Source of the DNA: Prevotella sp.
GTDB lineage: Bacteria > Bacteroidota > Bacteroidia > Bacteroidales > Dysgonomonadaceae
DNA length: 64,000 nt
Reading direction: 5' to 3'
Assembly (NCBI GenBank): GCA_031285625.1
Contig: JAITVV010000006.1
Location: forward strand, 36,963-100,962
The notes beneath the pieces are model-generated. The model saw nothing but the letters and a program-made list of their open reading frames with translations, did no database searches and was not told the DNA's origin. How positions within the stretch are numbered: the stretch's first letter is position 1; the number at the start of each line of letters is the position of its first letter. Below are positions 1-64,000 of the stretch, piece after piece. The position numbers were made by a program, and so were the translations under genes.

Positions 1-875
1 CTAACCTTTCGGTACTGAATGTAAATACTCAAGGTAGAGATCTGATTATAAAAGGACAGAAGTTTGCTATTGCTTTTGATACTGAGTCGGGGGTGATGAA
101 GTCTTTGCGTTACAATAACCTGGAGATGATCCATAATAGTAATGGTTTTAATTTCAACTGGTATCGTAGTGTGAATAATGACAAATATACCAGTCAGAAA
201 TATTATGAAACGACTTATGATAAACCAATATTTAGTTACCAAATAAATGAAGATAGGAAATCGGTGACCGTTATAACCAATACCAAGGCGAACATTGCAT
301 ATGAAAATCGTATTATAATACCTTACCTGGTGAGATATACTATATATGCCAATGGAGTAATTGATATAGACGCGAACTTTACAAAACCAACCAACAGCCC
401 TATTGTACATCGTATCGGATTACAGGTTATCTTATCACATGGATTGGAGAATATAAAATGGTATGGTCGTGGCCCTCACGAAAATTATTGGGACAGGAAA
501 CGTTCATCTTATTTTGGACAATTTACCAAGACTGTGAAAGATATGGAGGAAGAGCATTATGTGCGTGCTCAAAGTATGGGTAACCGAGAAGATATCAGAT
601 GGTTTACAATTACCGATAATTCGAATCGAGGGTTGAAAATAATTTCTAAAGACCATCTTAGTTTTGGGGCATTACATTTCTCTGATAAAGATTTGTGGGA
701 AGCAAAACATGATTTTGAATTGGATAATATTCGCAAACCGGAAGTTTATCTTAGCTTGGACTGTGTGCAACAGGGGTTAGGTAATGCAAGTTGTGGCCCA
801 CTGCCATTGCCTCAGTATATGATACCTGAAAATCAGTCATTAAGTTATTCCTTTAGGATAGAACCCGTGAAATAG
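1..875 (+). CDS. GH2 beta-galactosidase, C-terminal part (5' end outside window)
   Basis: The reading frame is open from base 3 with no stop or convincing start, so the gene begins before the window; the GTG/ATG near 93 is internal. What remains is the C-terminal beta-sandwich of LacZ-type glycoside hydrolase family 2 enzymes (Bgal_small_N). It has the family signatures WYGRGPHENYWDRK and QQGLGNASCGP, and ends with the usual short strand before the stop. The catalytic TIM barrel is not in view, so substrate cannot be judged; beta-galactosidase is the default call for this domain. The gene converges on the minus-strand PUL 1, and a hairpin at 884-910 separates them. Confidence 0.88.
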   Translation, partial: NLSVLNVNTQGRDLIIKGQKFAIAFDTESGVMKSLRYNNLEMIHNSNGFNFNWYRSVNNDKYTSQKYYETTYDKPIFSYQINEDRKSVTVITNTKANIAYENRIIIPYLVRYTIYANGVIDIDANFTKPTNSPIVHRIGLQVILSHGLENIKWYGRGPHENYWDRKRSSYFGQFTKTVKDMEEEHYVRAQSMGNREDIRWFTITDNSNRGLKIISKDHLSFGALHFSDKDLWEAKHDFELDNIRKPEVYLSLDCVQQGLGNASCGPLPLPQYMIPENQSLSYSFRIEPVK

Positions 876-883
876 TTATAATA

Positions 884-910
884 AAAAATCCCTGATTATC
901 AGGGATTTTT
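884..910. terminator. Bidirectional intrinsic terminator between convergent genes
   Basis: A perfect 12-bp stem (AAAAATCCCTGA / TCAGGGATTTTT) with a 3-nt loop. The A-run on one side and the T-run on the other give a U-tract in both directions. It lies between the stop of the GH2 gene at 875 and the stop of the minus-strand gene at 913, so it can end transcription from both sides. Confidence 0.85.
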
Positions 911-912
911 AT

Positions 913-2718
913 TTATTCAAATTCTCTGTATGCACCGAATGTGGCCAGATTATCTTCGCCTAACTGAACAGGAACTGGATAATATGGTTCGTTTAAACGG
1001 TCACATATTTGTTTCCACAATGCTGTGCGGTTGTATGTTTGGTGTACAAGCTGAAAATGTGTTCCAAGCAGTAGCTTTTTTGCTGCCATTATATCCCCTT
1101 TATCAATAAGGAGTTGTACTCTTCTTTCTATCAACCATTCATCATCAAGGGCATCGACCATCGACAACCATTTTTCTCGCTCGGCAATCGATTTGTCTTT
1201 TGTATTCCTTAATAATTTATCCCTTTCTATTATGACTTGAGGATGTAGTTGCAACCATTTTTCTTTTACTCCCAATATCATTTTCAGAGCCTGATCATTA
1301 TATCCTTTAGTATTAAGTAATCTGGCGCAGACTACTTTGGCAATACCTATATTTGATCGTTCTAATACTTTTATTGCATCGCCGGGTCTATCTCTTCCTG
1401 CCAACCATGTTCCATAATAGAATTTCCATAGTTCCGATTCTTTACCCGATGTTGAATTAATAACCCATTTGAATGCTTCATCCATATCTTCTATACCTGA
1501 TGAAGCCCATAGGTTTTCGGCAATAGAAGGAGGGGTATGGGGGGCGCTTTTCATTTGGAAAGCATTTTTGAGCTGCTCCCAAATCGAAATCTCAGATTCC
1601 CTGCTCCAGTTGAAGAGAGGGATCTCGTTTACAGAACGCAATTTTATATTGGGTACTTTTAATGAATAAAGATTCAATCTTTGATCAGTAGGTATCCAAT
1701 ATTCTGTATGCCAACGGGTTTCATCGGGTTTCATTTCAAGCTTGATAGACTGGTCTCCAATGGGGCCACCTTGTATTTCTGCATATGTTTGTTTCTTTGC
1801 AGTGCTTAATACAGACCAAATCGTATCTTTATCAACACCATAGCTCCATAACTTTATACCACCAGCTATCTTTTCATCTGCAATATGATATAAGCCTGTA
1901 CCAGTTGAAGGAGTGTATGAACCAAATGCATTTACATCTTTCGTTTTCCAGAAATAGCCTGTCATTTCTTTTATATCAGCTTCGTATTTAGGTCCACTTT
2001 TCTCCCAGTCTATGGTATCCATAATGGAAGAATGTACAAGTACTTCACCCTTTGGAAAATCATATTGTGTGTCTGGTGCTGATGGTATTGCTGCATTTGA
2101 CCATGACATCCACGGATATGTTCCCTTACCGGGATTATGAAAAATAACGCGCTGAGTGAGGGCTATATCATTCTTTCCTAAAGAATACTCAACAGACCAT
2201 TGCATACCAAAACGTAGTTCGCGTTCACCACATGTCACGTATATCCTCTCATCTGTCTTATCTATTTTATAAAGTATCGATTCGTTTTGCGTAGGCGTGT
2301 GTGAGATTGGAAAACTGACCTCTATACCTCCTGCCACAAAATAGAATCGGGGAAGGATGCGTGTATATCGGATTACATCCGGAACATACAAAACCTCTCT
2401 GCCTGAACCTTTGTGAATCATTGAATATACCTTTCCTCCCAGATCGGGACATATTATCACTTTCATATATTCATTTTCAAGTGAGATAAACCGGTATTTT
2501 TTCAATACCGGCCTATTCGAAGTCTCACTAAAACTTAAATATGGATAAACGCCATTTGAATCATAAACAGTAGGTATCGGCCCTGCAGGAGTAAGTACAT
2601 GTGTGAGTACATATTCGCAATATTCTTCACACAGCACTTCTTCAGATTTGTTTGTTACTGCTGTTGCATATATACTACAAACGAATGCAGCCCAAAGCAG
2701 GAAAATACTATTTTTCAT
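913..2718 (-). CDS. DUF5107 (aldose-epimerase-like) exported protein
   Basis: 601 aa with an N-terminal signal peptide (about residues 1-20). Residues about 75-340 look like the DUF5107 fold, a galactose-mutarotase-like beta-sandwich: NEYMKVIICPDLGGKVYSM, then the FVAGGIEVSFPISHTPTQN and PWMSWSNAAI segments. The remaining ~230 residues are helical and TPR-like. Many DUF5107 proteins I know of are longer (about 1000 aa or more), so this is a short form. It is the last gene of PUL 1, 33 bp after the DUF4091 gene. The reaction is unknown; handling of sugar anomers or carbohydrate binding is inference from fold only. Confidence 0.75.
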   Translation of the reverse strand: MKNSIFLLWAAFVCSIYATAVTNKSEEVLCEEYCEYVLTHVLTPAGPIPTVYDSNGVYPYLSFSETSNRPVLKKYRFISLENEYMKVIICPDLGGKVYSMIHKGSGREVLYVPDVIRYTRILPRFYFVAGGIEVSFPISHTPTQNESILYKIDKTDERIYVTCGERELRFGMQWSVEYSLGKNDIALTQRVIFHNPGKGTYPWMSWSNAAIPSAPDTQYDFPKGEVLVHSSIMDTIDWEKSGPKYEADIKEMTGYFWKTKDVNAFGSYTPSTGTGLYHIADEKIAGGIKLWSYGVDKDTIWSVLSTAKKQTYAEIQGGPIGDQSIKLEMKPDETRWHTEYWIPTDQRLNLYSLKVPNIKLRSVNEIPLFNWSRESEISIWEQLKNAFQMKSAPHTPPSIAENLWASSGIEDMDEAFKWVINSTSGKESELWKFYYGTWLAGRDRPGDAIKVLERSNIGIAKVVCARLLNTKGYNDQALKMILGVKEKWLQLHPQVIIERDKLLRNTKDKSIAEREKWLSMVDALDDEWLIERRVQLLIDKGDIMAAKKLLLGTHFQLVHQTYNRTALWKQICDRLNEPYYPVPVQLGEDNLATFGAYREFE

Positions 2719-2751
2719 GGGTTATAGTCTATTTAAGTAAAAAATTAGAGC

Positions 2752-4566
2752 TTATTTCAATTCTTCACTAATTGCGTCTATTAATGTCTTTCCTTTACTT
2801 ACATCATTCGCAATTTTTACTTCATCAAATGCTTTTTCTTTTGTGAATATTACTAATTGATCATCAAGTTGTTTTACTAATTGATTGACTCTCGAATTAG
2901 TAGGATATTTCAAAGCTTTCTCTTTTATTATTCTTATCTTTTCATAATCAACAATACCTTCACGTAGCTTTTCAAAGCGGATACAACTACGTCCTCCCGG
3001 ATAGATCAGGAAACAGTCTCCGGCAGCCCATGAGCCATGGCGGGCATCCCTGTTGGGATCTTCTGGCCATGCATCGTATGCCCAACGGAGAAAACCATCA
3101 TATCCTCGTGCCGCAGAATACCAGCTTATCCAACGTCCTTCTATCGGAGGCGAGAACAGGAAATTGTTCGGTACAGGAGGGTTGCAACACACATAGTATG
3201 TAGATAGTGCACCTCTTGTTTTTCTTGCTTTTAATTCTGCATCTGTAGGTTCATTCGGATGCAGATAACTATAGTCGTCTAACAGAGAGTCCAGTTCTTT
3301 GTGCCAGTCTCCGGCGTAAGTTATTTTCCAATCTTTCGAATGATCCTTTGTTGCCTTAATGGCAGCTAATGTTTGTGGCATAGGGTTCTCATTTATCCCA
3401 ATATATGTTATATCAAACCAGCCTTTTTGTTGTAAATGTTTTTTCAGGTCTGTAAGGAATAAATGCCAGTGTTTTACAAAATCATCCGTTCCAGGTTCCC
3501 AAGACTGATATACATAGTTACCAGTTGCTTCGTCCATATACCGGAATCTGTTGCCCCATGGTATGGCTGTATATACAGTAATAGCTCTGTTAATTCCGCA
3601 CTCCATAGCAAGTTGAACATACTCATCGAATATCTTGAAATCAAACTTCCATGCACCATTCTTTTGTTTTATCCACTCTATCATTCCTCCTTCTATCATA
3701 TATGAATTGTCAGACCATGGTGAATGAACTGCATATGTAGTGATATAAGTACCTTCCGCTTCGGCATATGGTTTCAGATGCTGTTTTAACAGAACTTTAT
3801 GTTCTTCAGACCATGGCTCCAGATGATTATACCACGCTACTGCCCAAGGGTTTTGCCAGAGATCGAGACGATGCTTCCAATCTTTTGGCTCAGGTAAGAT
3901 CTGATTTTGTACATTTATGCTGATACTAAGATCTTTACTATATGCGGAGGTCTGTATTGTCAGATTCCCGCTATATACACCTGCTTCTGTATCAGCCGGA
4001 ATATCTACAGATACCCATATCGGTCTGGTACTTCTGGCCGGCAGATCGAACCGCTCGAAAGGCTCGAACCTGTCGGGCATCATAAATCCGTTACCATAAG
4101 GAGTATTTCCACAGATAGCATTTTTTGTTGCATATGGATAATTTGCAATAACATAGCGCACCATATTGACATCGAAATTATTGGATGGAATCGCTTTGTT
4201 TCCATCTTTTTTTAAGTCAGTCAATTTTACCCGCACTTGTTCCAAAGCATCGGACGACCATACTAATACCTGCATATTCACACGCTCTCCGCGCCATGCT
4301 GTGTAGTTATAGTGTGTAGAACTTTTTTCCACATCGGGCTTTTCACGTCTGAAATATAATTTGTCTGTCGTGCCGAATGCAGCATTCAATCCAGCCTGCC
4401 CCACCCATAGTAACGGATTTATAACTTCCTCCAAATCATACTCATGCTGATAATGATGATCAGGAATAGGCAATAGTTTAGAATTAATCTCACCTCGTTT
4501 ATCGTAAGTCTGTGCCAGAATATTTCCGGCACAGATGAATAAAATACATATTAATAATTTTCTCAT
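2752..4566 (-). CDS. DUF4091 / GH123-like glycoside hydrolase
   Basis: 604 aa, signal peptide 1-18 (ends ILAQ). An N-terminal beta-sandwich domain (about 60-220) precedes a TIM-barrel-like domain with the DUF4091 C-terminal hallmark GYDGFLRWAYDAW...GDCFLIYPG at about 510-550. Family GH123 enzymes remove terminal beta-linked N-acetylgalactosamine by substrate assistance, using a neighbouring Asp-Glu pair. Here the matching segment appears to be YIGINENPM, with Asn392-Glu393 in place of Asp-Glu. That casts doubt on a standard GH123 mechanism, or my alignment by eye is off. It lies 24 bp after SusD in the PUL 1 operon, so it probably acts in the periplasm or at the surface on what that SusC/D pair imports. 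Confidence 0.75.
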   Translation of the reverse strand: MRKLLICILFICAGNILAQTYDKRGEINSKLLPIPDHHYQHEYDLEEVINPLLWVGQAGLNAAFGTTDKLYFRREKPDVEKSSTHYNYTAWRGERVNMQVLVWSSDALEQVRVKLTDLKKDGNKAIPSNNFDVNMVRYVIANYPYATKNAICGNTPYGNGFMMPDRFEPFERFDLPARSTRPIWVSVDIPADTEAGVYSGNLTIQTSAYSKDLSISINVQNQILPEPKDWKHRLDLWQNPWAVAWYNHLEPWSEEHKVLLKQHLKPYAEAEGTYITTYAVHSPWSDNSYMIEGGMIEWIKQKNGAWKFDFKIFDEYVQLAMECGINRAITVYTAIPWGNRFRYMDEATGNYVYQSWEPGTDDFVKHWHLFLTDLKKHLQQKGWFDITYIGINENPMPQTLAAIKATKDHSKDWKITYAGDWHKELDSLLDDYSYLHPNEPTDAELKARKTRGALSTYYVCCNPPVPNNFLFSPPIEGRWISWYSAARGYDGFLRWAYDAWPEDPNRDARHGSWAAGDCFLIYPGGRSCIRFEKLREGIVDYEKIRIIKEKALKYPTNSRVNQLVKQLDDQLVIFTKEKAFDEVKIANDVSKGKTLIDAISEELK

Positions 4567-4590
4567 GTCTAAATCTTTATTTTTTATACA

Positions 4591-6249
4591 TTATTCCCAA
4601 CCGTCGTTCTGTATTAGTGAACCTTTCGATAATTGAACCTGTTGAGAAGGAATAGGATCGAGATAATGTTTAGGACTGACAAATCTTCGTGCAGTAGATT
4701 GGTCAGCAACAATAAATCCCTCAGCATCTACCTGTATATCTGTTCCCGGTCTTAAGTCTGGATTTCTGGTTTGGAATTCCGTACCCACAAATTTTATACC
4801 TTTTAGTGATTGAGGCAGGACAGTTTCTGCTGTTTTCCATCGTCTCAAATCTTCACGTCTGAATCCTTCGAATGCAAGTTCAACAGTACGTTCTCTGCGT
4901 ATTTCTTCCTGCATATTCAATCCGTTGGTTGTAGCGAAGCTATTGGTCAGATCAGGCATATTAACCCGTTTTCGCAATTCGTTGATCGTACGTCCCAGAT
5001 CCGTATCGGATACTCCTCCGTTTTTTTCATATAATGCCTCTGCCAGAATCAGCAGAACCTCACCATAACGAAATTCCTTAAAGTCATACTCGCCATTGAA
5101 TTGTCCGGAATTGATATCTTCACCTAAAAATTTTCGTAACATATAACCGGTCAACGTCGCATTAGATCCCATAAATCCCGGATATGTAATCTGAGGAGTA
5201 CCACCTTCGAAAATTATTGAACTTCCCGGGATAATAAATGTCATACCCATGCGGGGATCTCTGTTCTCGAATTCACTTGCCATCTCATTGTATCCTTTAA
5301 ATCTGGATGATTTGGTAATAGGAAGCCCATCGGTTGCCAAGTACATGTCTGCCAGGTTTTTTGTAGGTACCATAGCATTAAACCATAATTCCCGGGTCCA
5401 GTTGTGAGTAATCCACTGTGAATAATAGTATCTTCTAGCTAGTATAACTTCGTTAGAATCATCACCTTCGAGTATAAACAGATATTTGTAACTTTCATCA
5501 CCTTTACCTTTAAACAAGCCGTATTCACCAGAAGTGACAACTTTATCAGCTGCGTCGATAGCTTTATCCAAATACGAATCGGAATTGGCTTCTCCGCGTG
5601 ACTTTGCCCATGTTCCCTGATAAAGGGCTGCACGTGCTTTTAATGCCAATGCAGCACCTCTTGTTGTACGGCCTAGTTCGTCAGCAGTTAGTTCACTTTG
5701 TAACGGAAGTTTATCTATAGCGTTATCAAGATCGGCTATAATAAAATCTATAATTTCCGATTGAGATGACTTGGGTGTATATAATTCAGGCGAACTTACA
5801 TCCAATACCACTGTTATTTTAGGTACACCTCCATATTTTTTGACAAGATTCCAATAATTATATGCCCTAAAAAATAATGCTTCGCCTACCCAACGATCTA
5901 TCTCTTCTCCCAGTCCGGATTCTTCAGCTTTCAACAACAGATAGTTTGCTGTCCTGATAAATTCATAAGACTTATCCCATATATTATCATTAGCAGGTAC
6001 CAGATATGAACCGTTGCTGACCTCGTTGGGGCTGCCACCAAATGCAATATCTGAGTTTCTATCTATATACTGGGATACTTCCATCAAGCTGAAATAAAAG
6101 TCATTTGCAGCTAATTTAAAATCATCCGAAGACTTCCAGTATTCAGGATCCGATACCTGATCTTTTGGATTGAGATCCAAATCTTTTTCACAAGCAGAAA
6201 AGGTAATGACTACCAGTATCAATATGATTATATTTATATATTTTTTCAT
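4591..6249 (-). CDS. SusD/RagB-family surface glycan-binding lipoprotein (PUL 1)
   Basis: 552 aa with a lipoprotein signal ending FSAC, so Cys20 is the lipidated residue. SusD_RagB layout: N-terminal helical TPR-like half (about 35-230) and C-terminal half with the family segment EEIRRERTVELAFEGFRRED near 455-475. The C-terminus has PIPSQQVQLSKG, the usual P-I-P motif before the end. It binds glycan at the cell surface and lids the partner SusC, whose stop codon lies 11 bp upstream. The ligand cannot be read from sequence. Confidence 0.95.
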   Translation of the reverse strand: MKKYINIIILILVVITFSACEKDLDLNPKDQVSDPEYWKSSDDFKLAANDFYFSLMEVSQYIDRNSDIAFGGSPNEVSNGSYLVPANDNIWDKSYEFIRTANYLLLKAEESGLGEEIDRWVGEALFFRAYNYWNLVKKYGGVPKITVVLDVSSPELYTPKSSQSEIIDFIIADLDNAIDKLPLQSELTADELGRTTRGAALALKARAALYQGTWAKSRGEANSDSYLDKAIDAADKVVTSGEYGLFKGKGDESYKYLFILEGDDSNEVILARRYYYSQWITHNWTRELWFNAMVPTKNLADMYLATDGLPITKSSRFKGYNEMASEFENRDPRMGMTFIIPGSSIIFEGGTPQITYPGFMGSNATLTGYMLRKFLGEDINSGQFNGEYDFKEFRYGEVLLILAEALYEKNGGVSDTDLGRTINELRKRVNMPDLTNSFATTNGLNMQEEIRRERTVELAFEGFRREDLRRWKTAETVLPQSLKGIKFVGTEFQTRNPDLRPGTDIQVDAEGFIVADQSTARRFVSPKHYLDPIPSQQVQLSKGSLIQNDGWE

Positions 6250-6260
6250 AGCATTAATCT

Positions 6261-9200
6261 TTAAAAGGTTATATCGATACCGAATGAATAATAACGCTGG
6301 AATGGGTAATTACCGCCCCAATCGGCAGATTCAGGGTCCCAACCTCCTTTAACATTGTGATGTTCCCAAAGATCCTGACCACTAAAGTACACTCTGGCTT
6401 TAGAAATGGCTATTTTCTTGGTCAGTTCGGAAGGAATTGTATATCCTATCTGAAGGTTCTTCAACCTGATATAAGAGGCATCAACTTTTTGTAAGGTAGA
6501 CTGCTGATAGTTCCAGTAACGGATATCTCCATGTGACAATCGTGGATAATATGCATCCGGACGATCTTCATTCCATGTTTGCTGATAATAGAATTGTGGT
6601 GGTTGTCTCCACCAATCACTCCAAGGCATTGAATATTCCCCGGTTCTGAATAGTGTTCTTTTACCCACTCCCTGGAAGAATGCTGAAAAATCAAATCCTT
6701 TTAAGCTGGCTCCTATTGTTATACCATAATTATAACGTGGGGTCATATTTCCTACATATTTTACATCACCATCATCATTTGTTCCATAGGTAGATATTTT
6801 GCCATCACCATTCAGGTCTTTAAATCGTGCATCACCTATACCAATATTACTTGGTACTCCTTCCAGTTTCTTATATTCGTCCAGTTCGGCCTGATTACGA
6901 ATTAGTCCGTCAAACTCATAAGCAAAATAACTATTAACAGGATATCCTTCACGGATTCTATTATGTCCTAATACATAGGTATCGAGTCCTCCATAATTTG
7001 TTACTTTATTATGAGCATCGCTTACTACAACTTTAGCAAAATATTCTACAGGTCCGGCTTTGTCTCTCCATCCTATACTAGCCTCAAAACCCCATGTTTT
7101 TAATTCTCCGGAATTAGAAGAAGGGGCTGTTGCACCCATCAGGCTTGGATAGGTAACAGGTATCAGCATATCTTTATTCCGTTTCCAGAAATAATCGAAT
7201 GATATATCCAGCCGGTTTCTGAGAATTGTAGCATCCAGACCGATATTCTGATTGATAATAGTTTCCCAGCTCCGTTCGCGGGCGACCATTCCATCAAGTC
7301 GGAGAGACTGTGTACGTGTTCCAGCCCCGAAAGGATAAATTAAGATATCTCCCCATCCTCCTTTTCTTGGTGTAAGTTTTTGTATGAAATCGTATAATCC
7401 GATTCCTTCCTGGTTTCCTGTTTCTCCGTATGATGCACGTAATTTGAGTTCGTTTACAAATTCAACTGATTTCATAAATCCTTCTTTCGATATGCGCCAT
7501 CCAGCTGAAACTCCGGGGAAGAATCCCCAGCGTTTATCCGCTCCCGAGAACCGGGAACTTCCGTCATACCTGAGATTAGTCTCAAATAAATATTTTTCAT
7601 CATATACATAGCCAAACCTGCCAAAGAAAGAGTTTATACTCCAGTGACTGCCGCCGCCGGAATTTCTCATGTTATTAGTATTACCTAATTCCATATCCCA
7701 GATATCGTTCTTGAAACCATCACGCCATGCACTGAAAGTATCATAGTTGTTTTCTTCATGTGCAGCACCTCCCATTACATCGATAGTATGTTTACTTCCG
7801 AAGTTTTTATTGTATTGGAAATAGGCAGTATAGTTGCGATATTGTGTTTCGGCATTTGTCTGTGTCAGATTAGCTTCGTCGGGATTTACATCATAGTATG
7901 CAATCTGATCATCCCATGTGTATAAAGGAACCGATTTGGCGGGATCTTTTGAATTCATGGATGTTTGTATAATACCTGCCTGCAATATCAATTTGAATCC
8001 GTCGAAGACATCTGTAATCAATCTGAAATTGGTATTCAACTGATTGGTTTTATACTTTGATACAGCTTTTTCTTTAGCTAATGCCACAGAATTACTCCAT
8101 CCTCCTTGTGTAAAATAATTTCCTGAAGGAGTGTAAACCGGATGGTTCGACATATCGAATATACCTTCTCCGATAACCCAGTCGCCAACTCCACCTATAC
8201 TGCTGCGAATCTGGCTTTCGAAAGATACTTTGGCTTCCAGTTTAACTCTGTTGAAGAAGAAATAGTCATAGTTCAATCTGAGATTATACCTTTTGTTATT
8301 ATCATCTGCATATCTGACAACACCCCTCTGGTCTATATATCCGGCTGACAAGTAGTAATTCGAGTTTTCTCCTCCGCCTGATACACTCAAATTGTGTTTC
8401 TGTTGAAATCCGTTACCCAGTAGTTCTTTCATCCAGTCAGTATTGGTAAAGAATAACATCCATCCTCCGTATAGAGGGTGTGGTATCGGGTTAGGATCAT
8501 TTTTTAATATCCTGTTCAGGTAATCTTCAGTGTACATTGGCGTAACCCCGTTATGAATATTAGCCTCATTATCCATGATTGCCATTTCGTAAGTAGTAGG
8601 GCTTTTCATCATACCTGCACTCTTGGTGACAGCGAAATTTCCATTATAATTAATTCTGGGCTTGCCGCGTTTACCGCTTTTGGTAGTCACCAGAAACACA
8701 CCGCCTGACGCCCTTGCCCCATAGATAGAAGCCTGAGCATCTTTCAATATGCTTATCGATTCTATATCATCCGGTCCTAACAGGTTAATATCTCCTGCTA
8801 TTCCGTCAATAATAACGAGTGGCCCGATTTTACCATCATCATCATTCGTTGAAGAAAGACCACGTACCTTCATGGTGAAAGATTCATTACCTGGTTCTCC
8901 GCCATATCTTGTAATAAGCATACCCGGTATTTCGCCCTGTAAGGCAGAGAGCGGATTGTTTACTGGTTTAGCTTGCATGACTTCACCGGACACTGTTGCC
9001 ACCGCACCTGTCAGATTGGCTCTTTTCTGGGTACTATAACCTACTACTACCACTTCATCTAATAGTTTGAGATCTTCTTGCAATACTATTTGTAAAGCAT
9101 CTTTAGTACCTACGGTTTGCTCTTGGCTGATATACCCTATGTAGGAGAATTCAAGGATATCCTTACTATTATTGATACTGATTTCGAAATGCCCGTTTAT

Positions 9201-9707
9201 ATCGGTTATCGTACCAATCTGTGTACCTTTAATTTTTACAGTTACTCCGATCAGAGGCTCTTCCTTTTCGTCGATAACGGTACCTGTTATTTTTCTTGAT
9301 TGATTAATAATTTGGGTATCGGTTACTTCTTTATTGCCTTCTTTATATAATACAATATGTTTTCCATCAATAGTATATCCGATGCTATTCTCATCGAATA
9401 TTGTATTCAGTATGTAAGGAACATTCTCGTCTTTTGCATCAAGAGAAATCTTCTTTATAACATTTATCTCCTGTGGATTGTATGTGAAATAAAAGTCAGT
9501 TTTCTGCTCAATGATCGAGATCACTTCTCTTATAGTTTTATCCTTTACATTCAGTGATATTTTTGTTTTCTGAGAATATGAAACCGAAGTGAAAGAGAAA
9601 AAACTTAAGAATAATAGAAATAGTATAAGACTTTTCATTACCGCAAAAATTTTATCTAGCCTCCAAGTTTTAAAACCCGGAGGAATGTTTTTCATAATAT
9701 AATTCAT
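6261..9707 (-). CDS. SusC/RagA TonB-dependent transporter with STN signalling domain (PUL 1)
   Basis: 1148 aa. Order of domains: cytoplasmic-looking start and signal segment (about 24-46; Met24 is a possible true start), STN/secretin N-domain (about 49-120), carboxypeptidase-D-like domain (about 137-212), plug (about 215-345; LVIIDGIAGD and ISILKDAQASIYGARASGG), then a beta-barrel ending in the terminal aromatic ITF. The STN domain contacts a FecR anti-sigma factor, so this is a transducer that imports glycan and also signals its presence. This fits the FecR and ECF sigma genes just upstream. The 148-bp gap before it holds a strong hairpin (9770-9797). Confidence 0.95.
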   Translation of the reverse strand: MNYIMKNIPPGFKTWRLDKIFAVMKSLILFLLFLSFFSFTSVSYSQKTKISLNVKDKTIREVISIIEQKTDFYFTYNPQEINVIKKISLDAKDENVPYILNTIFDENSIGYTIDGKHIVLYKEGNKEVTDTQIINQSRKITGTVIDEKEEPLIGVTVKIKGTQIGTITDINGHFEISINNSKDILEFSYIGYISQEQTVGTKDALQIVLQEDLKLLDEVVVVGYSTQKRANLTGAVATVSGEVMQAKPVNNPLSALQGEIPGMLITRYGGEPGNESFTMKVRGLSSTNDDDGKIGPLVIIDGIAGDINLLGPDDIESISILKDAQASIYGARASGGVFLVTTKSGKRGKPRINYNGNFAVTKSAGMMKSPTTYEMAIMDNEANIHNGVTPMYTEDYLNRILKNDPNPIPHPLYGGWMLFFTNTDWMKELLGNGFQQKHNLSVSGGGENSNYYLSAGYIDQRGVVRYADDNNKRYNLRLNYDYFFFNRVKLEAKVSFESQIRSSIGGVGDWVIGEGIFDMSNHPVYTPSGNYFTQGGWSNSVALAKEKAVSKYKTNQLNTNFRLITDVFDGFKLILQAGIIQTSMNSKDPAKSVPLYTWDDQIAYYDVNPDEANLTQTNAETQYRNYTAYFQYNKNFGSKHTIDVMGGAAHEENNYDTFSAWRDGFKNDIWDMELGNTNNMRNSGGGSHWSINSFFGRFGYVYDEKYLFETNLRYDGSSRFSGADKRWGFFPGVSAGWRISKEGFMKSVEFVNELKLRASYGETGNQEGIGLYDFIQKLTPRKGGWGDILIYPFGAGTRTQSLRLDGMVARERSWETIINQNIGLDATILRNRLDISFDYFWKRNKDMLIPVTYPSLMGATAPSSNSGELKTWGFEASIGWRDKAGPVEYFAKVVVSDAHNKVTNYGGLDTYVLGHNRIREGYPVNSYFAYEFDGLIRNQAELDEYKKLEGVPSNIGIGDARFKDLNGDGKISTYGTNDDGDVKYVGNMTPRYNYGITIGASLKGFDFSAFFQGVGKRTLFRTGEYSMPWSDWWRQPPQFYYQQTWNEDRPDAYYPRLSHGDIRYWNYQQSTLQKVDASYIRLKNLQIGYTIPSELTKKIAISKARVYFSGQDLWEHHNVKGGWDPESADWGGNYPFQRYYSFGIDITF

Positions 9708-9769
9708 ACATTTGTGATGTTTAGTTAATAATAAACTTAGACTGTCTCTAAAAGATTATTGCTAAATCT

Positions 9770-9797
9770 ACCGGGAGAAGTTGCCTCTTCTTCCGGT
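9770..9797. other. Hairpin in the leader between anti-sigma and susC (PUL 1)
   Basis: An 11-bp stem (ACCGGGAGAAG / CTTCTTCCGGT, one G-T pair) with a 6-nt loop. A T-rich tract (TTTTTATTTTT) follows it on the plus strand, although both flanking genes are on the minus strand. On the coding strand it is a leader hairpin without a U-tract; on the other strand it looks like a terminator for antisense transcription. Confidence 0.6.
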
Positions 9798-9855
9798 TTT
9801 TATTTTTCTGATTTTATTTCATAGGCTCTGGGAATTAATAAGGTTAATCAATTGG

Positions 9856-10866
9856 TCAATTATGTTCTTTCAGGTATATTTGCTTTTCATCGATGCTATA
9901 ATCTAATTTTCGGGTTTCTTTCAGTATATTTAAAATATCAACTAATGAGGCATCCTTTTGTATCCGGGAATTGAAAATTGTATTTCCTAATTGTTCGCTT
10001 TGTATATCGATGTTGATATTAAATTTTCGTTCTAAAGTATTTGCTATATTTACTAATGGCTCATCAACAAAATATAACTCTCCGGTAATCCATTGTGATA
10101 GTATCTGAGCATCAACAAATCCTTTTCTTATAAATCCTTTTTGGGATACTGCAATCTGTTGGTTGGGTCTGTCAAGCCTTACTTTGTCTTCTAATTTATC
10201 TCTGGAAACTTCAATTATACCTTCCAGTAATGTTATCGCAATTTGTTCACCTTGATAAGCTTTCACATTAAATTTTGTCCCCAGTACGGTGGTACTGATA
10301 TCTCCTGATTGTACAATAAATGGAGACTCTTTATTATGTTCTACTTCAAAAAAGCCTTCGCCAATTATTTTTACGCTTCTGTTTTGGGATGAGAACCTTG
10401 ACGGGTAAATAAATTTTGTATCTGCATTCAACCATACTTTGGTTCCATCCGATAGGGTTAAAGTTACAGTTTGTCCTCTTGGTACATTTATTTCGTTTAC
10501 ATTTATATTTGCATTGATATTGTAATATCCGCTTTCTAATGAAGACATTTTAAATAGGTTCACGGATAAAAGTGCTATTATAAGTATTGCAGCTGCTGTT
10601 GCAGCAATCTTCCAATAAATAGGTTTTATCCTTCTTTCAGCTTGATGCTTTTGAGTTTGGTTACCTCTCTCTAAGAATGAATGATATGCCTTCTCAATCT
10701 GTTCTTTATCAGAATATTTTATTTCGGTTTTTAAACTCCATATTTCTTCCATACCGAAAAGCCACTTAGCATTTTCGTCGGATTCGGATATCCATTTGTC
10801 TATTTCCAGAAGGTCGTTGTCATCGGCTTTCTTGTTGAGGAAACGGAGTAATATATCTTCGTTCAT
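9856..10866 (-). CDS. FecR-family anti-sigma factor (PUL 1)
   Basis: 336 aa. Short cytoplasmic N-terminal domain (1-80), one transmembrane helix (about 85-105, preceded by RRIKPIYWK), periplasmic FecR domain (about 120-215; PRGQTVTLTLSDGTKVWLNA, GTKFNVKAY) and a C-terminal DUF4974 domain (about 255-330) that resembles an STN fold. It holds the ECF sigma factor at the membrane until the STN domain of the neighbouring SusC signals. It starts 56 bp after the stop of the sigma gene, in the same direction. Confidence 0.93.
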   Translation of the reverse strand: MNEDILLRFLNKKADDNDLLEIDKWISESDENAKWLFGMEEIWSLKTEIKYSDKEQIEKAYHSFLERGNQTQKHQAERRIKPIYWKIAATAAAILIIALLSVNLFKMSSLESGYYNINANINVNEINVPRGQTVTLTLSDGTKVWLNADTKFIYPSRFSSQNRSVKIIGEGFFEVEHNKESPFIVQSGDISTTVLGTKFNVKAYQGEQIAITLLEGIIEVSRDKLEDKVRLDRPNQQIAVSQKGFIRKGFVDAQILSQWITGELYFVDEPLVNIANTLERKFNINIDIQSEQLGNTIFNSRIQKDASLVDILNILKETRKLDYSIDEKQIYLKEHN

Positions 10867-10922
10867 AGCATTAAATTGTCTCGTTTATATATACGACAAT
10901 TCAGCCGGAAAGAACTACGTAG

Positions 10923-11534
10923 TCAATAATGAAAAAAATGATCGGTGTTGTGTAAAACCAGTATTAATAATAGGGATATGAAATGAAAATCTTTTTTTAA
11001 TTGCTTCAACGCTTTCTGTACATGGACTTCAACTGTACGGTGAGAGATATTCATAACCTGCGCTATCTCTTTATAGTTGAGTTCTTCGAAGTAGCATAAC
11101 ATAAATGCCTCTTTACATTTTGGCGGTAATTTGTTCAGTGCACTTTGCAGCGCAGCTTGAATATCCTTGTGTTCCAGTTCCCTTAATATGTCATTCTCAT
11201 CAGACATTTCATTGAGGTATTGTATCCTGGCTTCAGCAATACGCATACGGCTTTCGTAGTTGGCTACAACTTTATTATGCTTAATATAGTTAAGACAATT
11301 GTTTTGGACACTTTTATAGAGGTAAGACAGGATATTAGATACCTTCAGTATCTCTTTTTGTTCCCAGAGGGAGGTAAATGCTTCCTGTACCATATCTTTA
11401 GCTACATCATCATCTTCATCATCTACAAACCTGCATGCCAAGGACATCATTCTGGGATAAATCTCTTCAAAGAATTGCTGGAAGACTTCTCTGTCTCCTT
11501 CTTTAATTTTTTCTATGTTAATTAATTGCAGCAT
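10923..11534 (-). CDS. ECF RNA polymerase sigma factor (PUL 1)
   Basis: 203 aa. Sigma-70 region 2 (about 15-90; DMVQEAFTSLWEQKE) and region 4 helix-turn-helix (about 130-185; LPPKCKEAFMLCYFEELNYKEIA...ISHRTVEVHVQKALKQL). The protein ends in a hydrophobic tail (FISLLLILVL) seen in many Bacteroidetes PUL-type ECF factors. It should direct transcription of the SusC/D operon at 913-9707 when released by the FecR protein. Its 5' region also carries the end of the GH3 gene, with a hairpin in between. Confidence 0.93.
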   Translation of the reverse strand: MLQLINIEKIKEGDREVFQQFFEEIYPRMMSLACRFVDDEDDDVAKDMVQEAFTSLWEQKEILKVSNILSYLYKSVQNNCLNYIKHNKVVANYESRMRIAEARIQYLNEMSDENDILRELEHKDIQAALQSALNKLPPKCKEAFMLCYFEELNYKEIAQVMNISHRTVEVHVQKALKQLKKDFHFISLLLILVLHNTDHFFHY

Positions 11535-11678
11535 AAAGTGAAGGTGTATTTGTCTGATCGGAATAATGACATGTTAGCTAAAGTAAATCTACATAAATAT
11601 TTATTACAAAATAGTTAAACATTCGTTTTTTTGAAAACGGTGAGCGATGTATACCGGGAAATACCTTGACAAATGTTT

Positions 11679-11715
11679 TATACAAGCCTCTCACAATACG
11701 TGAGAGGCTTGTATA
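11679..11715. terminator. Hairpin after the GH3 gene (possible terminator)
   Basis: A perfect 16-bp inverted repeat (TATACAAGCCTCTCAC and its complement) with a 5-nt AATAC loop, 11 bp after the stop codon of the minus-strand GH3 gene. Neither side has a strong T-run, so factor-independent termination is not certain. It separates the GH3 gene from the sigma factor gene and suggests separate transcription. Confidence 0.7.
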
Positions 11716-11725
11716 ATTCCTTGTT

Positions 11726-13954
11726 TTAATGAATTAATTCGAATTCGCCTTCTAATCGGATATCATCCGAGGCAGAACCTATCATTACATCGAATTCTCC
11801 CGGTTCGGACTTGTATTCTAGTTTTTGATTATAAAAACATAGTTTATCATTCGTGATAGTAAACCTTATAACTTTACTCTCATTTGGATTCAATCTTATT
11901 TTTTTGAAATCCTTCAACTCTTTTACAGGTCTTACTACCGAGCCAACTCTGTCTCTTAAATATAATTGTACCACTTCATCACCTGTATACTTTCCTATAT
12001 TTTTGATAACAAATGAAACTTCTGTAGATTCAGTATTTTTCATTTTGCCCTTCGACAGCTTAATATCTGAATATTCAAATTCGGTATAACTGAGCCCGTG
12101 ACCAAACGCAAATTTAGGGCTTGTTTTCAGGTCAATATAAGCAGTGGTATAAAATAATGTCGAGTCTGTTGCAGCAGGATGCCCGGTATTGAAATGATTG
12201 TAATATATAGGGATTTGTCCAACTTCACGTGGAAAAGTCATTGGCAGTTTTCCCGAAGGATTTACATCTCCGAACAGTATATCGGCAATAGCATTCCCAG
12301 CTTCATTCCCAAGCCACCATGTATAAAGAATGGAAGGTACATTATCTGCTATCCAGTTGAATACTAATGGACGCCCTGCATTTATCATCACCACTATAGG
12401 TTTACCTGTAGCTTGTATGGCTTTTACCAGTTCCTCCTGAACGCCCGGAATATGTATATCACTTCTGCTTTTAGCCTCTCCGCTCATATCCCATCTCTCA
12501 CCTATACTCATTATGACTATATCTGCTTGCCTGGCTACCGAAACAGCTTCGGCAAAGCCGTCTTTGTTATCACCATCTATATCACAGCCTTTAGCATACA
12601 AAAGTTTTGTTCCCTTACTTATCCTGTTTTGTACGCCATCCCATTGGGAAACTATAAATTTATCATAATTCACCTCAGGTAATTCAATGGCCCAGAAACC
12701 CAGATTTGGTTTATATTCTTTTACCATCGGGCCTATGAATGCAATGGTTTTAACATCAGGTGAAATTGGGAGCAGATTATTCTCATTTTTCAATAACACG
12801 ATGCTTTTCGATGCTATCTCCCTACTGGCTTTTGTATGTTCGGGATTATTGAATGCGTCATGTTCCCTTTGTATATCGCAAAACTTATAAGGATCGTCAA
12901 ATAGTCCCATTTCAAACTTCTTATACAGGATACGTCTTACTGCATCATCGATCAGAGCAATATTCACTCTGCCTTCTTTTACCAGTTCAACTAAGTTGTT
13001 TTTGTAAGAGCGGCTTTCCATGTCCATATCACAACCGGCTGTAATAGCTGCATATGCTGCTTCTTTTCCATCCTTTACATACCCATGTTTGATCATTTGT
13101 CCTACAGAGCCCCAGTCTGATACAACAAATCCTTCGAAATTCCATTTCCCTTTCAAGATATCCCGTTGCAGGTAGCTACTTCCTGTTGCCGGGATTCCAT
13201 TCAGATCGTTAAAAGCATTCATGAATGTAGAGACACCTGCATCTACAGCTGCTTTGAACGGAGGAAGATATGTTTCCCACAGCATACGGTCACTCATATC
13301 CACAGAATTATAGTCTCTGCCTCCTTCTACCGCTCCGTAAGCTACAAAGTGTTTAGCACATGTCATCACAGCATCCGTATTACCTAGCCCATTTCCCATA
13401 AATCCTTCAACTCTGGCTTTTGCAATTAATGAACCCAGGTATGTATCTTCACCAGCGCCTTCCATCACTCTGCCCCAACGAGGATCACGGCCAATGTCTA
13501 TCATAGGTGCAAATGTCCAGTGCACACCTCCTGCCGCAGCTTCTGTTGCTGCTATACGGGCACTTAGTTTCATAGCTTTCAGATCCCAACTGGCTGCTTC
13601 CCCGAGTGGTATAGGGAAAGTCGTTTTATATCCATGGATCACATCCTGACCAAAAATTAAAGGAATTCTTAGCCGCGATTGCATTGCTATGTCCTGAAAC
13701 TGGCGTACACGTTCTACGCCTATCACATTCAGCATAGAGCCGAGCTCTCCCCGCCTTATTTGTCCCTCTTTGTCTCCATCCGGAGTTACGGGGCCTGTGG
13801 CAATGCCGTCATCATTATACTGATTCAGTTGCCCTACTTTTTCTTCAAGGGTCATTTGATTCAGTAGATTTTCGACCCGTGTATCTATATTTTCTTTTTG
13901 AGCTATTACATTCAGTGTGATGAATGCAAATAGCAACAAACAATTTATTTTCAT
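11726..13954 (-). CDS. GH3 beta-glucosidase, exported (BglX-like)
   Basis: 742 aa with signal peptide 1-18 (ends VIAQ). GH3 N-terminal TIM barrel (about 30-350): FAPMIDIGRDPRWGR, CAKHFVAYGAVEGGRDYN, and the nucleophile segment GFVVSDWGSV with Asp280. Then the alpha/beta sandwich domain (about 380-600, with IGERWDMSGEAKSRSDI for the acid/base region) and a C-terminal fibronectin-III-like domain (about 660-735). Family members remove terminal beta-linked glucose and related sugars in the periplasm. It is upstream of, and in the same direction as, the PUL 1 sigma gene, but a hairpin at 11679-11715 separates them. It resembles the two GH3 genes in PUL 4. Confidence 0.92.
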   Translation of the reverse strand: MKINCLLLFAFITLNVIAQKENIDTRVENLLNQMTLEEKVGQLNQYNDDGIATGPVTPDGDKEGQIRRGELGSMLNVIGVERVRQFQDIAMQSRLRIPLIFGQDVIHGYKTTFPIPLGEAASWDLKAMKLSARIAATEAAAGGVHWTFAPMIDIGRDPRWGRVMEGAGEDTYLGSLIAKARVEGFMGNGLGNTDAVMTCAKHFVAYGAVEGGRDYNSVDMSDRMLWETYLPPFKAAVDAGVSTFMNAFNDLNGIPATGSSYLQRDILKGKWNFEGFVVSDWGSVGQMIKHGYVKDGKEAAYAAITAGCDMDMESRSYKNNLVELVKEGRVNIALIDDAVRRILYKKFEMGLFDDPYKFCDIQREHDAFNNPEHTKASREIASKSIVLLKNENNLLPISPDVKTIAFIGPMVKEYKPNLGFWAIELPEVNYDKFIVSQWDGVQNRISKGTKLLYAKGCDIDGDNKDGFAEAVSVARQADIVIMSIGERWDMSGEAKSRSDIHIPGVQEELVKAIQATGKPIVVMINAGRPLVFNWIADNVPSILYTWWLGNEAGNAIADILFGDVNPSGKLPMTFPREVGQIPIYYNHFNTGHPAATDSTLFYTTAYIDLKTSPKFAFGHGLSYTEFEYSDIKLSKGKMKNTESTEVSFVIKNIGKYTGDEVVQLYLRDRVGSVVRPVKELKDFKKIRLNPNESKVIRFTITNDKLCFYNQKLEYKSEPGEFDVMIGSASDDIRLEGEFELIH

Positions 13955-14505
13955 AAGTTATGGCTATTAGTAAACTACAAAATATATAAAATGAATTATG
14001 AATGAATCAGGAATTGACTCATTTCAGGAAAGTATCGAGTAGCACAAATTTATGAAAATATTTGATAATTCAACTTTTTTGTTTCTTTTTTATGAAATTC
14101 AGAATAAGAAGTAGCAATTTGTTTATGTTGTAAGTGGTTTATTGCTATGGCCTTAAAATAAAAAGGTGACAAAAGTGACACTTTTTATCTGTTTTTACAC
14201 TGTTACTTTTTTATTTTGATTATTTGTTTACTTACCACCTGTTATATCAAAGATCTCTTCTATTAGATAATTTAAACTTTAAATAAATAGCTTATTATCA
14301 GCTTATATTGGTAAAATACACATTTAACACAAAAAAATATAACATATTGATTATAATTCTATACATTTATGGCCGAAAGCTGCTACATTTTAATTTTAAA
14401 ACTAACATTTACTAAAGTTTCAAGTATAATACTATTTTGCTCTGAATGGAGTTAAAGTTAACACAGAATTAATATTCTGTTTTGTCGGATTAATCCGGTT
14501 ATAGT
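13955..14505. other. 551-bp intergenic region between divergent PUL 1 and PUL 2
   Basis: Very AT-rich, with no open frame worth calling. It must hold the start signals of the minus-strand GH3 gene and the plus-strand sigma gene. Two near-consensus -7 boxes (TAcaTTTa near 14361 and TAcaTTTT at 14384-14391) lie before the sigma gene, but neither is perfect. A tandem GTGACA repeat (14166-14171 and 14175-14180), flanked by A- and T-runs, is present and unexplained. Confidence 0.5.
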
Positions 14506-15045
14506 ATGGAAAAACACTGGCTGCGGGCTATAGCTTGCGGAGATCAGAAAGCTTTCGATGAATTATTTATTGAATATTTTCCGAAGATCAAAAAGTTCCT
14601 TTTTGGATTTCTTGAGTCAGATGCTGAAGCTGAAGATTTGGCGCAGGATGTTTTTGTCAAATTATGGCAGAACAGATCTTTTTTGGAAAATGTAGACAAT
14701 CTGAATGCCTATCTGTATCGCATGTCTAAAAATATGCTATTCAATTATCTGAAACATCCACAAATTAAAGAGCTTACCTCTATTTCTAATTTTCTCGAAA
14801 TACCTACTATGGAAAAATTGGAAGAGATAATCTTTGCAAAAGAACTGGAGGTACTTATCGATACTACGATAGACAGAATGCCCACCCAACGTAAAACAAT
14901 CTTCAATTTAAGCAGAAAAGAGAAACTCACAAATACCGAAATCGCTACACGTCTCAAAATAAGTAAACGCACTGTGGAAGCCCATATTTCCGCCGCTCTT
15001 TCCGATCTGAGAAAAGTTTTATACATATTTTTTATATTTTTTTGA
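14506..15045 (+). CDS. ECF RNA polymerase sigma factor (PUL 2)
   Basis: 179 aa. Region 2 (about 10-75; AEAEDLAQDVFVKLWQNRSFL) and region 4 (about 120-170; RMPTQRKTIFNLSRKEKLTNTEIA...ISKRTVEAHISAALSDLRK), ending in a hydrophobic YIFFIFF tail. The ATG at 14506 sits at the point where family members start. It is the first gene of a plus-strand set with its own FecR and STN-SusC. It differs clearly in sequence from the PUL 1 sigma factor, so the two should read different promoters. Confidence 0.93.
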   Translation: MEKHWLRAIACGDQKAFDELFIEYFPKIKKFLFGFLESDAEAEDLAQDVFVKLWQNRSFLENVDNLNAYLYRMSKNMLFNYLKHPQIKELTSISNFLEIPTMEKLEEIIFAKELEVLIDTTIDRMPTQRKTIFNLSRKEKLTNTEIATRLKISKRTVEAHISAALSDLRKVLYIFFIFF

Positions 15046-15101
15046 AATATGACTACGTGAGATAGTCTGTTTTGTTGTCATATTATTAAAGACCCTATTT
15101 T

Positions 15102-16118
15102 ATGGAACAAAACAAAGCATATCGTATTCTTCAGCATTTGATCAGTAAGATGCCTTCTTCTGAGCATAGGAATCTAATACGCCGCTGGCTTATTGGAGAA
15201 GAAAATGCTGAAGAGAAAGATAGTGCGATACAGCATATATGGAATAATACAAATGCAGCAGCAGATGAGTCTATATATATGTCTTTGGCTGATACCCATT
15301 CTAAAATAAAGCAGGTAAAGAAACAAAAATCCAGAAGACGTTTTATAAAACTCTTAACCCGCTATACCGCTATTCTTATCTTACCCATCATATCCGGACT
15401 TACTGTTTGGTTTATATCAGATCAGAGGCAGGTTGATGTTGAGTTAGTTGAATGTTATGTTGCAAATGGGGAACGGAGGACAATAGAATTGCCTGATGGG
15501 TCTCAGGTACAGGTAAATTCCGGTTCATTATTCATATACCCCAAAGAGTTTATTGGAAAAGAGCGCATTGTTTACCTGGCAGGAGAAGCTAATTTCTCGG
15601 TAGAGAGCAATCACAAGAAACCTTTTATCGTTGAGTCCAAGTCTTTACAGGTACGTGTTGTGGGTACTAAATTCAATGTAGAATCCTATCCCGAAAATGA
15701 TCAAACGATCGTTACACTGGAACATGGCGCTGTAAAAGTATACAAGGATAAAAATCCTCGAAAATCCATCCTGATGAATCCAAACGAACAATTGACCTAT
15801 TCTTCTATAGAGAACCGTTTTACCCTTTCTCAGGTCGAAGCTTCATCTTTTGCAACATGGACTTCAGGCGAATTATATTTTAGTAAGAAAACACTTAACC
15901 AGATACTGGAAACGCTTGAGCGTCATTATAATGTAGATATACACACAGATCCTCTTATAAACTATACAGACCATTATACGATGAGGATAAGGTCACATGA
16001 AACTATCGAAGATGCCCTCAATGTATTAATTCAAATTGTAGATAGTAAAAAAATAACATATAAAACAGCAGGTCAGACTATATACTTGCTCCCAAAAGGA
16101 AAGGAGGTGAGGCGATAA
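15102..16118 (+). CDS. FecR-family anti-sigma factor (PUL 2)
   Basis: 338 aa. Cytoplasmic segment (1-82), transmembrane helix (about 88-108; AILILPIISGLTVWFI), FecR domain (about 120-215; GERRTIELPDGSQVQVNSGS, VVGTKFNVESY) and C-terminal DUF4974 (about 255-330). It should sequester the ECF factor encoded 56 bp upstream and receive the signal from the STN domain of the SusC at 16238. The 56-bp spacing equals that of the PUL 1 pair. Confidence 0.93.
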   Translation: MEQNKAYRILQHLISKMPSSEHRNLIRRWLIGEENAEEKDSAIQHIWNNTNAAADESIYMSLADTHSKIKQVKKQKSRRRFIKLLTRYTAILILPIISGLTVWFISDQRQVDVELVECYVANGERRTIELPDGSQVQVNSGSLFIYPKEFIGKERIVYLAGEANFSVESNHKKPFIVESKSLQVRVVGTKFNVESYPENDQTIVTLEHGAVKVYKDKNPRKSILMNPNEQLTYSSIENRFTLSQVEASSFATWTSGELYFSKKTLNQILETLERHYNVDIHTDPLINYTDHYTMRIRSHETIEDALNVLIQIVDSKKITYKTAGQTIYLLPKGKEVRR

Positions 16119-16237
16119 AAAAGGATTAGGAAAGAGTCTGCTACACTATCTGCCTACATCTGAAATCATTCTGATTTATATTCAGGAAATATTCGAGTTA
16201 ACTAAAAATCTATACATTAAATCTGATACACAATGCT

Positions 16238-19200
16238 ATGAAAATCAATCGTATCAAAACAAAGCACGTATCAATAAAAATAGGCAGACTATTTATTCTT
16301 GCATGCTTTATCTTTGCTTCAGTCAGTATTGGAGCTCAGAATCAAACAATCAACTTGCCTACTGGTAATCTGACAATAAAAAAGATTTTCCAGGAAATTG
16401 AAAAACAAACCAATTTATCTATTGACTATAATCAAACCCGGCTGAATACCTCTCAAAGAGTGACAATTCAGACCAAGGAAAATACTCTTTCATCTCTGTT
16501 AACAGAAGTATTGAATGAGTCTGGTTTTGAATATACTATCGAAAATGATCATATCATTATAAAACAAGAAAATGAAAGATCCGAAAGGCCTGAAAGAGCT
16601 CAACGGACATCACCAAAAAAAATTACAGGAAAAATTACAGATGAGGCAGGAGAACCTCTTATTGGAGCAAATGTGCAGGTAAAAGGAACAACACATGGAA
16701 CGCTCACAGATGAAGATGGTAATTACGAACTAGATGTGCCGCAATCCGCTACTTTACAAATATCATATATCGGTTACCTTAATCAGGATATTAATACCGG
16801 TAATAAAACCGTCTTAAATATAAAGCTTTCGGAAGATGCTCATAATCTGGATGAAGTTGTTGTCGTAGGATATGGAACAATGACCAGGAGAGAAATTACC
16901 GGATCGGTTACAAATATCACAACTAAAGATTTTAACAAAGGATTCTCTAAAGATGCTGCCGGACTGTTGCAGGGTAAAGTGGCCGGACTGGAAATTAATA
17001 ATGGTTCAGGCGATGTTACATCGAATGCTTCTATAAGGCTGAGAGGGGTTTCTACATTACAGAATGACCAGGGGCCATTCATTGTGATCGATAATGTGCC
17101 GGGGGCTGATTTATCTACTGTTGCACCTCAGGATATAGAATCCATTTCTATACTGAAAGACGCTTCTTCTGCCGCTATATACGGCTCAAGATCAGCGGGT
17201 GGAGTTATCCTCATTACCACTAAAAGAGGTACTGCAAATCAACCGAGAATAAGTTATGCAGGATCAGTTGGTATCTCTACTCTGGCTAATAAGCCTAAAT
17301 TGATGAAGGCGGGTAAGTGGAGACAATATACTGCTGAAAATTATGGGGAGGATGCCAAATCTTTCGATCTGGGTGCAAATACCGATTGGTTTGATGAAAT
17401 CACGCGTACCGGCTTCCAGCAGGAACACAATGTTTCACTTTCAGGAGGAGGTACAGGGCATACCTATAGAGGTTCTGTTTCGTATATGCAAAGAGACGGA
17501 TTGGCGCGCGACAATACTATGAAACGCTACAATGTACGTTTACAATTTACACAATGGGCCTTAAATAATAAATTGAAAATAGATTTGACGGGAGTTACCA
17601 CATTGACGGATAATGCTCCTACTAATGGAAGGAACTTTGTATTGGCATATAATATGATCCCCGTACGTCTTGTCAGACTAGAGAATGGCGACTGGTTCGA
17701 TACACGTGAGTATGATCAGGGTAATCCGGTGCGTAACCAGGATGAAAATACTTATATGAATAAAATCAATAATTTTTATGGAACCGGAAACCTTACTTTC
17801 TCTCCTATTGAAGGGCTGGACCTGAAAGCAATGTTTTCTAAGATTCGTAATAATGAGGATTATTCGGAATACAGGAGTATTGGTTCTGAAGCCGGTTATT
17901 CCGACGGAGGTTACGGACAGCGCACAGGACGTATTACTGATAAAGAATTGACTGAATGGACTGCCAATTATTCAACACAGATACAGAAACATAAAATTAA
18001 TGCTTTAGTTGGTTATTCATGGGAACAAGAAGATTATTCAGCTCATACAGCTGAGCGTAGAGGCTTTATTACCGACTTATTAGGTGCTAATGATCTGGCT
18101 TCGGGACAGAACGCGCGAAATTCGGATGTAGGTTCTGAGAAAAACAGGAACAGGCTTATTTCATTTTATGGCAGATTAAATTATAGCTTCGATGAGAAAT
18201 ATCTTCTTACTGCCACAATCCGTCGTGACGGTTCGACCAAATTCGGGAAAAATAATAAATGGGGAACATTCCCATCTGTTTCTGCAGCATGGAATATTTC
18301 ACAGGAAGAATTTATGAAAGGTGCAAGATGGCTGAATGATCTGAAACTTCGCGTTGGTTATGGAGTTACAGGTAATCAGTCGGGACTAGATCCGTATAAG
18401 ACCCTCGAACTATATGGATCCGGTGAACGGTATTATGACAATGGATCGTGGCTATCTGCCTACAAGATACACCAGAATGCAAATCCTGACCTGAAATGGG
18501 AACAAACAGCGATGTTGAATATTGGAGTAGATTTTTCTATGTTTTCAAACCGTTTGAGTGCCAGAGTCGAATGGTATGATAAAAAAACTTCTGATATGTT
18601 GTATAGTTATCCTGTGCCTACACCTCCTTATCTCTATCCGGAAATCATGGCTAATGTAGGAGATATGAGTAATAAAGGGATTGAAGTGACTATAAACTAC
18701 AATGCCGTACGTACAAAAGATTTTGACTGGGATATTTCCCTTAATATGGCACATAACAAGAATAAAGTAACAAAGTTGTCCAATGACTTTTATACAGCCG
18801 ACTATGTACTTGTCGGAGGTGCATTTATTCGTGGAGGTAGTTCTACAACTCATATTCTTGAGGTTGGGCGTCCTGTTGGACAATTTTATGGCTTGGTATG
18901 TAACGGACTTGACGAAAATGGGAAGTATATATTTGTAGACCAGAATGATGATGGAGAAATATCAGATCCGGCCGATTTGGATTATATCGGAAGTGCACAG
19001 CCTAAACTTACTTATGGTCTTACTAATACTTTCAGGTATAAGAATTTCGACTTATCCATATTTGTTCGTGGCTCTATAGGTAATAAAATATTGAATATGC
19101 CAAGGATGGCTTATGCTCAATCGGGTTTCTTACCGGGAACAAATGCACTGGACGATCCTTTAACTTATGAACTTAAAGAAACGACCCCGCGGTATTCTTC

Positions 19201-19444
19201 ATTCTATCTGGAAAACGGTTCATATCTACGCCTCGACAACATGTCTTTAGGCTATAAGATTAATAAATGGCATGGTATGAGAGTCTATGTAACAGCTCAA
19301 AACCTCTTTGTTATAACCAAATACAAAGGACTGGATCCGGAAGTGCCAATCACTGATAATGACGGATTAAGTCCGGGTATCGAGCAACGTGAATTCTATC
19401 CGAAAGCCAGAACTTTCTCTATCGGTCTGAACCTTAATTTTTAA
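16238..19444 (+). CDS. SusC/RagA TonB-dependent transporter with STN domain (PUL 2)
   Basis: 1068 aa. Signal peptide (about 14-33), STN domain (about 37-110), carboxypeptidase-D-like domain (about 126-200; LIGANVQVKGTTHGTLTDED), plug (about 205-330; FIVIDNVPGADL, SILKDASSAAIYGSRSAGG) and a beta-barrel ending NLNF. It imports oligosaccharides across the outer membrane using TonB energy, and signals to the FecR protein at 15102. A run of SERPERPER-type charged residues links the STN and carboxypeptidase-like domains. Paired with the SusD gene 11 bp downstream. Confidence 0.95.
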   Translation: MKINRIKTKHVSIKIGRLFILACFIFASVSIGAQNQTINLPTGNLTIKKIFQEIEKQTNLSIDYNQTRLNTSQRVTIQTKENTLSSLLTEVLNESGFEYTIENDHIIIKQENERSERPERAQRTSPKKITGKITDEAGEPLIGANVQVKGTTHGTLTDEDGNYELDVPQSATLQISYIGYLNQDINTGNKTVLNIKLSEDAHNLDEVVVVGYGTMTRREITGSVTNITTKDFNKGFSKDAAGLLQGKVAGLEINNGSGDVTSNASIRLRGVSTLQNDQGPFIVIDNVPGADLSTVAPQDIESISILKDASSAAIYGSRSAGGVILITTKRGTANQPRISYAGSVGISTLANKPKLMKAGKWRQYTAENYGEDAKSFDLGANTDWFDEITRTGFQQEHNVSLSGGGTGHTYRGSVSYMQRDGLARDNTMKRYNVRLQFTQWALNNKLKIDLTGVTTLTDNAPTNGRNFVLAYNMIPVRLVRLENGDWFDTREYDQGNPVRNQDENTYMNKINNFYGTGNLTFSPIEGLDLKAMFSKIRNNEDYSEYRSIGSEAGYSDGGYGQRTGRITDKELTEWTANYSTQIQKHKINALVGYSWEQEDYSAHTAERRGFITDLLGANDLASGQNARNSDVGSEKNRNRLISFYGRLNYSFDEKYLLTATIRRDGSTKFGKNNKWGTFPSVSAAWNISQEEFMKGARWLNDLKLRVGYGVTGNQSGLDPYKTLELYGSGERYYDNGSWLSAYKIHQNANPDLKWEQTAMLNIGVDFSMFSNRLSARVEWYDKKTSDMLYSYPVPTPPYLYPEIMANVGDMSNKGIEVTINYNAVRTKDFDWDISLNMAHNKNKVTKLSNDFYTADYVLVGGAFIRGGSSTTHILEVGRPVGQFYGLVCNGLDENGKYIFVDQNDDGEISDPADLDYIGSAQPKLTYGLTNTFRYKNFDLSIFVRGSIGNKILNMPRMAYAQSGFLPGTNALDDPLTYELKETTPRYSSFYLENGSYLRLDNMSLGYKINKWHGMRVYVTAQNLFVITKYKGLDPEVPITDNDGLSPGIEQREFYPKARTFSIGLNLNF

Positions 19445-19455
19445 TATCTACAGTC

Positions 19456-21003
19456 ATGAAAAAAATAATATATATACTCGCAGCATTTTTCTTTTTTTCC
19501 TGTACCGACCTGGATGAGGATGTATATGATAAACTTCCCAAAGAGGACTTTGGCTATACTATCGAACAGTTAAATGCTATTGTAGGACCTGCATATAACT
19601 CTTTGAAGGGAGTGATGTCTTATGATCTATCTTGGGGTATGTCCAGTATTACTGCTGATGCTATGATAGCACCTACCCGACTGGGAGGAGACTGGTGGGA
19701 CGGAGGTATGTACATGGAGCAGACAATGCACACATGGGATGCAAGGTCGTATACTGTGGAAAATCTTTGGAACCGGACTATGGAGGGTTTAACCACCGTA
19801 AACTCTATTTATACTATTGTAGATGAGAGCGAACTGCTGACACCAGAATTAAAAGCCAGGTATTTGGGAGAACTTCGCGGACTTCGGGCATTCTGGTATT
19901 ACCAGTTGATCGACTACTTTGGAAATGTGCCTTTAGTTACCGACTATAAGGATACAAATTTACCATCGATAACAAAAAGGGCAGAAGTCTATAAATTTAT
20001 TGTGGATGAACTGAATGAAATCTTACCGGCACTAAGAGCAGATGTGTCTGACGAGAGTTATGGAAAGTTTACAAAAGGTGCTGCCCATATGTTATTAGCG
20101 AAAATGTACTTAAATGCAGAAGAATGGATTGGTACACCGAACTGGCAAGGCGTAATTGACCAATGTGATGAAATAATGAAGCTCGATTACGTTATAGAGC
20201 CTGAATGGAAAGTAAACTTTGCCGTACATAATGAGGTATCCCGCGAAATAATACTTCCTATATGTTTCAATGCTACCGATGGAGGTAACTCTATACACTT
20301 GTTTACGCTCCATTATCTCGATCCGGTTACTCTGGGGTTTAAAGGCGGTATGTGGAACGGGATATGCGCTGTGCCTGATTTTGTAAAAGCATTTGATGAT
20401 GCCGATAAGCGTAAAGAAGCAACTTTTCTTATCGGACCAATGATTGATCCGGCTACCGGCCTGGTACAAATTACTACAGCCAATCGTCCTTTGATACACA
20501 CAGTTGACCTGAATATCATACCTGGAACTGAAAAGCAAGATGCTGCAGGAAACCTGACAGGTTGGGGTGAAGTGCATCAGGAAGATGGTGCCCGTATCAA
20601 GAAATGGGAATTTGAGAAAGGTATGGCTAATACCGATATGGAGAATGACGTAGCCATATTCAGACTGGCAGATGTCTATCTGATGAAAGCTGAGGCTCTT
20701 ACCCGTTTAGCACGGAGTGGAGAAGGTCTTTCTTTAGTTAACGAAATTCGTCAGAGAGCATTTGGTGGTTTCGATCATAATTTGACGGCTCTTACATTAA
20801 ATGATATTTATAATGAACGCCGTTTTGAATTGGCTTATGAATTTACTGAACGCCAGGATATGATCAGGTTCGGAACATACCTTAATCCTAAATTTATGAA
20901 ACCTAAACCTACAGATAGTTATCGTAAACTGATGCCTATACCGTTTACTGCATGGCAAAAAAATAACAATCTGACCCAGAATCAGGGATATCCGGGTTTC
21001 TAA
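19456..21003 (+). CDS. SusD/RagB-family lipoprotein (PUL 2)
   Basis: 515 aa, lipoprotein signal ending FFSC (Cys16). Typical SusD features: LRGLRAFWYYQLIDYFGNVPLV at about 137-158, AHMLLAKMYLNAEEW near 210, DIYNERRFELAYEFTERQDM near 455-475, and a C-terminal LMPIPFTAW motif. It is the surface partner of the SusC at 16238 and the last of the classical import genes before the catabolic set that starts 54 bp downstream. Confidence 0.95.
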   Translation: MKKIIYILAAFFFFSCTDLDEDVYDKLPKEDFGYTIEQLNAIVGPAYNSLKGVMSYDLSWGMSSITADAMIAPTRLGGDWWDGGMYMEQTMHTWDARSYTVENLWNRTMEGLTTVNSIYTIVDESELLTPELKARYLGELRGLRAFWYYQLIDYFGNVPLVTDYKDTNLPSITKRAEVYKFIVDELNEILPALRADVSDESYGKFTKGAAHMLLAKMYLNAEEWIGTPNWQGVIDQCDEIMKLDYVIEPEWKVNFAVHNEVSREIILPICFNATDGGNSIHLFTLHYLDPVTLGFKGGMWNGICAVPDFVKAFDDADKRKEATFLIGPMIDPATGLVQITTANRPLIHTVDLNIIPGTEKQDAAGNLTGWGEVHQEDGARIKKWEFEKGMANTDMENDVAIFRLADVYLMKAEALTRLARSGEGLSLVNEIRQRAFGGFDHNLTALTLNDIYNERRFELAYEFTERQDMIRFGTYLNPKFMKPKPTDSYRKLMPIPFTAWQKNNNLTQNQGYPGF

Positions 21004-21057
21004 AAAGTTATATGACGAATCTGAAAAAATATATTATCAACTTCTAAAGATATTGTT

Positions 21058-22593
21058 ATGAAAGAGAATTCTAATGAAAATGCAAAAAGTATGTCGCGAA
21101 GAAAATTTCTCGGAGTAGCGGCTACCGGAGCAGCTGCATTTACGATCCTTCCGAGTTTTACAGTTTCTGGGTTGGGACATGTGGCTCCAAGTGATAAGCT
21201 GTATATCGCAAAAATCGGTTGTGGAGGAATGGGAGCTGCCGATCTCGACAGTCTGGTGAATACACCGAGAAAAAATGCTGTTATAGCTTACTTATGCGAT
21301 GTGGATATGCGGATGGCTGCAGATGCTAAGAAGAAATTCCCTAAAGCTCCTTTCTATGAAGATTTCCGCGAATTATACGATAAGGAGTATAAGAAATTTG
21401 ATGCGGTATGTATATCTACTCCCGATCATAACCACGCTATACAGGCCTTTGGAGCTATGCGTATGGGAAAACATGTATATCTGCAAAAACCACTTTCGCA
21501 CGATATATACGAAGCCCGTATACTGACAGAAGCAGCAAAGAAGTATAACGTGGTAACTCAGATGGGTGATCAGGGTAATTCGTGTGATGGTATGAAAACA
21601 ATGCGTGAGTGGTTCGAAGCCGATCTCATAGGTGATATCACTAAGGTTTATTGCTGGACAAACCGTCCTGTATGGCCTCAGGGAATTCCGTGGCCTGATG
21701 CAAAATCATCTGTTCCTAAAGAGCTCAACTGGGATTTATGGCTGGGAACAGCGCCGTATGTAGATTATATCGAAAATCTTGTTCCTTTCAACTGGCGTGG
21801 TTGGTGGGATTATGGTACAGGAGCACTAGGTGATATGGGGTGCCATATTATAGGACCTCCGTTTAAATTACTAGGACTGGAATATCCGTCTGAAGTATCG
21901 TGCAGCGTAACCAATCAGTATACTGGTATATTTAAGGAAGCATACTACCCTGAAAGTCCGCCTGTAGCATGTTCTATTCGCTTTAAGTTTAAACAACAAA
22001 ACGGAAAGGATCTTGATCTGGTTTGGATGGATGGTGGTATTATGCCTGAACGTTTCGATGAGATCGATCCGGATTCTGATATGACACATACAATGGGTGA
22101 TCTTGATCCTAATGATATCGAGGGTGCTACCGTTTTTGTAGGAACAAAAGGTAAAGTATCATGCGGATGGGGTGGTTCTGATCCTCGTCTATGGGTAAAC
22201 GATGGCAGTAGAAAACCTAAATTCGAAAAAGATGTCAATATTCCGAAGAAGTATAAGCGTATAGAAGGAGGAGCCAATGGGCACTACTGGTCGTGGGTGG
22301 ATGCTTGTATAGCCGGATATGGAAAACAGGAAATAGAATCGCCATTTGAAGGTTATGCCGGACCTCTTACCGAAGCTGTATTGATGGGTAATCTTCTTTT
22401 GAGATGTTACAATATCAGAGAGAAAATCAATGTGAATGATGTTGTATACGGAGAAATGGATGCTTACAAATATCCGGGAAGAAACATCACTTATAAATGG
22501 GATGGTAAAAATATGAGGATTACCAATTTCGATGCGGCTAATCAATTTGTGCGCAGAACATACCGAAATGGTTGGGAAGAATTAAAGCTATAA
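21058..22593 (+). CDS. Gfo/Idh/MocA-family oxidoreductase, Tat-exported
   Basis: 511 aa. The N-terminus carries a clean twin-arginine motif (SRRKFLGVAATGAAAF), so it is probably exported folded, with its nicotinamide cofactor bound. Rossmann domain from about 48 (IAKIGCGGMGAADLDSL), catalytic-region lysine in YLQKPLSHDIYEAR near 140-155, then the alpha/beta C-terminal domain of the bacterial exported type. In Bacteroides, exported relatives oxidise the C3 hydroxyl of glycosides to 3-keto sugars, which DUF1080 enzymes then cleave (established for the BT2156-BT2160 cluster as I recall it). The DUF1080 gene follows after 32 bp. The substrate here is unknown. Confidence 0.88.
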   Translation: MKENSNENAKSMSRRKFLGVAATGAAAFTILPSFTVSGLGHVAPSDKLYIAKIGCGGMGAADLDSLVNTPRKNAVIAYLCDVDMRMAADAKKKFPKAPFYEDFRELYDKEYKKFDAVCISTPDHNHAIQAFGAMRMGKHVYLQKPLSHDIYEARILTEAAKKYNVVTQMGDQGNSCDGMKTMREWFEADLIGDITKVYCWTNRPVWPQGIPWPDAKSSVPKELNWDLWLGTAPYVDYIENLVPFNWRGWWDYGTGALGDMGCHIIGPPFKLLGLEYPSEVSCSVTNQYTGIFKEAYYPESPPVACSIRFKFKQQNGKDLDLVWMDGGIMPERFDEIDPDSDMTHTMGDLDPNDIEGATVFVGTKGKVSCGWGGSDPRLWVNDGSRKPKFEKDVNIPKKYKRIEGGANGHYWSWVDACIAGYGKQEIESPFEGYAGPLTEAVLMGNLLLRCYNIREKINVNDVVYGEMDAYKYPGRNITYKWDGKNMRITNFDAANQFVRRTYRNGWEELKL

Positions 22594-22625
22594 CAAACAA
22601 TATATTTAACTAAAAAAAGAATAGT

Positions 22626-23423
22626 ATGAAAAAAATGTATCGTAATGTCATTATTGCTCTTGTAGCGGTTTTGGCAATATCCTGTACTCCAAGTGAAAAC
22701 AAACCTCAACAGGGAGCTAAAGAAACTGCATGTGCAGAAGATGCAATTCCTGAAGGCGGAGAATGGATCACAATGTTTGATGGAAAAACCTTGAACGGAT
22801 GGCGTGGCTACTGCCGCAAAGATGTTCCTAAAGGATGGGTTGTAGAAGATGGTGTTATCACCTATAAGGGTAGTGAAAGCACTATTGATCCGGGTGGAGG
22901 CGACCTTATTTATGATAAGCAGTTTAAAAACTTCCGTTTCGAAGTAGAATGGAAAATAGATAAAGCTGGAAACAGTGGTATTTTCTATACAGCACAAGAG
23001 ATAGAGGGTAAGCCTATTTACTATTCCAGCCCTGAATATCAATTGCTTGATAATGAAAATATGCCCGATGCATGGGAAGGTGTGGGCGGTAATCGTCAGG
23101 CCGGATCAGTATATGATATGATACCTCCGGTACCTCAACCTGTAAAACCTTATGGAAACTGGAATACAACGGCTATTGTTGTTTATAACGGACATGCATA
23201 TCATTATATGAATGATGTTCTTATTCTGGATTTTAAATTTGGTACGCCTGTTTGGAAAGCATTAGTTGATAAAAGTAAATTCAGCAAATTCAGCGATAGT
23301 CCTGAAAAATGTCCTGATGCTTACGAGTTTATGCTTGAATGTGGAAAAAATCCTGGTTATATTGGTTTGCAGGATCATGGTTATGGTGTTTGTTTCCGTA
23401 ATATTCGTATTAAAGAGCTATGA
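22626..23423 (+). CDS. DUF1080 (3-keto-disaccharide hydrolase-type) lipoprotein
   Basis: 265 aa, lipobox AISC (Cys20). The DUF1080 beta-jelly-roll spans about 45-262: WITMFDGKTLNGWRGY, FRFEVEWKIDKAGNSGIFY and the ending HGYGVCFRNIRIKEL. Characterised relatives cleave 3-keto-glycosides by an elimination-type route after oxidation by a Gfo/Idh/MocA enzyme. Its stop overlaps the next start in an ATGA (23420-23423), so translation of the NagB-like gene is probably coupled to it. Cys20 indicates attachment to a membrane, facing the periplasm or the outside. Confidence 0.88.
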   Translation: MKKMYRNVIIALVAVLAISCTPSENKPQQGAKETACAEDAIPEGGEWITMFDGKTLNGWRGYCRKDVPKGWVVEDGVITYKGSESTIDPGGGDLIYDKQFKNFRFEVEWKIDKAGNSGIFYTAQEIEGKPIYYSSPEYQLLDNENMPDAWEGVGGNRQAGSVYDMIPPVPQPVKPYGNWNTTAIVVYNGHAYHYMNDVLILDFKFGTPVWKALVDKSKFSKFSDSPEKCPDAYEFMLECGKNPGYIGLQDHGYGVCFRNIRIKEL

Positions 23424-24136
23424 TAATAGATATTTGTGATTCATATGAAGAAATGAGTCGCAAGGCTACTGATATTGTTGTAGAAAACCTCCGGCAACAC
23501 AGAGATTTGATGCTCTGTGCTGCCACAGGAGGTACTCCTACCCGGATGTACGAGCTCTTAGCTGATGAATATACAGATAATCCCGATTTATTTTCCGGCT
23601 TGAACGTTATCAAACTGGACGAATGGGGTGGAATACCAATGAATCATGTCGGAACCTGTGAGTCTTATATGCAGGAGTATGTCATTTACCCTTTAACGGT
23701 TTCCAGCAAACGGTATATTTCGTTTCAGAGTGATCCGGATAATCCTAAAGAAGAGTGTTTGAGAGTGCAGTCTTTATTGAATAATAGGGTGATAGATATC
23801 TGTATACTTGGGATTGGAATAAACGGCCATATTGCGTTTAACGAACCTGCCGATTTTCTACATACAGGATGCCATGTGGCAGAACTTTCCGAAAAATCAT
23901 TGCAACATCCTATGGTTTCGGCAGAAGAGGAAAAACCAAAATATGGACTGACACTGGGTATGAGGGATATTCTCAATTCTAGACTTATAATTCTGTTGAT
24001 CAATGGGATAAGAAAGAAAGAGATAACAAAGGCATTATTATCAGAAAAGATAACCACACAGCTACCCGCATCGTTTTTGTGGCTACATCCTAATGTAATA
24101 TGTCTGATAGATAAAGATGCGGTTGATACCGCTTAA
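23420..24136 (+). CDS. NagB/AgaI-like amino-sugar-phosphate deaminase (isomerase)
   Basis: 238 aa, cytoplasmic, full length for the family. It shows the phosphosugar site ATGGTPTRMY (about 34-43), LDEWGG (about 72-77) and GIGINGHIAFNEP (about 131-143). In glucosamine-6-phosphate deaminase NagB the last motif reads D-G-H with a catalytic Asp; here the position is Asn135, followed by His137 and Glu142. As I recall, N-G-H is usual in galactosamine-6-phosphate isomerases (AgaI type), so that activity is the better guess. 6-phosphogluconolactonase is less likely. ATGA overlap with the DUF1080 gene and close spacing to the ROK kinase (18 bp) mark one operon. Confidence 0.82.
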   Translation: MIIDICDSYEEMSRKATDIVVENLRQHRDLMLCAATGGTPTRMYELLADEYTDNPDLFSGLNVIKLDEWGGIPMNHVGTCESYMQEYVIYPLTVSSKRYISFQSDPDNPKEECLRVQSLLNNRVIDICILGIGINGHIAFNEPADFLHTGCHVAELSEKSLQHPMVSAEEEKPKYGLTLGMRDILNSRLIILLINGIRKKEITKALLSEKITTQLPASFLWLHPNVICLIDKDAVDTA

Positions 24137-24154
24137 TCGAATACGAATAATACT

Positions 24155-25096
24155 ATGAAGCACGCTGTTGCACTGGATATTGGGGGAACCAGCATCAAAT
24201 ATGCCCTGGTAGCTGAGAATGGGAAGATTGCCTATGAATCTGCTAAACCGGCCAAATCTGCAGATGCTGGATGTACCCTGATAGACCAGTTGAAGACTAT
24301 TATCCGGGAAGTAATAAATTTTGCCTCTTCTGTAAACCTTGATATCTGTGGGATAGGAATCGGAGTTCCGTCTGTTATAGATAATGGGGTTGTCCTTTTT
24401 GCCAACAATTTACCGGAATTGGATAATAAAAACTTAAGAGATATTATCTATGAAGATTTCCGAATGCCTGTTTTTGTTGACAATGATGCTAATATGATGG
24501 GGCTGGGCGAAGTCCGGTTTGGATTTGCCCATAATATTTCTGATGCTGTGTTCCTCACCATAGGCACAGGTATAGGAGGCGCACTGATACTGAACGGAAA
24601 GCTGTACGGAGGATATCATAACCGTGGTACCGAACTCGGGCATATAATAGTCAATTGCAACGGAAACGCTTGTTCTTGTGGAGCCAAAGGCTGTCTTGAA
24701 GCACATGCATCGGTAAATGTATTGATAGAAGAGTATAAAAGCCTTCTCCACAAGGATAAGCTATATAACGACATACTGATTGATGGCAAATATATAATTG
24801 CCCAATATCTGAAAAACGAAAAAAATGCACTGGCTGTAATGGAAAACCATTTTCACTATCTGGCTGTGGGGATAATCAGTTTTATAAATGTATTTGCACC
24901 ACAAAAAATAATTATTGGTGGGGGAATTTCCGAATCAGGAGATTTCTATATAGAAAAAATAAGAAGCCTGGTAGAAACACAGGTAATGAAAGAAACATCT
25001 TGCTATACTACTATTGAACGGGCCTCACTCGGCAACAAAGCGGGATTTTTGGGTGCAGCAGCTTTGGTATTCAGTAATAACCTTAATAAATCATGA
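24155..25096 (+). CDS. ROK-family sugar kinase
   Basis: 313 aa. ATP-phosphate loop LDIGGTSIKYA near 7-17, a VDNDANMMGLGE segment near 108-119, and the ROK zinc signature CSCGAKGCLEAHAS near 170-183 after ELGHIIV. There is no N-terminal helix-turn-helix, so it is a kinase rather than a NagC-type repressor. It likely phosphorylates the monosaccharide freed by the upstream enzymes, glucose or an amino sugar, to feed the NagB-like deaminase. Its stop overlaps the MFS transporter start (ATGA, 25093-25096). Confidence 0.9.
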   Translation: MKHAVALDIGGTSIKYALVAENGKIAYESAKPAKSADAGCTLIDQLKTIIREVINFASSVNLDICGIGIGVPSVIDNGVVLFANNLPELDNKNLRDIIYEDFRMPVFVDNDANMMGLGEVRFGFAHNISDAVFLTIGTGIGGALILNGKLYGGYHNRGTELGHIIVNCNGNACSCGAKGCLEAHASVNVLIEEYKSLLHKDKLYNDILIDGKYIIAQYLKNEKNALAVMENHFHYLAVGIISFINVFAPQKIIIGGGISESGDFYIEKIRSLVETQVMKETSCYTTIERASLGNKAGFLGAAALVFSNNLNKS

Positions 25097-26367
25097 AAAA
25101 GAATCATTTTATAGTCATACTGATACTATGTATCTGGTTTGTCATTTCCTTTGTTACCAATATATTAGGGCCTATGTTGCCCATGATAATCAATGACTTC
25201 AAACTAACACTTACACTTGCGGCTTTTCTCCCTTTCTCATTCTTTTTGGCATATGGTATTATGTCTATTCCTTCGGGAATGATGATAGAACGTTATGGAG
25301 GAAAGTTCTCTTTATTGGCTGCTTTCAGCCTTGCTTTTATTGGTGCATCGTTGTTTGTCCTTTTTCCCGGATATAGCGTTGTATTGGTTTCATTATTTAT
25401 TATTGGTATGGGCATGGCAATGCTGCAGGTTATCATTTTACCACTTATGCGGGAAGCTGGAGGAGAGGTCAACTATGCATTTTATGCGGTACTGGCACAG
25501 ATTGTATTTGGCTCAGCTTCATTCCTAAGCCCGTTTGTTCTTACCAAAGTAATGCATCTGTTATCAGAAGATCCTTCTCTGGATTCTGCTCTCATTGGAA
25601 TTCTTCGCAAAGTTGCTCCGGAAGGTTTGTCATGGGGAGCATTCTATTTTATTTTTGCTATTGTATTTGCGCTGATGTTGGTTGTAATATCATGTATCAA
25701 ATTTCCTAAAGTAGTGCTGAAAGATGATGAAAAAACAGGGACATTTCAGAATTATATCGACCTGCTAAAAAAGGAACACGTTATTCTATTCTTCTTGGGT
25801 ATAGTAGCCTATGTAGGCACCGAACAAGGACTTGCTACATGGATGAGCCAGTTCTTAAAAACATATCATCAGGTTGATCCGGCAGGGGCAGGAGCTACTG
25901 CTGTTGCCTGGTTTTGGGGATTAATGTCATTAGGCTGTCTGTTGGGACTGATTATAGTAAAATTGATCGATTCTAAAATAATGTTGCGTATATTCGCTGT
26001 TCTGGCTATTGCAAATCTGGCTATAGCTTTATTTGGGCCAAGAGAGGTATCTGTCATAGCATTTCCTTGTTGTGGATTTTCCATATCTATTATGTTTTCT
26101 GTTATCTTTTCTTTGGCTCTCAATTCTGAAGAAAAACATCACGGAGTATTCTCCGGCATCTTATGTACAGGTATTTTTGGAGGTGCATTAGTGCCGTTTA
26201 TTATTGGTTGGATGGGAGATTACATTGGCTTACGCCTGGCTATGCTGTTCTTGTTTATTACATTAGGATATATCTTAAGCGTTTCATTTTTCGCCAAACC
26301 ATTAGTAAAGAACAGGACAATACGTATATGTGATTGGTTAATGAGTATTACCCAAAGGAGAAATTGA
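25093..26367 (+). CDS. MFS sugar transporter (inner membrane)
   Basis: 424 aa, about 12 hydrophobic segments and the expected length for a sugar:proton symporter. Helix 2/3 region has the MFS-type PSGMMIERYGGKFSLL loop, and there are many membrane Gly residues. The N-terminal TNILGPMLPMIINDFKL resembles the FucP/GluP-like group. Translationally coupled to the ROK kinase, so the likely job is to bring the periplasmic monosaccharide or keto-sugar product into the cytoplasm for phosphorylation. The exact sugar is not determined. Confidence 0.88.
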   Translation: MKKNHFIVILILCIWFVISFVTNILGPMLPMIINDFKLTLTLAAFLPFSFFLAYGIMSIPSGMMIERYGGKFSLLAAFSLAFIGASLFVLFPGYSVVLVSLFIIGMGMAMLQVIILPLMREAGGEVNYAFYAVLAQIVFGSASFLSPFVLTKVMHLLSEDPSLDSALIGILRKVAPEGLSWGAFYFIFAIVFALMLVVISCIKFPKVVLKDDEKTGTFQNYIDLLKKEHVILFFLGIVAYVGTEQGLATWMSQFLKTYHQVDPAGAGATAVAWFWGLMSLGCLLGLIIVKLIDSKIMLRIFAVLAIANLAIALFGPREVSVIAFPCCGFSISIMFSVIFSLALNSEEKHHGVFSGILCTGIFGGALVPFIIGWMGDYIGLRLAMLFLFITLGYILSVSFFAKPLVKNRTIRICDWLMSITQRRN

Positions 26368-26425
26368 TTAAAGAAAAATAATTTATCTTATTTTAACATA
26401 TGCGGTTACCTTAAATTATAAAACT

Positions 26426-27481
26426 ATGAAAAACCTGTTATACATATTTTTAATTTCAAATGCTTTACTTATTTCATGTTCAGGATCTCTTACCAAAGTT
26501 TCAGAGGAAGATATCTCAGTGAGTGTGGATGACATAAATCGGCCAAACTTTATTACTCTGAATAATAATGTTGTAAATGATGGTAAATTTGATGATGTAA
26601 AGTGGCAATTACCGTCAGGCGAAATTATTGATTCATTACGTTCATTCACCACATATTTTCCTCAAAAAGGAGATTATAAAGTTCTGATACATTTTACAAA
26701 AGGAAATAAAAAGACTGTTGTTACAAAAAATATAACAATAGAATCGGATGATCCTTATTATTCTAAAGGCGAGGTTCTGGTTTGGAATGATGAGTTTGAT
26801 GGTAATAGTCTGAACGAAAACTGGTGGTTCAATGAAACAGATATTCATGTAAATGATGAGTGGCAGATATATACTCCCGGTAAAAATATCAATATATCGG
26901 ATGGAATATTGACTATCACAGCTAAAAAGGAAGGTGAAGGACAGAAGTATGGGGATTATACTTCGGGCCGTCTTAACACTGAGGGGAAAAAAGAATTTCT
27001 GTATGGACGCATGGAAATCAGAGCAAAGTTGCCGGACGGAAGGGGAACATGGCCTGCCATATGGATGCTAGGTAAAGAACTGAGAACAATTGACTGGCCT
27101 GCATGTGGTGAAATAGATATTATGGAACATGTAGGTTATGATCCGAAAGTTATTAATTCGGCACTGCACACTACATCCAGTTGGGGAGCAACTCTCAACT
27201 CGGGGAAGACTACTATAGATACTTACGATTCTGATTTTCATATCTATGGGCTAAACTGGACAGCAGATAAACTGGACTTTTATGTAGATTCTCCAGATAA
27301 TATATTCTATACATATAATCCTATAATAAAAAATAAGGATACATGGCCTTTTGATCAACCATTCTTCTTTATTCTCAACTTTGCAGTCGGTGGCGGTTGG
27401 GGTGGAAAAGAAGGTGTAGATGATACAATATTTCCGCGTAATATGTATGTAGATTATGTGCGGGTATTTCAACCAAAATGA
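26426..27481 (+). CDS. GH16 endo-beta-glucanase lipoprotein (laminarinase-like)
   Basis: 351 aa, lipobox LISC (Cys18). An Ig/PKD-like beta domain (about 30-108) precedes GH16 (about 115-351). The catalytic motif E-x-D-x-x-E is intact as CGEIDIMEHVG (Glu229 nucleophile, Asp231, Glu234 acid/base), after WPAIWMLG, which is typical for beta-1,3-glucanases. The ending FFFILNFAVGGGWGG...DYVRVFQPK fits the family. It is likely a surface or periplasmic endo-enzyme feeding the PUL 2 SusC/D. It is the last gene of the plus-strand run before the PUL 3 promoter region. Confidence 0.92.
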   Translation: MKNLLYIFLISNALLISCSGSLTKVSEEDISVSVDDINRPNFITLNNNVVNDGKFDDVKWQLPSGEIIDSLRSFTTYFPQKGDYKVLIHFTKGNKKTVVTKNITIESDDPYYSKGEVLVWNDEFDGNSLNENWWFNETDIHVNDEWQIYTPGKNINISDGILTITAKKEGEGQKYGDYTSGRLNTEGKKEFLYGRMEIRAKLPDGRGTWPAIWMLGKELRTIDWPACGEIDIMEHVGYDPKVINSALHTTSSWGATLNSGKTTIDTYDSDFHIYGLNWTADKLDFYVDSPDNIFYTYNPIIKNKDTWPFDQPFFFILNFAVGGGWGGKEGVDDTIFPRNMYVDYVRVFQPK

Positions 27482-27527
27482 TAACTGTTAAATTTTAAAA
27501 GTCGCTTCATAACTATATTAATTATTG

Positions 27528-27569
27528 GCAATAAAAATCCATTATATATGCATTTTTTATCCATTTAGT
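27528..27569 (+). promoter_or_regulatory. Tandem AraC-type operator A, before susC of PUL 3
   Basis: Two copies of GCA-N7-TCCATT in direct repeat with a 22-bp period: GCA at 27528/27550 and TCCATT at 27538/27560. Over 42 bp it matches 35 positions of operator B at 34145. The two-box half-site fits an AraC monomer, which contacts two neighbouring major grooves. Confidence 0.72.
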
Positions 27570-27586
27570 ATTTGCCTTAATTTCAG

Positions 27587-27594
27587 TATGTTTA
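27587..27594 (+). promoter_or_regulatory. -7 box of the PUL 3 susC promoter
   Basis: TATGTTTA, 7 of 8 matches to the Bacteroidetes TAnnTTTG box. It starts 59 bp after the first base of operator A, the same offset as at operators B (58) and C (59), and lies 32 bp before the susC start codon. Confidence 0.6.
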
Positions 27595-27625
27595 CTATTG
27601 TTAAACTATTATAAATCTAACTAGT

Positions 27626-30600
27626 ATGAAAATTTTCTTTTTTAAGAGGATCGCTATATTCATAGCGGTGCTAGCTATCTCTGTTGGAATTTTTTCGCAA
27701 GTAAATCCGGGCCAGGTATCTGGACTTGTAACTGATGGTGAAGAAAATCCACTAATAGGAGTAAGTATAAAGGTGAAGGGCACAAAGACCGGTACAGTAT
27801 CGGATTTTGATGGCAGGTATCAGATCAATATTTCCAGCGAAGCGGATGTGTTGATTTTTTCTTATGTTGGGTTTGCTCCCAAAGAAATAACGGTTGGTAA
27901 TAACAAAACTTTGAATGTAGTATTACAAGATGAACACAATGCGCTTGATGAGGTTGTGGTTACAGCTTTGGGGATCAAGCGTGAAAAAAAGGCTTTAGGT
28001 TATGCTGTACAAGATATCAAGGGAGACGTACTTACCGAAGTACGTGATCCTAATATGTTGAATTCTCTGGCCGGACAGGTAGCTGGGGTACAGATATCTA
28101 ATTCAGCGTCGGGGGGGCTCGGTGGCTCTCCTAAAATATCTATTCGTGGAGATATATCTTTTACGAATAGTGCTCCTCTTTTTGTAATAGATGGAGTACC
28201 ACTAAATAATAACTCCAGTAACTATAATACCGATGGGATGGATTTTGGTAGTGGTGCTGCTGATATTAATCCCGATGATGTGGAGTCTATGAGTGTTCTT
28301 AAAGGACCTACAGCTGCTGCATTATATGGTAGCCGTGCAGCAAATGGAGCTGTCGTGATTACAACAAAAAGCGGGAAAAAGAATAAAGGCTTAGGTATTA
28401 CTTATAATTCCAACCTGGTTATTCAACCACGATTATTAAGAACTCCAAATTATCAGTATAAATATGGTGCAGGTGAGAACTTTGAATATTCATATGTTGA
28501 TGGTAACGGAGGAGGAATAAATGATGGAGCTGGATATTGCTGGGGACCTAAATTAAATCAACTTGATCCAAGTACTGCAAGTGGTTTTGTAGAAATACCC
28601 CAATTTGCCAGTCCGATAGATCCGGTAACAGGAGCGCGTATAGCTATTCCGTGGGTAGCACATAAGAATTTTCTGGAAGATTTTTTTGAAACGGGAACCG
28701 TATTCACTAATAATGTATCAATTAGTAATGCCAACGAAAATGGAAGTTTCCGCCTTTCGTATACAAATCTCGATCAAAAAGGCATAATGCCTAATACCGA
28801 TCTTCAACGTAATACTGTTTCTCTTAGTGCAGGGTATAATCTTGCCAAATTCCTACGTGTAAATGCGAACGTTAATTATGTACAAAATAAGAGTGATAAT
28901 ATGCCTCAGTTGAATTATTGGGACAAGCCTATAATGTACACATTTATGTGGTGGGGAATGAATGAGGATGTAAAAGCTCTGAGAAATTATTGGACTCCGG
29001 GAAAAGAAGGGTTGGAACAGACCAATTATAACAATTCGTGGATGGATAATCCTTACTTTACATTGTATGAGAATACCCAATCACAACTAAAGAACCATCT
29101 ATATGGTAATGTGTCATTTACGCTAGATATAATAGATGGGCTTTCGTTGATGGGAAGAACGGGAACAGACTGGTATGATGATAATATACGTATAAGACGT
29201 GCCTATAGTTCGAGAAATTACCCCAATGGTATGTATGCTGTGAATAATTATATATTCCAGGAGCGAAATAGTGATTTCCTTCTCACATGGGATAAACCAA
29301 ATGAATCGAACTTTCAGTATAAAATATCATTCGGAGGTAATATGATGCGTCGCTCGATACGTAAAACCGCAGCAAAAGCCCTTGAACTGGAAATCCCAGG
29401 TATATATAATCTGGAAAATGCCAGATCTACACCTACATTAAATGAAGAAAATCAGGAAAAAGCCATTAACAGTTTGTATGGTATGGGACAACTGGTTTAC
29501 AAGAACATGCTATATCTGGATGTTACTGCCCGAAACGACTGGTCGAGTACATTGCCTCTCAACAATAACTCTTATTTCTACCCGTCTGTTTCTTTGAGTG
29601 GCTTGATTTCAGAGATGGTAACTTTACCTAAAGCAGTATCTTTTCTCAAGTTGAGAGGATCATGGGCACAGGTAGGTAATGATACAGACCCATACAAATT
29701 AGTGAACGTTTATCAGTTTGGTGGAAAATGGGGAAGTACAAGTTCCGCTTATGAGGGTGGTGGACTATTGAATTCATTGCTGAAACCTGAGAAGATAAAC
29801 AGTATTGAGTTTGGTGCGGACTTGCGCTTTTTGGGAGACCGGATAGGTCTTGATGTAGCGTATTATAATACAATTGCTACCAATCAGATATTGAATATGT
29901 CCATTGCTCCTAGCTCGGGTTATGATTCTAGAATGATAAATGCCGGAAAAATAGAGAGTCGTGGTTTTGAAGTTGTTCTGAATGCTACCCCTCTTCGTTT
30001 CAAAGATTTTGAATGGAATATGACACTCAACTGGTCTACAAATCGTGCGTATGTTCGCGAATTGGCAGATGGATTGGATACTTATGATATGGGATATAAT
30101 GCTCAGGCCAGAGTAGGTGGACGTATGGGTGACCTTTATGGCTGGGGCTTTAAGCATGCACCTGATGGACAGATGATTTATGGTGAAGATGGCTTACCTG
30201 TATGGGAAGATGAAATCAAGTGTTATGGTAATTATAATCCGGACTGGATGGCAGGATTGAAAAATTCATTTACATTCAAAAATTTCAGATTGTCGGCATT
30301 ACTCGATTACAGAAAAGGTGGACGCATTTTTTCAGGCACTTTGTCCAAAGGTATGGAAGGTGGTGTACTGGCAGAATCCGCTATTGGTAATCAACGAGAA
30401 GAAGGTCTCATCGGTGATGGCGTAATCGCTACGTACGATGCAGAAGGAAATGTTACCGGATACAGAAAAAATGATGTAAGGGTCAGTCTTCGCGACTGGA
30501 TAGGAAGATATCATAGTAGAGATTCATTCGAAACGAATAGTTATGATGCTTCTTATCTCAAACTGCGGGAAATAGGGCTTTCATATACTTTTCCTCAGAT

Positions 30601-30775
30601 CAAAATATCGGAAAACTATTCATTACGTAATGTGACCATAGGTGTTACGGGGCGTAATCTATGGATGTGGTCGAAAGCAAAACATATCGATCCCGAATCC
30701 GGAGGGTTTGGTTATGAGGATGTTCAGATACCTACACCTAAGAGTATAGGTTTCAATCTAAGTGTCTCTTTCTGA
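27626..30775 (+). CDS. SusC/RagA TonB-dependent transporter (PUL 3, no STN domain)
   Basis: 1049 aa. Signal peptide 1-25 (ends IFSQ), carboxypeptidase-D-like domain (about 30-108; LIGVSIKVKGTKTGTVSDFD), plug (about 110-245; PLFVIDGVPLNN, SVLKGPTAAALYGSRAANG), then the beta-barrel ending LSVSF. It lacks the STN domain of the PUL 1 and PUL 2 transporters, so it does not signal to a FecR. That agrees with control by an AraC regulator instead. It is paired with a SusD_2-type lipoprotein 29 bp downstream. Confidence 0.95.
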   Translation: MKIFFFKRIAIFIAVLAISVGIFSQVNPGQVSGLVTDGEENPLIGVSIKVKGTKTGTVSDFDGRYQINISSEADVLIFSYVGFAPKEITVGNNKTLNVVLQDEHNALDEVVVTALGIKREKKALGYAVQDIKGDVLTEVRDPNMLNSLAGQVAGVQISNSASGGLGGSPKISIRGDISFTNSAPLFVIDGVPLNNNSSNYNTDGMDFGSGAADINPDDVESMSVLKGPTAAALYGSRAANGAVVITTKSGKKNKGLGITYNSNLVIQPRLLRTPNYQYKYGAGENFEYSYVDGNGGGINDGAGYCWGPKLNQLDPSTASGFVEIPQFASPIDPVTGARIAIPWVAHKNFLEDFFETGTVFTNNVSISNANENGSFRLSYTNLDQKGIMPNTDLQRNTVSLSAGYNLAKFLRVNANVNYVQNKSDNMPQLNYWDKPIMYTFMWWGMNEDVKALRNYWTPGKEGLEQTNYNNSWMDNPYFTLYENTQSQLKNHLYGNVSFTLDIIDGLSLMGRTGTDWYDDNIRIRRAYSSRNYPNGMYAVNNYIFQERNSDFLLTWDKPNESNFQYKISFGGNMMRRSIRKTAAKALELEIPGIYNLENARSTPTLNEENQEKAINSLYGMGQLVYKNMLYLDVTARNDWSSTLPLNNNSYFYPSVSLSGLISEMVTLPKAVSFLKLRGSWAQVGNDTDPYKLVNVYQFGGKWGSTSSAYEGGGLLNSLLKPEKINSIEFGADLRFLGDRIGLDVAYYNTIATNQILNMSIAPSSGYDSRMINAGKIESRGFEVVLNATPLRFKDFEWNMTLNWSTNRAYVRELADGLDTYDMGYNAQARVGGRMGDLYGWGFKHAPDGQMIYGEDGLPVWEDEIKCYGNYNPDWMAGLKNSFTFKNFRLSALLDYRKGGRIFSGTLSKGMEGGVLAESAIGNQREEGLIGDGVIATYDAEGNVTGYRKNDVRVSLRDWIGRYHSRDSFETNSYDASYLKLREIGLSYTFPQIKISENYSLRNVTIGVTGRNLWMWSKAKHIDPESGGFGYEDVQIPTPKSIGFNLSVSF

Positions 30776-30804
30776 TAAAGTAGCTATTTTAAATTTGAAA
30801 CATT

Positions 30805-32226
30805 ATGAAAAATTTTATATATATAATCGCTTTATTGCTATTTATGGGGGCTTGTACGAAGGATTTCGAAGACATAAACACCAATAAGAACAAGCCGGAA
30901 ACTATTATTCCTGACCTTTTACTAACATACCTGACATATCAAACTGTTGATACAGGACCTCAGGGTAGTGTAGTTACACAGCATTTAGCTGCGCGTGACT
31001 GGGTTGTTGGTCTGGGTAGATACGACTGGTGGGGAACTCCGTACTGGGATTACCCAAATTTACGGAATGCAAATAATCTTATTATTGAAGCCGAAAATAT
31101 GGGGAATGATAATTTTAAGGGAATAGGACTTATATTTAAAACATTCTTATTTTCCCGAACTACCGATTGTGTCGGTGATATTCCATTTAGTGAGGCTCTC
31201 AAAGGTAAAGAAGGGATCTATATGGCGAAGTATGATACTCAAGAAGAGGTGTATAAGGGTTTGTTGGCCTATCTTGATGAAGCTAATGACCTGATAGACG
31301 TCAATGGAACTTCTATTTCAGGGGATATTCTTTATGGAGGAGATTTACTGAAATGGAAAAAATTTGCCAATTCTCTTCATTTACGTTTGTTAATGAGAGT
31401 TTCAGAAAAAATGCCTGATGCAAAGGCAAAAATAAAGGCAATTGTGGATAATCCGGAAAAATACCCTATATTTGAAAGTAACGACGATATGGCCGCCTTG
31501 ACTTACCTTCCTGATGCGCCAAACAGATATCCGAACTATAATGCTGCGGGATACGATGCGGGTGAAGTAGTACTGGGTAAACCGCTTGCCGATACATTGT
31601 TGAACTATAATGATCCGCGTATAGCAAAAATGGCACAACCAACTATGGCATCTGTTAATGGTGGTACAGTTGAGTTTGTTGGAGTACCTTGTGGAATGAC
31701 TAAAGATGAGGCTTTGTCATATAACGGGGGACGCGAATATCAGTCACTTGTAAATGCTCGCTATAGCCATGACCCTGTTGGCGAAAAAGGTATTTTTATG
31801 TCTTATGCCGAACTCCAGTTTATCCTTGCTGAAGCAGCTCAAAAGGGATGGATCGGTGGAAGCGCCAAGGTTTATTATGAAAATGGGATAAGAAGCTCTT
31901 TCGAGTATTATGGGGTATCTGCAGATGTCGATAGTTACTTAACTGGTTCAAAAGTTACCTATAATCCGGCCAATGGTCTTTTACAAATTGGTGTACAAAA
32001 GTGGATTTCTTTCTATTTCAACTCCGGTTATGAATCATACTTTGACTATCGGCGTACTAAAATCCCATATCTGTTTCCGGGAACCGGAAACCTGAACGGC
32101 GGAAAGATTCCTGTACGATGGAAATATCCTGATTCGGAACAGAATTTAAATGGAAATAATTTTAAAGAAGCGATCGAAAGACAGGGAGCAGACAATATTA
32201 ATACTGCTATTTGGCTAACCAAGTAA
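30805..32226 (+). CDS. SusD-like lipoprotein, SusD_2 type (PUL 3)
   Basis: 473 aa, lipobox GAC (Cys17). The start CTKDFEDINTNKNKPETI, the DVGDIPFSEA-like segment DCVGDIPFSEALKG near 120, and KWKKFANSLHLRLLMRVSE near 195-213 are those of the SusD-like_2 group, not the classical SusD_RagB group. The C-terminal half has EAAQKGWIGGSAKVYYENGI near 345-365. It is the surface partner of the SusC at 27626. A hairpin at 32240-32265 follows it. Confidence 0.92.
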   Translation: MKNFIYIIALLLFMGACTKDFEDINTNKNKPETIIPDLLLTYLTYQTVDTGPQGSVVTQHLAARDWVVGLGRYDWWGTPYWDYPNLRNANNLIIEAENMGNDNFKGIGLIFKTFLFSRTTDCVGDIPFSEALKGKEGIYMAKYDTQEEVYKGLLAYLDEANDLIDVNGTSISGDILYGGDLLKWKKFANSLHLRLLMRVSEKMPDAKAKIKAIVDNPEKYPIFESNDDMAALTYLPDAPNRYPNYNAAGYDAGEVVLGKPLADTLLNYNDPRIAKMAQPTMASVNGGTVEFVGVPCGMTKDEALSYNGGREYQSLVNARYSHDPVGEKGIFMSYAELQFILAEAAQKGWIGGSAKVYYENGIRSSFEYYGVSADVDSYLTGSKVTYNPANGLLQIGVQKWISFYFNSGYESYFDYRRTKIPYLFPGTGNLNGGKIPVRWKYPDSEQNLNGNNFKEAIERQGADNINTAIWLTK

Positions 32227-32239
32227 CAACAACAGCAAA

Positions 32240-32275
32240 AGGAGAGGGTAACTAATCCCTCTCCTATGTTTTATT
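32240..32275 (+). terminator. Intrinsic terminator after the PUL 3 susD gene
   Basis: Stem AGGAGAGGG / CCCTCTCCT (9 bp) with an 8-nt loop, followed by ATGTTTTATT. It lies between SusD and the phosphatase-like gene, so the latter may be expressed at a lower level by read-through. Confidence 0.7.
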
Positions 32276-32296
32276 AATGATTAAATATGGAATATA

Positions 32297-33217
32297 ATGC
32301 TTAACATTTACAAAGTCTTATTGAGTATTTCTCTTATTTTTTTAGTGTGTGCATGTAAAAATAATCAGTCAACTGCACCTGTAGAACTCAAAGTTATGAG
32401 TTTCAATATATGGGTAGGTGGAGGTAAGTCTATCGATGCTACAGGTAAAGTTTTTGCAGAAAGTAAAGCTGATATAATCGGTGTACAAGAGTCAACACGT
32501 AATGATAAAAATATTGCGGCTCAGTTGGCGGATAGTTTGGGATGGCATTCTTATGTATATGGACAGAGTACAGCAATAATAAGTAAATATCCGATAGTAG
32601 ATACCTCTGCGAACAAGCATGGTGTGAAAATCAAGATTGACGAAACTCATTTTGTATGGATGTTTAATATACATCTTATGTACTGTCCATACGAACCATA
32701 CCAATTGAATGGTATAGAATATTGTGGTGGGCCCATATTACAAACTGCAGAACAAGCTGTTGCTTCGGCTACTGCTACCAGAAGTAAAGAAGTAGAATCA
32801 ACTATTGCAGATATATTGGAAGTGGGAAAGGAAGGATTTCCTATCTTTCTTACAGGAGACTTTAATGAGCCTTCTTGTCTGGACTGGACGGTTAAGGCAG
32901 TAGAAGCAGGATTATGTAAAACTGCTGTGGAATGGCCTTCAACTAAAGCCTTTCTTAATAAGGGAGGTATGAAAGATTCGTACCGCATATCATATCCTGA
33001 CGAGGTAAAAAATCCCGGGCATACATGGACTCCACTACCGGAAACAACAGCATATAAGGAAGTCTTAGACCGTATCGACTTTGTTCTTTTCTCTGGAGAA
33101 AAAATAGAATTGAAAAACTCTGTTATCCTTGGGGAAGAGAGTTCTAAGAGTGATGTTGGCTTTAAAGATTATCCATCAGATCACAGAGCAGTAATGAGTA
33201 CTTTCATGCTGAAGTAA
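32297..33217 (+). CDS. Endonuclease/exonuclease/phosphatase (EEP) family lipoprotein
   Basis: 306 aa, lipoprotein signal ending VCAC (Cys20 likely lipidated). All EEP (DNase I-like) metal-dependent motifs are visible: MSFNIWVGGG near 34-43, the VQESTRND glutamate near 64-71, FNIHLMY near 120, the LTGDFNEPS active-site segment near 195, RIDFV near 260, and the terminal PSDHRAVMS. A lipoprotein in a SusC/D locus is more likely to act on a phosphodiester or phosphomonoester of an extracellular glycan or lipid than on nucleic acid, but the substrate is unknown. Its 3' end overlaps the convergent AraC gene by 14 bp. Confidence 0.85.
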   Translation: MLNIYKVLLSISLIFLVCACKNNQSTAPVELKVMSFNIWVGGGKSIDATGKVFAESKADIIGVQESTRNDKNIAAQLADSLGWHSYVYGQSTAIISKYPIVDTSANKHGVKIKIDETHFVWMFNIHLMYCPYEPYQLNGIEYCGGPILQTAEQAVASATATRSKEVESTIADILEVGKEGFPIFLTGDFNEPSCLDWTVKAVEAGLCKTAVEWPSTKAFLNKGGMKDSYRISYPDEVKNPGHTWTPLPETTAYKEVLDRIDFVLFSGEKIELKNSVILGEESSKSDVGFKDYPSDHRAVMSTFMLK

Positions 33218-34112
33218 TTTTGCTTGACAGTTTGTTTACAACACGGTATCTGGCTGGAGAGGTACCCATCATTTTCTTGAAAAGCCGTGAGTAATAATAA
33301 GGATCGTCAAATCCTACCAGAATAGATATCTGATTGATCTTCATCGTGCTATTAAGCAAGTAATAGCACGATCGTTGTACTTTTAGTTGGTTGAAAAACT
33401 CCATTGGTGCAATACCCATATTTTTATAGAATAGTCTGTAAAAATATGAAACAGAATATCCAAAGTGTTCAGCTATATCCGATAGCTTTAACTTATTTCC
33501 TATATTTTCATTCATATAGTGTGTCGCCAGATGGATAAGTGAAGTCCCATACCGGTTCTCAGCTTTCGAATTTCTGTGAGTCTTTACATATAATATAGAG
33601 CCTAAGAAATATGCCAGGCCAAAGTTTGCATATTGTAATGCACCATCATCATGTGAATCAGATAAGACATTGTAAATATCTTCAAAAACTTTGAAGCGTT
33701 CATCAATACGCGAGTTATTTTCGGGATCGATAGATATTACTTTGCCATATATTTCAGAAAATAGTTTCGATTTGTATCCTTTGAAGTGTATCCAGTAAAT
33801 TGTCCAGGGATTAGTCTCATTTGCACCATAACGGTGAGCTGTATTAGCAGGAAGTATAATGAATTGATTTTCATTTACTGAATGTACTTTTCCATTTAGT
33901 TCAAACCATCCTCCTCCTTTGGTACAATAGATAAGAATATTTTCAGGACATCCTGTCGGTCTGTTTATATAGTGATATTTGGCAGAAGGAAAATATCCCA
34001 AAGAATGAAAGTAAATATCATTCATCATCGGATTTTTATCCATCTCCTCGACAATAAAATACGGTAATATAATGCTCCATTGTCCATGGAAACCGTGTTT
34101 GATCTGTGTCAT
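33204..34112 (-). CDS. AraC-family transcriptional regulator (cupin sensor + two HTH)
   Basis: 302 aa. N-terminal AraC cupin sensor (about 40-170; NILIYCTKGGGWFELNGKVH, ILPANTAHRYGANETNPW) and a C-terminal pair of helix-turn-helices (about 200-295; KLSDIAEHFGYSVSYFYRLFYKNMGIAP and QISILVGFDDPYYYSRLFKKMMGTSPARYR). Soluble, so it senses an intracellular sugar or metabolite. It is divergent from the methyltransferase operon at 34392, and operator B lies between them. The same tandem site occurs before susC at 27626 and the oxidoreductase at 38198. It probably activates all three transcripts and may control itself. Confidence 0.93.
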   Translation of the reverse strand: MTQIKHGFHGQWSIILPYFIVEEMDKNPMMNDIYFHSLGYFPSAKYHYINRPTGCPENILIYCTKGGGWFELNGKVHSVNENQFIILPANTAHRYGANETNPWTIYWIHFKGYKSKLFSEIYGKVISIDPENNSRIDERFKVFEDIYNVLSDSHDDGALQYANFGLAYFLGSILYVKTHRNSKAENRYGTSLIHLATHYMNENIGNKLKLSDIAEHFGYSVSYFYRLFYKNMGIAPMEFFNQLKVQRSCYYLLNSTMKINQISILVGFDDPYYYSRLFKKMMGTSPARYRVVNKLSSKITSA

Positions 34113-34144
34113 TTTAGGTTAGTTATTTGTCCCACGTAAAATTA

Positions 34145-34186
34145 GCAATAATAATCCATTTTTTATGAATGATTTATCCATTTTGT
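34145..34186 (+). promoter_or_regulatory. Tandem AraC-type operator B, AraC/methyltransferase intergenic region
   Basis: Same tandem structure as operator A: GCA at 34145 and a degenerate GAA at 34167, with TCCATT at 34155 and 34177, period 22 bp. It lies between the divergent AraC gene and the corrinoid operon and can serve both. The downstream half-site abuts a TTTG (34182-34185) that could act as the -33 element. Confidence 0.72.
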
Positions 34187-34202
34187 GAGCATAACAAATA
34201 TA

Positions 34203-34210
34203 TAATTTTG
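34203..34210 (+). promoter_or_regulatory. -7 box of the corrinoid methyltransferase operon promoter
   Basis: TAATTTTG is a full match to TAnnTTTG. A TTTG 17 bp upstream (34182-34185) is a possible -33 element, slightly closer than usual. The box starts 58 bp after the first base of operator B. The implied transcript has a leader of about 175 nt with no recognised riboswitch; no cobalamin riboswitch consensus was seen. Confidence 0.65.
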
Positions 34211-34391
34211 TTAATACAACTTAACCATGGAAAATCGTGTGTCAGGGATGTAAAATATAGGTAATTAATTAATCCCTGATTACATCAAGATCAAAATAAA
34301 AACGAAATATACTTATACATTAATGAATTATCTAAATGTAAGGATTATCCAGTAATTCCCTTACAGGAAGCTAAATCTTACCTTAAAAATT

Positions 34392-35642
34392 ATGGCTACA
34401 TCAAAAAAACGTGTGCTGGATGCACTCAATCACAGAAACAGTGACCGTATTCCTGTCGATTTCGGCACTACCGGAGTCACGGGTATCCACTGTAAAGTTA
34501 TAGAGGGTCTTCGCCGTCATTACGGGCTGGCAGATCGACCCGTGAAAATTGTAGAACCTTTTCAGATGCTTGGCGAGGTTGACGAAGAACTGCAACAAAT
34601 TGTGCGCACAGACTGTGTTGGTATATATGGAAAAAAGGATATGTTTTCCATAGATGAATCGGAACTTCATGAACAGGTAACTCCATGGGGCCAACATGTG
34701 TTGATCGCCAGGGATATAGATCTTACTCCCGATAAGAATGGCGATGTATATATCTATGCAGAAGGAGACCGCTCATATCCTCCATGTGCAGTTATGCCGC
34801 AAGGGTGTTATTTTATCAATGCAATAGAGAGAGTTGATAATTATGATGAATCTAATATCAGACTTGAAGATAATACAGAAGAATATTCATATATCTCAGA
34901 TGAAGATTTAGATCATTTTACGAGCGAAATAGAAAAAGCTTCACACACCGAAAAAGCTATAATAGCCAGTTTTGGTGGAGCAGCTCTCGGTGATATTGCA
35001 TTTGTACCGGGTATGGGATTAAAGGATCCAAAGGGAATAAGAAGTGTAGCCGAATGGTATATGTCTACTGCTTTGCGTCCCGAATTTATCCACCGGATAT
35101 TTGATAAACAAATAGATATTGCAATTGAGAATTACAAAAAACTATGGGATAGGGTAGGGAGTAAAGTAGATGTTGTCTTTACTTGTGGTGCTGATTTCGG
35201 TACACAAGAATCTCAATTCTGTTCAGCGGCTTCATTCAATGAATTATGGGTTCCTCACTATAAGAGGATGAACGATTGGATACATGAGAATACAACATGG
35301 AAAGTATTCAAGCATTGCTGTGGTTCTATTATTCCTTTGATTCCTTCCCTGATAGAAGCAGGATTTGATATTCTCAATCCTGTGCAGATAAATGCAAAAG
35401 ATATGGATTCTCACCGCCTGAAATCTGAATTTGGAGACCATCTTACATTTTGGGGTGGAGGTATTGATACCCAAAAGGTACTGCCAAAAGGTACTCCTGA
35501 AGAAGTGAAACGACATGTATTAGGACAATGTGAAATCTTTGGTAAAGATGGTGGATTTGTATTCACCTCCGTACACAATATACAGGCAAATGCCCCGATA
35601 GAAAATGTAGCAGCTATGTTTGATGCTTTAAATACAATATAA
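34392..35642 (+). CDS. URO-D-fold corrinoid methyltransferase (substrate side)
   Basis: 416 aa, cytoplasmic. Uroporphyrinogen decarboxylase-type TIM barrel, but in the context of a corrinoid protein, as for the MtaA/MtbA/MtsA fold group. Start KKRVLDALNHRNSDRIPVDF is typical; a probable zinc-binding segment is FKHCCGSIIPLIPSLIEAG (His308, Cys309/310), followed by DILNPVQINAKDM and FWGGGIDTQ...GTPEEVKRHV. It probably moves a methyl group from an unknown methylated substrate to the corrinoid protein encoded 7 bp downstream. A true heme-pathway HemE is unlikely from length and neighbours. Confidence 0.88.
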   Translation: MATSKKRVLDALNHRNSDRIPVDFGTTGVTGIHCKVIEGLRRHYGLADRPVKIVEPFQMLGEVDEELQQIVRTDCVGIYGKKDMFSIDESELHEQVTPWGQHVLIARDIDLTPDKNGDVYIYAEGDRSYPPCAVMPQGCYFINAIERVDNYDESNIRLEDNTEEYSYISDEDLDHFTSEIEKASHTEKAIIASFGGAALGDIAFVPGMGLKDPKGIRSVAEWYMSTALRPEFIHRIFDKQIDIAIENYKKLWDRVGSKVDVVFTCGADFGTQESQFCSAASFNELWVPHYKRMNDWIHENTTWKVFKHCCGSIIPLIPSLIEAGFDILNPVQINAKDMDSHRLKSEFGDHLTFWGGGIDTQKVLPKGTPEEVKRHVLGQCEIFGKDGGFVFTSVHNIQANAPIENVAAMFDALNTI

Positions 35643-35649
35643 AACAGAT

Positions 35650-36285
35650 ATGGAAAATTTAAATAATATATACGAAGCTGTATTAAAAGGTAATTTGCCT
35701 TTAGCCGTAGAATCAGCGCAAAAGGCTATCACAGAAAATGTAGATCCTCAGATAATAATCAATGATTATATGTCGAAGGCTATGGAGGAGATCGGTTCCC
35801 GGTTCGAATCTGGTCAGGCATTTGTCCCGGAATTGTTAATGTCGGCGCGTGCCATGAAAGGAGCACTTGATCTGCTGAAACCTCTGTTGGCGAATAATTC
35901 TTCTGCAAGTCTGGGTAAAGTAGTAATAGGTACTGTAAAGGGAGATCTGCACGATATTGGCAAAAACCTTGTAGCATCCATGTTGGAAGGTTGTGGTTTT
36001 GATGTGATAAATCTGGGTGTAGATATTTCTTCCGAAAAGTTTGTGCAGGCTGTAAAAGAGCATAATGCAAATATTGTTTGTCTGTCGGCACTACTGACCA
36101 CTACCATGAACTATATGAAAGAAATTGTAATTGCCTTGGAAAAGGAAGGCTTGCGTAATAATGTTAAGATTATGATTGGTGGAGCGCCTATCAGTTCTGA
36201 ATTTGCAAATGAAATAAATGCTGATGGATATAGTGATAATGCAAATTCTGCCGTAAATCTGGCAAAACAATTAATTGCTTCTTAA
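35650..36285 (+). CDS. Corrinoid (B12-binding) methyl-carrier protein
   Basis: 211 aa, the usual length of MtaC/MtbC/MttC-like carriers. N-terminal four-helix cap domain (about 1-85) and B12-binding Rossmann domain (about 88-211). The lower-ligand motif D-x-H-x-x-G is present (Asp99, His101, Gly104, in GTVKGDLHDIGKNLV), so cobalamin is bound base-off/His-on. It carries the methyl group between the two URO-D methyltransferases of the same operon. Needs B12 uptake or synthesis elsewhere in the genome; none is in this window. Confidence 0.94.
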   Translation: MENLNNIYEAVLKGNLPLAVESAQKAITENVDPQIIINDYMSKAMEEIGSRFESGQAFVPELLMSARAMKGALDLLKPLLANNSSASLGKVVIGTVKGDLHDIGKNLVASMLEGCGFDVINLGVDISSEKFVQAVKEHNANIVCLSALLTTTMNYMKEIVIALEKEGLRNNVKIMIGGAPISSEFANEINADGYSDNANSAVNLAKQLIAS

Positions 36286-36295
36286 ATCTGATACT

Positions 36296-36982
36296 ATGAA
36301 ATCATCTTCAATTCCTTTTTTAGATTTGAATCTGAGCAAACAGTATGTTCTGGAAGAGATGGGGTATGGTACTGTTACTCCTGATCATGCTGTGACAGCT
36401 ATCTTGGATGAATTTTTTAAATTACTCGAAAAAGAGGTTGTGACAGAATATATTTTTAATATGTATGAAGGGCAAATGGGTGATGGTAAGATCATATTTG
36501 GTAATACTTGCCTTGGTGCTGGGAATACAATTACCTCTCTTCTGAAAAACTCGGTAAAATATGTCATTTTTGCAGCTACTGCAGGACCTCATTTTGATAA
36601 AAGAATGCAACAGGTAAAGGCAGGGGATGATATGCTCAGAACCTATATACTGGATGCTATCGGGACTTGTATAGTCGAAAAGACAGGAGATATTATGGAA
36701 ATGCATATTAAGCAGGAGATTAATGGGCTCAATCATACTAATCGCTTCAGTCCCGGTTATTGTGGCTGGCCATTAACTGATCAGAGAAATCTGTTTCAGT
36801 TAATAGGTGGGAGGCCTTGTGGAATCACCTTATCTGAAGTCTGTCTTATGCATCCCATTAAATCGATAAGTGGTATAATGGGTATAGGTCAGAATGTAAA
36901 TCAGAAACTATATGGATGTAACTTTTGTGAATTGGAAACTTGTTATAAACGAAAAAAACTTAAAACCCGAGCTACTGTATGA
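36296..36982 (+). CDS. Stand-alone MetH-type cobalamin reactivation domain
   Basis: About 228 aa from the ATG at 36296; a longer frame from a TTG at 36275 would overlap the corrinoid gene and is less likely. It matches the activation domain of B12-dependent methionine synthase (Met_synt_B12), with the S-adenosylmethionine-binding motif R-x-x-x-G-Y at Arg150-Tyr155 (RFSPGYCGWPLTDQ). In MetH this domain reductively remethylates inactive cob(II)alamin. Here, on its own, it likely rescues the corrinoid protein at 35650, the role RamA/RACo plays elsewhere. The C-terminus has Cys208-x2-Cys211-x4-Cys216, not part of MetH, that could bind metal. ATGA overlap with the next gene. Confidence 0.85.
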   Translation: MKSSSIPFLDLNLSKQYVLEEMGYGTVTPDHAVTAILDEFFKLLEKEVVTEYIFNMYEGQMGDGKIIFGNTCLGAGNTITSLLKNSVKYVIFAATAGPHFDKRMQQVKAGDDMLRTYILDAIGTCIVEKTGDIMEMHIKQEINGLNHTNRFSPGYCGWPLTDQRNLFQLIGGRPCGITLSEVCLMHPIKSISGIMGIGQNVNQKLYGCNFCELETCYKRKKLKTRATV

Positions 36983-38004
36983 CTATGAATATGAAAGAAT
37001 GGATATCCCGGATAATAGAATCACCTGTGAGGATAGCCATCCCAATAATGACTCATCCTGGCATCGAATATCTGGGAAAGACAGTAAAAGAGGTTGTAAC
37101 TGATGGTACAGTCCACTTTGAAGCCATAAAGGCTTTGAATAATATGTATCCTCCGGCAGCTTGTACTGTTATCATGGATCTCACTGTGGAGGCGGAAGCT
37201 TTCGGAGCGGAAGTAGTTTTTCCCGAAAATGAAATTCCTACAGTTACAGGAAGGTTAGTATATGATATAGATTCTGTAAAAAATCTCGAAATACCGGATA
37301 TGACTAAAGGACGATTACCCGAATACATTTTAGCTAACAAGCTAACTGCTGAAAATATAAAAGATAAGCCGGTTTTTGGTGGTTGTATCGGTCCTTTTTC
37401 CTTAGCCGGACGTCTCTACGATATGTCTGAATTAATGATGGCATGCTATACAGAACCTGAAATAGCTAAATTGTTATTAGCAAAATGCGCTACATTCCTT
37501 AAGGATTATTGTACAGAACTGAAAAGGCAAGGTATTCAGGGTATCGTAATTGCAGAACCTGCAGCGGGATTACTTTCTAACGAGGGGTGTCAGGAATTTT
37601 CTTCTGAATATATAAAACCCATTGTGGAAGCTCTGCAGGATGACGAATTTATAATTATCCTCCATAACTGTGGAAATAAAGGACATTGTACAGACGCTAT
37701 GTTAAGCACGCAGGCCAAAGGATATCACTTTGGTAATATGATGAATATGGAATTGGCACTTGATCAATGTCCTGCAGATACTTTGGTATTAGGTAATCTT
37801 GATCCGGTAGGTGTATTCAAGAATGCTTCTGTAGAACAAATGGAATCGGAGGTATTTGGCTTATTGGATAAAACCAGGTTACATCCCAATTTTGTATTAT
37901 CTTCCGGATGTGATATACCACCACATATACCATTAGAAAATATAGAAGCTTTTTACCGGGCATTGGACAAATTCAACGAACAATCATCGCAAATAGTTAA
38001 ATAG
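36979..38004 (+). CDS. MtaA/MtbA-like URO-D methyltransferase (acceptor side)
   Basis: 341 aa, URO-D fold. The zinc-ligand pattern of methylcobamide methyltransferases is visible: His229-x-Cys231 (ILHNCGNKGHC) and Cys311 (SSGCDIP). Three in-frame ATGs occur within the first five codons, so the exact start is open. In methanogens such enzymes pass the methyl group to coenzyme M; in a bacterium like this the acceptor is more likely tetrahydrofolate or another thiol or folate (inference). It completes a donor-methyltransferase / carrier / reactivase / acceptor-methyltransferase set in one operon. Confidence 0.88.
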   Translation: MTMNMKEWISRIIESPVRIAIPIMTHPGIEYLGKTVKEVVTDGTVHFEAIKALNNMYPPAACTVIMDLTVEAEAFGAEVVFPENEIPTVTGRLVYDIDSVKNLEIPDMTKGRLPEYILANKLTAENIKDKPVFGGCIGPFSLAGRLYDMSELMMACYTEPEIAKLLLAKCATFLKDYCTELKRQGIQGIVIAEPAAGLLSNEGCQEFSSEYIKPIVEALQDDEFIIILHNCGNKGHCTDAMLSTQAKGYHFGNMMNMELALDQCPADTLVLGNLDPVGVFKNASVEQMESEVFGLLDKTRLHPNFVLSSGCDIPPHIPLENIEAFYRALDKFNEQSSQIVK

Positions 38005-38045
38005 CAAATATTGTCCATTCTTTTGGCAAAATTAGTCTATCTTTT
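38004..38045 (+). promoter_or_regulatory. Tandem AraC-type operator C, before the oxidoreductase operon
   Basis: Third copy of the tandem site: GCA at 38004 and 38026, TCCATT at 38014 and the variant TCTATC at 38036, period 22 bp. It starts at the last base of the methyltransferase operon's final stop codon, so an upstream transcript would run through it. Confidence 0.62.
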
Positions 38046-38062
38046 TTATAGTCGAAATTGAT

Positions 38063-38070
38063 TATTTTTG
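38063..38070 (+). promoter_or_regulatory. -7 box before the oxidoreductase at 38198
   Basis: TATTTTTG, a full match to TAnnTTTG, starting 59 bp after operator C begins. Implied leader of about 120 nt. Confidence 0.6.
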
Positions 38071-38197
38071 TTTTGATAGTATTATGAAAAGCTAACTAAG
38101 ATTCACAAACAAGGTACTACAATCTGAGACCTTAATTATCCATGATTTTTATATTAAATTTCTTTAGTATACAACTGTAAATAAAATAAGACAAGAA

Positions 38198-39388
38198 ATG
38201 GATCGTAAACAATTTATTTCCCGATTAGGTACAATAGGCGCTGCAGCAGTTGCTGCTCCTATTATTGGTACATCATCATTAGAGGCTGCAGTATCATCCA
38301 CAAATAATACAACTCTTTCATCAAATAAAATCCGTGTAGGTGTTATTGGATGTGGTAGCGTATCAGGCATGTATTTGCCACATTTAACCAAATGTCCGTA
38401 TGCCGAGGTTGTAAGTGTATGCGATATTATACCACAAAAAGCGCAGGATGCTGCAAAAAAATACAATGTAAAAAACTGGTATCCTCACATAGATAAAATG
38501 CTGGCTGGTGTGCCTTTCGATCTGCTTGTAAATCTTACCGATATGCAGGAACATGGTCGGTTGAATCGTCTGGCCCTGATGAAGAAGGTTAATGTGTGGA
38601 GCGAGAAACCTATGGCAAATACCTATGATGAAGGTCGCGAATTGTACGAACTGGCTAAAGTTCAAGGAGTACGTATATGGGGTGCACCGGCAATTGTAAA
38701 TAGCCCTCAGTTTGCTTTTATGGCAAAACAAATCAATGAAGGCAATCTGGGACGCATTGCAGCAGCGCATGCTCATTATGGACATCAGGGGCCTAATTGG
38801 TCTGCATTTTTCTTCGAAGAGGGAGGAGGCAGCTTGCCGGATTTGGGTGTATACAACATATCTACATTGACCGGTTTATTCGGGCCGGCTAAATCTATTG
38901 TAGCCATGACTAATGTGGTAGATCCTACACGCAATACAGGAAATAAAGGACATATACAGGTCGTGGCCGAAGATAATGCTATGATTATTATGGAACATCA
39001 GAATAATATACTTTCTCATATTCAATGCGGGTTCAACTATTTTGATCCGTATGGCCATGAAGGTACGGGACAGGAACGTCCTACAATATCTGTTGTAGGT
39101 TCTACCGGAAATATGCACATGATTGGTTACGATTGGAAACCATTCGGTGTAGATATGGCTACGATGGCAAATGAGAAAACTCAACGTTTTGCTACTGATC
39201 CAGGTACATTCCTATGGGAAGAAGGGGCTTCTGCAATATGTGAATCCATGGTTACCGGAAAGGAATCTTTGATCAATGCAGAACATGCATTACATGTATT
39301 GGAAATTATTGAAGCAGCGCGTCTGTCGCAAAAAGAAGGTAAAAGAGTTTCGTTAAGATCTTCTTTCAAATGGCCGGTTGTGATATAG
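38198..39388 (+). CDS. Gfo/Idh/MocA-family oxidoreductase, exported (396 aa)
   Basis: The N-terminus (DRKQFISRLGTIGAAAVAAP) resembles a Tat signal, with Arg-Lys instead of two Arg. Rossmann motif IRVGVIGCGSVSGMYLP near 45-61, catalytic-region WSEKPMANTYDEG near 133-145 (EKP, the standard family motif), and a C-terminal alpha/beta domain. It is shorter than, and unlike, the two ~500-aa oxidoreductases of this window. Its promoter carries operator C, which suggests co-regulation with the corrinoid operon. Substrate unknown; oxidation of a sugar hydroxyl is the family role. Confidence 0.88.
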   Translation: MDRKQFISRLGTIGAAAVAAPIIGTSSLEAAVSSTNNTTLSSNKIRVGVIGCGSVSGMYLPHLTKCPYAEVVSVCDIIPQKAQDAAKKYNVKNWYPHIDKMLAGVPFDLLVNLTDMQEHGRLNRLALMKKVNVWSEKPMANTYDEGRELYELAKVQGVRIWGAPAIVNSPQFAFMAKQINEGNLGRIAAAHAHYGHQGPNWSAFFFEEGGGSLPDLGVYNISTLTGLFGPAKSIVAMTNVVDPTRNTGNKGHIQVVAEDNAMIIMEHQNNILSHIQCGFNYFDPYGHEGTGQERPTISVVGSTGNMHMIGYDWKPFGVDMATMANEKTQRFATDPGTFLWEEGASAICESMVTGKESLINAEHALHVLEIIEAARLSQKEGKRVSLRSSFKWPVVI

Positions 39389-39815
39389 TGCACTAATATA
39401 TAAATATATAACTATTTTTTGTTTGTTATTGTGGTGGTACATCTTTGGGGCCAGAAGTCCAATATTACCAGTCTGATCCCAAGATGGCCCACAATGACAA
39501 TAAGGGAAAAGATAAGAAGGGTAGATCTAAATAAGGATGAGAACGATTGTAGCCAAATAATGTAAAAAGGTTGGTTTAATGAGTAGAATTATTGGTAGAG
39601 ATAACTTATCTCTGTTAGGCTTCAATCAGGATATTCTCATCTCAAGGTCTTGAGTTGGAATCTAAAGTAGAAACTTCGGCTAGAGTAGCAGCTACTGGAG
39701 TTTCTACTGGATTCTTGCCAACATTTATTTAGGTTGATAAATAAAACCGAATGCTTTCTATATTTGTTAGAAAAGGATGAAATGTAGTATATAAATAAAT
39801 CGAAATAAAAGAGTT
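39389..39815 (+). other. 427-bp intergenic stretch with protein-like fragments and hairpins
   Basis: No full gene. A 41-codon open frame without an early start (39412-39534) ends in a highly charged tail beginning at an internal Met (MAHNDNKGKDKKGRSK). A 25-codon ATG frame (39579-39653) is continued in another frame by about 38 codons up to 39732. This looks like decayed coding DNA or chance. Hairpins: GAGATAA-C-TTATCTC (about 39598-39612) and GTAGAAACT...AGTTTCTAC (about 39668-39708). The promoter box of the next gene lies at 39759-39766. Confidence 0.4.
39759..39766 (+). promoter_or_regulatory. -7 box before the DUF1080 gene at 39816
   Basis: TATATTTG, full match to TAnnTTTG, with GTTG at 39733-39736 as a weak -33 candidate. 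No copy of the AraC tandem motif occurs upstream, so this transcript may be separately controlled. Confidence 0.5.
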
Positions 39816-40610
39816 ATGAAAAAGATTTCTTATTTCTTATTAACTTCTGCCGCTATGTTACTATTTGCGTGTGGGGGTAAAAAAGCAGAACAATCTTCTT
39901 CTGAAGGAGAAAAAAATGCAGACCCGATGGTCTTGTATGGAGAAATAGACCGTACATCAGTACCAAATACTATTACTGAAGCCGAAAAGTCGAAAGGATG
40001 GCAATTGCTGTTTGACGGGACAACAGCCAATGGCTGGCATGGCTATAATCTGAAAGGGGTTCCGGATTGCTGGGCTATAGAAGATGGGGCTTTAACAATG
40101 AAAAGTGTAGGTGCTCAGGAAGAAGAGCAAGATCTTCTTACAAACAAGGAATACAAAAAATTTGCACTATCTTTAGAATATAAGATGACAAAAGGAGCAA
40201 ACAGTGGTATTGTATTCCAAATAAAAGAAGATCCTAAATATAGATTTGCATACGAAACAGGACCTGAATTTCAGGTTATTGATCACGAAAACTGGCATGA
40301 AAAACTGGAAGACTGGCAGATAAACGGAGGAAATTATGCTATGTATCCGCCAATCGCAAAACCTTATAAAGCTATAGGTGAATGGAACCAGCTGATGTTG
40401 GTTGTAAATGGTAATGATGTAACTCAGATTTTGAATGGGGAGGTAACGGTTAAGTATACAAAATATTCAGATGAATGGACAAAACTCCGCAATAGTGGGA
40501 AATGGTCTGCTTTTCCTGATTATGGAAAATATGATGAGGGTTATATCTCGCTACAGAACCATGGTACAAAAGTTTGGTACAGAAATATTATGATTAAAGA
40601 ACTAAAATAA
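39816..40610 (+). CDS. DUF1080 (3-keto-disaccharide hydrolase-type) lipoprotein, second copy
   Basis: 264 aa, lipobox LFAC (Cys19), then a Ser/Glu/Lys-rich linker. DUF1080 jelly-roll about 62-263: GWQLLFDGTTANGWHGYN, KFALSLEYKMTKGANSGIVF, ending GTKVWYRNIMIKELK. It shares fold and motifs with the DUF1080 protein at 22626 but has a different lipoprotein linker. It lies 8 bp before a Tat-exported oxidoreductase, the partner arrangement known for 3-keto-glycoside cleavage. Probably periplasmic. Confidence 0.88.
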   Translation: MKKISYFLLTSAAMLLFACGGKKAEQSSSEGEKNADPMVLYGEIDRTSVPNTITEAEKSKGWQLLFDGTTANGWHGYNLKGVPDCWAIEDGALTMKSVGAQEEEQDLLTNKEYKKFALSLEYKMTKGANSGIVFQIKEDPKYRFAYETGPEFQVIDHENWHEKLEDWQINGGNYAMYPPIAKPYKAIGEWNQLMLVVNGNDVTQILNGEVTVKYTKYSDEWTKLRNSGKWSAFPDYGKYDEGYISLQNHGTKVWYRNIMIKELK

Positions 40611-40618
40611 TTTATCAT

Positions 40619-42097
40619 ATGACTACTCGTAGAAATTTTCTAAAAAAATCTGCAATAGCTGCTGCAGGTTTATATATATTCCCGTCCAATGTTATCAGCG
40701 GATTGGGACATAAAGCCCCAAGTGATAAACTAAACATTGTCGGTGTTGGTATCGGAGGTAAAGGACACCCTAACCTAGTAGGTATGAATACTGAAAATAT
40801 TATTGGGCTTTGTGATGTGGATTGGGCCTATGCAAAGAGTTGCTTTAATGAGTTTCCTAAAGCAAAGCGATACAAAGACTGGCGCAAGATGTTTGATGAA
40901 CTTGGAAAAGAAATAGATGGAGTAATGGTGTCTACGCCGGACCATACACATGCTATAATAGCAGCAACCGCATTGACAATGGGTAAACATGTATATTGTC
41001 AGAAACCTTTGACACATTCTATATACGAAAGCCGTTTGCTGACACGCCTGGCTGCCAAGTATAAAGTAGCTACACAAATGGGTAATCAGGGTAATTCAGG
41101 AGATGGTGTACGCCAGGTTTGCGAATGGATATGGAATGGTGAAATAGGTGAAATACGCGAAGTGCATGCATGGACAGACCGTCCGATATGGCCTCAGGGA
41201 CTACAACGCCCTAAAGAAGTGGTAAAAGTACCATCGACGTTAGACTGGGATAATTTTATCGGGCCTGCTTCGTTTCGTCCTTATAACCCTGTATACACCC
41301 CTTGGAACTGGCGCGGATGGTGGGATTTCGGAACAGGTGCTTTTGGAGATATGGCTTGTCATGTACTCGATCCTATCTATCAGGCATTAAAACTTGGGTA
41401 TCCTACTAAAGTGCAAGGTAGCTCATCCTTAATTAATACAGAATCTCCACCTCAAAGCGAGAAGGTAGAATTTACATTCCCGGCACGGGATAATATGCCA
41501 AAAGTAGCCATGCCGGAGGTGAAGATATATTGGTATGATGGCGGATTATTCCCTAATCGTCCCGATCTTCTTCCTGATGGAACAGATCTTATGCGTGATG
41601 GCCTTGGTGGATGTATTTTTGTTGGTTCTAAAGATACTATGATCACCGACTGTGGTGGATTCAATCCTCGCCTGTTGTCTGGTCGTGTTCCGAATGTACC
41701 TCAGACTCTGCGCCGGGTGCCTGGTGCAACAGGTTATACTGATGGCTATCATGAGCAGGACTGGATAAGGGCATGTAAGGAATCTCCTGAAAACAGAGTG
41801 GAGACAACCAGTAATTTCGCATATTCAGGACCATTCAATGAAATGGTTTTGCTCGGAGTCCTTGCTATACGTATGCAGAGCCTGAATAAAATTCTGAGAT
41901 GGGATGGCGATAATATGAAATTTACAAATATAGGAGCAAATGAAGAATTGAGAGTCGTTTCTAAAGACGCTTTCTGGGTTAAAGACGGACACCCTCATTT
42001 CGAACGGGAATATACAACATCGAACGCCCAGGCATCTGTTGCTGAATATATAAAACACACATACAGAAGTGGCTGGTCTTTACCTGCAATGCCTTAA
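40619..42097 (+). CDS. Gfo/Idh/MocA-family oxidoreductase, Tat-exported (492 aa)
   Basis: Twin-arginine signal TTRRNFLKKSAIAAAGLYIF. Rossmann motif LNIVGVGIGGKGHPNLVG near 39-56, YCQKPLTHSIYESRLL near 122-137 (QKP in place of EKP, as in the enzyme at 21058), and NWRGWWDFGTGAFGDMACH near 220-240. It ends with the same HTYRSGW type of tail as the PUL 2 enzyme, so the two belong to one subfamily. Likely oxidises glycosides in the periplasm, giving substrate to the DUF1080 protein encoded 8 bp upstream. Confidence 0.9.
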   Translation: MTTRRNFLKKSAIAAAGLYIFPSNVISGLGHKAPSDKLNIVGVGIGGKGHPNLVGMNTENIIGLCDVDWAYAKSCFNEFPKAKRYKDWRKMFDELGKEIDGVMVSTPDHTHAIIAATALTMGKHVYCQKPLTHSIYESRLLTRLAAKYKVATQMGNQGNSGDGVRQVCEWIWNGEIGEIREVHAWTDRPIWPQGLQRPKEVVKVPSTLDWDNFIGPASFRPYNPVYTPWNWRGWWDFGTGAFGDMACHVLDPIYQALKLGYPTKVQGSSSLINTESPPQSEKVEFTFPARDNMPKVAMPEVKIYWYDGGLFPNRPDLLPDGTDLMRDGLGGCIFVGSKDTMITDCGGFNPRLLSGRVPNVPQTLRRVPGATGYTDGYHEQDWIRACKESPENRVETTSNFAYSGPFNEMVLLGVLAIRMQSLNKILRWDGDNMKFTNIGANEELRVVSKDAFWVKDGHPHFEREYTTSNAQASVAEYIKHTYRSGWSLPAMP

Positions 42098-42107
42098 AGG
42101 TGTATTC

Positions 42108-42143
42108 AAGGGGAGTGCGTACGGGGTTTTAAGCACTCCCTTT
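42108..42143 (+). terminator. Hairpin terminator after the second oxidoreductase
   Basis: Stem GGGAGTGC / GCACTCCC (8 bp, extended by A-T and G-T pairs) with a 14-nt loop and a short T-run. It may reduce read-through into the isomerase-like gene at 42178. Confidence 0.65.
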
Positions 42144-42177
42144 ATCCATTGATTGTTCATCCTTAATCTTATAGAAT

Positions 42178-42993
42178 ATGAAATACATTAAGTTATTGAT
42201 ATTACCTTTTATCCTATGTCTTATTGCATGCACTGGCGAGCCAGAGAAGCCTGATTGGAAATTAGGAATGCAAACATATACTTTCCACAAATTCACATTA
42301 ATGGAAACCCTTGATAAATCGAAAGATCTCGGTATCCACTATGCTGAAGCCTTCTTTTTCCAGTCGCTGGGAACTAATTTCGCCGATTCTGCATATCTCA
42401 ATTATGATATATCCGAAGATGTGAAGAAGCAGTTGAAAGAAGAGTTTGCTAAACGGGATATTACTTTATACGCATTTGGTGTAGCATTCTATGATACTAC
42501 CGATGAGTGGGAGCATTTCTTTAGCTTCGCTAAGGATATGGGTATCCATATTGTAACGTGCGAACCAAAACTCGAACATCTTGATTTTGTAGAACAACTA
42601 GCCTTGAAATATAATATACAAGTAGCTATACATAACCATCCTGATCCATCTGTATATGCAGATCCCAAAGTATTAGAGAAAGCACTTGAAGGCCGCAATC
42701 AAATAATGGGTGTATGTGCCGATATTGGACATTGGAAAAGGACAGGTAACGATCCTATAGCGACTCTTAAGAAGTTTGAAGGCCGGATAAAAGTAGTGCA
42801 TATCAAGGATTTGAGTGAAAAGCTGGAAGATACAACCTGGGGTACCGGAATTCTGCAAGTGAAAGAGGTCTTGGCTGAATTGAAAAGACAAAAATTTGAT
42901 GGACTTGTATCTATTGAATATGAAAACTTCGGAGATTCGCAACTTGATGATATAAAGAAAAGTTTGGAATATTATAACCTGAATCTAAAGTAA
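42178..42993 (+). CDS. Sugar phosphate isomerase/epimerase-like (AP_endonuc_2) lipoprotein
   Basis: 271 aa, lipobox LIAC (Cys18), followed by a xylose-isomerase-like TIM barrel: KLGMQTYTFHKFTLMETLDKS-type start, AIHNHPDPSVYADP near 142-155, VCADIGHWKRTGNDP near 178-192, VVHIKDLSEK near 204-213 and SIEYENFGDS near 250. Metal-binding His/Glu/Asp positions look intact. In the Bacteroides 3-keto pathway a protein of this fold is part of the same cluster and, as I recall, handles the unsaturated keto-sugar intermediate. Its lipid anchor shows it works outside the cytoplasm, so ordinary sugar-phosphate isomerisation is unlikely. Confidence 0.85.
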   Translation: MKYIKLLILPFILCLIACTGEPEKPDWKLGMQTYTFHKFTLMETLDKSKDLGIHYAEAFFFQSLGTNFADSAYLNYDISEDVKKQLKEEFAKRDITLYAFGVAFYDTTDEWEHFFSFAKDMGIHIVTCEPKLEHLDFVEQLALKYNIQVAIHNHPDPSVYADPKVLEKALEGRNQIMGVCADIGHWKRTGNDPIATLKKFEGRIKVVHIKDLSEKLEDTTWGTGILQVKEVLAELKRQKFDGLVSIEYENFGDSQLDDIKKSLEYYNLNLK

Positions 42994-42999
42994 TTTAAA

Positions 43000-44982
43000 A
43001 TGAAACAAAAAAGACTTATATACTGGGGATTCTTTATATACAGTCTGATATGTTCGGTCGGATTTGCCCAGCCGAACATAAATCTTTTGTCTCCAAATGG
43101 AAATTTACAGTTTAAGTTCCAGTTGAAGAAAGGGATGCCTGTATATGAAATCTTGTTCAAAAAGCAACTGTTGATTGAAAATTCTGCTATTGGTTTTGAG
43201 TTTGATAATGGTTCCTTTGGGAAAAATCTCAAAATGAATAAACCGGAGTATAAAACCGGAAATGAAACCTATAAATTGATCATAGGTAAAACAAAGGAAG
43301 TACATAGCTATTATAAAGAGGTTATTATACCTTTAGAAGAAAAGAGAAAATCTCCGCGAATCGTAAATCTGGTTGTAAGGGCATTTGATGATGGAATTGC
43401 TTTCCGGTATGAATTTCCTGAACAAGACGGATGGAGATCATATACAATGTATGATGAATTAGACGAATTCAGGCTGGTTGGAAATCCCAAGGCTACAGTA
43501 TTGTTCCTTCCTTCATATACATCATCCCATGAAGGTCTGTACACAAAATCTGATTATCAGGAGCTGAAAGAAAGCGAATTAATGGATATGCCAGTATTGT
43601 TTCAGTTTCCCAATAATGTAAATATGGCTATAACAGAGGCTGCTGTGAGAGACTATGCCGGAATGTATCTGATGAAGGAAAATGGAATATTGAAGAGTAA
43701 ATTATCACCGTCATTAAAAGATTCAAGAATAAAGGTTGAAGCCCAACTTCCCCATAAATCACCTTGGAGGGTATTTATGATTAGTGATAGAATAGGAACC
43801 CTTATCGAATCCAATATACTAACCAATTTGAACGAGCCATGTAAAATTGAAGATATTTCATGGATAAAGCCGGGTAAAACTACCTTCACATGGTGGAATG
43901 GAAATATGGTACCTGATACAACATTTATGCCTGGAAATAATTTTGAAACAAATAAATATTATATTGATTTTGCTGCTCGTAACAGACTCGATTATCATTC
44001 TATATATGGATTTGCCGAAACACCATGGTATACAGACAATGGTTTCGATTTTGGTAATCCGGGTACTTATTTTGATATAACCAAGCCAATCGCGAGCCTA
44101 GATATGAAATATATCTGTGATTATGCTAAAAGTAAGGGGGTTGGGATACATGTGTGGCTCAACTGGAAAGCCTTATATCCTAAGATAGATGAAGCTTTTG
44201 TGAAATTTCAGGAATGGGGTATATCCGGAATGATGGTTGATTTTATGGATAGGGATGATCAGGAAATGATAAGGATACAGGAAGAAATATTGCTGAAAGC
44301 AGCTAAACATCACTTGTTTATCCAGTTTCATGGATCCAGCAAACCTTCGGGGCTTCATCGCACCTACCCAAATGAATTTATAAGGGAAGGAACCCTTAAT
44401 TATGAAGTATATAAATGGAATAATGATATTAATGCCGATCATGATATTTCAATGCCTTTTACCCGCTTGCTAGCAGGAGCAGCAGACTATCATTTAGGTG
44501 GATTCAGAGCCCTTTCGCGCTCCAAATTCAGACCGCAATTCTCTAATCCTTATGTAACCAGTACCCGGTGTCACATGCTGGGAATGTATGTTGTACTGGA
44601 GAGTTATCTGGGAATGGTTTGTGATACACCTCCGGCATATGAGGGCCAACCTGGATTTGAATTCATACAACAATTGCCAAATACTTGGCACGAAACAGTG
44701 GTTACTGATGCTGTAATCAATGAATATGTTGTTATTGCCCGAAGGAATGGTACAGACTGGTTTGTGGGAGCAATAAATAACAGTACAGAAAGAACATTGG
44801 CTATCCCTTTAAATTTCTTGGGTGATGGAGACTATGTTGCGGAAATTTATACTGATAGTGAAAAAGCTGATGAAAATCCAAACCTCATTGAGAAACAATC
44901 AAGAATAGTCACAAAAAAACAGACAATAGAAATTAAGATGGCTTCGGATGGAGGGTTTGTTTCTAAAATCGCAAGAAAGTAA
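43000..44982 (+). CDS. GH97 glycosidase, retaining (alpha-galactosidase-like)
   Basis: 660 aa, signal peptide 1-24 (ends GFAQ). GH97 N-terminal beta-super-sandwich (about 28-285), catalytic barrel (about 295-560) and C-terminal beta domain (about 570-658). The catalytic barrel has MVDFMDRDDQ with Asp414 and FIREGTLNYE with Glu463. These sit almost exactly where I recall the nucleophile Asp415 and acid/base Glu464 of the retaining alpha-galactosidase BtGH97b, and unlike the inverting SusB branch. So an alpha-galactoside is the likely bond. It starts 6 bp after the isomerase-like gene, in the same operon. The hairpin at 45008-45046 ends the transcript. Confidence 0.88.
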   Translation: MKQKRLIYWGFFIYSLICSVGFAQPNINLLSPNGNLQFKFQLKKGMPVYEILFKKQLLIENSAIGFEFDNGSFGKNLKMNKPEYKTGNETYKLIIGKTKEVHSYYKEVIIPLEEKRKSPRIVNLVVRAFDDGIAFRYEFPEQDGWRSYTMYDELDEFRLVGNPKATVLFLPSYTSSHEGLYTKSDYQELKESELMDMPVLFQFPNNVNMAITEAAVRDYAGMYLMKENGILKSKLSPSLKDSRIKVEAQLPHKSPWRVFMISDRIGTLIESNILTNLNEPCKIEDISWIKPGKTTFTWWNGNMVPDTTFMPGNNFETNKYYIDFAARNRLDYHSIYGFAETPWYTDNGFDFGNPGTYFDITKPIASLDMKYICDYAKSKGVGIHVWLNWKALYPKIDEAFVKFQEWGISGMMVDFMDRDDQEMIRIQEEILLKAAKHHLFIQFHGSSKPSGLHRTYPNEFIREGTLNYEVYKWNNDINADHDISMPFTRLLAGAADYHLGGFRALSRSKFRPQFSNPYVTSTRCHMLGMYVVLESYLGMVCDTPPAYEGQPGFEFIQQLPNTWHETVVTDAVINEYVVIARRNGTDWFVGAINNSTERTLAIPLNFLGDGDYVAEIYTDSEKADENPNLIEKQSRIVTKKQTIEIKMASDGGFVSKIARK

Positions 44983-45007
44983 ATTGCAAATACATATTAT
45001 CACCTAT

Positions 45008-45046
45008 GATTTGGTATATTCTGCATTTGCCAGAATATACCAAATC
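45008..45046 (+). terminator. Strong intrinsic hairpin after the GH97 gene
   Basis: Perfect 16-bp stem (GATTTGGTATATTCTG and complement) with a 7-nt loop, 25 bp after the GH97 stop. It closes the 38198-44982 region and isolates PUL 4. Confidence 0.8.
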
Positions 45047-45103
45047 AATTACCTACCTTATATACAAGTCTATTTTATAAACTAAATATATATTATTTTT
45101 GTT

Positions 45104-45111
45104 GAAGTTTT
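45104..45111 (+). promoter_or_regulatory. -7 box candidate for the PUL 4 regulator gene
   Basis: TATTTTTG matches TAnnTTTG, 125 bp before the start codon at 45237. No clear -33 TTTG at the right distance, so moderate support only. Confidence 0.4.
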
Positions 45112-45236
45112 ATTGATTGATGTATCAATTTTAAACTTCATGAAAGTTTACAGTATTATTCTACAAAATTCTGTGGAAATGTACGCAATGTGAACCTGAC
45201 TTGTAGTATTTCTAACTATCAAATTAGTGTAATAAA

Positions 45237-48056
45237 ATGCGTAAAAACGATAAGATCTTAATAACAGTCTTACTACTCATATTTACTATTAATGTTTTTC
45301 CTATCAACAAACCACATATCATTAATATATATAGGGAAAAATATCATGCTGCTAATAAAAACTGGGCTATAGGGCAAGATGAGAATGGAACAATGTATTT
45401 TGGGAATGATGTTGGGTTGCTTGAATATGATGGAATAGAGTGGAAACTGAGTCAGCTTCCTAAATCCAGGCTGGTACGATCACTGGCTGTTTTGTCTGAT
45501 AAAACAGTTTTTACAGGAGGATATGAAGAATTTGGACGATGGGATAGAGGTATAAGCGGTCAGCTTAAATACACGTCATTAAGTGATGGACTGAATAAGT
45601 CTGTCTTGAAAAATAATGATTTTTGGAAAATATGGGTTGTAAAGGATAAGGTCTACTTTCAGTCATTTACATCTATTTTTGTATATGATCAGGATGGACT
45701 AAGACAAATATCTCCCGGAGACAGTTTCCTTTTTCTCGCTAAAGTAGGGGAACAACTCATCGTACAGAAAATGGGTGGTGCCTTGTATTTATTGAATGAT
45801 GAGCGTCTCGATAAAATAGAAGGAAGCGATTTTTTTAATAACACGGATGTCAGGGTTATTTTACCTTATACTAAAGGTGGCTACTTGTTAGGGACTGCAA
45901 CAAAAGGCATATATATTTATGATGGGAAATCATTCTCAGAATGGAACAAGTCCCTTTCTTCTATAACCAGTACAAAAGAGCTTAACTGTGGAATTTTAAC
46001 CTCAAGAGGCACCTATTACTTGGGTACCATTCTTGATGGAATATATGAAGTAAATGAACAAGGTGAAATTCTGAATCAGATATCTTCTGAAAACATGCTT
46101 CAGAATAATACGATACTTTCGCTTTATGAAGATAATCTGAATAATATCTGGGCTGCTCTTGACAGGGGGATAGCATATATTCAGTATATCGAAAATATGA
46201 GTTGTTTCACAGATATAGGCGGGAATACCGGAGCTGTTTATGATGCGACTATTTGGAATAATAAGTTTTTTATTGGTACAAACCAGGGTGCGTTTTATAT
46301 CGATGAAAAAGATATGTCAGCAACAAACCCCTTAAGTAATATGAAATTGATCAATGGAACTCAAGGGCAGGTCTGGTCATTCTCCATTATCGATGATAAG
46401 CTCTATTGTGGTCATAACAGGGGTATAAAAGCTATTGATAAAAATATGCAGGTCTCTGTACCATACCAATCGGCCGGGGTATATGATATTATAAAAACTA
46501 CATTTGGAAATCGGGATGTATTGCTATTGTCAACTTATGTTTCATTGGCAATATTGGATAATACTACAGGAAAATCCCATCATTTAAGTGCTATCTCTGA
46601 ACCTATTGTGAAATCGGAAATTGACCACTTAGGCAATATTTGGCTAGAGCATGCAAATAGAGGTATTTACAGGTGTCAGATTTCGGAGAACCTGGAGAAT
46701 ATTGAATATTATTCATATTATGGCGGCGATTCAAATGATGGGTTACCTTATAAAATGAAAATGTTCAAAGTAGGAGGCCGTATTGTATTATTAGGGAACG
46801 ATAAATTTTATACATATGATGATATAGCAGATAGCATAGTCCCTAATGCTATTCTCAATGAATGTTTTGTAAATATAAGAGACTTGAAACGGGTAGTCGC
46901 TATAGACAAAAACACTTTCTGGGCTTTGGCCGGATCTTCAATATATAAGTTCTCATATGATGGATATCGTGCCCAGATACTCGAAAGTTATAATCTTGGA
47001 ATGAATCTCTCTTTGGTAAATTCGTATGAAAATATCTCTGTGGTAAACGATTCGATAAGTATTGTATGTCTTGATAATGGTTATCTTCTCTATGACAAAA
47101 GCAAATATGGCGGTGATACTCACTTTAAGTTATTATCTCCTTATTTGGAATCTTTACAGATAGCAGATACTCATGGTAAATTCTCCTATATAAATTTATC
47201 CGAACCGGCTGAAATACCAAGTAAGTATAATAATGTTACTTTTTACTTTTCGGTACAGGATATGTTTGCCTCAAATTATGCTGTTCAGTATATGCTAAAG
47301 GGTGTTGATAATGAGTGGTCTACGCCACAGAGGATAAACAAGGTGTCCTATGCCCGTTTAGCTGAAGGAAGATACAGCCTGATGATACGTTCTGTTGATA
47401 ATATTGGTAATTTCTCAGATACAGTATCTTATGAATTTGAGGTACTACCTCCGTGGTATAATACCACTTGGGCATATCTGGTCTATATATTGATCTTTGT
47501 AACCATATCATATATAGTTTGGTTGTTGATTCTTCGACGATACAGAAATCTGCATCTTCAAAAGATCAGATTCAGAGAAACGAAGCGTTTACGTATCCTT
47601 GCTGATGAACTTCAAAACGAAATAGAGCAGAAAAAAGCAGAACTATTAACTCAAACCTCCTCCATTGTCCATAAAAATGAATTGCTATTAAAGATTAAAG
47701 ATATAGTAAGTGACCTGGATCTTAAAAATAAGGGCAACATATCTTCAAATCAGAAAATAAATGCTTTATTAAATAATAATCTTAATTCGGATGATGACTG
47801 GAAAATGTTTTTAATAAAGTTCGAAGAAAAGCATACCGGCTTCTTTAAACGACTTAAAGAGTTATATCCTCAGTTAACAAATACCGATCTTCGCCTTTGT
47901 GCTTGTCTGAGACTCAACCTGGAAACAAAGGAAATCGCTTCTTTAATGAACCTTTCTATCCGGACTGTCGAAAATAACCGATATAGGTTGAGAAAAAAGT
48001 TAAACATACCTTCAACTCAAAACCTTATAGAGTTTTTCCTTAGTAAAAATATATAA
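45237..48056 (+). CDS. SusR-like membrane-spanning regulator (propeller, Y_Y_Y, LuxR-type HTH)
   Basis: 939 aa. Signal segment 1-22; periplasmic sensor made of beta-propeller repeats (about 30-655; GQDENGTMYFGNDVGLLEYDG is a typical blade); Y_Y_Y domain (about 660-735); one transmembrane helix (about 745-767); a cytoplasmic coiled coil (about 770-825); and a C-terminal LuxR-type helix-turn-helix (about 879-939; LETKEIASLMNLSIRTVENNRYRLRKKL). It has no histidine kinase or receiver domain, so it differs from hybrid two-component sensors and links sensing to DNA binding in one chain. It sits directly before SusC/D of PUL 4 and likely activates it on binding the glycan breakdown product. Confidence 0.9.
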   Translation: MRKNDKILITVLLLIFTINVFPINKPHIINIYREKYHAANKNWAIGQDENGTMYFGNDVGLLEYDGIEWKLSQLPKSRLVRSLAVLSDKTVFTGGYEEFGRWDRGISGQLKYTSLSDGLNKSVLKNNDFWKIWVVKDKVYFQSFTSIFVYDQDGLRQISPGDSFLFLAKVGEQLIVQKMGGALYLLNDERLDKIEGSDFFNNTDVRVILPYTKGGYLLGTATKGIYIYDGKSFSEWNKSLSSITSTKELNCGILTSRGTYYLGTILDGIYEVNEQGEILNQISSENMLQNNTILSLYEDNLNNIWAALDRGIAYIQYIENMSCFTDIGGNTGAVYDATIWNNKFFIGTNQGAFYIDEKDMSATNPLSNMKLINGTQGQVWSFSIIDDKLYCGHNRGIKAIDKNMQVSVPYQSAGVYDIIKTTFGNRDVLLLSTYVSLAILDNTTGKSHHLSAISEPIVKSEIDHLGNIWLEHANRGIYRCQISENLENIEYYSYYGGDSNDGLPYKMKMFKVGGRIVLLGNDKFYTYDDIADSIVPNAILNECFVNIRDLKRVVAIDKNTFWALAGSSIYKFSYDGYRAQILESYNLGMNLSLVNSYENISVVNDSISIVCLDNGYLLYDKSKYGGDTHFKLLSPYLESLQIADTHGKFSYINLSEPAEIPSKYNNVTFYFSVQDMFASNYAVQYMLKGVDNEWSTPQRINKVSYARLAEGRYSLMIRSVDNIGNFSDTVSYEFEVLPPWYNTTWAYLVYILIFVTISYIVWLLILRRYRNLHLQKIRFRETKRLRILADELQNEIEQKKAELLTQTSSIVHKNELLLKIKDIVSDLDLKNKGNISSNQKINALLNNNLNSDDDWKMFLIKFEEKHTGFFKRLKELYPQLTNTDLRLCACLRLNLETKEIASLMNLSIRTVENNRYRLRKKLNIPSTQNLIEFFLSKNI

Positions 48057-48185
48057 TCGTATTTTCTTTATTGTCAATTGTTTATATACTATTAGAGTAG
48101 TGTTTGTGAAATGCTCTAATTGTTAAAATGCACCCTTGTGTATTTATCATGATTTAACTTCTATAAATAAATTATGGTATCTATT

Positions 48186-48193
48186 TACATTTG
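48186..48193 (+). promoter_or_regulatory. -7 box candidate for the PUL 4 susC promoter
   Basis: TACATTTG, full match to TAnnTTTG, about 146 bp before the susC start, within the 275-bp gap after the regulator gene. The leader shows no other clear element. Confidence 0.45.
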
Positions 48194-48331
48194 AATCGAA
48201 TCTAATATCAAACGACTGGAACTTGAATATTTAAAAAATAGCCTTATTATCTAATACAACTAAACCTATTTAAAAAACTGACTATTAAAAATTCTATTCT
48301 GTCGTTCATAGAAGATTTATTTAAAAGAGTT

Positions 48332-51300
48332 ATGTGTTTAAATAAAAAGCCAAGAACTATGAAAATCAAATCCAAAAAGACATTTGTTAAAAAGGATTCT
48401 GACTCCGTTTTACGAAGGAGTTTGCTATTCTTAACCTGCCTTTTACTAGTGAGCATAACAAATATTTATGCGCAAACAAAAACAATTACAGGTACAATTA
48501 CCGATTCTATGGATGAGCCTCTCATTGGAGTAACTGTTCAGGTAAAAGGAACAACCAATGGTACATTGACTGATATAGATGGTAAATACTCCATCTCAGT
48601 ACAAGATGGGAGTGTACTTGAATTTACTTTTATTGGGATGGCTGCTCAACAGGTTACTGTAGGTAGTCAGAGTGTAATAAATATTGTGATGCAAGATGAT
48701 GCAAAAATGCTTACAGAGACCATTGTTATTGGATATGGTAGTGCAAAGGCGAAGGACCTGACATCACCTATCGCAACAATACAAGGTGATGAAGTGAGTA
48801 AGCACTTGACAGCATCGCCAATGCAGGCAATGCAGGGTAAAATTCCCGGATTACAAATTATAAACACTGGGCAGCCGGGGAGTTCCCCAAAAGTTCGTAT
48901 CCGTGGGGTAGGAAACTATGATAACGATAAACAGGGACCATTGTACGTTGTTGATGGTATGTTTTTCGATAACATAGACTTCCTTAACAATAGTGATATT
49001 GAGAATCTGAGTATTCTGAAAGATGCATCTGCTGCTGCCATTTATGGTGTACGTGCTGCAAATGGAGTAATATTGGTTACAACCAAGAGAGGAGTGACAA
49101 ACAGGAGGCCTCAGATCACTTACGATGGTTATTTTGCAATACAGAAAGCATCTAATCTTGTCAAGATGGCTAATTCTGCACAGTATGCGACTGTAATGAA
49201 AGAAATTGGAAATACAGGTTCAATCGATCAGTCTATTGCAAAGTATGGAGGAAGCAACGGAATACCGGCTGTAAATACAGACTGGTACGACGAAATCTTG
49301 AGAACTGCGCCTATGCATAGCCACTCGATAAGTGTTAATGGAGGTGGTGAAAAAACTTCATATTCAGTTGGTATCAGTTATCTGAATCAAAAAGGTATTC
49401 TTGATACTGAAAATGGATATGAACGTTTGAATCTCAGATCGAAAGTAGATATAGGAATAACCGATTGGTTGAAGGTCGGGGGTAGTTTCATTGTTATGAA
49501 TAGCGATCAAAAACTATCTAATATGAGTGCTTTTGGTAATGCTTATACATCACCGTCTATTTATCCGGTTTACGATAAAAATGGTAAAGGAGGAGCACTT
49601 AACCCCAAAAACTATGTATCACCTGAAGAAGTTGGTCTGGGGCAATATTTTTGGAATCCGGTAGCTTTAGCAGATTATTGGAATGACAAAGTAGGGATGA
49701 CTCAGGTGTTGCCTGCATTGTATATGGAATTATCATTACTGGAGAGTAAACTGACATTCAGGACTTCATTTAATCAGGATCTGACTTTTCAGCGTAATCG
49801 CCAGTTCTTACCTCAATATGAGATTTCATCAAATCAACAAAGAGCAAAAAGCTTGTTGACTAAAGCAACAAAGTATACAAACAACTGGCTTATTGATAAT
49901 GTATTAACATATCGTGACTCATTTAACGATAGTCATAATCTGACAGTAATGGCTGGAACTTCGGTACGTAAAGAACATTGGGAAAGACTACGCTTACAGG
50001 GTGACGGAGTTCCCGGAGGAAGGGATGAATACTGGTATCTGCATAACAGTGATGGTATCATTTCACAGGCTGCAGACAAAGATACTTGGTATGATGACGG
50101 TGAAGAATACAGGGGAGCTTCATTCTTTGGTCGCGTGATGTATGACTATAAAGGAAGATATTTATTATCGGCAACAATGCGTGCTGACGGAACAAGTAAG
50201 TATCAGGAAAAATGGGGCTATTTCCCTTCCATAGGTTTGGGATGGGTACTTTCTGAAGAAAATTTCATGAAAAATCAAAGTGTTTTTGATTTCTTAAAGA
50301 TAAGAGGTAGTTGGGGATTATTAGGAAATGATAAGGTTCAGGCCAATGATGGTTTTGCTTCAATTACACAAGAAAATGGATATTTTAACGGACAGTTATA
50401 TCCCGGAACATCCAGCCTTTCTTTCTTCTCTTCTCTGAAATGGGAAAAAGTAGAAGAATGGGATTTTGGTTTGGATTTTGCCGTGTTGAATAACCGTTTG
50501 ACAGGAGAATTCGATTATTTCAAACGTACTACAAAAGATGCTGTATTCTTAAAACAGCTGCAATTGGGTGCAGGTTCATTATTAATGAACAACGGAGAGA
50601 TACAGAATTCAGGTATTGAATTATCTCTGAATTGGGAAGATCGTATTGGCAAAGACTTTACTTATAATATTGGTGTAAACATGTCGACCTTGAAAAACAA
50701 GGTTACAAAATTGGATGACCTCGACAGAATTATTACACAGGGAGACTATGCCCGGATAAGGCAAGTCGGAGAAGTCGTAGACGCATATTACGGTTATGTA
50801 ATGGATGGAATATACCAAAATCAGGCTGAAATAGATAATGACCCTACATTAGCCGATATAGCTAGCAAACCTGTTCCCGGAGATATTAAGTTCAAAGATC
50901 TGGATGGGGACGGAAAACTTACCGATCAGGATAGGGAAGCATTAGGCTCTCCGCTTCCTAAGTTCTTCCTGGGGGGTAATATCGGATTCACTTATAAGGC
51001 TTTCGATTTTGGCGCAACTTTCCAGGGACAGTTTGGACACAAGATTCTGAATCAGAAACGTTTCATGAGGCAAAAGCAATCGGACATCAACTTTGACGAA
51101 GATATTGTTAAAAACAGGTGGACAGGTGAAGGCTCTACAAACAAATATGTATCAGGAGCTGCTTTAGGACATACATGGACATACAGCAGATTTAATACAT
51201 TCTTTGTTGAAAATGCAAATACATTTACTATTCAGAATATTCAATTGGGATATACTTTCCAGAATATTTTCCCGAAGAGTGGAAACAAATCGAGTATGAG

Positions 51301-51436
51301 ATTAAGTTTCACAGCAGAACGTCCTTTCAACTTCTTCTCGTATAACGGATTTACGACAGATGTTGCTGATGGTATAGACAATGATGTATATCCATTGACA
51401 TCTACTTACAGTATTGGAGTAAGAATAACATACTAG
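48332..51436 (+). CDS. SusC/RagA TonB-dependent transporter (PUL 4, no STN domain)
   Basis: 1034 aa from 48332; a start at the in-frame ATG at 48359 is equally possible. Signal peptide ends near 48 (NIYAQ), carboxypeptidase-D-like domain (about 50-128; LIGVTVQVKGTTNGTLTDID), plug (about 130-260; LYVVDGMFFDN, SILKDASAAAIYGVRAANG), then a beta-barrel ending GVRITY. Without an STN domain it is a pure importer, as expected for a locus run by the SusR-like protein upstream. Predicted substrate by context: beta-1,2-glucan oligosaccharides. Confidence 0.95.
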   Translation: MCLNKKPRTMKIKSKKTFVKKDSDSVLRRSLLFLTCLLLVSITNIYAQTKTITGTITDSMDEPLIGVTVQVKGTTNGTLTDIDGKYSISVQDGSVLEFTFIGMAAQQVTVGSQSVINIVMQDDAKMLTETIVIGYGSAKAKDLTSPIATIQGDEVSKHLTASPMQAMQGKIPGLQIINTGQPGSSPKVRIRGVGNYDNDKQGPLYVVDGMFFDNIDFLNNSDIENLSILKDASAAAIYGVRAANGVILVTTKRGVTNRRPQITYDGYFAIQKASNLVKMANSAQYATVMKEIGNTGSIDQSIAKYGGSNGIPAVNTDWYDEILRTAPMHSHSISVNGGGEKTSYSVGISYLNQKGILDTENGYERLNLRSKVDIGITDWLKVGGSFIVMNSDQKLSNMSAFGNAYTSPSIYPVYDKNGKGGALNPKNYVSPEEVGLGQYFWNPVALADYWNDKVGMTQVLPALYMELSLLESKLTFRTSFNQDLTFQRNRQFLPQYEISSNQQRAKSLLTKATKYTNNWLIDNVLTYRDSFNDSHNLTVMAGTSVRKEHWERLRLQGDGVPGGRDEYWYLHNSDGIISQAADKDTWYDDGEEYRGASFFGRVMYDYKGRYLLSATMRADGTSKYQEKWGYFPSIGLGWVLSEENFMKNQSVFDFLKIRGSWGLLGNDKVQANDGFASITQENGYFNGQLYPGTSSLSFFSSLKWEKVEEWDFGLDFAVLNNRLTGEFDYFKRTTKDAVFLKQLQLGAGSLLMNNGEIQNSGIELSLNWEDRIGKDFTYNIGVNMSTLKNKVTKLDDLDRIITQGDYARIRQVGEVVDAYYGYVMDGIYQNQAEIDNDPTLADIASKPVPGDIKFKDLDGDGKLTDQDREALGSPLPKFFLGGNIGFTYKAFDFGATFQGQFGHKILNQKRFMRQKQSDINFDEDIVKNRWTGEGSTNKYVSGAALGHTWTYSRFNTFFVENANTFTIQNIQLGYTFQNIFPKSGNKSSMRLSFTAERPFNFFSYNGFTTDVADGIDNDVYPLTSTYSIGVRITY

Positions 51437-51461
51437 TCTAACAAACCAAGATAATAAAATC

Positions 51462-52925
51462 ATGAAACTATATAAATATATTATTTTATCAACAGTACTA
51501 TTACTTAGTAGCTGTAATGACTTTCTGAATAAGGAACCTGAAAATTCAGTTCCTGTAGAAGATGTAGATTATACTCTGACTGAAAATATGGGACAACCTG
51601 TGATCGGAATTTATGCACGTGCCAGAAGCGGGGATGGTTTTAGTTTCTGGGGGCGGTTTGGACTAATGGCAATCAGAGGTGATGATACAGAAAAAGGATC
51701 GACACCATCAGACCAGGGTGAATTAAACTATGCAAAGAGTTTCGAATATAACCAGCTAGGTGGATATTGGGCTTTGAATGGCGCATGGACAGGACTGTAC
51801 AATATGGTACTTAATTGTAATTCTGCCTTGGTAGACCTGGCTAGTTATAATGAGCATTTGACAAGTGATTCGGACAAGAAACTAAACTTGCAGTATCAGG
51901 CAGAAGTACGTTTTATCAGAGCCTTTGCTTACTTCAATATTGTTCGTTTTTGGGGCGATGTATTATTAGTAACAGATAATTCTCAGGTATTGGAATCTCT
52001 TGACGTAACGCCTAGAGAAGAAATATACGGTTTCATTAATACTGAATTGGATTTTTGTGCAAATAACCTACCGGCATTGCGCCCTAACGAAATGCTTCTG
52101 AAAGGGCAGGTTACAAAATACACAGCATTAGCATTAAAAGCTAAAGCGAACGCTGATATAAATGAATGGGATGCCGTGTTGAATGCTACGAATGAAATTA
52201 TTACAAGCAATAAATTTGAACTTTACCCTGATTATTATGATTATTTCAAAAAGCCGGGATGCTTGTCTGACGAAAACTTATTTGAATTGCAATATGGTTT
52301 AGTAGGAGCTACAGATATAGAGTCGGATGCATGGTTCGAATATCAGGGCCCCCGCCAGGGTTTTGAAGGTACCAGAATTGGTACAGGCTGGGGATTTGCA
52401 GTCCCATCCAAGTCACTCGAAAAATTGTTTAATGACCGGGGTGAGACTGTACGTAAAGAAACATTATTCCTCTATGCTGGATCAACTACAAGAGAAGGTG
52501 ATGTCGTAAAACCTTCCGTTGCATCAGACGGACATGATAGAGTATTTAATGGAAAATGCTATATACCTAGTACTCAAATGCCTGAAGGTAAGACTAAGTA
52601 TGGATATGGAAATCATATTCGTATGATAAGATATGCTGATGTCCTTTTATTAAATGCTGAAGCTAAAGTACGTAAAGGACAAAATGGTGATGCCCCTTTC
52701 AATCTTGTAAGAACAAGAGCTAAAATGTCAACATTGACAAATGTAACATTGGATCAAGTTCTTGAAGAAAGACAGGTAGAGCTTGCATGTGAGTGGGGAG
52801 AACGTTTCTTTGACCTGGTTCGTACCGGCAAAGCTGAAGCAACACTACCCGGATTTAAAACTGGTACATCAGAATTTTATCCGATACCTCAAGCTCAAAA
52901 AGATTTGAACCCTAATCTACAATAA
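51462..52925 (+). CDS. SusD/RagB-family lipoprotein (PUL 4)
   Basis: 487 aa, lipobox LSSC (Cys18). SusD_RagB features: QAEVRFIRAFAYFNIVRFWGD near 145-167, KYTALALKAKANADINEWD near 220, DQVLEERQVELACEWGERFFDL near 430-452 and the terminal EFYPIPQAQKD. Starts 25 bp after SusC. A hairpin at 52948-52981 follows and separates it from the enzyme genes. Confidence 0.95.
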   Translation: MKLYKYIILSTVLLLSSCNDFLNKEPENSVPVEDVDYTLTENMGQPVIGIYARARSGDGFSFWGRFGLMAIRGDDTEKGSTPSDQGELNYAKSFEYNQLGGYWALNGAWTGLYNMVLNCNSALVDLASYNEHLTSDSDKKLNLQYQAEVRFIRAFAYFNIVRFWGDVLLVTDNSQVLESLDVTPREEIYGFINTELDFCANNLPALRPNEMLLKGQVTKYTALALKAKANADINEWDAVLNATNEIITSNKFELYPDYYDYFKKPGCLSDENLFELQYGLVGATDIESDAWFEYQGPRQGFEGTRIGTGWGFAVPSKSLEKLFNDRGETVRKETLFLYAGSTTREGDVVKPSVASDGHDRVFNGKCYIPSTQMPEGKTKYGYGNHIRMIRYADVLLLNAEAKVRKGQNGDAPFNLVRTRAKMSTLTNVTLDQVLEERQVELACEWGERFFDLVRTGKAEATLPGFKTGTSEFYPIPQAQKDLNPNLQ

Positions 52926-52947
52926 TTTAGTTTATATTTTTCCTTAT

Positions 52948-52985
52948 ATCTGGTGTCTGCTTCTTATTACAGGCACCAGATTCTA
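52948..52985 (+). terminator. Hairpin between susD and the PUL 4 enzyme genes
   Basis: 12-bp stem (ATCTGGTGTCTG / CAGGCACCAGAT, one T-G pair) with a 10-nt loop, ending TTCT. The weak T-run suggests partial termination or an mRNA-stabilising end, which would give more SusC/D than enzyme. Confidence 0.6.
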
Positions 52986-53045
52986 AGGAACTAATTATTC
53001 CGTTAAATAGTTCTGCCAATTAAGTAAAAGAAAATATTTAATGAA

Positions 53046-53106
53046 CGTTCTAAGTAGCGAGAGCAGAAGCAAAGCAAGCTTTGATTATGCCGAGTCATGA
53101 AGAACG
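53046..53106. repeat. Extragenic imperfect palindrome before the first GH144 gene
   Basis: Outer arms CGTTCT (53046) and AGAACG (53101) enclose a central hairpin CAAAGC-AA-GCTTTG (53070-53083). It is richer in G and C than its surroundings and has no reading frame of note. It resembles scattered extragenic palindromes of Bacteroidetes genomes; copy number cannot be judged from this window. Confidence 0.4.
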
Positions 53107-53182
53107 ACTAATATAATTGAAACATTATTCAATCATAACATCCTATTGCTGTTATAGATCTGAAAGTTAATTCCTTCCCCTT

Positions 53183-55348
53183 ATGAAAAAGCTGTTAATT
53201 CTTATATTTATCTTAGTCTCTCTGCAATCTAAAGCACAGGAACCTCAATATGATCATGTATTCTTTGACAATAGCCTGATGACAGGTCGTTATTACTACA
53301 GTAAGGCGGATTATACATCACCAAGCTACATTCAAAATGTGGAAAATAAACTGCTTGTTTCAGAGAAGGAATTCTTCACTGCTAAAAATTCAATACTATT
53401 TAATTATGTTTCCGCATCTGGTGGAAATTGGTCTGCCTCTGTTCTCTATCGGGACTGGCGGGGAAAAGACTTTATAAAAGAAGGAAAATCATTAGACTTC
53501 AAATTACTAATCAAATCTGATACCAAAGCAGAAGAATTACCGCTTGTAGCTATTGGTACAGTTGAAAAAAAGGAATCAAAGGCATCCTCTTTTGTCGATA
53601 TAAAAAAATATGTCGGTAAACCTGAACAAAATAAGTGGATATCGGTAAGCATACCGCTTTCCGAGTTTAAGGATATAAATTACACACATACTAAAGAAAT
53701 AAAAGAAGTTCTTTTCAAACAAAATTCACAGGATGGAAAAGAGCATACTCTATATATAGATCAAATCGAGTTTTCTCCGGTTAATAAACCTGCAAGTATT
53801 ACATCTGTTCCGGCAATAAAAGCAAAAGCCTATGAGCGTCATGTAGATCTATTGTGGGATAAGACCGGATTTGAGAATGCCAAGTATATAAAAATATACC
53901 GTTCTTCTGATGGCAAAGACTTTCAAACAGTAGGCATACAGGACCCGTTTGCTACCCGGTATGCAGATTATAGCGGTCAGCCAAACAAAACATTCCAATA
54001 TCGTATTACTTGTGTAAACTATGATTATTCTGAGACTCAACCATCTAATGTAGTAGAAGTTACTACCCATAATATGACTGACGAAGAACTGCTGACTATG
54101 GTGCAGGAAACAGCGTTCAGATACTTCTGGGATGGTGCAGAACCTGAATCGGGATTAGGCTTGGAAAATATTCCGGGACGAAGGAATATGATCGCAACAG
54201 GTGCATCGGGTTTTGGAATGATGGGTATGATAGCCGGAGCCGAAAGAGGTTTCATTACCAGAAAAGAGGCTGTGGAACGATTTAAAAAGATAGTGACTTT
54301 CCTGGATAAAGCGGATACTTTTCATGGAGGTTATGCTCATTTCATAGATGGAACGACCGGTAAAGTAGAACCGTTTTTCGGTAAGCGTGACAACGGAGCC
54401 GATATGGTGGAAACTTCATTCCTGTTTCAGGGATTGCTTACTGCACGCCAATATTTTGATAAGGATAATGAAGATGAGAAATTTATACGCGATACGATTA
54501 CCAAACTTTGGGAAAACATAGATTGGCGATGGTTTAAGAAGACCGAAGATAGTAAATATCTGTATTGGCACTGGTCTCCCGACCAGGAATGGGTTATCAA
54601 CCACAAGCTTATAGGATGGAACAAAACCATGATTACCTATTTGCTTGCAATTGCATCTCCTACACATGGTGTGAGTCCTGATATGTATTATTCAGGCTGG
54701 GCAAGCCAGGAACAAGAGGCTTATGATTATCGTGCTGACTGGGGGCAAACTACAGATGGAGCAAATTACTACAATGGAAATACATACTACGGAGTGAAGC
54801 TTGATGTAGGTGTGAATACTGGAGGGCCTATTTTCTTTACCCACTTCTCTTTCTTCGGATTTGACCCAAGAGGGCTTAAAGACAAATATACAAGTAAGGA
54901 TTATTTCGATAATTTACGGAATATTGCCCTTATCAGCTATAGGTATTCTATCGAGAACCCGAATAAACGTCTTGGCTTTGGCCCTGGTTGTTGGGGGCTT
55001 ACAGCCAGTGAAAGCCCTTGGGGGTATGGAGCCGCCGAAGCGATGGCACATCACGAGTATGGTACGATGTCTCCGGCCGGCGCTATTGCATCCATAGTGT
55101 ATCTTCCGGAGGAATCGATGGATGCATTGAAAAATTATTACCGTAATTTTGGCTCATTCCTTTGGGGTGAATATGGTTTTCGGGATGCTTTCAATCTGGA
55201 TATAAACTGGTGTTCGAATATTTATATGGGACTAAGCCAGGGTTCAATAGCAACCATGATTGAAAATCATCGCACAGGTCTTATCTGGAAACTGTTTATG
55301 AAAGATCCGGATATTCAAAAAATGAAAAGCAAAGTATTTTTAAAATAA
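53183..55348 (+). CDS. GH144-type endo-beta-1,2-glucanase with N-terminal binding modules
   Basis: 721 aa, signal peptide 1-18 (ends SKAQ). A beta-sandwich, CBM-like domain (about 20-205) and a fibronectin-III-like domain (about 208-295) precede the glucoamylase-fold domain PF10091 (about 300-715). The catalytic domain opens with FRYFWDGAEPESG (Asp317), shared with the GH144 at 60093. Family GH144 contains endo-beta-1,2-glucanases; the two GH3 genes next to it fit an oligosaccharide-trimming role. The extra N-terminal modules and the lack of a lipobox set it apart from the single-domain relative. Confidence 0.82.
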   Translation: MKKLLILIFILVSLQSKAQEPQYDHVFFDNSLMTGRYYYSKADYTSPSYIQNVENKLLVSEKEFFTAKNSILFNYVSASGGNWSASVLYRDWRGKDFIKEGKSLDFKLLIKSDTKAEELPLVAIGTVEKKESKASSFVDIKKYVGKPEQNKWISVSIPLSEFKDINYTHTKEIKEVLFKQNSQDGKEHTLYIDQIEFSPVNKPASITSVPAIKAKAYERHVDLLWDKTGFENAKYIKIYRSSDGKDFQTVGIQDPFATRYADYSGQPNKTFQYRITCVNYDYSETQPSNVVEVTTHNMTDEELLTMVQETAFRYFWDGAEPESGLGLENIPGRRNMIATGASGFGMMGMIAGAERGFITRKEAVERFKKIVTFLDKADTFHGGYAHFIDGTTGKVEPFFGKRDNGADMVETSFLFQGLLTARQYFDKDNEDEKFIRDTITKLWENIDWRWFKKTEDSKYLYWHWSPDQEWVINHKLIGWNKTMITYLLAIASPTHGVSPDMYYSGWASQEQEAYDYRADWGQTTDGANYYNGNTYYGVKLDVGVNTGGPIFFTHFSFFGFDPRGLKDKYTSKDYFDNLRNIALISYRYSIENPNKRLGFGPGCWGLTASESPWGYGAAEAMAHHEYGTMSPAGAIASIVYLPEESMDALKNYYRNFGSFLWGEYGFRDAFNLDINWCSNIYMGLSQGSIATMIENHRTGLIWKLFMKDPDIQKMKSKVFLK

Positions 55349-55355
55349 GCTTGAG

Positions 55356-57632
55356 ATGAAACTGAACTGGATTACATCTTTGACATTCCTGTGCTTTATT
55401 CTGTTCACAGGATGTACAAATACAACTTCCGAAAATGCTGAGATGGATAAGTTTATAAATGACCTCCTTGACCGTATGACCCTGGAAGAAAAAATAGGGC
55501 AAACTGTACTGTATACCAGCGGTTATGATGTAATAACTGGGCCTACTGTAGATCCGGACTACAAAGAATACCTCAAAAAAGGAATGGTCGGTGGAATTTT
55601 TAATGCAGTGGGAGCTGATTATACCCGTAGCCTGCAAAAAATAGCAGTTGAAGAGACCCGGCTTGGAATTCCTTTGATTTTTGGCTATGATGTAATCCAT
55701 GGGCAACGGACTATATTTCCAATACCTCTTGGCGAATCATGTAGCTGGGATTTGGAGGCTATGGAACGTTCTGCCAAGATAGCAGCATCGGAAGCAACAG
55801 CAGAAGGAGTCAACTGGATTTATGCGCCTATGGTAGATATATCCCGCGATCCACGCTGGGGACGTGTGGCAGAAGGTGCCGGAGAAGATGTGTATCTGGG
55901 TTCTCTGATTGCCGCTGCACGTGTAAAAGGCTTTCAGGGGAATAGTCTTAGCGATAATAATACAGTAGTTGCCTGTGTGAAGCATTATGCTGCATATGGG
56001 GCAACAATGGCAGGACGCGATTACAATACTGTGGATATGTCTCTCAATGAATTGTGGAATACGTACCTACCACCATTCAAAGCATCTCTTGATGCAGGGT
56101 GTGGAACAATAATGACCTCGTTCAACGATCTGAATGGAATACCTGCTACAGGAAACAAGTACCTTTTGAAAGATATTCTTCGCGAAAAATGGAATTTCAA
56201 CGGATTTGTAGTTACCGATTATACCTCTATAAATGAAATGATTCCACATGGCTATGCCAGGGATGAAAAACATTCTGCCGAAATAGCGATGAACGCAGGC
56301 GTAGATATGGATATGCAGGGTGGAGTATATATGAACCATCTGAAAACGCTTATTGAGGAAGGAAAAGTATCTGAAAAAGATGTGACTGATGCTGCCCGTG
56401 CTGTGTTGAAGATAAAATACAAACTGGGATTATTCGAAGATCCTTACAAATATTGCGATGCTAAAAGAGAAAAGACTGATATACTGACTGCGGAAAATAA
56501 AGAAGCCGCACGTGATATGGCTCGTAAATCGATGGTATTATTAAAAAATGATAAACAGACTTTACCTTTAAAAGAAGATAAACGCATCGCTCTGATAGGA
56601 CCATTGGCTAAAGACCAATATGAAATACTAGGTTGTTGGTCTGCAATGGGTGACCGTGATACTGTTCCGGTAAGTGTATATGAAGGACTGGTAGATGCTT
56701 TAGGTGATAATCGTATCTCATATGCCAAAGGCTGCGATATACAGAGTGATGATACCAGCGGATTTGATGAAGCTGTCAGAGTAGCTTCAAATGCAGATTT
56801 TGTTGTTATGGTAATGGGCGAATTTCATAATATGTCGGGTGAGAATAACTCCCGTACCAATCTATCTCTTCCTGGTGTACAGCTTGATCTGCTGAAGGCA
56901 ATAAAGAAGACGGGGAAACCTGTGGCTCTTGTCTTAATGAACGGACGCCCTTTGACTATAAACTGGGAGAAAGAAAATATGGATGCAATACTCGAAGCGT
57001 GGTTTCCCGGTACAATGGGTGGGGCTGCTATTGCCGATGTGTTGACCGGAAAGTATAATCCAAGTGGAAAGCTTACAATGACGTTTCCTCAGAATGTGGG
57101 GCAGATTCCGTTGTTCTATAACCACAAAAATACCGGACGTCCTTTCGACCCAAACGATCCTCAGTTTGCATATGGTTCAAAGTATTGGGATGTGTCAAAC
57201 GAGCCACTTTATCCTTTTGGTTATGGGCTGAGTTATACAACATTTACTTATTCCGATCTTACATTGTCCTCAAAAGAGATGACAAAAGATAATCCTCTCA
57301 AGATAAATATCAAACTTGTGAATGGTGGAAAATATGATGGAGAAGAGATCGTCCAATTATATATCAGGGATCTGGTAGGTAGTGTCACCAGACCGGTGAA
57401 AGAACTCAAAGGGTTTAAAAAGGTATTCCTAAAAGCCGGAGACTCAGAAAACATTGAATTTATCCTGACTGTGGACGATCTCAGATTCTATGATGCCGAT
57501 TTGAATTATATATACGAGCCTGGAGATTTCCATTTGTTTGTGGGTGGTAATTCGGATACAAAAATTAAAGCAGACTTTACCTTAAACGAATCCGGTCGTT
57601 CTGAAAAACCGAAACCAATAAAAATAAAATAA
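55356..57632 (+). CDS. GH3 beta-glucosidase lipoprotein (PUL 4)
   Basis: 758 aa, lipobox FTGC (Cys20). GH3 barrel (about 30-355; YAPMVDISRDPRWGR, CVKHYAAYGATMAGRDYN, nucleophile Asp288 in GFVVTDYTSI), alpha/beta sandwich (about 385-605; MGEFHNMSGENNSRTNL) and fibronectin-III-like C-terminal domain (about 660-735), then a lysine-rich tail. It starts 7 bp after the GH144 gene. The lipid anchor, absent in the next GH3, hints at a different location, so the two enzymes may trim oligosaccharides at successive steps. Confidence 0.92.
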   Translation: MKLNWITSLTFLCFILFTGCTNTTSENAEMDKFINDLLDRMTLEEKIGQTVLYTSGYDVITGPTVDPDYKEYLKKGMVGGIFNAVGADYTRSLQKIAVEETRLGIPLIFGYDVIHGQRTIFPIPLGESCSWDLEAMERSAKIAASEATAEGVNWIYAPMVDISRDPRWGRVAEGAGEDVYLGSLIAAARVKGFQGNSLSDNNTVVACVKHYAAYGATMAGRDYNTVDMSLNELWNTYLPPFKASLDAGCGTIMTSFNDLNGIPATGNKYLLKDILREKWNFNGFVVTDYTSINEMIPHGYARDEKHSAEIAMNAGVDMDMQGGVYMNHLKTLIEEGKVSEKDVTDAARAVLKIKYKLGLFEDPYKYCDAKREKTDILTAENKEAARDMARKSMVLLKNDKQTLPLKEDKRIALIGPLAKDQYEILGCWSAMGDRDTVPVSVYEGLVDALGDNRISYAKGCDIQSDDTSGFDEAVRVASNADFVVMVMGEFHNMSGENNSRTNLSLPGVQLDLLKAIKKTGKPVALVLMNGRPLTINWEKENMDAILEAWFPGTMGGAAIADVLTGKYNPSGKLTMTFPQNVGQIPLFYNHKNTGRPFDPNDPQFAYGSKYWDVSNEPLYPFGYGLSYTTFTYSDLTLSSKEMTKDNPLKINIKLVNGGKYDGEEIVQLYIRDLVGSVTRPVKELKGFKKVFLKAGDSENIEFILTVDDLRFYDADLNYIYEPGDFHLFVGGNSDTKIKADFTLNESGRSEKPKPIKIK

Positions 57633-57654
57633 CTATTACTAATAAGACAAGAAC

Positions 57655-59940
57655 ATGAAAAAACTTATAACTACAGTTTTACTTGGGTGCGCAATGATTA
57701 CTGCCGGTGCGCAAAGTAAAGACTCTAAAATGGATCGTTTTATAGATGAGCTGATGAATAAAATGACAATAGAGGAAAAGATTGGTCAGCTTAATTTGCC
57801 CGGTTCCGGAGATATTGTAACCGGACAAGCCAAGAACAGTGATATTGCAGGAAAAATAAAGAGAGGGCAAGTCGGAGGACTATTTAATATAAAGGGAGTA
57901 GAAAAAATAAAAGATGTACAGCGTGTGGCTGTAGAAGAAAGCCGTCTGGGTATTCCTCTCATATTTGGTATGGATGTTATACATGGATACGAAACAGTAT
58001 TTCCTATTCCTTTAGGATTATCTTGCTCCTGGGATATGGAAGCCATTGAGAAATCGGCTCGGATAGCTGCTACAGAAGCTAGTGCTGATGGTATATGCTG
58101 GACATTCAGCCCGATGGTTGATATATCAAGAGACCCGCGTTGGGGACGTGTATCAGAAGGTAACGGTGAAGATCCGTATCTGGGTGGACAAATAGCGAAA
58201 GCCATGGTACGCGGATATCAGGGAACAGGTGATAAAACCTTTACAACAAACAATCAGATAATGTCCTGTGTAAAGCACTATGCCCTATATGGAGCTGGCG
58301 AGGCCGGACGAGATTACAATACTGTTGATATGAGTCATCAACGTATGTATAGTGAATATTTTTATCCATATCAGGCGGCTGTTGAGGCAGGAGTAGGTAG
58401 TGTTATGGCTTCCTTTAATGAAGTTGATGGAGTACCTGCTACTGCAAACAGATGGTTGATGACCGAAGTATTACGTAATCAGTGGGGATTTAACGGATTT
58501 GTTGTTACTGATTTTACTGGTATCGCCGAGATGGTAGATCATGGTATTGGTGATTTACAAACTGTATCAGCACGAGCACTTAATGCCGGCATCGATATGG
58601 ATATGGTGGCGGAAGGTTTCCTTACTACAATAAAGAAGTCTTTTGATGAAGGAAAAGTTACTAAAGCTGAAATCGATCTGGCTTGTCGCCGCATACTCGA
58701 AGCTAAATATAAACTGGGTTTATTCTCCGATCCTTATAAATATTGTGATGTAAGCCGGGTTAAAAAAGAGGTATATGCCCCTGAGCATCGTCAACTCGCT
58801 CGCAAGATAGCAGCTGAAAGTTTTGTTTTGCTTAAGAATGATAATAATTTGTTACCGTTGAGCAAAAAAGGAACTATCGCTGTTGTAGGTCCGTTAGGTA
58901 ATACAAAGGAAAATATGCCGGGAACCTGGAGTGTAGCTGCCGATTTTAATAAGGCAACTACCGTTGTCGATGGTCTGAAGTCGGTTGTTGGTAATAAGGC
59001 GAATGTTGTATATGCTAAAGGTAGTAATCTAACTACCGATCCTGTTCTGGAAGATAGGGCTACAATGTTTGACCGTAGTTTGAAGCGTGATGACAGAACA
59101 GAAGAAGAACTAAGAAATGAAGCTCTCCAGATAGCTAAAAATGCAGATGTTATTGTCGCTACATTAGGTGAGTCCTCCGAATATAGCGGAGAGTCGAGTA
59201 GTCGTTCCGAAATTGGCATACCTGATGTACAACAACGTCTGTTAATGGAACTTTTGAAGACAGGTAAACCTGTAGTTCTTGTACTATTTACCGGACGTCC
59301 GTTGACACTGACATGGGAGAATGAGAATGTTCCTGCAATCTTAAATGTTTGGTTTGGTGGAACGGAAGCTGCATATGCAATAGGTGATGTATTATTCGGC
59401 GATGTAAATCCTAGTGGAAAATTGACTACTACATTTCCTCAGAATGTAGGACAGATACCATTGTACTACAATCATAAAAATACAGGGCGTCCATTGGCAG
59501 AAGGTAAATGGTTTGAAAAGTTCCGTAGTAATTACCTTGATGTAAGCAACGATCCGGTTTATCCATTCGGTTACGGACTGAGCTATTCTCAGTTTGACTA
59601 TAGCGATGTAACGTTAAGTTCTACAGCAATCGACTCAAATGGGGAATTAACAGCCAGTATAACTGTTACCAATAAGGGTAAAATGGATGGAAAAGAAGTG
59701 GTACAATTCTATATACGTGATATAGTAGGTAGTGTAACCCGTCCGGTAAAAGAATTAAAAGGTTTTGAGAAAATATTCCTGAAAGCCGGTGAAGCTAAAA
59801 CTGTAACATTCAAAATCACACCGGAATTATTGAAATTTTATAACTATGATCTGAATTATGTTTTCGAGCTGGGAGACTTTGATGTTATGATAGGAGGCAA
59901 TAGCCGTGATGTAAAGAGTGCAAAGTTCACCTTGAAATAG
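57655..59940 (+). CDS. GH3 beta-glucosidase, likely beta-1,2-glucosidase
   Basis: 761 aa, signal peptide 1-19 (ends TAGAQ), no lipobox. GH3 barrel (about 25-355; FSPMVDISRDPRWGR, CVKHYALYGAGEAGRDYN). The nucleophile is Asp286 in GFVVTDFTGI, the same residue number I recall for BT_3567, the B. thetaiotaomicron beta-1,2-glucosidase that acts on sophoro-oligosaccharides. Acid/base region LGESSEYSGESSSRSEI near 504-520, fibronectin-III-like domain near 665-735. It starts 22 bp after the other GH3. Sophorose hydrolysis is inferred from this and from the flanking GH144 genes. Confidence 0.9.
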   Translation: MKKLITTVLLGCAMITAGAQSKDSKMDRFIDELMNKMTIEEKIGQLNLPGSGDIVTGQAKNSDIAGKIKRGQVGGLFNIKGVEKIKDVQRVAVEESRLGIPLIFGMDVIHGYETVFPIPLGLSCSWDMEAIEKSARIAATEASADGICWTFSPMVDISRDPRWGRVSEGNGEDPYLGGQIAKAMVRGYQGTGDKTFTTNNQIMSCVKHYALYGAGEAGRDYNTVDMSHQRMYSEYFYPYQAAVEAGVGSVMASFNEVDGVPATANRWLMTEVLRNQWGFNGFVVTDFTGIAEMVDHGIGDLQTVSARALNAGIDMDMVAEGFLTTIKKSFDEGKVTKAEIDLACRRILEAKYKLGLFSDPYKYCDVSRVKKEVYAPEHRQLARKIAAESFVLLKNDNNLLPLSKKGTIAVVGPLGNTKENMPGTWSVAADFNKATTVVDGLKSVVGNKANVVYAKGSNLTTDPVLEDRATMFDRSLKRDDRTEEELRNEALQIAKNADVIVATLGESSEYSGESSSRSEIGIPDVQQRLLMELLKTGKPVVLVLFTGRPLTLTWENENVPAILNVWFGGTEAAYAIGDVLFGDVNPSGKLTTTFPQNVGQIPLYYNHKNTGRPLAEGKWFEKFRSNYLDVSNDPVYPFGYGLSYSQFDYSDVTLSSTAIDSNGELTASITVTNKGKMDGKEVVQFYIRDIVGSVTRPVKELKGFEKIFLKAGEAKTVTFKITPELLKFYNYDLNYVFELGDFDVMIGGNSRDVKSAKFTLK

Positions 59941-59961
59941 GATATTCAATATTTATAACAC

Positions 59962-60040
59962 TGTCATCCTGACCGTAGGGAAGGATCTCGATCCTGAAAA
60001 TGGTTTTTGATACAAGAGATTCTTCACTTCGTTCAGAAAC
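59962..60040. repeat. REP-like extragenic palindrome, copy 1 (degenerate)
   Basis: Left arm GTCATCCTGACCGTAGGGAAG (from 59962) is mirrored by a right arm (60016-60040) whose complement reads GTTTCTGAACGAAGTGAAG. The arms are related to copy 2 at 61509-61580. It lies in the 152-bp gap between GH3 and GH144. Confidence 0.6.
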
Positions 60041-60092
60041 AATGTTCGACGGAACGAATTGTAGTCAATAACAAAGAGTAAAATTTAAAACA

Positions 60093-61445
60093 ATGGAAAA
60101 GATCAAGATTTCTATTTTATCTATCATACTTCTTGCCTTTATTACAGGGTGTAGTGAGGCAAAGAAAGATACAGGAACGAATATCGCAGAGATAAGTGAT
60201 GAAGCTTTATTGGATTCCGTACAACGCCGTACGTTCAACTACTTTTGGGATGGAGCAGAGCCTGTAAGTGGGATGGCGCGCGAACGGTTCCATATGGATG
60301 GTGACTATGGCCGGCACGATAAAAATACAGTAACATCAGGCGGCAGTGGTTTTGGTATCATGGCAATACTTTCAGGTATAGAACGGGGATATATTACCAA
60401 GGCGCAAGGTCTGGAAAGGTATGAAAAGATAATAACATTTTTAGAAAAAGCAGATTCTTTTCATGGAGTATTTCCTCATTGGTGGAATGGCGAGACAGGG
60501 AAGGTTATAGGCTTTGGAGATAAAGATAATGGTGGTGATTTAGTTGAAACTTCGTTTCTATTTCAGGGACTTTTAGCAGTTCATCAGTATTATGTAAACG
60601 GTACAGATGCTGAGAAAGCACTTGCCGCACGTATAGATAGGCTATGGAAGGCTATCGACTGGAACTGGCACCGTAATGGAACAAATCAGCTATACTGGCA
60701 CTGGAGCCCCGATCATTCATGGGAAATGAATTTCTCTATTCGGGGATACAACGAATGCCTTATAACATTTATTCTTGCAGCTTCATCTCCTACCCACGGG
60801 GTTCCGGCAGAAGTTTATACAGAAGGATGGGGTGAAGGCGGACAGATAATAGGGCCACATGAACTTGAAGGATATAAGCTGAATATGCGTTATCAAAGCG
60901 ATGCCGGCGTAGGTCCGTTATTCTGGGCACATTACTCCTTCCTCGGGCTTGACCCTAATGGGTTGAAAGACCGCTATGCCGATTATTTTCAGGAAATGAA
61001 AAATTATACACTAATCAACAGGGCATATTGTATCCGTAATCCTAAAGGCTTTAAAGGTTACAGTGAAGATAGCTGGGGATTATCCGCAAGTTATTCGGTT
61101 AAAGGTTATGCAGCACATGCGCCAAGCGAAAATCTCGATGAAGGAGTTATTTCACCGACAGCCGCCCTTTCATCTATTGTATATACTCCTGAAGAGTCTA
61201 TGAAGGTAATAAGGAAATTTTACAGTATGGGTGACAAACTTATGGGGCCTTATGGTTTCTATGATGCGTTCAGCGAAACTGATAACTGGTATCCTCAGCG
61301 GTATCTGGCTATAGATCAGGGACCTATTGCCGTAATGATAGAGAACCATCGCTCACAATTGCTTTGGAAACTATTTATGAGCCACCCTGATATACAAAAC
61401 GGATTGAAAAAACTTGGCTTTGAATCTCCTTATTTAAGGAAATAG
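60093..61445 (+). CDS. GH144-type endo-beta-1,2-glucanase lipoprotein (single domain)
   Basis: 450 aa, lipobox ITGC (Cys20). Only the glucoamylase-fold domain (PF10091) is present (about 35-445): RRTFNYFWDGAEPVSGMARE (Asp53), SGGSGFGIMAI, DLVETSFLFQGLLAV, LYWHWSPDHSW and the ending MIENHRSQLLWKLFMSHPDI. The length and single-domain layout match characterised GH144 endo-beta-1,2-glucanases. It is closer to that type than the modular protein at 53183, in which the segment after FWDGAEP differs. Probably a surface enzyme that cuts the polymer before import. Confidence 0.85.
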   Translation: MEKIKISILSIILLAFITGCSEAKKDTGTNIAEISDEALLDSVQRRTFNYFWDGAEPVSGMARERFHMDGDYGRHDKNTVTSGGSGFGIMAILSGIERGYITKAQGLERYEKIITFLEKADSFHGVFPHWWNGETGKVIGFGDKDNGGDLVETSFLFQGLLAVHQYYVNGTDAEKALAARIDRLWKAIDWNWHRNGTNQLYWHWSPDHSWEMNFSIRGYNECLITFILAASSPTHGVPAEVYTEGWGEGGQIIGPHELEGYKLNMRYQSDAGVGPLFWAHYSFLGLDPNGLKDRYADYFQEMKNYTLINRAYCIRNPKGFKGYSEDSWGLSASYSVKGYAAHAPSENLDEGVISPTAALSSIVYTPEESMKVIRKFYSMGDKLMGPYGFYDAFSETDNWYPQRYLAIDQGPIAVMIENHRSQLLWKLFMSHPDIQNGLKKLGFESPYLRK

Positions 61446-61508
61446 AATTACTTTCGGCCATATAAATCTTTTTAAGTGATTAATAAGAATTAATGATATA
61501 CTTTATTT

Positions 61509-61580
61509 TGTCATGCTGAACGTAGTGAAGCATCTCATGACTCAACAGGAAAGAGATCCTTCATTCCACTCAGGATGACA
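61509..61580. repeat. REP-like extragenic palindrome, copy 2
   Basis: Left arm TGTCATGCTGAACGTAGTGA (from 61509) and right arm 61553-61580, whose complement starts TGTCATCCTGAGTGGAATGA. About 28-bp arms with a 16-nt centre. Same family as copy 1. Similar TGTCATCCTGA... palindromes are common between genes in Bacteroidetes. Confidence 0.7.
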
Positions 61581-61618
61581 AAATTATCAATAAATATTTT
61601 AAAGCACTCAACATAATA

Positions 61619-63379
61619 ATGAAGAAAATTATATTCTTTTTTTTAGTATATGTCTTGTCTACCGGCTTGTCAGCTCAGCAAAAGACATATTGTAACCCTG
61701 TTAATATCGATTACGGATATGGTCCCATTCCCAATTTTACTACTTGGGGAAAACATCGATCTACAGCCGACCCTGTAATTGTAAATTACAAAGGGGACTA
61801 TTATCTGTTTTCTACGAATCAGTATGGTTACTGGTGGAGTAGCGACATGTTAAACTGGAATTTTGTTTCCCGTCGTTTCCTTACACAGGAAGCTATTGAC
61901 AATACACCTAACAAATGGGATGACCTTTGTGCCCCTGCTGCATGGGTACAAGGTGATTCTCTCTGCGTTTTTGGTTCTACATATTCACGATTATTCCCTA
62001 TATGGGTAAGCACAAATCCGAAGGAAAATCAATGGAGCAAAGCAGTTGAACGCTTTGATATAGGAGGATGGGATCCTGCTTTCTTTGTTGATGACGATGA
62101 ACGTCTGTATATGTATAACGGTAGCAGTAATGTATATCCGTTGTATGGTATAGAGCTTGACCGCAAGACTTTTCAGCCGATAGGCACACGCAAAGAACTA
62201 CTTTTACTTGATGATGACAAAATTGGATGGCACCGTTTTGGCGAGCATATGGATAATACATTCCTTAAGCCATTTATGGAAGGGGCATGGATGACCAAGC
62301 ATAATGGTAAATACTATTTGCAATGGGGCGGCCCGGGTACAGAATTTAGCCATTACGGTGACGGGGTGGCAGTCAGTGGCCATCCACTGGGAGATCATGA
62401 TCATTTTCAGCATGTATCACTGCCTTTCAGTATGAAGGCCGGAGGTTTTATCAGGGGAGCCGGACATGGTGCCACATTTCAGGATAATTGGGGAAATTAC
62501 TGGCATACATCGACCATGGTCATCAATGTCAAGAATAACTTTGAACGACGTATCGGAATATGGCCAGCCGGATTCGATAAAGATGATGTAATGTATTGTA
62601 ATACGGCATTTGGTGATTATCCTCACTATATTCCGGATGGTAATACAGACCATCTTAAGAGCCGCTTTACAGGATGGATGCTGCTCAACTATAACAAACC
62701 CGTTCAGGTATCATCTACGCTTGGGGCACATTATGCGAACAACATTGTGGATGAGGATGTAAAAACATATTGGAGTGCAAAAACAGCAAATAAGGGCGAA
62801 TGGTTGATTACCGACCTGGGGGAAGAATCGGATATTTACGCTATTCAGATTAATTATGCCGATCAGGATGCCGAATTTTTAGGAAAACAACAAGGCATTT
62901 ACCATCAGTATATCGTATATAGTTCATTGGATGGTAAAAGTTGGAAAAAACTAATAGATAAAAGCCAAAACAAGAAAGATGTTCCGCATGATTATATTGA
63001 ACTCGAAAAACCTGTAAAGGCTCGTTATCTTAAACTGGAAAATATCCATATGCCTACAGGTAAATTTGCCGTATCGGGATTCAGGGCTTTCGGGTTTGGT
63101 AGCGGACAGAAACCTGAAGCCGTAAAACAGTTTATGGCTTTGCGCTCGGATGTGACCGACAGACGCAATGCCTGGCTCAAATGGCAGCCGGTGGATGGTG
63201 CATATGCCTATAATATATACATAGGACAACAGCCGGATAAATTGTACAATTGTGTGATGGTGCATGATGTAAACGAATACTATTATCCGGGTATGGACAA
63301 AACAAAACCATACTATTTTGCTATTGAAGCAATTAATGAAAACGGAACTTCTGAATGGACAAGGGCTGAGGCATTATAG
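61619..63379 (+). CDS. GH43-like glycosidase with discoidin and fibronectin-III domains
   Basis: 586 aa, signal peptide 1-19 (ends LSAQ). Five-bladed propeller of GH43 type (about 25-345) with the three expected acidic residues: Asp51 in STADPVIVNYKGDYYLFST, Asp152 in IGGWDPAFF and Glu221 in FMEGAWMTKHNGKYYLQWG. Then an F5/8-type (discoidin) carbohydrate-binding domain (about 355-490; NNIVDEDVKTYWSAK) and a fibronectin-III domain (about 500-586). GH43 enzymes usually remove arabinose, xylose or galactose, which does not fit a pure beta-1,2-glucan, so this gene may be a separate unit. It has its own 170-bp upstream gap and its own terminator. Confidence 0.82.
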   Translation: MKKIIFFFLVYVLSTGLSAQQKTYCNPVNIDYGYGPIPNFTTWGKHRSTADPVIVNYKGDYYLFSTNQYGYWWSSDMLNWNFVSRRFLTQEAIDNTPNKWDDLCAPAAWVQGDSLCVFGSTYSRLFPIWVSTNPKENQWSKAVERFDIGGWDPAFFVDDDERLYMYNGSSNVYPLYGIELDRKTFQPIGTRKELLLLDDDKIGWHRFGEHMDNTFLKPFMEGAWMTKHNGKYYLQWGGPGTEFSHYGDGVAVSGHPLGDHDHFQHVSLPFSMKAGGFIRGAGHGATFQDNWGNYWHTSTMVINVKNNFERRIGIWPAGFDKDDVMYCNTAFGDYPHYIPDGNTDHLKSRFTGWMLLNYNKPVQVSSTLGAHYANNIVDEDVKTYWSAKTANKGEWLITDLGEESDIYAIQINYADQDAEFLGKQQGIYHQYIVYSSLDGKSWKKLIDKSQNKKDVPHDYIELEKPVKARYLKLENIHMPTGKFAVSGFRAFGFGSGQKPEAVKQFMALRSDVTDRRNAWLKWQPVDGAYAYNIYIGQQPDKLYNCVMVHDVNEYYYPGMDKTKPYYFAIEAINENGTSEWTRAEAL

Positions 63380-63416
63380 ATTCAATTTATTTTTTTAGTC
63401 AAAATAATGAGATGTG

Positions 63417-63447
63417 ACCGTGTAATATTTAATATTGCACGGTTTTT
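63417..63447 (+). terminator. Intrinsic terminator at the end of PUL 4
   Basis: Stem ACCGTGTAATATT / AATATTGCACGGT (one T-G pair, 3- to 5-nt loop) directly followed by TTTTTA. It lies 37 bp after the GH43-like stop and before the next sigma gene. Confidence 0.8.
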
Positions 63448-63516
63448 ACTTTTTATTTAATTTATGACCCTGTTAACCCGAAAAGTTAAAAATATCAGAG
63501 TTTACATAATCTATTA

Positions 63517-63524
63517 TATATTTG
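63517..63524 (+). promoter_or_regulatory. -7 box candidate before the sigma gene at 63546
   Basis: TATATTTG, full match to TAnnTTTG, 22 bp before the ATG. No good -33 box is seen. Confidence 0.5.
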
Positions 63525-63545
63525 TATCTGTTACCATAAAAACAC

Positions 63546-64000
63546 ATGAGTATATATAACTCCGATCCGGAAAAAATCTTAGTCACACGTTTGATAAATG
63601 GAAACGAATCTGCTTTTTGTAAACTTTATGCTTTATATAAAAACAGGTTGATTTGTTTTGCCATGAAGTTTGTCAAATCAAGAGAACTTGCTGAAGACAT
63701 TTTTCAGGATACTTTCACTGCAATATGGCAAAACCGGGAATTTCTTGACCCTGAGCTCCCATTTTCTTCTTATGTATATACCATTACTAAAAATCGGCTT
63801 TTAAATTTACTGCATAATATAGAAAGAGATCAGAAATTGAAGAATCATCTTTTATCGGGTGCAATTGACTTTTCTAATGAGACTGAAAATTCTATTCTTT
63901 CTACTGATCTGTCTCAGTTGCTTGATAGAGCATTGCAACTATTAACTCCTCAGCAGAGACGTGTGTTTGAAATGAGCCGTACCGAGATGAAGTCTCATAA
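63546..64000 (+). CDS. ECF RNA polymerase sigma factor, 5' part (runs off the window)
   Basis: Open from the ATG at 63546 to the window end (151 codons, no stop). Region 2 is visible at about residues 20-85 (ELAEDIFQDTFTAIWQNREFL, then YTITKNRLLNLLHN), and the start of region 4 (LLTPQQRRVFEMSRTE) appears at the end. It is a third ECF factor of the PUL type in this window, and a FecR and an STN-SusC are expected just beyond the right edge. Confidence 0.9.
   Translation, partial: MSIYNSDPEKILVTRLINGNESAFCKLYALYKNRLICFAMKFVKSRELAEDIFQDTFTAIWQNREFLDPELPFSSYVYTITKNRLLNLLHNIERDQKLKNHLLSGAIDFSNETENSILSTDLSQLLDRALQLLTPQQRRVFEMSRTEMKSH

Follow-up and report, generated by a model that had tools for sequence, protein, structure and literature searches.

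The AraC protein of Escherichia coli acts by class II activation at araI1-I2. Compared with its half-site, TAGC-N7-TCCATA (PMC4514859), the operators reported here are like those of E. coli in that their half-sites are direct repeats, each with two boxes one turn apart of which TCCAT is the second, but unlike them in that the GC and TCCAT boxes lie 8 rather than 7 apart. The regulator encoded in the window, by which we mean the whole 64,000-nucleotide stretch of a Dysgonomonas genome (family Dysgonomonadaceae, deposited as Prevotella sp.) that was analysed, shares with E. coli AraC a cupin-like sensor and two helix-turn-helix (HTH) motifs, although its DNA-binding domain is identical at only 28 of 97 residues and it is paired with a Bacteroidota -7 box and unrelated targets. 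The orientation of the operator relative to the promoter is the same as at araI, the period is 22 here against 21 at araI, and arginine occupies the position of E. coli H212 in the window regulator.

Tandem operators are also known from the Bacteroidales, where an AraC-family sugar regulator serves a rhamnose regulon through a tandem operator whose motif was described as unique (PMC3870299); our system shares with it the regulator family, the order and the tandem arrangement, and differs from its rhamnose regulon and in the period of 22. The mannan operators of Bacteroides hybrid two-component systems consist of 16-bp sites with a 5-bp spacer (PMC3878776), and these systems have tandem direct repeats and an AraC-type HTH, as here, but with a sensor-kinase fusion instead of the short cupin AraC and 6-bp spacer found in the window. 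Among the literature matches listed, which cover few subscription journals, there was no paper evidently on the present regulon.

Three operators and their promoters

The initial annotation had proposed that three promoters in the window share a tandem GCA-N7-TCCATT operator and form one AraC regulon (Table 1). The details of the sites are all present, including the 22-bp period, the GAA and TCTATC half-site variants, a TAnnTTTG-like box at a fixed distance and an identity between A and B that we recounted at 35 of 42 positions. Operator C begins within the stop codon of MT2, with which it shares one base.

Table 1. Operators, promoter boxes and genes of the predicted regulon (positions in the window; box offsets counted from the first base of the operator)
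Feature	Position	Strand	Description
Operator A	27528..27565	+	Tandem half-sites GCAATAAAAATCCATT-ATATAT-GCATTTTTTATCCATT, upstream of susC-susD-EEP
-7-like box, promoter A	27587..27594	+	TATGTTTA, +59, 5/6 bases
SusC/RagA-type TonB-dependent transporter	27626..30775	+	TIGR04056, 666 bits
SusD-like_2 protein	30805..32226	+	PF12771, 315 bits
Exo_endo_phos family protein	32297..33217	+	Lipoprotein by eye; convergent with araC and overlapping it
AraC-type regulator	33204..34112	-	Cupin-like sensor domain plus two HTH motifs; predicted to bind A, B and C
Possible -7 box of araC itself	34137..34144	-	TAATTTTA, touches left half-site of B
Operator B	34145..34182	+	GCAATAATAATCCATT-TTTTAT-GAATGATTTATCCATT, between araC and methyl-transfer operon
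-7 box, promoter B	34203..34210	+	TAATTTTG, +58, 6/6 bases
MT1, URO-D family methyltransferase (416 aa)	34392..35642	+	Profile matches
Corrinoid protein (MtgC/MetH-like B12-binding)	35650..36285	+	Profile matches
Stand-alone MetH-type activation domain protein	36275..36982	+	PF02965, 38.6 bits; start codon uncertain
MT2, URO-D family (MtaA-like) methyltransferase	36979..38004	+	Profile matches
Operator C	38004..38041	+	GCAAATATTGTCCATT-CTTTTG-GCAAAATTAGTCTATC, upstream of GFO1
-7 box, promoter C	38063..38070	+	TATTTTTG, +59, 6/6 bases
GFO1, Gfo/Idh/MocA oxidoreductase	38198..39388	+	Profile match
DUF1080 (3-keto-disaccharide hydrolase family), GFO2 (second Gfo/Idh/MocA), TIM-barrel protein	39816..42993	+	

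A chance origin of the three sites is excluded. At 16 or more of 18 consensus bases the window holds three tandem sites, all with the box, against 0.0067 sites per window and none with a box in 300 dinucleotide shuffles; at 14 of 18 the window has six sites, three of them with the box, where the shuffles give 0.95 and 0.017, respectively. The check for random matches elsewhere, suggested in the initial annotation, went in its favour: throughout the 4.84-Mb genome the tandem pattern with up to two mismatches returned A, B, C and just three other places, none with a box within three mismatches. The 22-bp period as an artefact is ruled out by a scan of 80 loci (L027-L106, score at least 14), in which it gave eight matches, five with a box, while ten alternatives between 17 and 27 together yielded four (one at 20, three at 21), all of them boxless. 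Across 393 Bacteroidales genomes, the strict pattern with box was found only at site C of the window and in D. mossii, the controls giving 0.

That the resemblance is merely what is left of a promoter duplication, with no regulatory meaning, seems to us scarcely credible. A and B are indeed alike across the whole core, and two closely similar promoter copies exist in Dysgonomonas sp. ZJ279; site C, however, resembles the others in the boxes and little elsewhere. Overall identity is 24/42 for A/C and 27/42 for B/C, the half-site box positions agree at 17/18 (A/B), 16/18 (A/C) and 15/18 (B/C), and the remaining core positions at 15/20, 6/20 and 9/20, respectively. GCAA of the left half and TCCA are, moreover, invariant in all 15 compiled sites, a set chosen by similarity from which the degenerate L032 site was left out, and the operators track one AraC clade, as set out below.

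Co-occurrence of operator, regulator and recognition helix

The regulator gene adjoins site B, as had been claimed, its start codon lying 32 bp away. The two HTH motifs (PF12833/PF00165) score above the cut-offs (HTH_AraC 76 bits in two stretches, HTH_18 67 bits), as does the N-terminal cupin-like ligand domain (AraC_binding, PF02311, 45 bits, cut-off 21). The protein scores best against the NCBIfam model for AraC, though its 97.4 bits are far below the cut-off of 208 for an equivalog of E. coli AraC.

Within the genus Dysgonomonas, where close sequences are not independent samples, the operator with box (up to three mismatches) was found at 11 distinct sites. These fall in six of 25 genomes, precisely those that encode an AraC with 51% identity or more; in the 19 remaining genomes operator plus box did not occur, and controls with the pattern reversed produced 0 and 1 match. 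Loss of the motif at orthologous loci, which might have spoken against the regulon, was not seen, since the motif is kept there and before a relocated gene pair. GFO1 is preceded by an operator-type site in all five Dysgonomonas genomes that have it at E <= 1e-100. The only other species in which site A was found upstream of susC is ZJ279 (L027:16600, minus strand), which has the DUF1080-GFO2 pair on another contig with its own operator. The 80-locus scan also scored one boxless place within the ZJ279 araC gene.

Many regulators are encoded in Bacteroidota genomes, and tandem operators, spaced 21 bp apart on average, likewise serve the Bacteroides hybrid two-component systems (PMC3878776). A different regulator might therefore bind the sites, either the 41% identical AraC paralogue encoded elsewhere in the genome or the Y_Y_Y/GerE-type protein at 45237-48056, but we consider this very unlikely: within the genus no operator is found without the cognate AraC, and the recognition-helix signature is unique to its clade among the 93 proteins compared. 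The paralogue (39-42% identical) is present in five of the 19 operator-free genomes (G001, G003, G005, G015 and G018); it is thus not the cause, and we reject binding by it.

In a tree of those 93 AraC proteins, the nine operator-bearing ones fall within a clade of ten rows (100/99), whose tenth member (L032) has a degenerate site spotted by eye once the tree was known; for two of the nine (G014 and G019), the operator was initially recognised by eye in the spacer sequence, and only later did a pattern search recover it. All ten carry Y223-x-Y225-R226 in the first recognition helix, and the three residues occur together in none of the 83 others. Another 24 AraCs, which lack the signature, likewise have no full box at their best tandem matches. 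Locus L216 combines a weak site and a 5/6 box with an adjacent AraC that has R226 without both tyrosines, and L228 has a fair tandem (18.3) and no box. A position weight matrix built from the Dysgonomonas sites alone, when run over the 80 AraC loci, found operators in Alistipes, in an uncultured bacterium and in P. gordonii. Of the 13 sites tabulated, 11 have the -7 box at +58/59, and it is missing from P. gordonii L030 and the second Alistipes site. Regulator, operator and recognition helix can hence be traced jointly over ten proteins, nearly all from Bacteroidales, which means that rules of AraC-type specificity outside the Enterobacteria could be tested.

A predicted class II activator

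The operators follow a single clade of AraC proteins together with the recognition helix typical of that clade. We consider it well supported, with a probability of about 0.9, that the AraC at 33204-34112 acts on A, B and C, most likely as a class II activator that would co-induce the three operons. A dimer would place one monomer on each 16-bp half-site, where GCA would be read by the first HTH and TCCATT, one helical turn on, by the second. With its ligand bound, the protein would then switch on three functions at once: SusC/SusD-like uptake along with the Exo_endo_phos protein, methyl transfer that depends on a corrinoid, and 3-keto-glycoside-type sugar oxidation.

The class II assignment follows from the layout of the promoters. 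Tandem direct repeats lie upstream at a fixed helical phase, and the promoter-proximal half-site occupies the expected place of the Bacteroidota -33 TTTG element. The usual spacing from this element to the -7 box is 19-21 bp, and no TTTG lies at that distance before the box at A, B or C; at site B a TTTG is found 17 bp from the box and may serve as a poor -33 element. This off-spaced TTTG, together with the contact between the left half-site of B and the possible araC -7 box, could also be taken to mean that AraC binds these promoters but mainly represses them. We regard that as improbable, as a right half-site that covers -33 and keeps a constant distance to the -7 box, with no TTTG at the usual spacing, is the layout of activator-dependent promoters.

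For the araC promoter itself, repression by AraC at site B is suggested by the same contact, and the activator may thus also shut off its own gene. TAnnTTTA is found at the position of the possible araC box in all four araC-adjacent Dysgonomonas sites, which come from close relatives, and TAnnTTT in none of seven non-adjacent ones; outside the genus, neither of two araC-adjacent sites (L029 and L030) has a match.

Predicted target genes and a candidate pathway

The DUF1080, GFO2 and TIM-barrel genes are the probable downstream part of operon C, although the 427-bp gap after GFO1 makes co-transcription unsure. The Exo_endo_phos gene adjoins araC in the window and in the three genomes with the 82% orthologue. 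A PDB sequence search (E 0.001) gave no match for MT1 or the Exo_endo_phos protein. An RNA element in the 5' leaders was considered and rejected: there was no credible riboswitch or other known RNA between 26000 and 40000, where two snoRNA-like matches inside araC fell below the gathering score, and the MT1 leader folds barely better than shuffled sequence (z -0.92; 37 of 200 shuffles as good).

Compared with the type 1 mlp clusters (PMC10418091), the methyl-transfer operon is alike in combining UroD-superfamily methyltransferases (two here) and a corrinoid protein with no recognised tetrahydrofolate methylase. It differs in its SusC/D and sugar-oxidation neighbours and in lacking a Ram/RACE reductase within the cluster, where a protein with a MetH-type activation domain takes its place, the remaining gene of the operon matching PF02965 only.

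A search of the other 24 Dysgonomonas genomes did not find MT1, so that the sites of those genomes serve other genes; they lie before uptake and/or sugar-oxidation genes and, in one case, ROK-NanE. The proposal of a single AraC regulon stands as regards rarity, co-occurrence, clade and helix, while its methyl-transfer target is confined, among the 25 Dysgonomonas genomes, to that of the window. At E 1e-60, MT1 has 28 matches including its own in 25 of 393 genomes. Around 20 of the 27 others no operator with box was found at score 12 (one boxless match, 12.4), and such methyltransferases are thus not generally tied to this regulator; in the same 20 regions (5.9 to 20 kb) a corrinoid gene was not detected at E 1e-10, and GFO2-like genes with 57-73% identity are present in three.

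We conclude that the regulon is real and of an ordinary kind, and that it points to an undescribed nutrient pathway, with corrinoid methyl transfer linked by one predicted switch to SusC/D uptake and sugar-oxidation enzymes. We tentatively speculate that this pathway serves O-methylated glycosides, which might be imported by SusC/D, cleaved by 3-keto chemistry (Gfo/Idh/MocA and DUF1080) and demethylated by a split MetH-like corrinoid system. The stand-alone MetH domain would then reactivate the corrinoid system, the methyl group might be passed on, perhaps to homocysteine, and the methyl-transfer module would be gained or lost between species at the operators themselves. This is a concrete lead toward the substrate of Bacteroidota methyltransferase genes that lack an assigned function. 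In two Alistipes loci, genes of the methyl-transfer operon occur together with AraCs from the clade of the window regulator, and one of the Alistipes operators found with the matrix precedes an MT1 orthologue.

Operators and promoter layout

The initial annotation had described three tandem GCA-N7-TCCATT sites (A, B and C) with a 22-bp period and with a GAA and a TCTATC variant among the half-sites, of which A and B were identical at 35 of 42 positions, each followed 58-59 bp after its first base by a TAnnTTTG-like -7 box. All of this was found again on re-reading the sequence, with the boxes at +59, +58 and +59. Only these three places in the window hold at least 16 of the 18 consensus bases, and the box is present in 3/3; dinucleotide shuffles (n=300) gave a mean of 0.0067 such places, none of them with a box. 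At 14/18, three extra window places appear, without a box, against a shuffle mean of 0.95. The scan of the full genome that had been proposed as a check returned six places with up to two mismatches, namely A, B, C and three others.

Around the sites lie the paired genes of SusC and SusD_2 and that of an Exo_endo_phos protein, with the AraC gene on the opposite strand; an operon that encodes, besides the URO-D methyltransferases MT1 and MT2, a corrinoid protein and a protein with a MetH-type activation domain; and the Gfo/Idh/MocA oxidoreductase GFO1 followed by DUF1080, a second such oxidoreductase (GFO2) and a TIM-barrel protein.

Coordinates of operators, genes and neighbouring regions
Feature	Sequence	Position	Remark
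Site A	window	27528 (start)	before susC
Site B	window	34145 (start)	before MT1
Site C	window	38004 (start)	before GFO1
araC	window	33204-34112 (-)	beside site B
Exo_endo_phos/araC	window	33204-33217	14-bp overlap of 3' ends
Methyl-transfer block, B to C	window	34145-38041
MetH-type activation domain (PF02965)	window	36275-36982	stand-alone, in corrinoid operon, in place of a Ram/RACE reductase
GFO1-DUF1080 gap	window	39389-39815	427 bp, without operator and box; 72 bp by ORF ends in D. mossii
Genes after ECF sigma/FecR-linked SusC/D pair	window	21058-25096
Their orthologues	ZJ279 (L027)	4496-9880
PFL-like glycyl-radical enzyme, its activase, GH31	G010 (L205)	4192-9955	between ROK-NanE pair and GFO1 operon, each with an operator
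Region of the araC-side operator	Parabacteroides gordonii (L030)	8779-9965	without -7 box, directed away from araC

A spacing of 19-21 bp between TTTG (-33) and the -7 box is the expected rule. None of the three sites has a TTTG at this distance ahead of its box (site B has one at 17 bp), and the right half-site occupies the position of the -33 element. The three sites thus show the layout of a class II activator, with activation itself predicted: AraC would sit on the right half-site, over the -33 place and in lieu of TTTG. As given in PMC4514859, the half-site of E. coli AraC is TAGC-N7-TCCATA, which the second box of the window half-sites matches, although the gap between boxes is 8 in the window and 7 in E. 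coli.

An opposite-strand TAnnTTTA abuts the left half-site at B and, in three other Dysgonomonas genomes, at the corresponding sites next to araC (4/4); it occurs at 0/7 non-adjacent sites, and two araC-adjacent sites outside the genus have no match. Because this element touches the left half-site where araC is adjacent, bound AraC may perhaps also block its own gene, a tentative reading drawn from four close relatives. The P. gordonii operator is followed by no clear same-strand gene, and a plus-strand URO-D gene and a sugar transporter lie ahead of araC there.

The regulator clade and the operator in relatives

A tree of 93 AraC proteins (95 extracted, two removed by a filter) was built independently of the motif. 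Nine rows were labelled operator-bearing: six via the scan (the window and loci L027-L031), G014 and G019 from a spacer read by eye with a later pattern search, and G010 from the operators its genome contains. All nine fall inside a ten-member clade (support 100/99), and the label requires two changes on the tree against 8.7 in shuffles. At the locus of the tenth member, L032, from an uncultured Alistipes with methyl-transfer genes, a degenerate tandem was spotted by eye, with TAACTTTG standing at +59. The 83 other rows were covered, at loci of varying length, by PWM scan (72), by a simpler consensus scan only (3) or by pattern in the genus genomes (8).

In all ten clade members the first recognition helix contains Y-x-Y-R (residues 223, 225 and 226 of the window protein); among the 83 non-clade AraCs, Y223 is found in 19, Y225 in one, R226 in one and all three in none. 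The full signature was likewise found in 0/24 further AraCs from 393 genomes, near which the best tandems, within about 1.5 kb viewed per side, score low or lack the box, the nearest cases being L228 (score 18.3, no box) and L216 (score 9.0, 5/6 box). A paralogue (39-42% identical to the window AraC) was rejected as the binder: its eight-row clade takes in five genomes without operator and box. Exo_endo_phos and araC are neighbours in the window, as they are in the three genomes whose AraC is 82% identical, and a 71% copy of Exo_endo_phos lies beside a 41% AraC paralogue in ZJ279 (L114).

Comparison with related strains, also proposed at the outset, found the operator kept at orthologous loci in Dysgonomonas, the nearest relatives of the window's genome: in ZJ279 and D. 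mossii it lies in the spacer from araC to GFO1, with a further copy upstream of susC in ZJ279; in G014 it separates araC from GFO2, and in G019 and G010 it is upstream of GFO1. Within a set of 25 Dysgonomonas genomes, several of them incomplete, GFO1 (E 1e-100) is present in five, with the operator in 5/5. Operator and box (up to three mismatches) occur in six, the same six that hold an AraC at least 51% identical, a coincidence with odds of 1 in 177,100 by a hand calculation that ignores kinship; controls with the pattern reversed returned 0 and 1 match. Across 393 Bacteroidales genomes the strict pattern recovered window site C and D. mossii only (controls 0).

The pattern search also gave two sites not sought beforehand. 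One lies on a separate contig of ZJ279 upstream of DUF1080-GFO2 (74 and 83% identical), its box ending about 320 bp before the gene; this pair comes after GFO1 in the window, D. mossii, G010 and G019, and the operator recurs even where, in ZJ279, it sits apart from GFO1. The other, in G010, precedes a ROK-NanE pair adjoining araC, with 36 bp between the box and the pair.

The methyl-transfer block and the sugar genes

Two operators in direct repeat, B and C, mark the exact bounds of the methyl-transfer operon. A single operator takes their place in D. mossii and G014: the part downstream of it resembles that of C, and its flank on the side of araC can be aligned to B. In D. mossii the spacer that separates araC from GFO1 can be aligned to the araC side of B as far as the end of the left half, and more strongly to C from the left half on. 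By their downstream parts the operators fall into a B-type, comprising window B and two sites of ZJ279, and a C-type, comprising window C and the sites of D. mossii, G014, G019 and G010. These types and the spacer alignments fit an ancestor with both promoters; D. mossii and G014 would then have lost, at the operators, the block in between. It is also conceivable that the window lineage gained the block by insertion at an operator. The upstream part of D. mossii resembles B weakly (19.5/40, against 17.5 for C).

MT1 (E 1e-20) was found in no other of the 25 Dysgonomonas genomes save for one partial 34% match in G005. By GC content the operon (0.385) does not stand out from the window (0.382) as foreign. 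Two Alistipes loci with a nearby AraC of the ten-member clade also have MT1 (63 and 66% identical), MT2 and the genes of the corrinoid and activation domain proteins. In L032 the four genes are consecutive, after a GH120-like gene with the degenerate operator upstream of it; in L031 MT1 immediately follows an operator with box, and its three partners are about 10 kb off, after a GH2 gene, where the examined stretch ends. At three loci of other Bacteroidales (L157, L159 and L160), MT1 homologues (53%) adjoin GFO2-like genes (57-73% identical), with DUF1080 too in two; at these loci the operator is absent and no corrinoid gene was detected.

MT2 has an HxC and a distant C, as in MtaA. With its stand-alone MetH-type activation domain and two URO-D methyltransferases, the corrinoid operon has a layout like that of a split methionine synthase. 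GFO1 has 57 PDB sequence matches, mostly other oxidoreductases, with DgpA chains and a glucuronide-3-dehydrogenase among them, and scores far under the cut-offs of the NCBIfam glycoside 3-dehydrogenase models; since the matches are mixed and the scores so low, a 3-keto role, drawn from family and neighbouring genes, is a guess. DUF1080 proteins include 3-keto-glycoside hydrolases, according to PMC9007349. Taken together, the DUF1080 family, the family and neighbours of GFO1 and the MtaA-like motif of MT2 suggest that the regulon may serve to import methylated glycosides, cleave them through a 3-keto step and demethylate them. In ZJ279, the orthologues of the window genes that follow the ECF sigma/FecR-linked SusC/D pair (Gfo/Idh/MocA, DUF1080, glucosamine-isomerase-like and ROK) come directly after GFO1, behind the operator.
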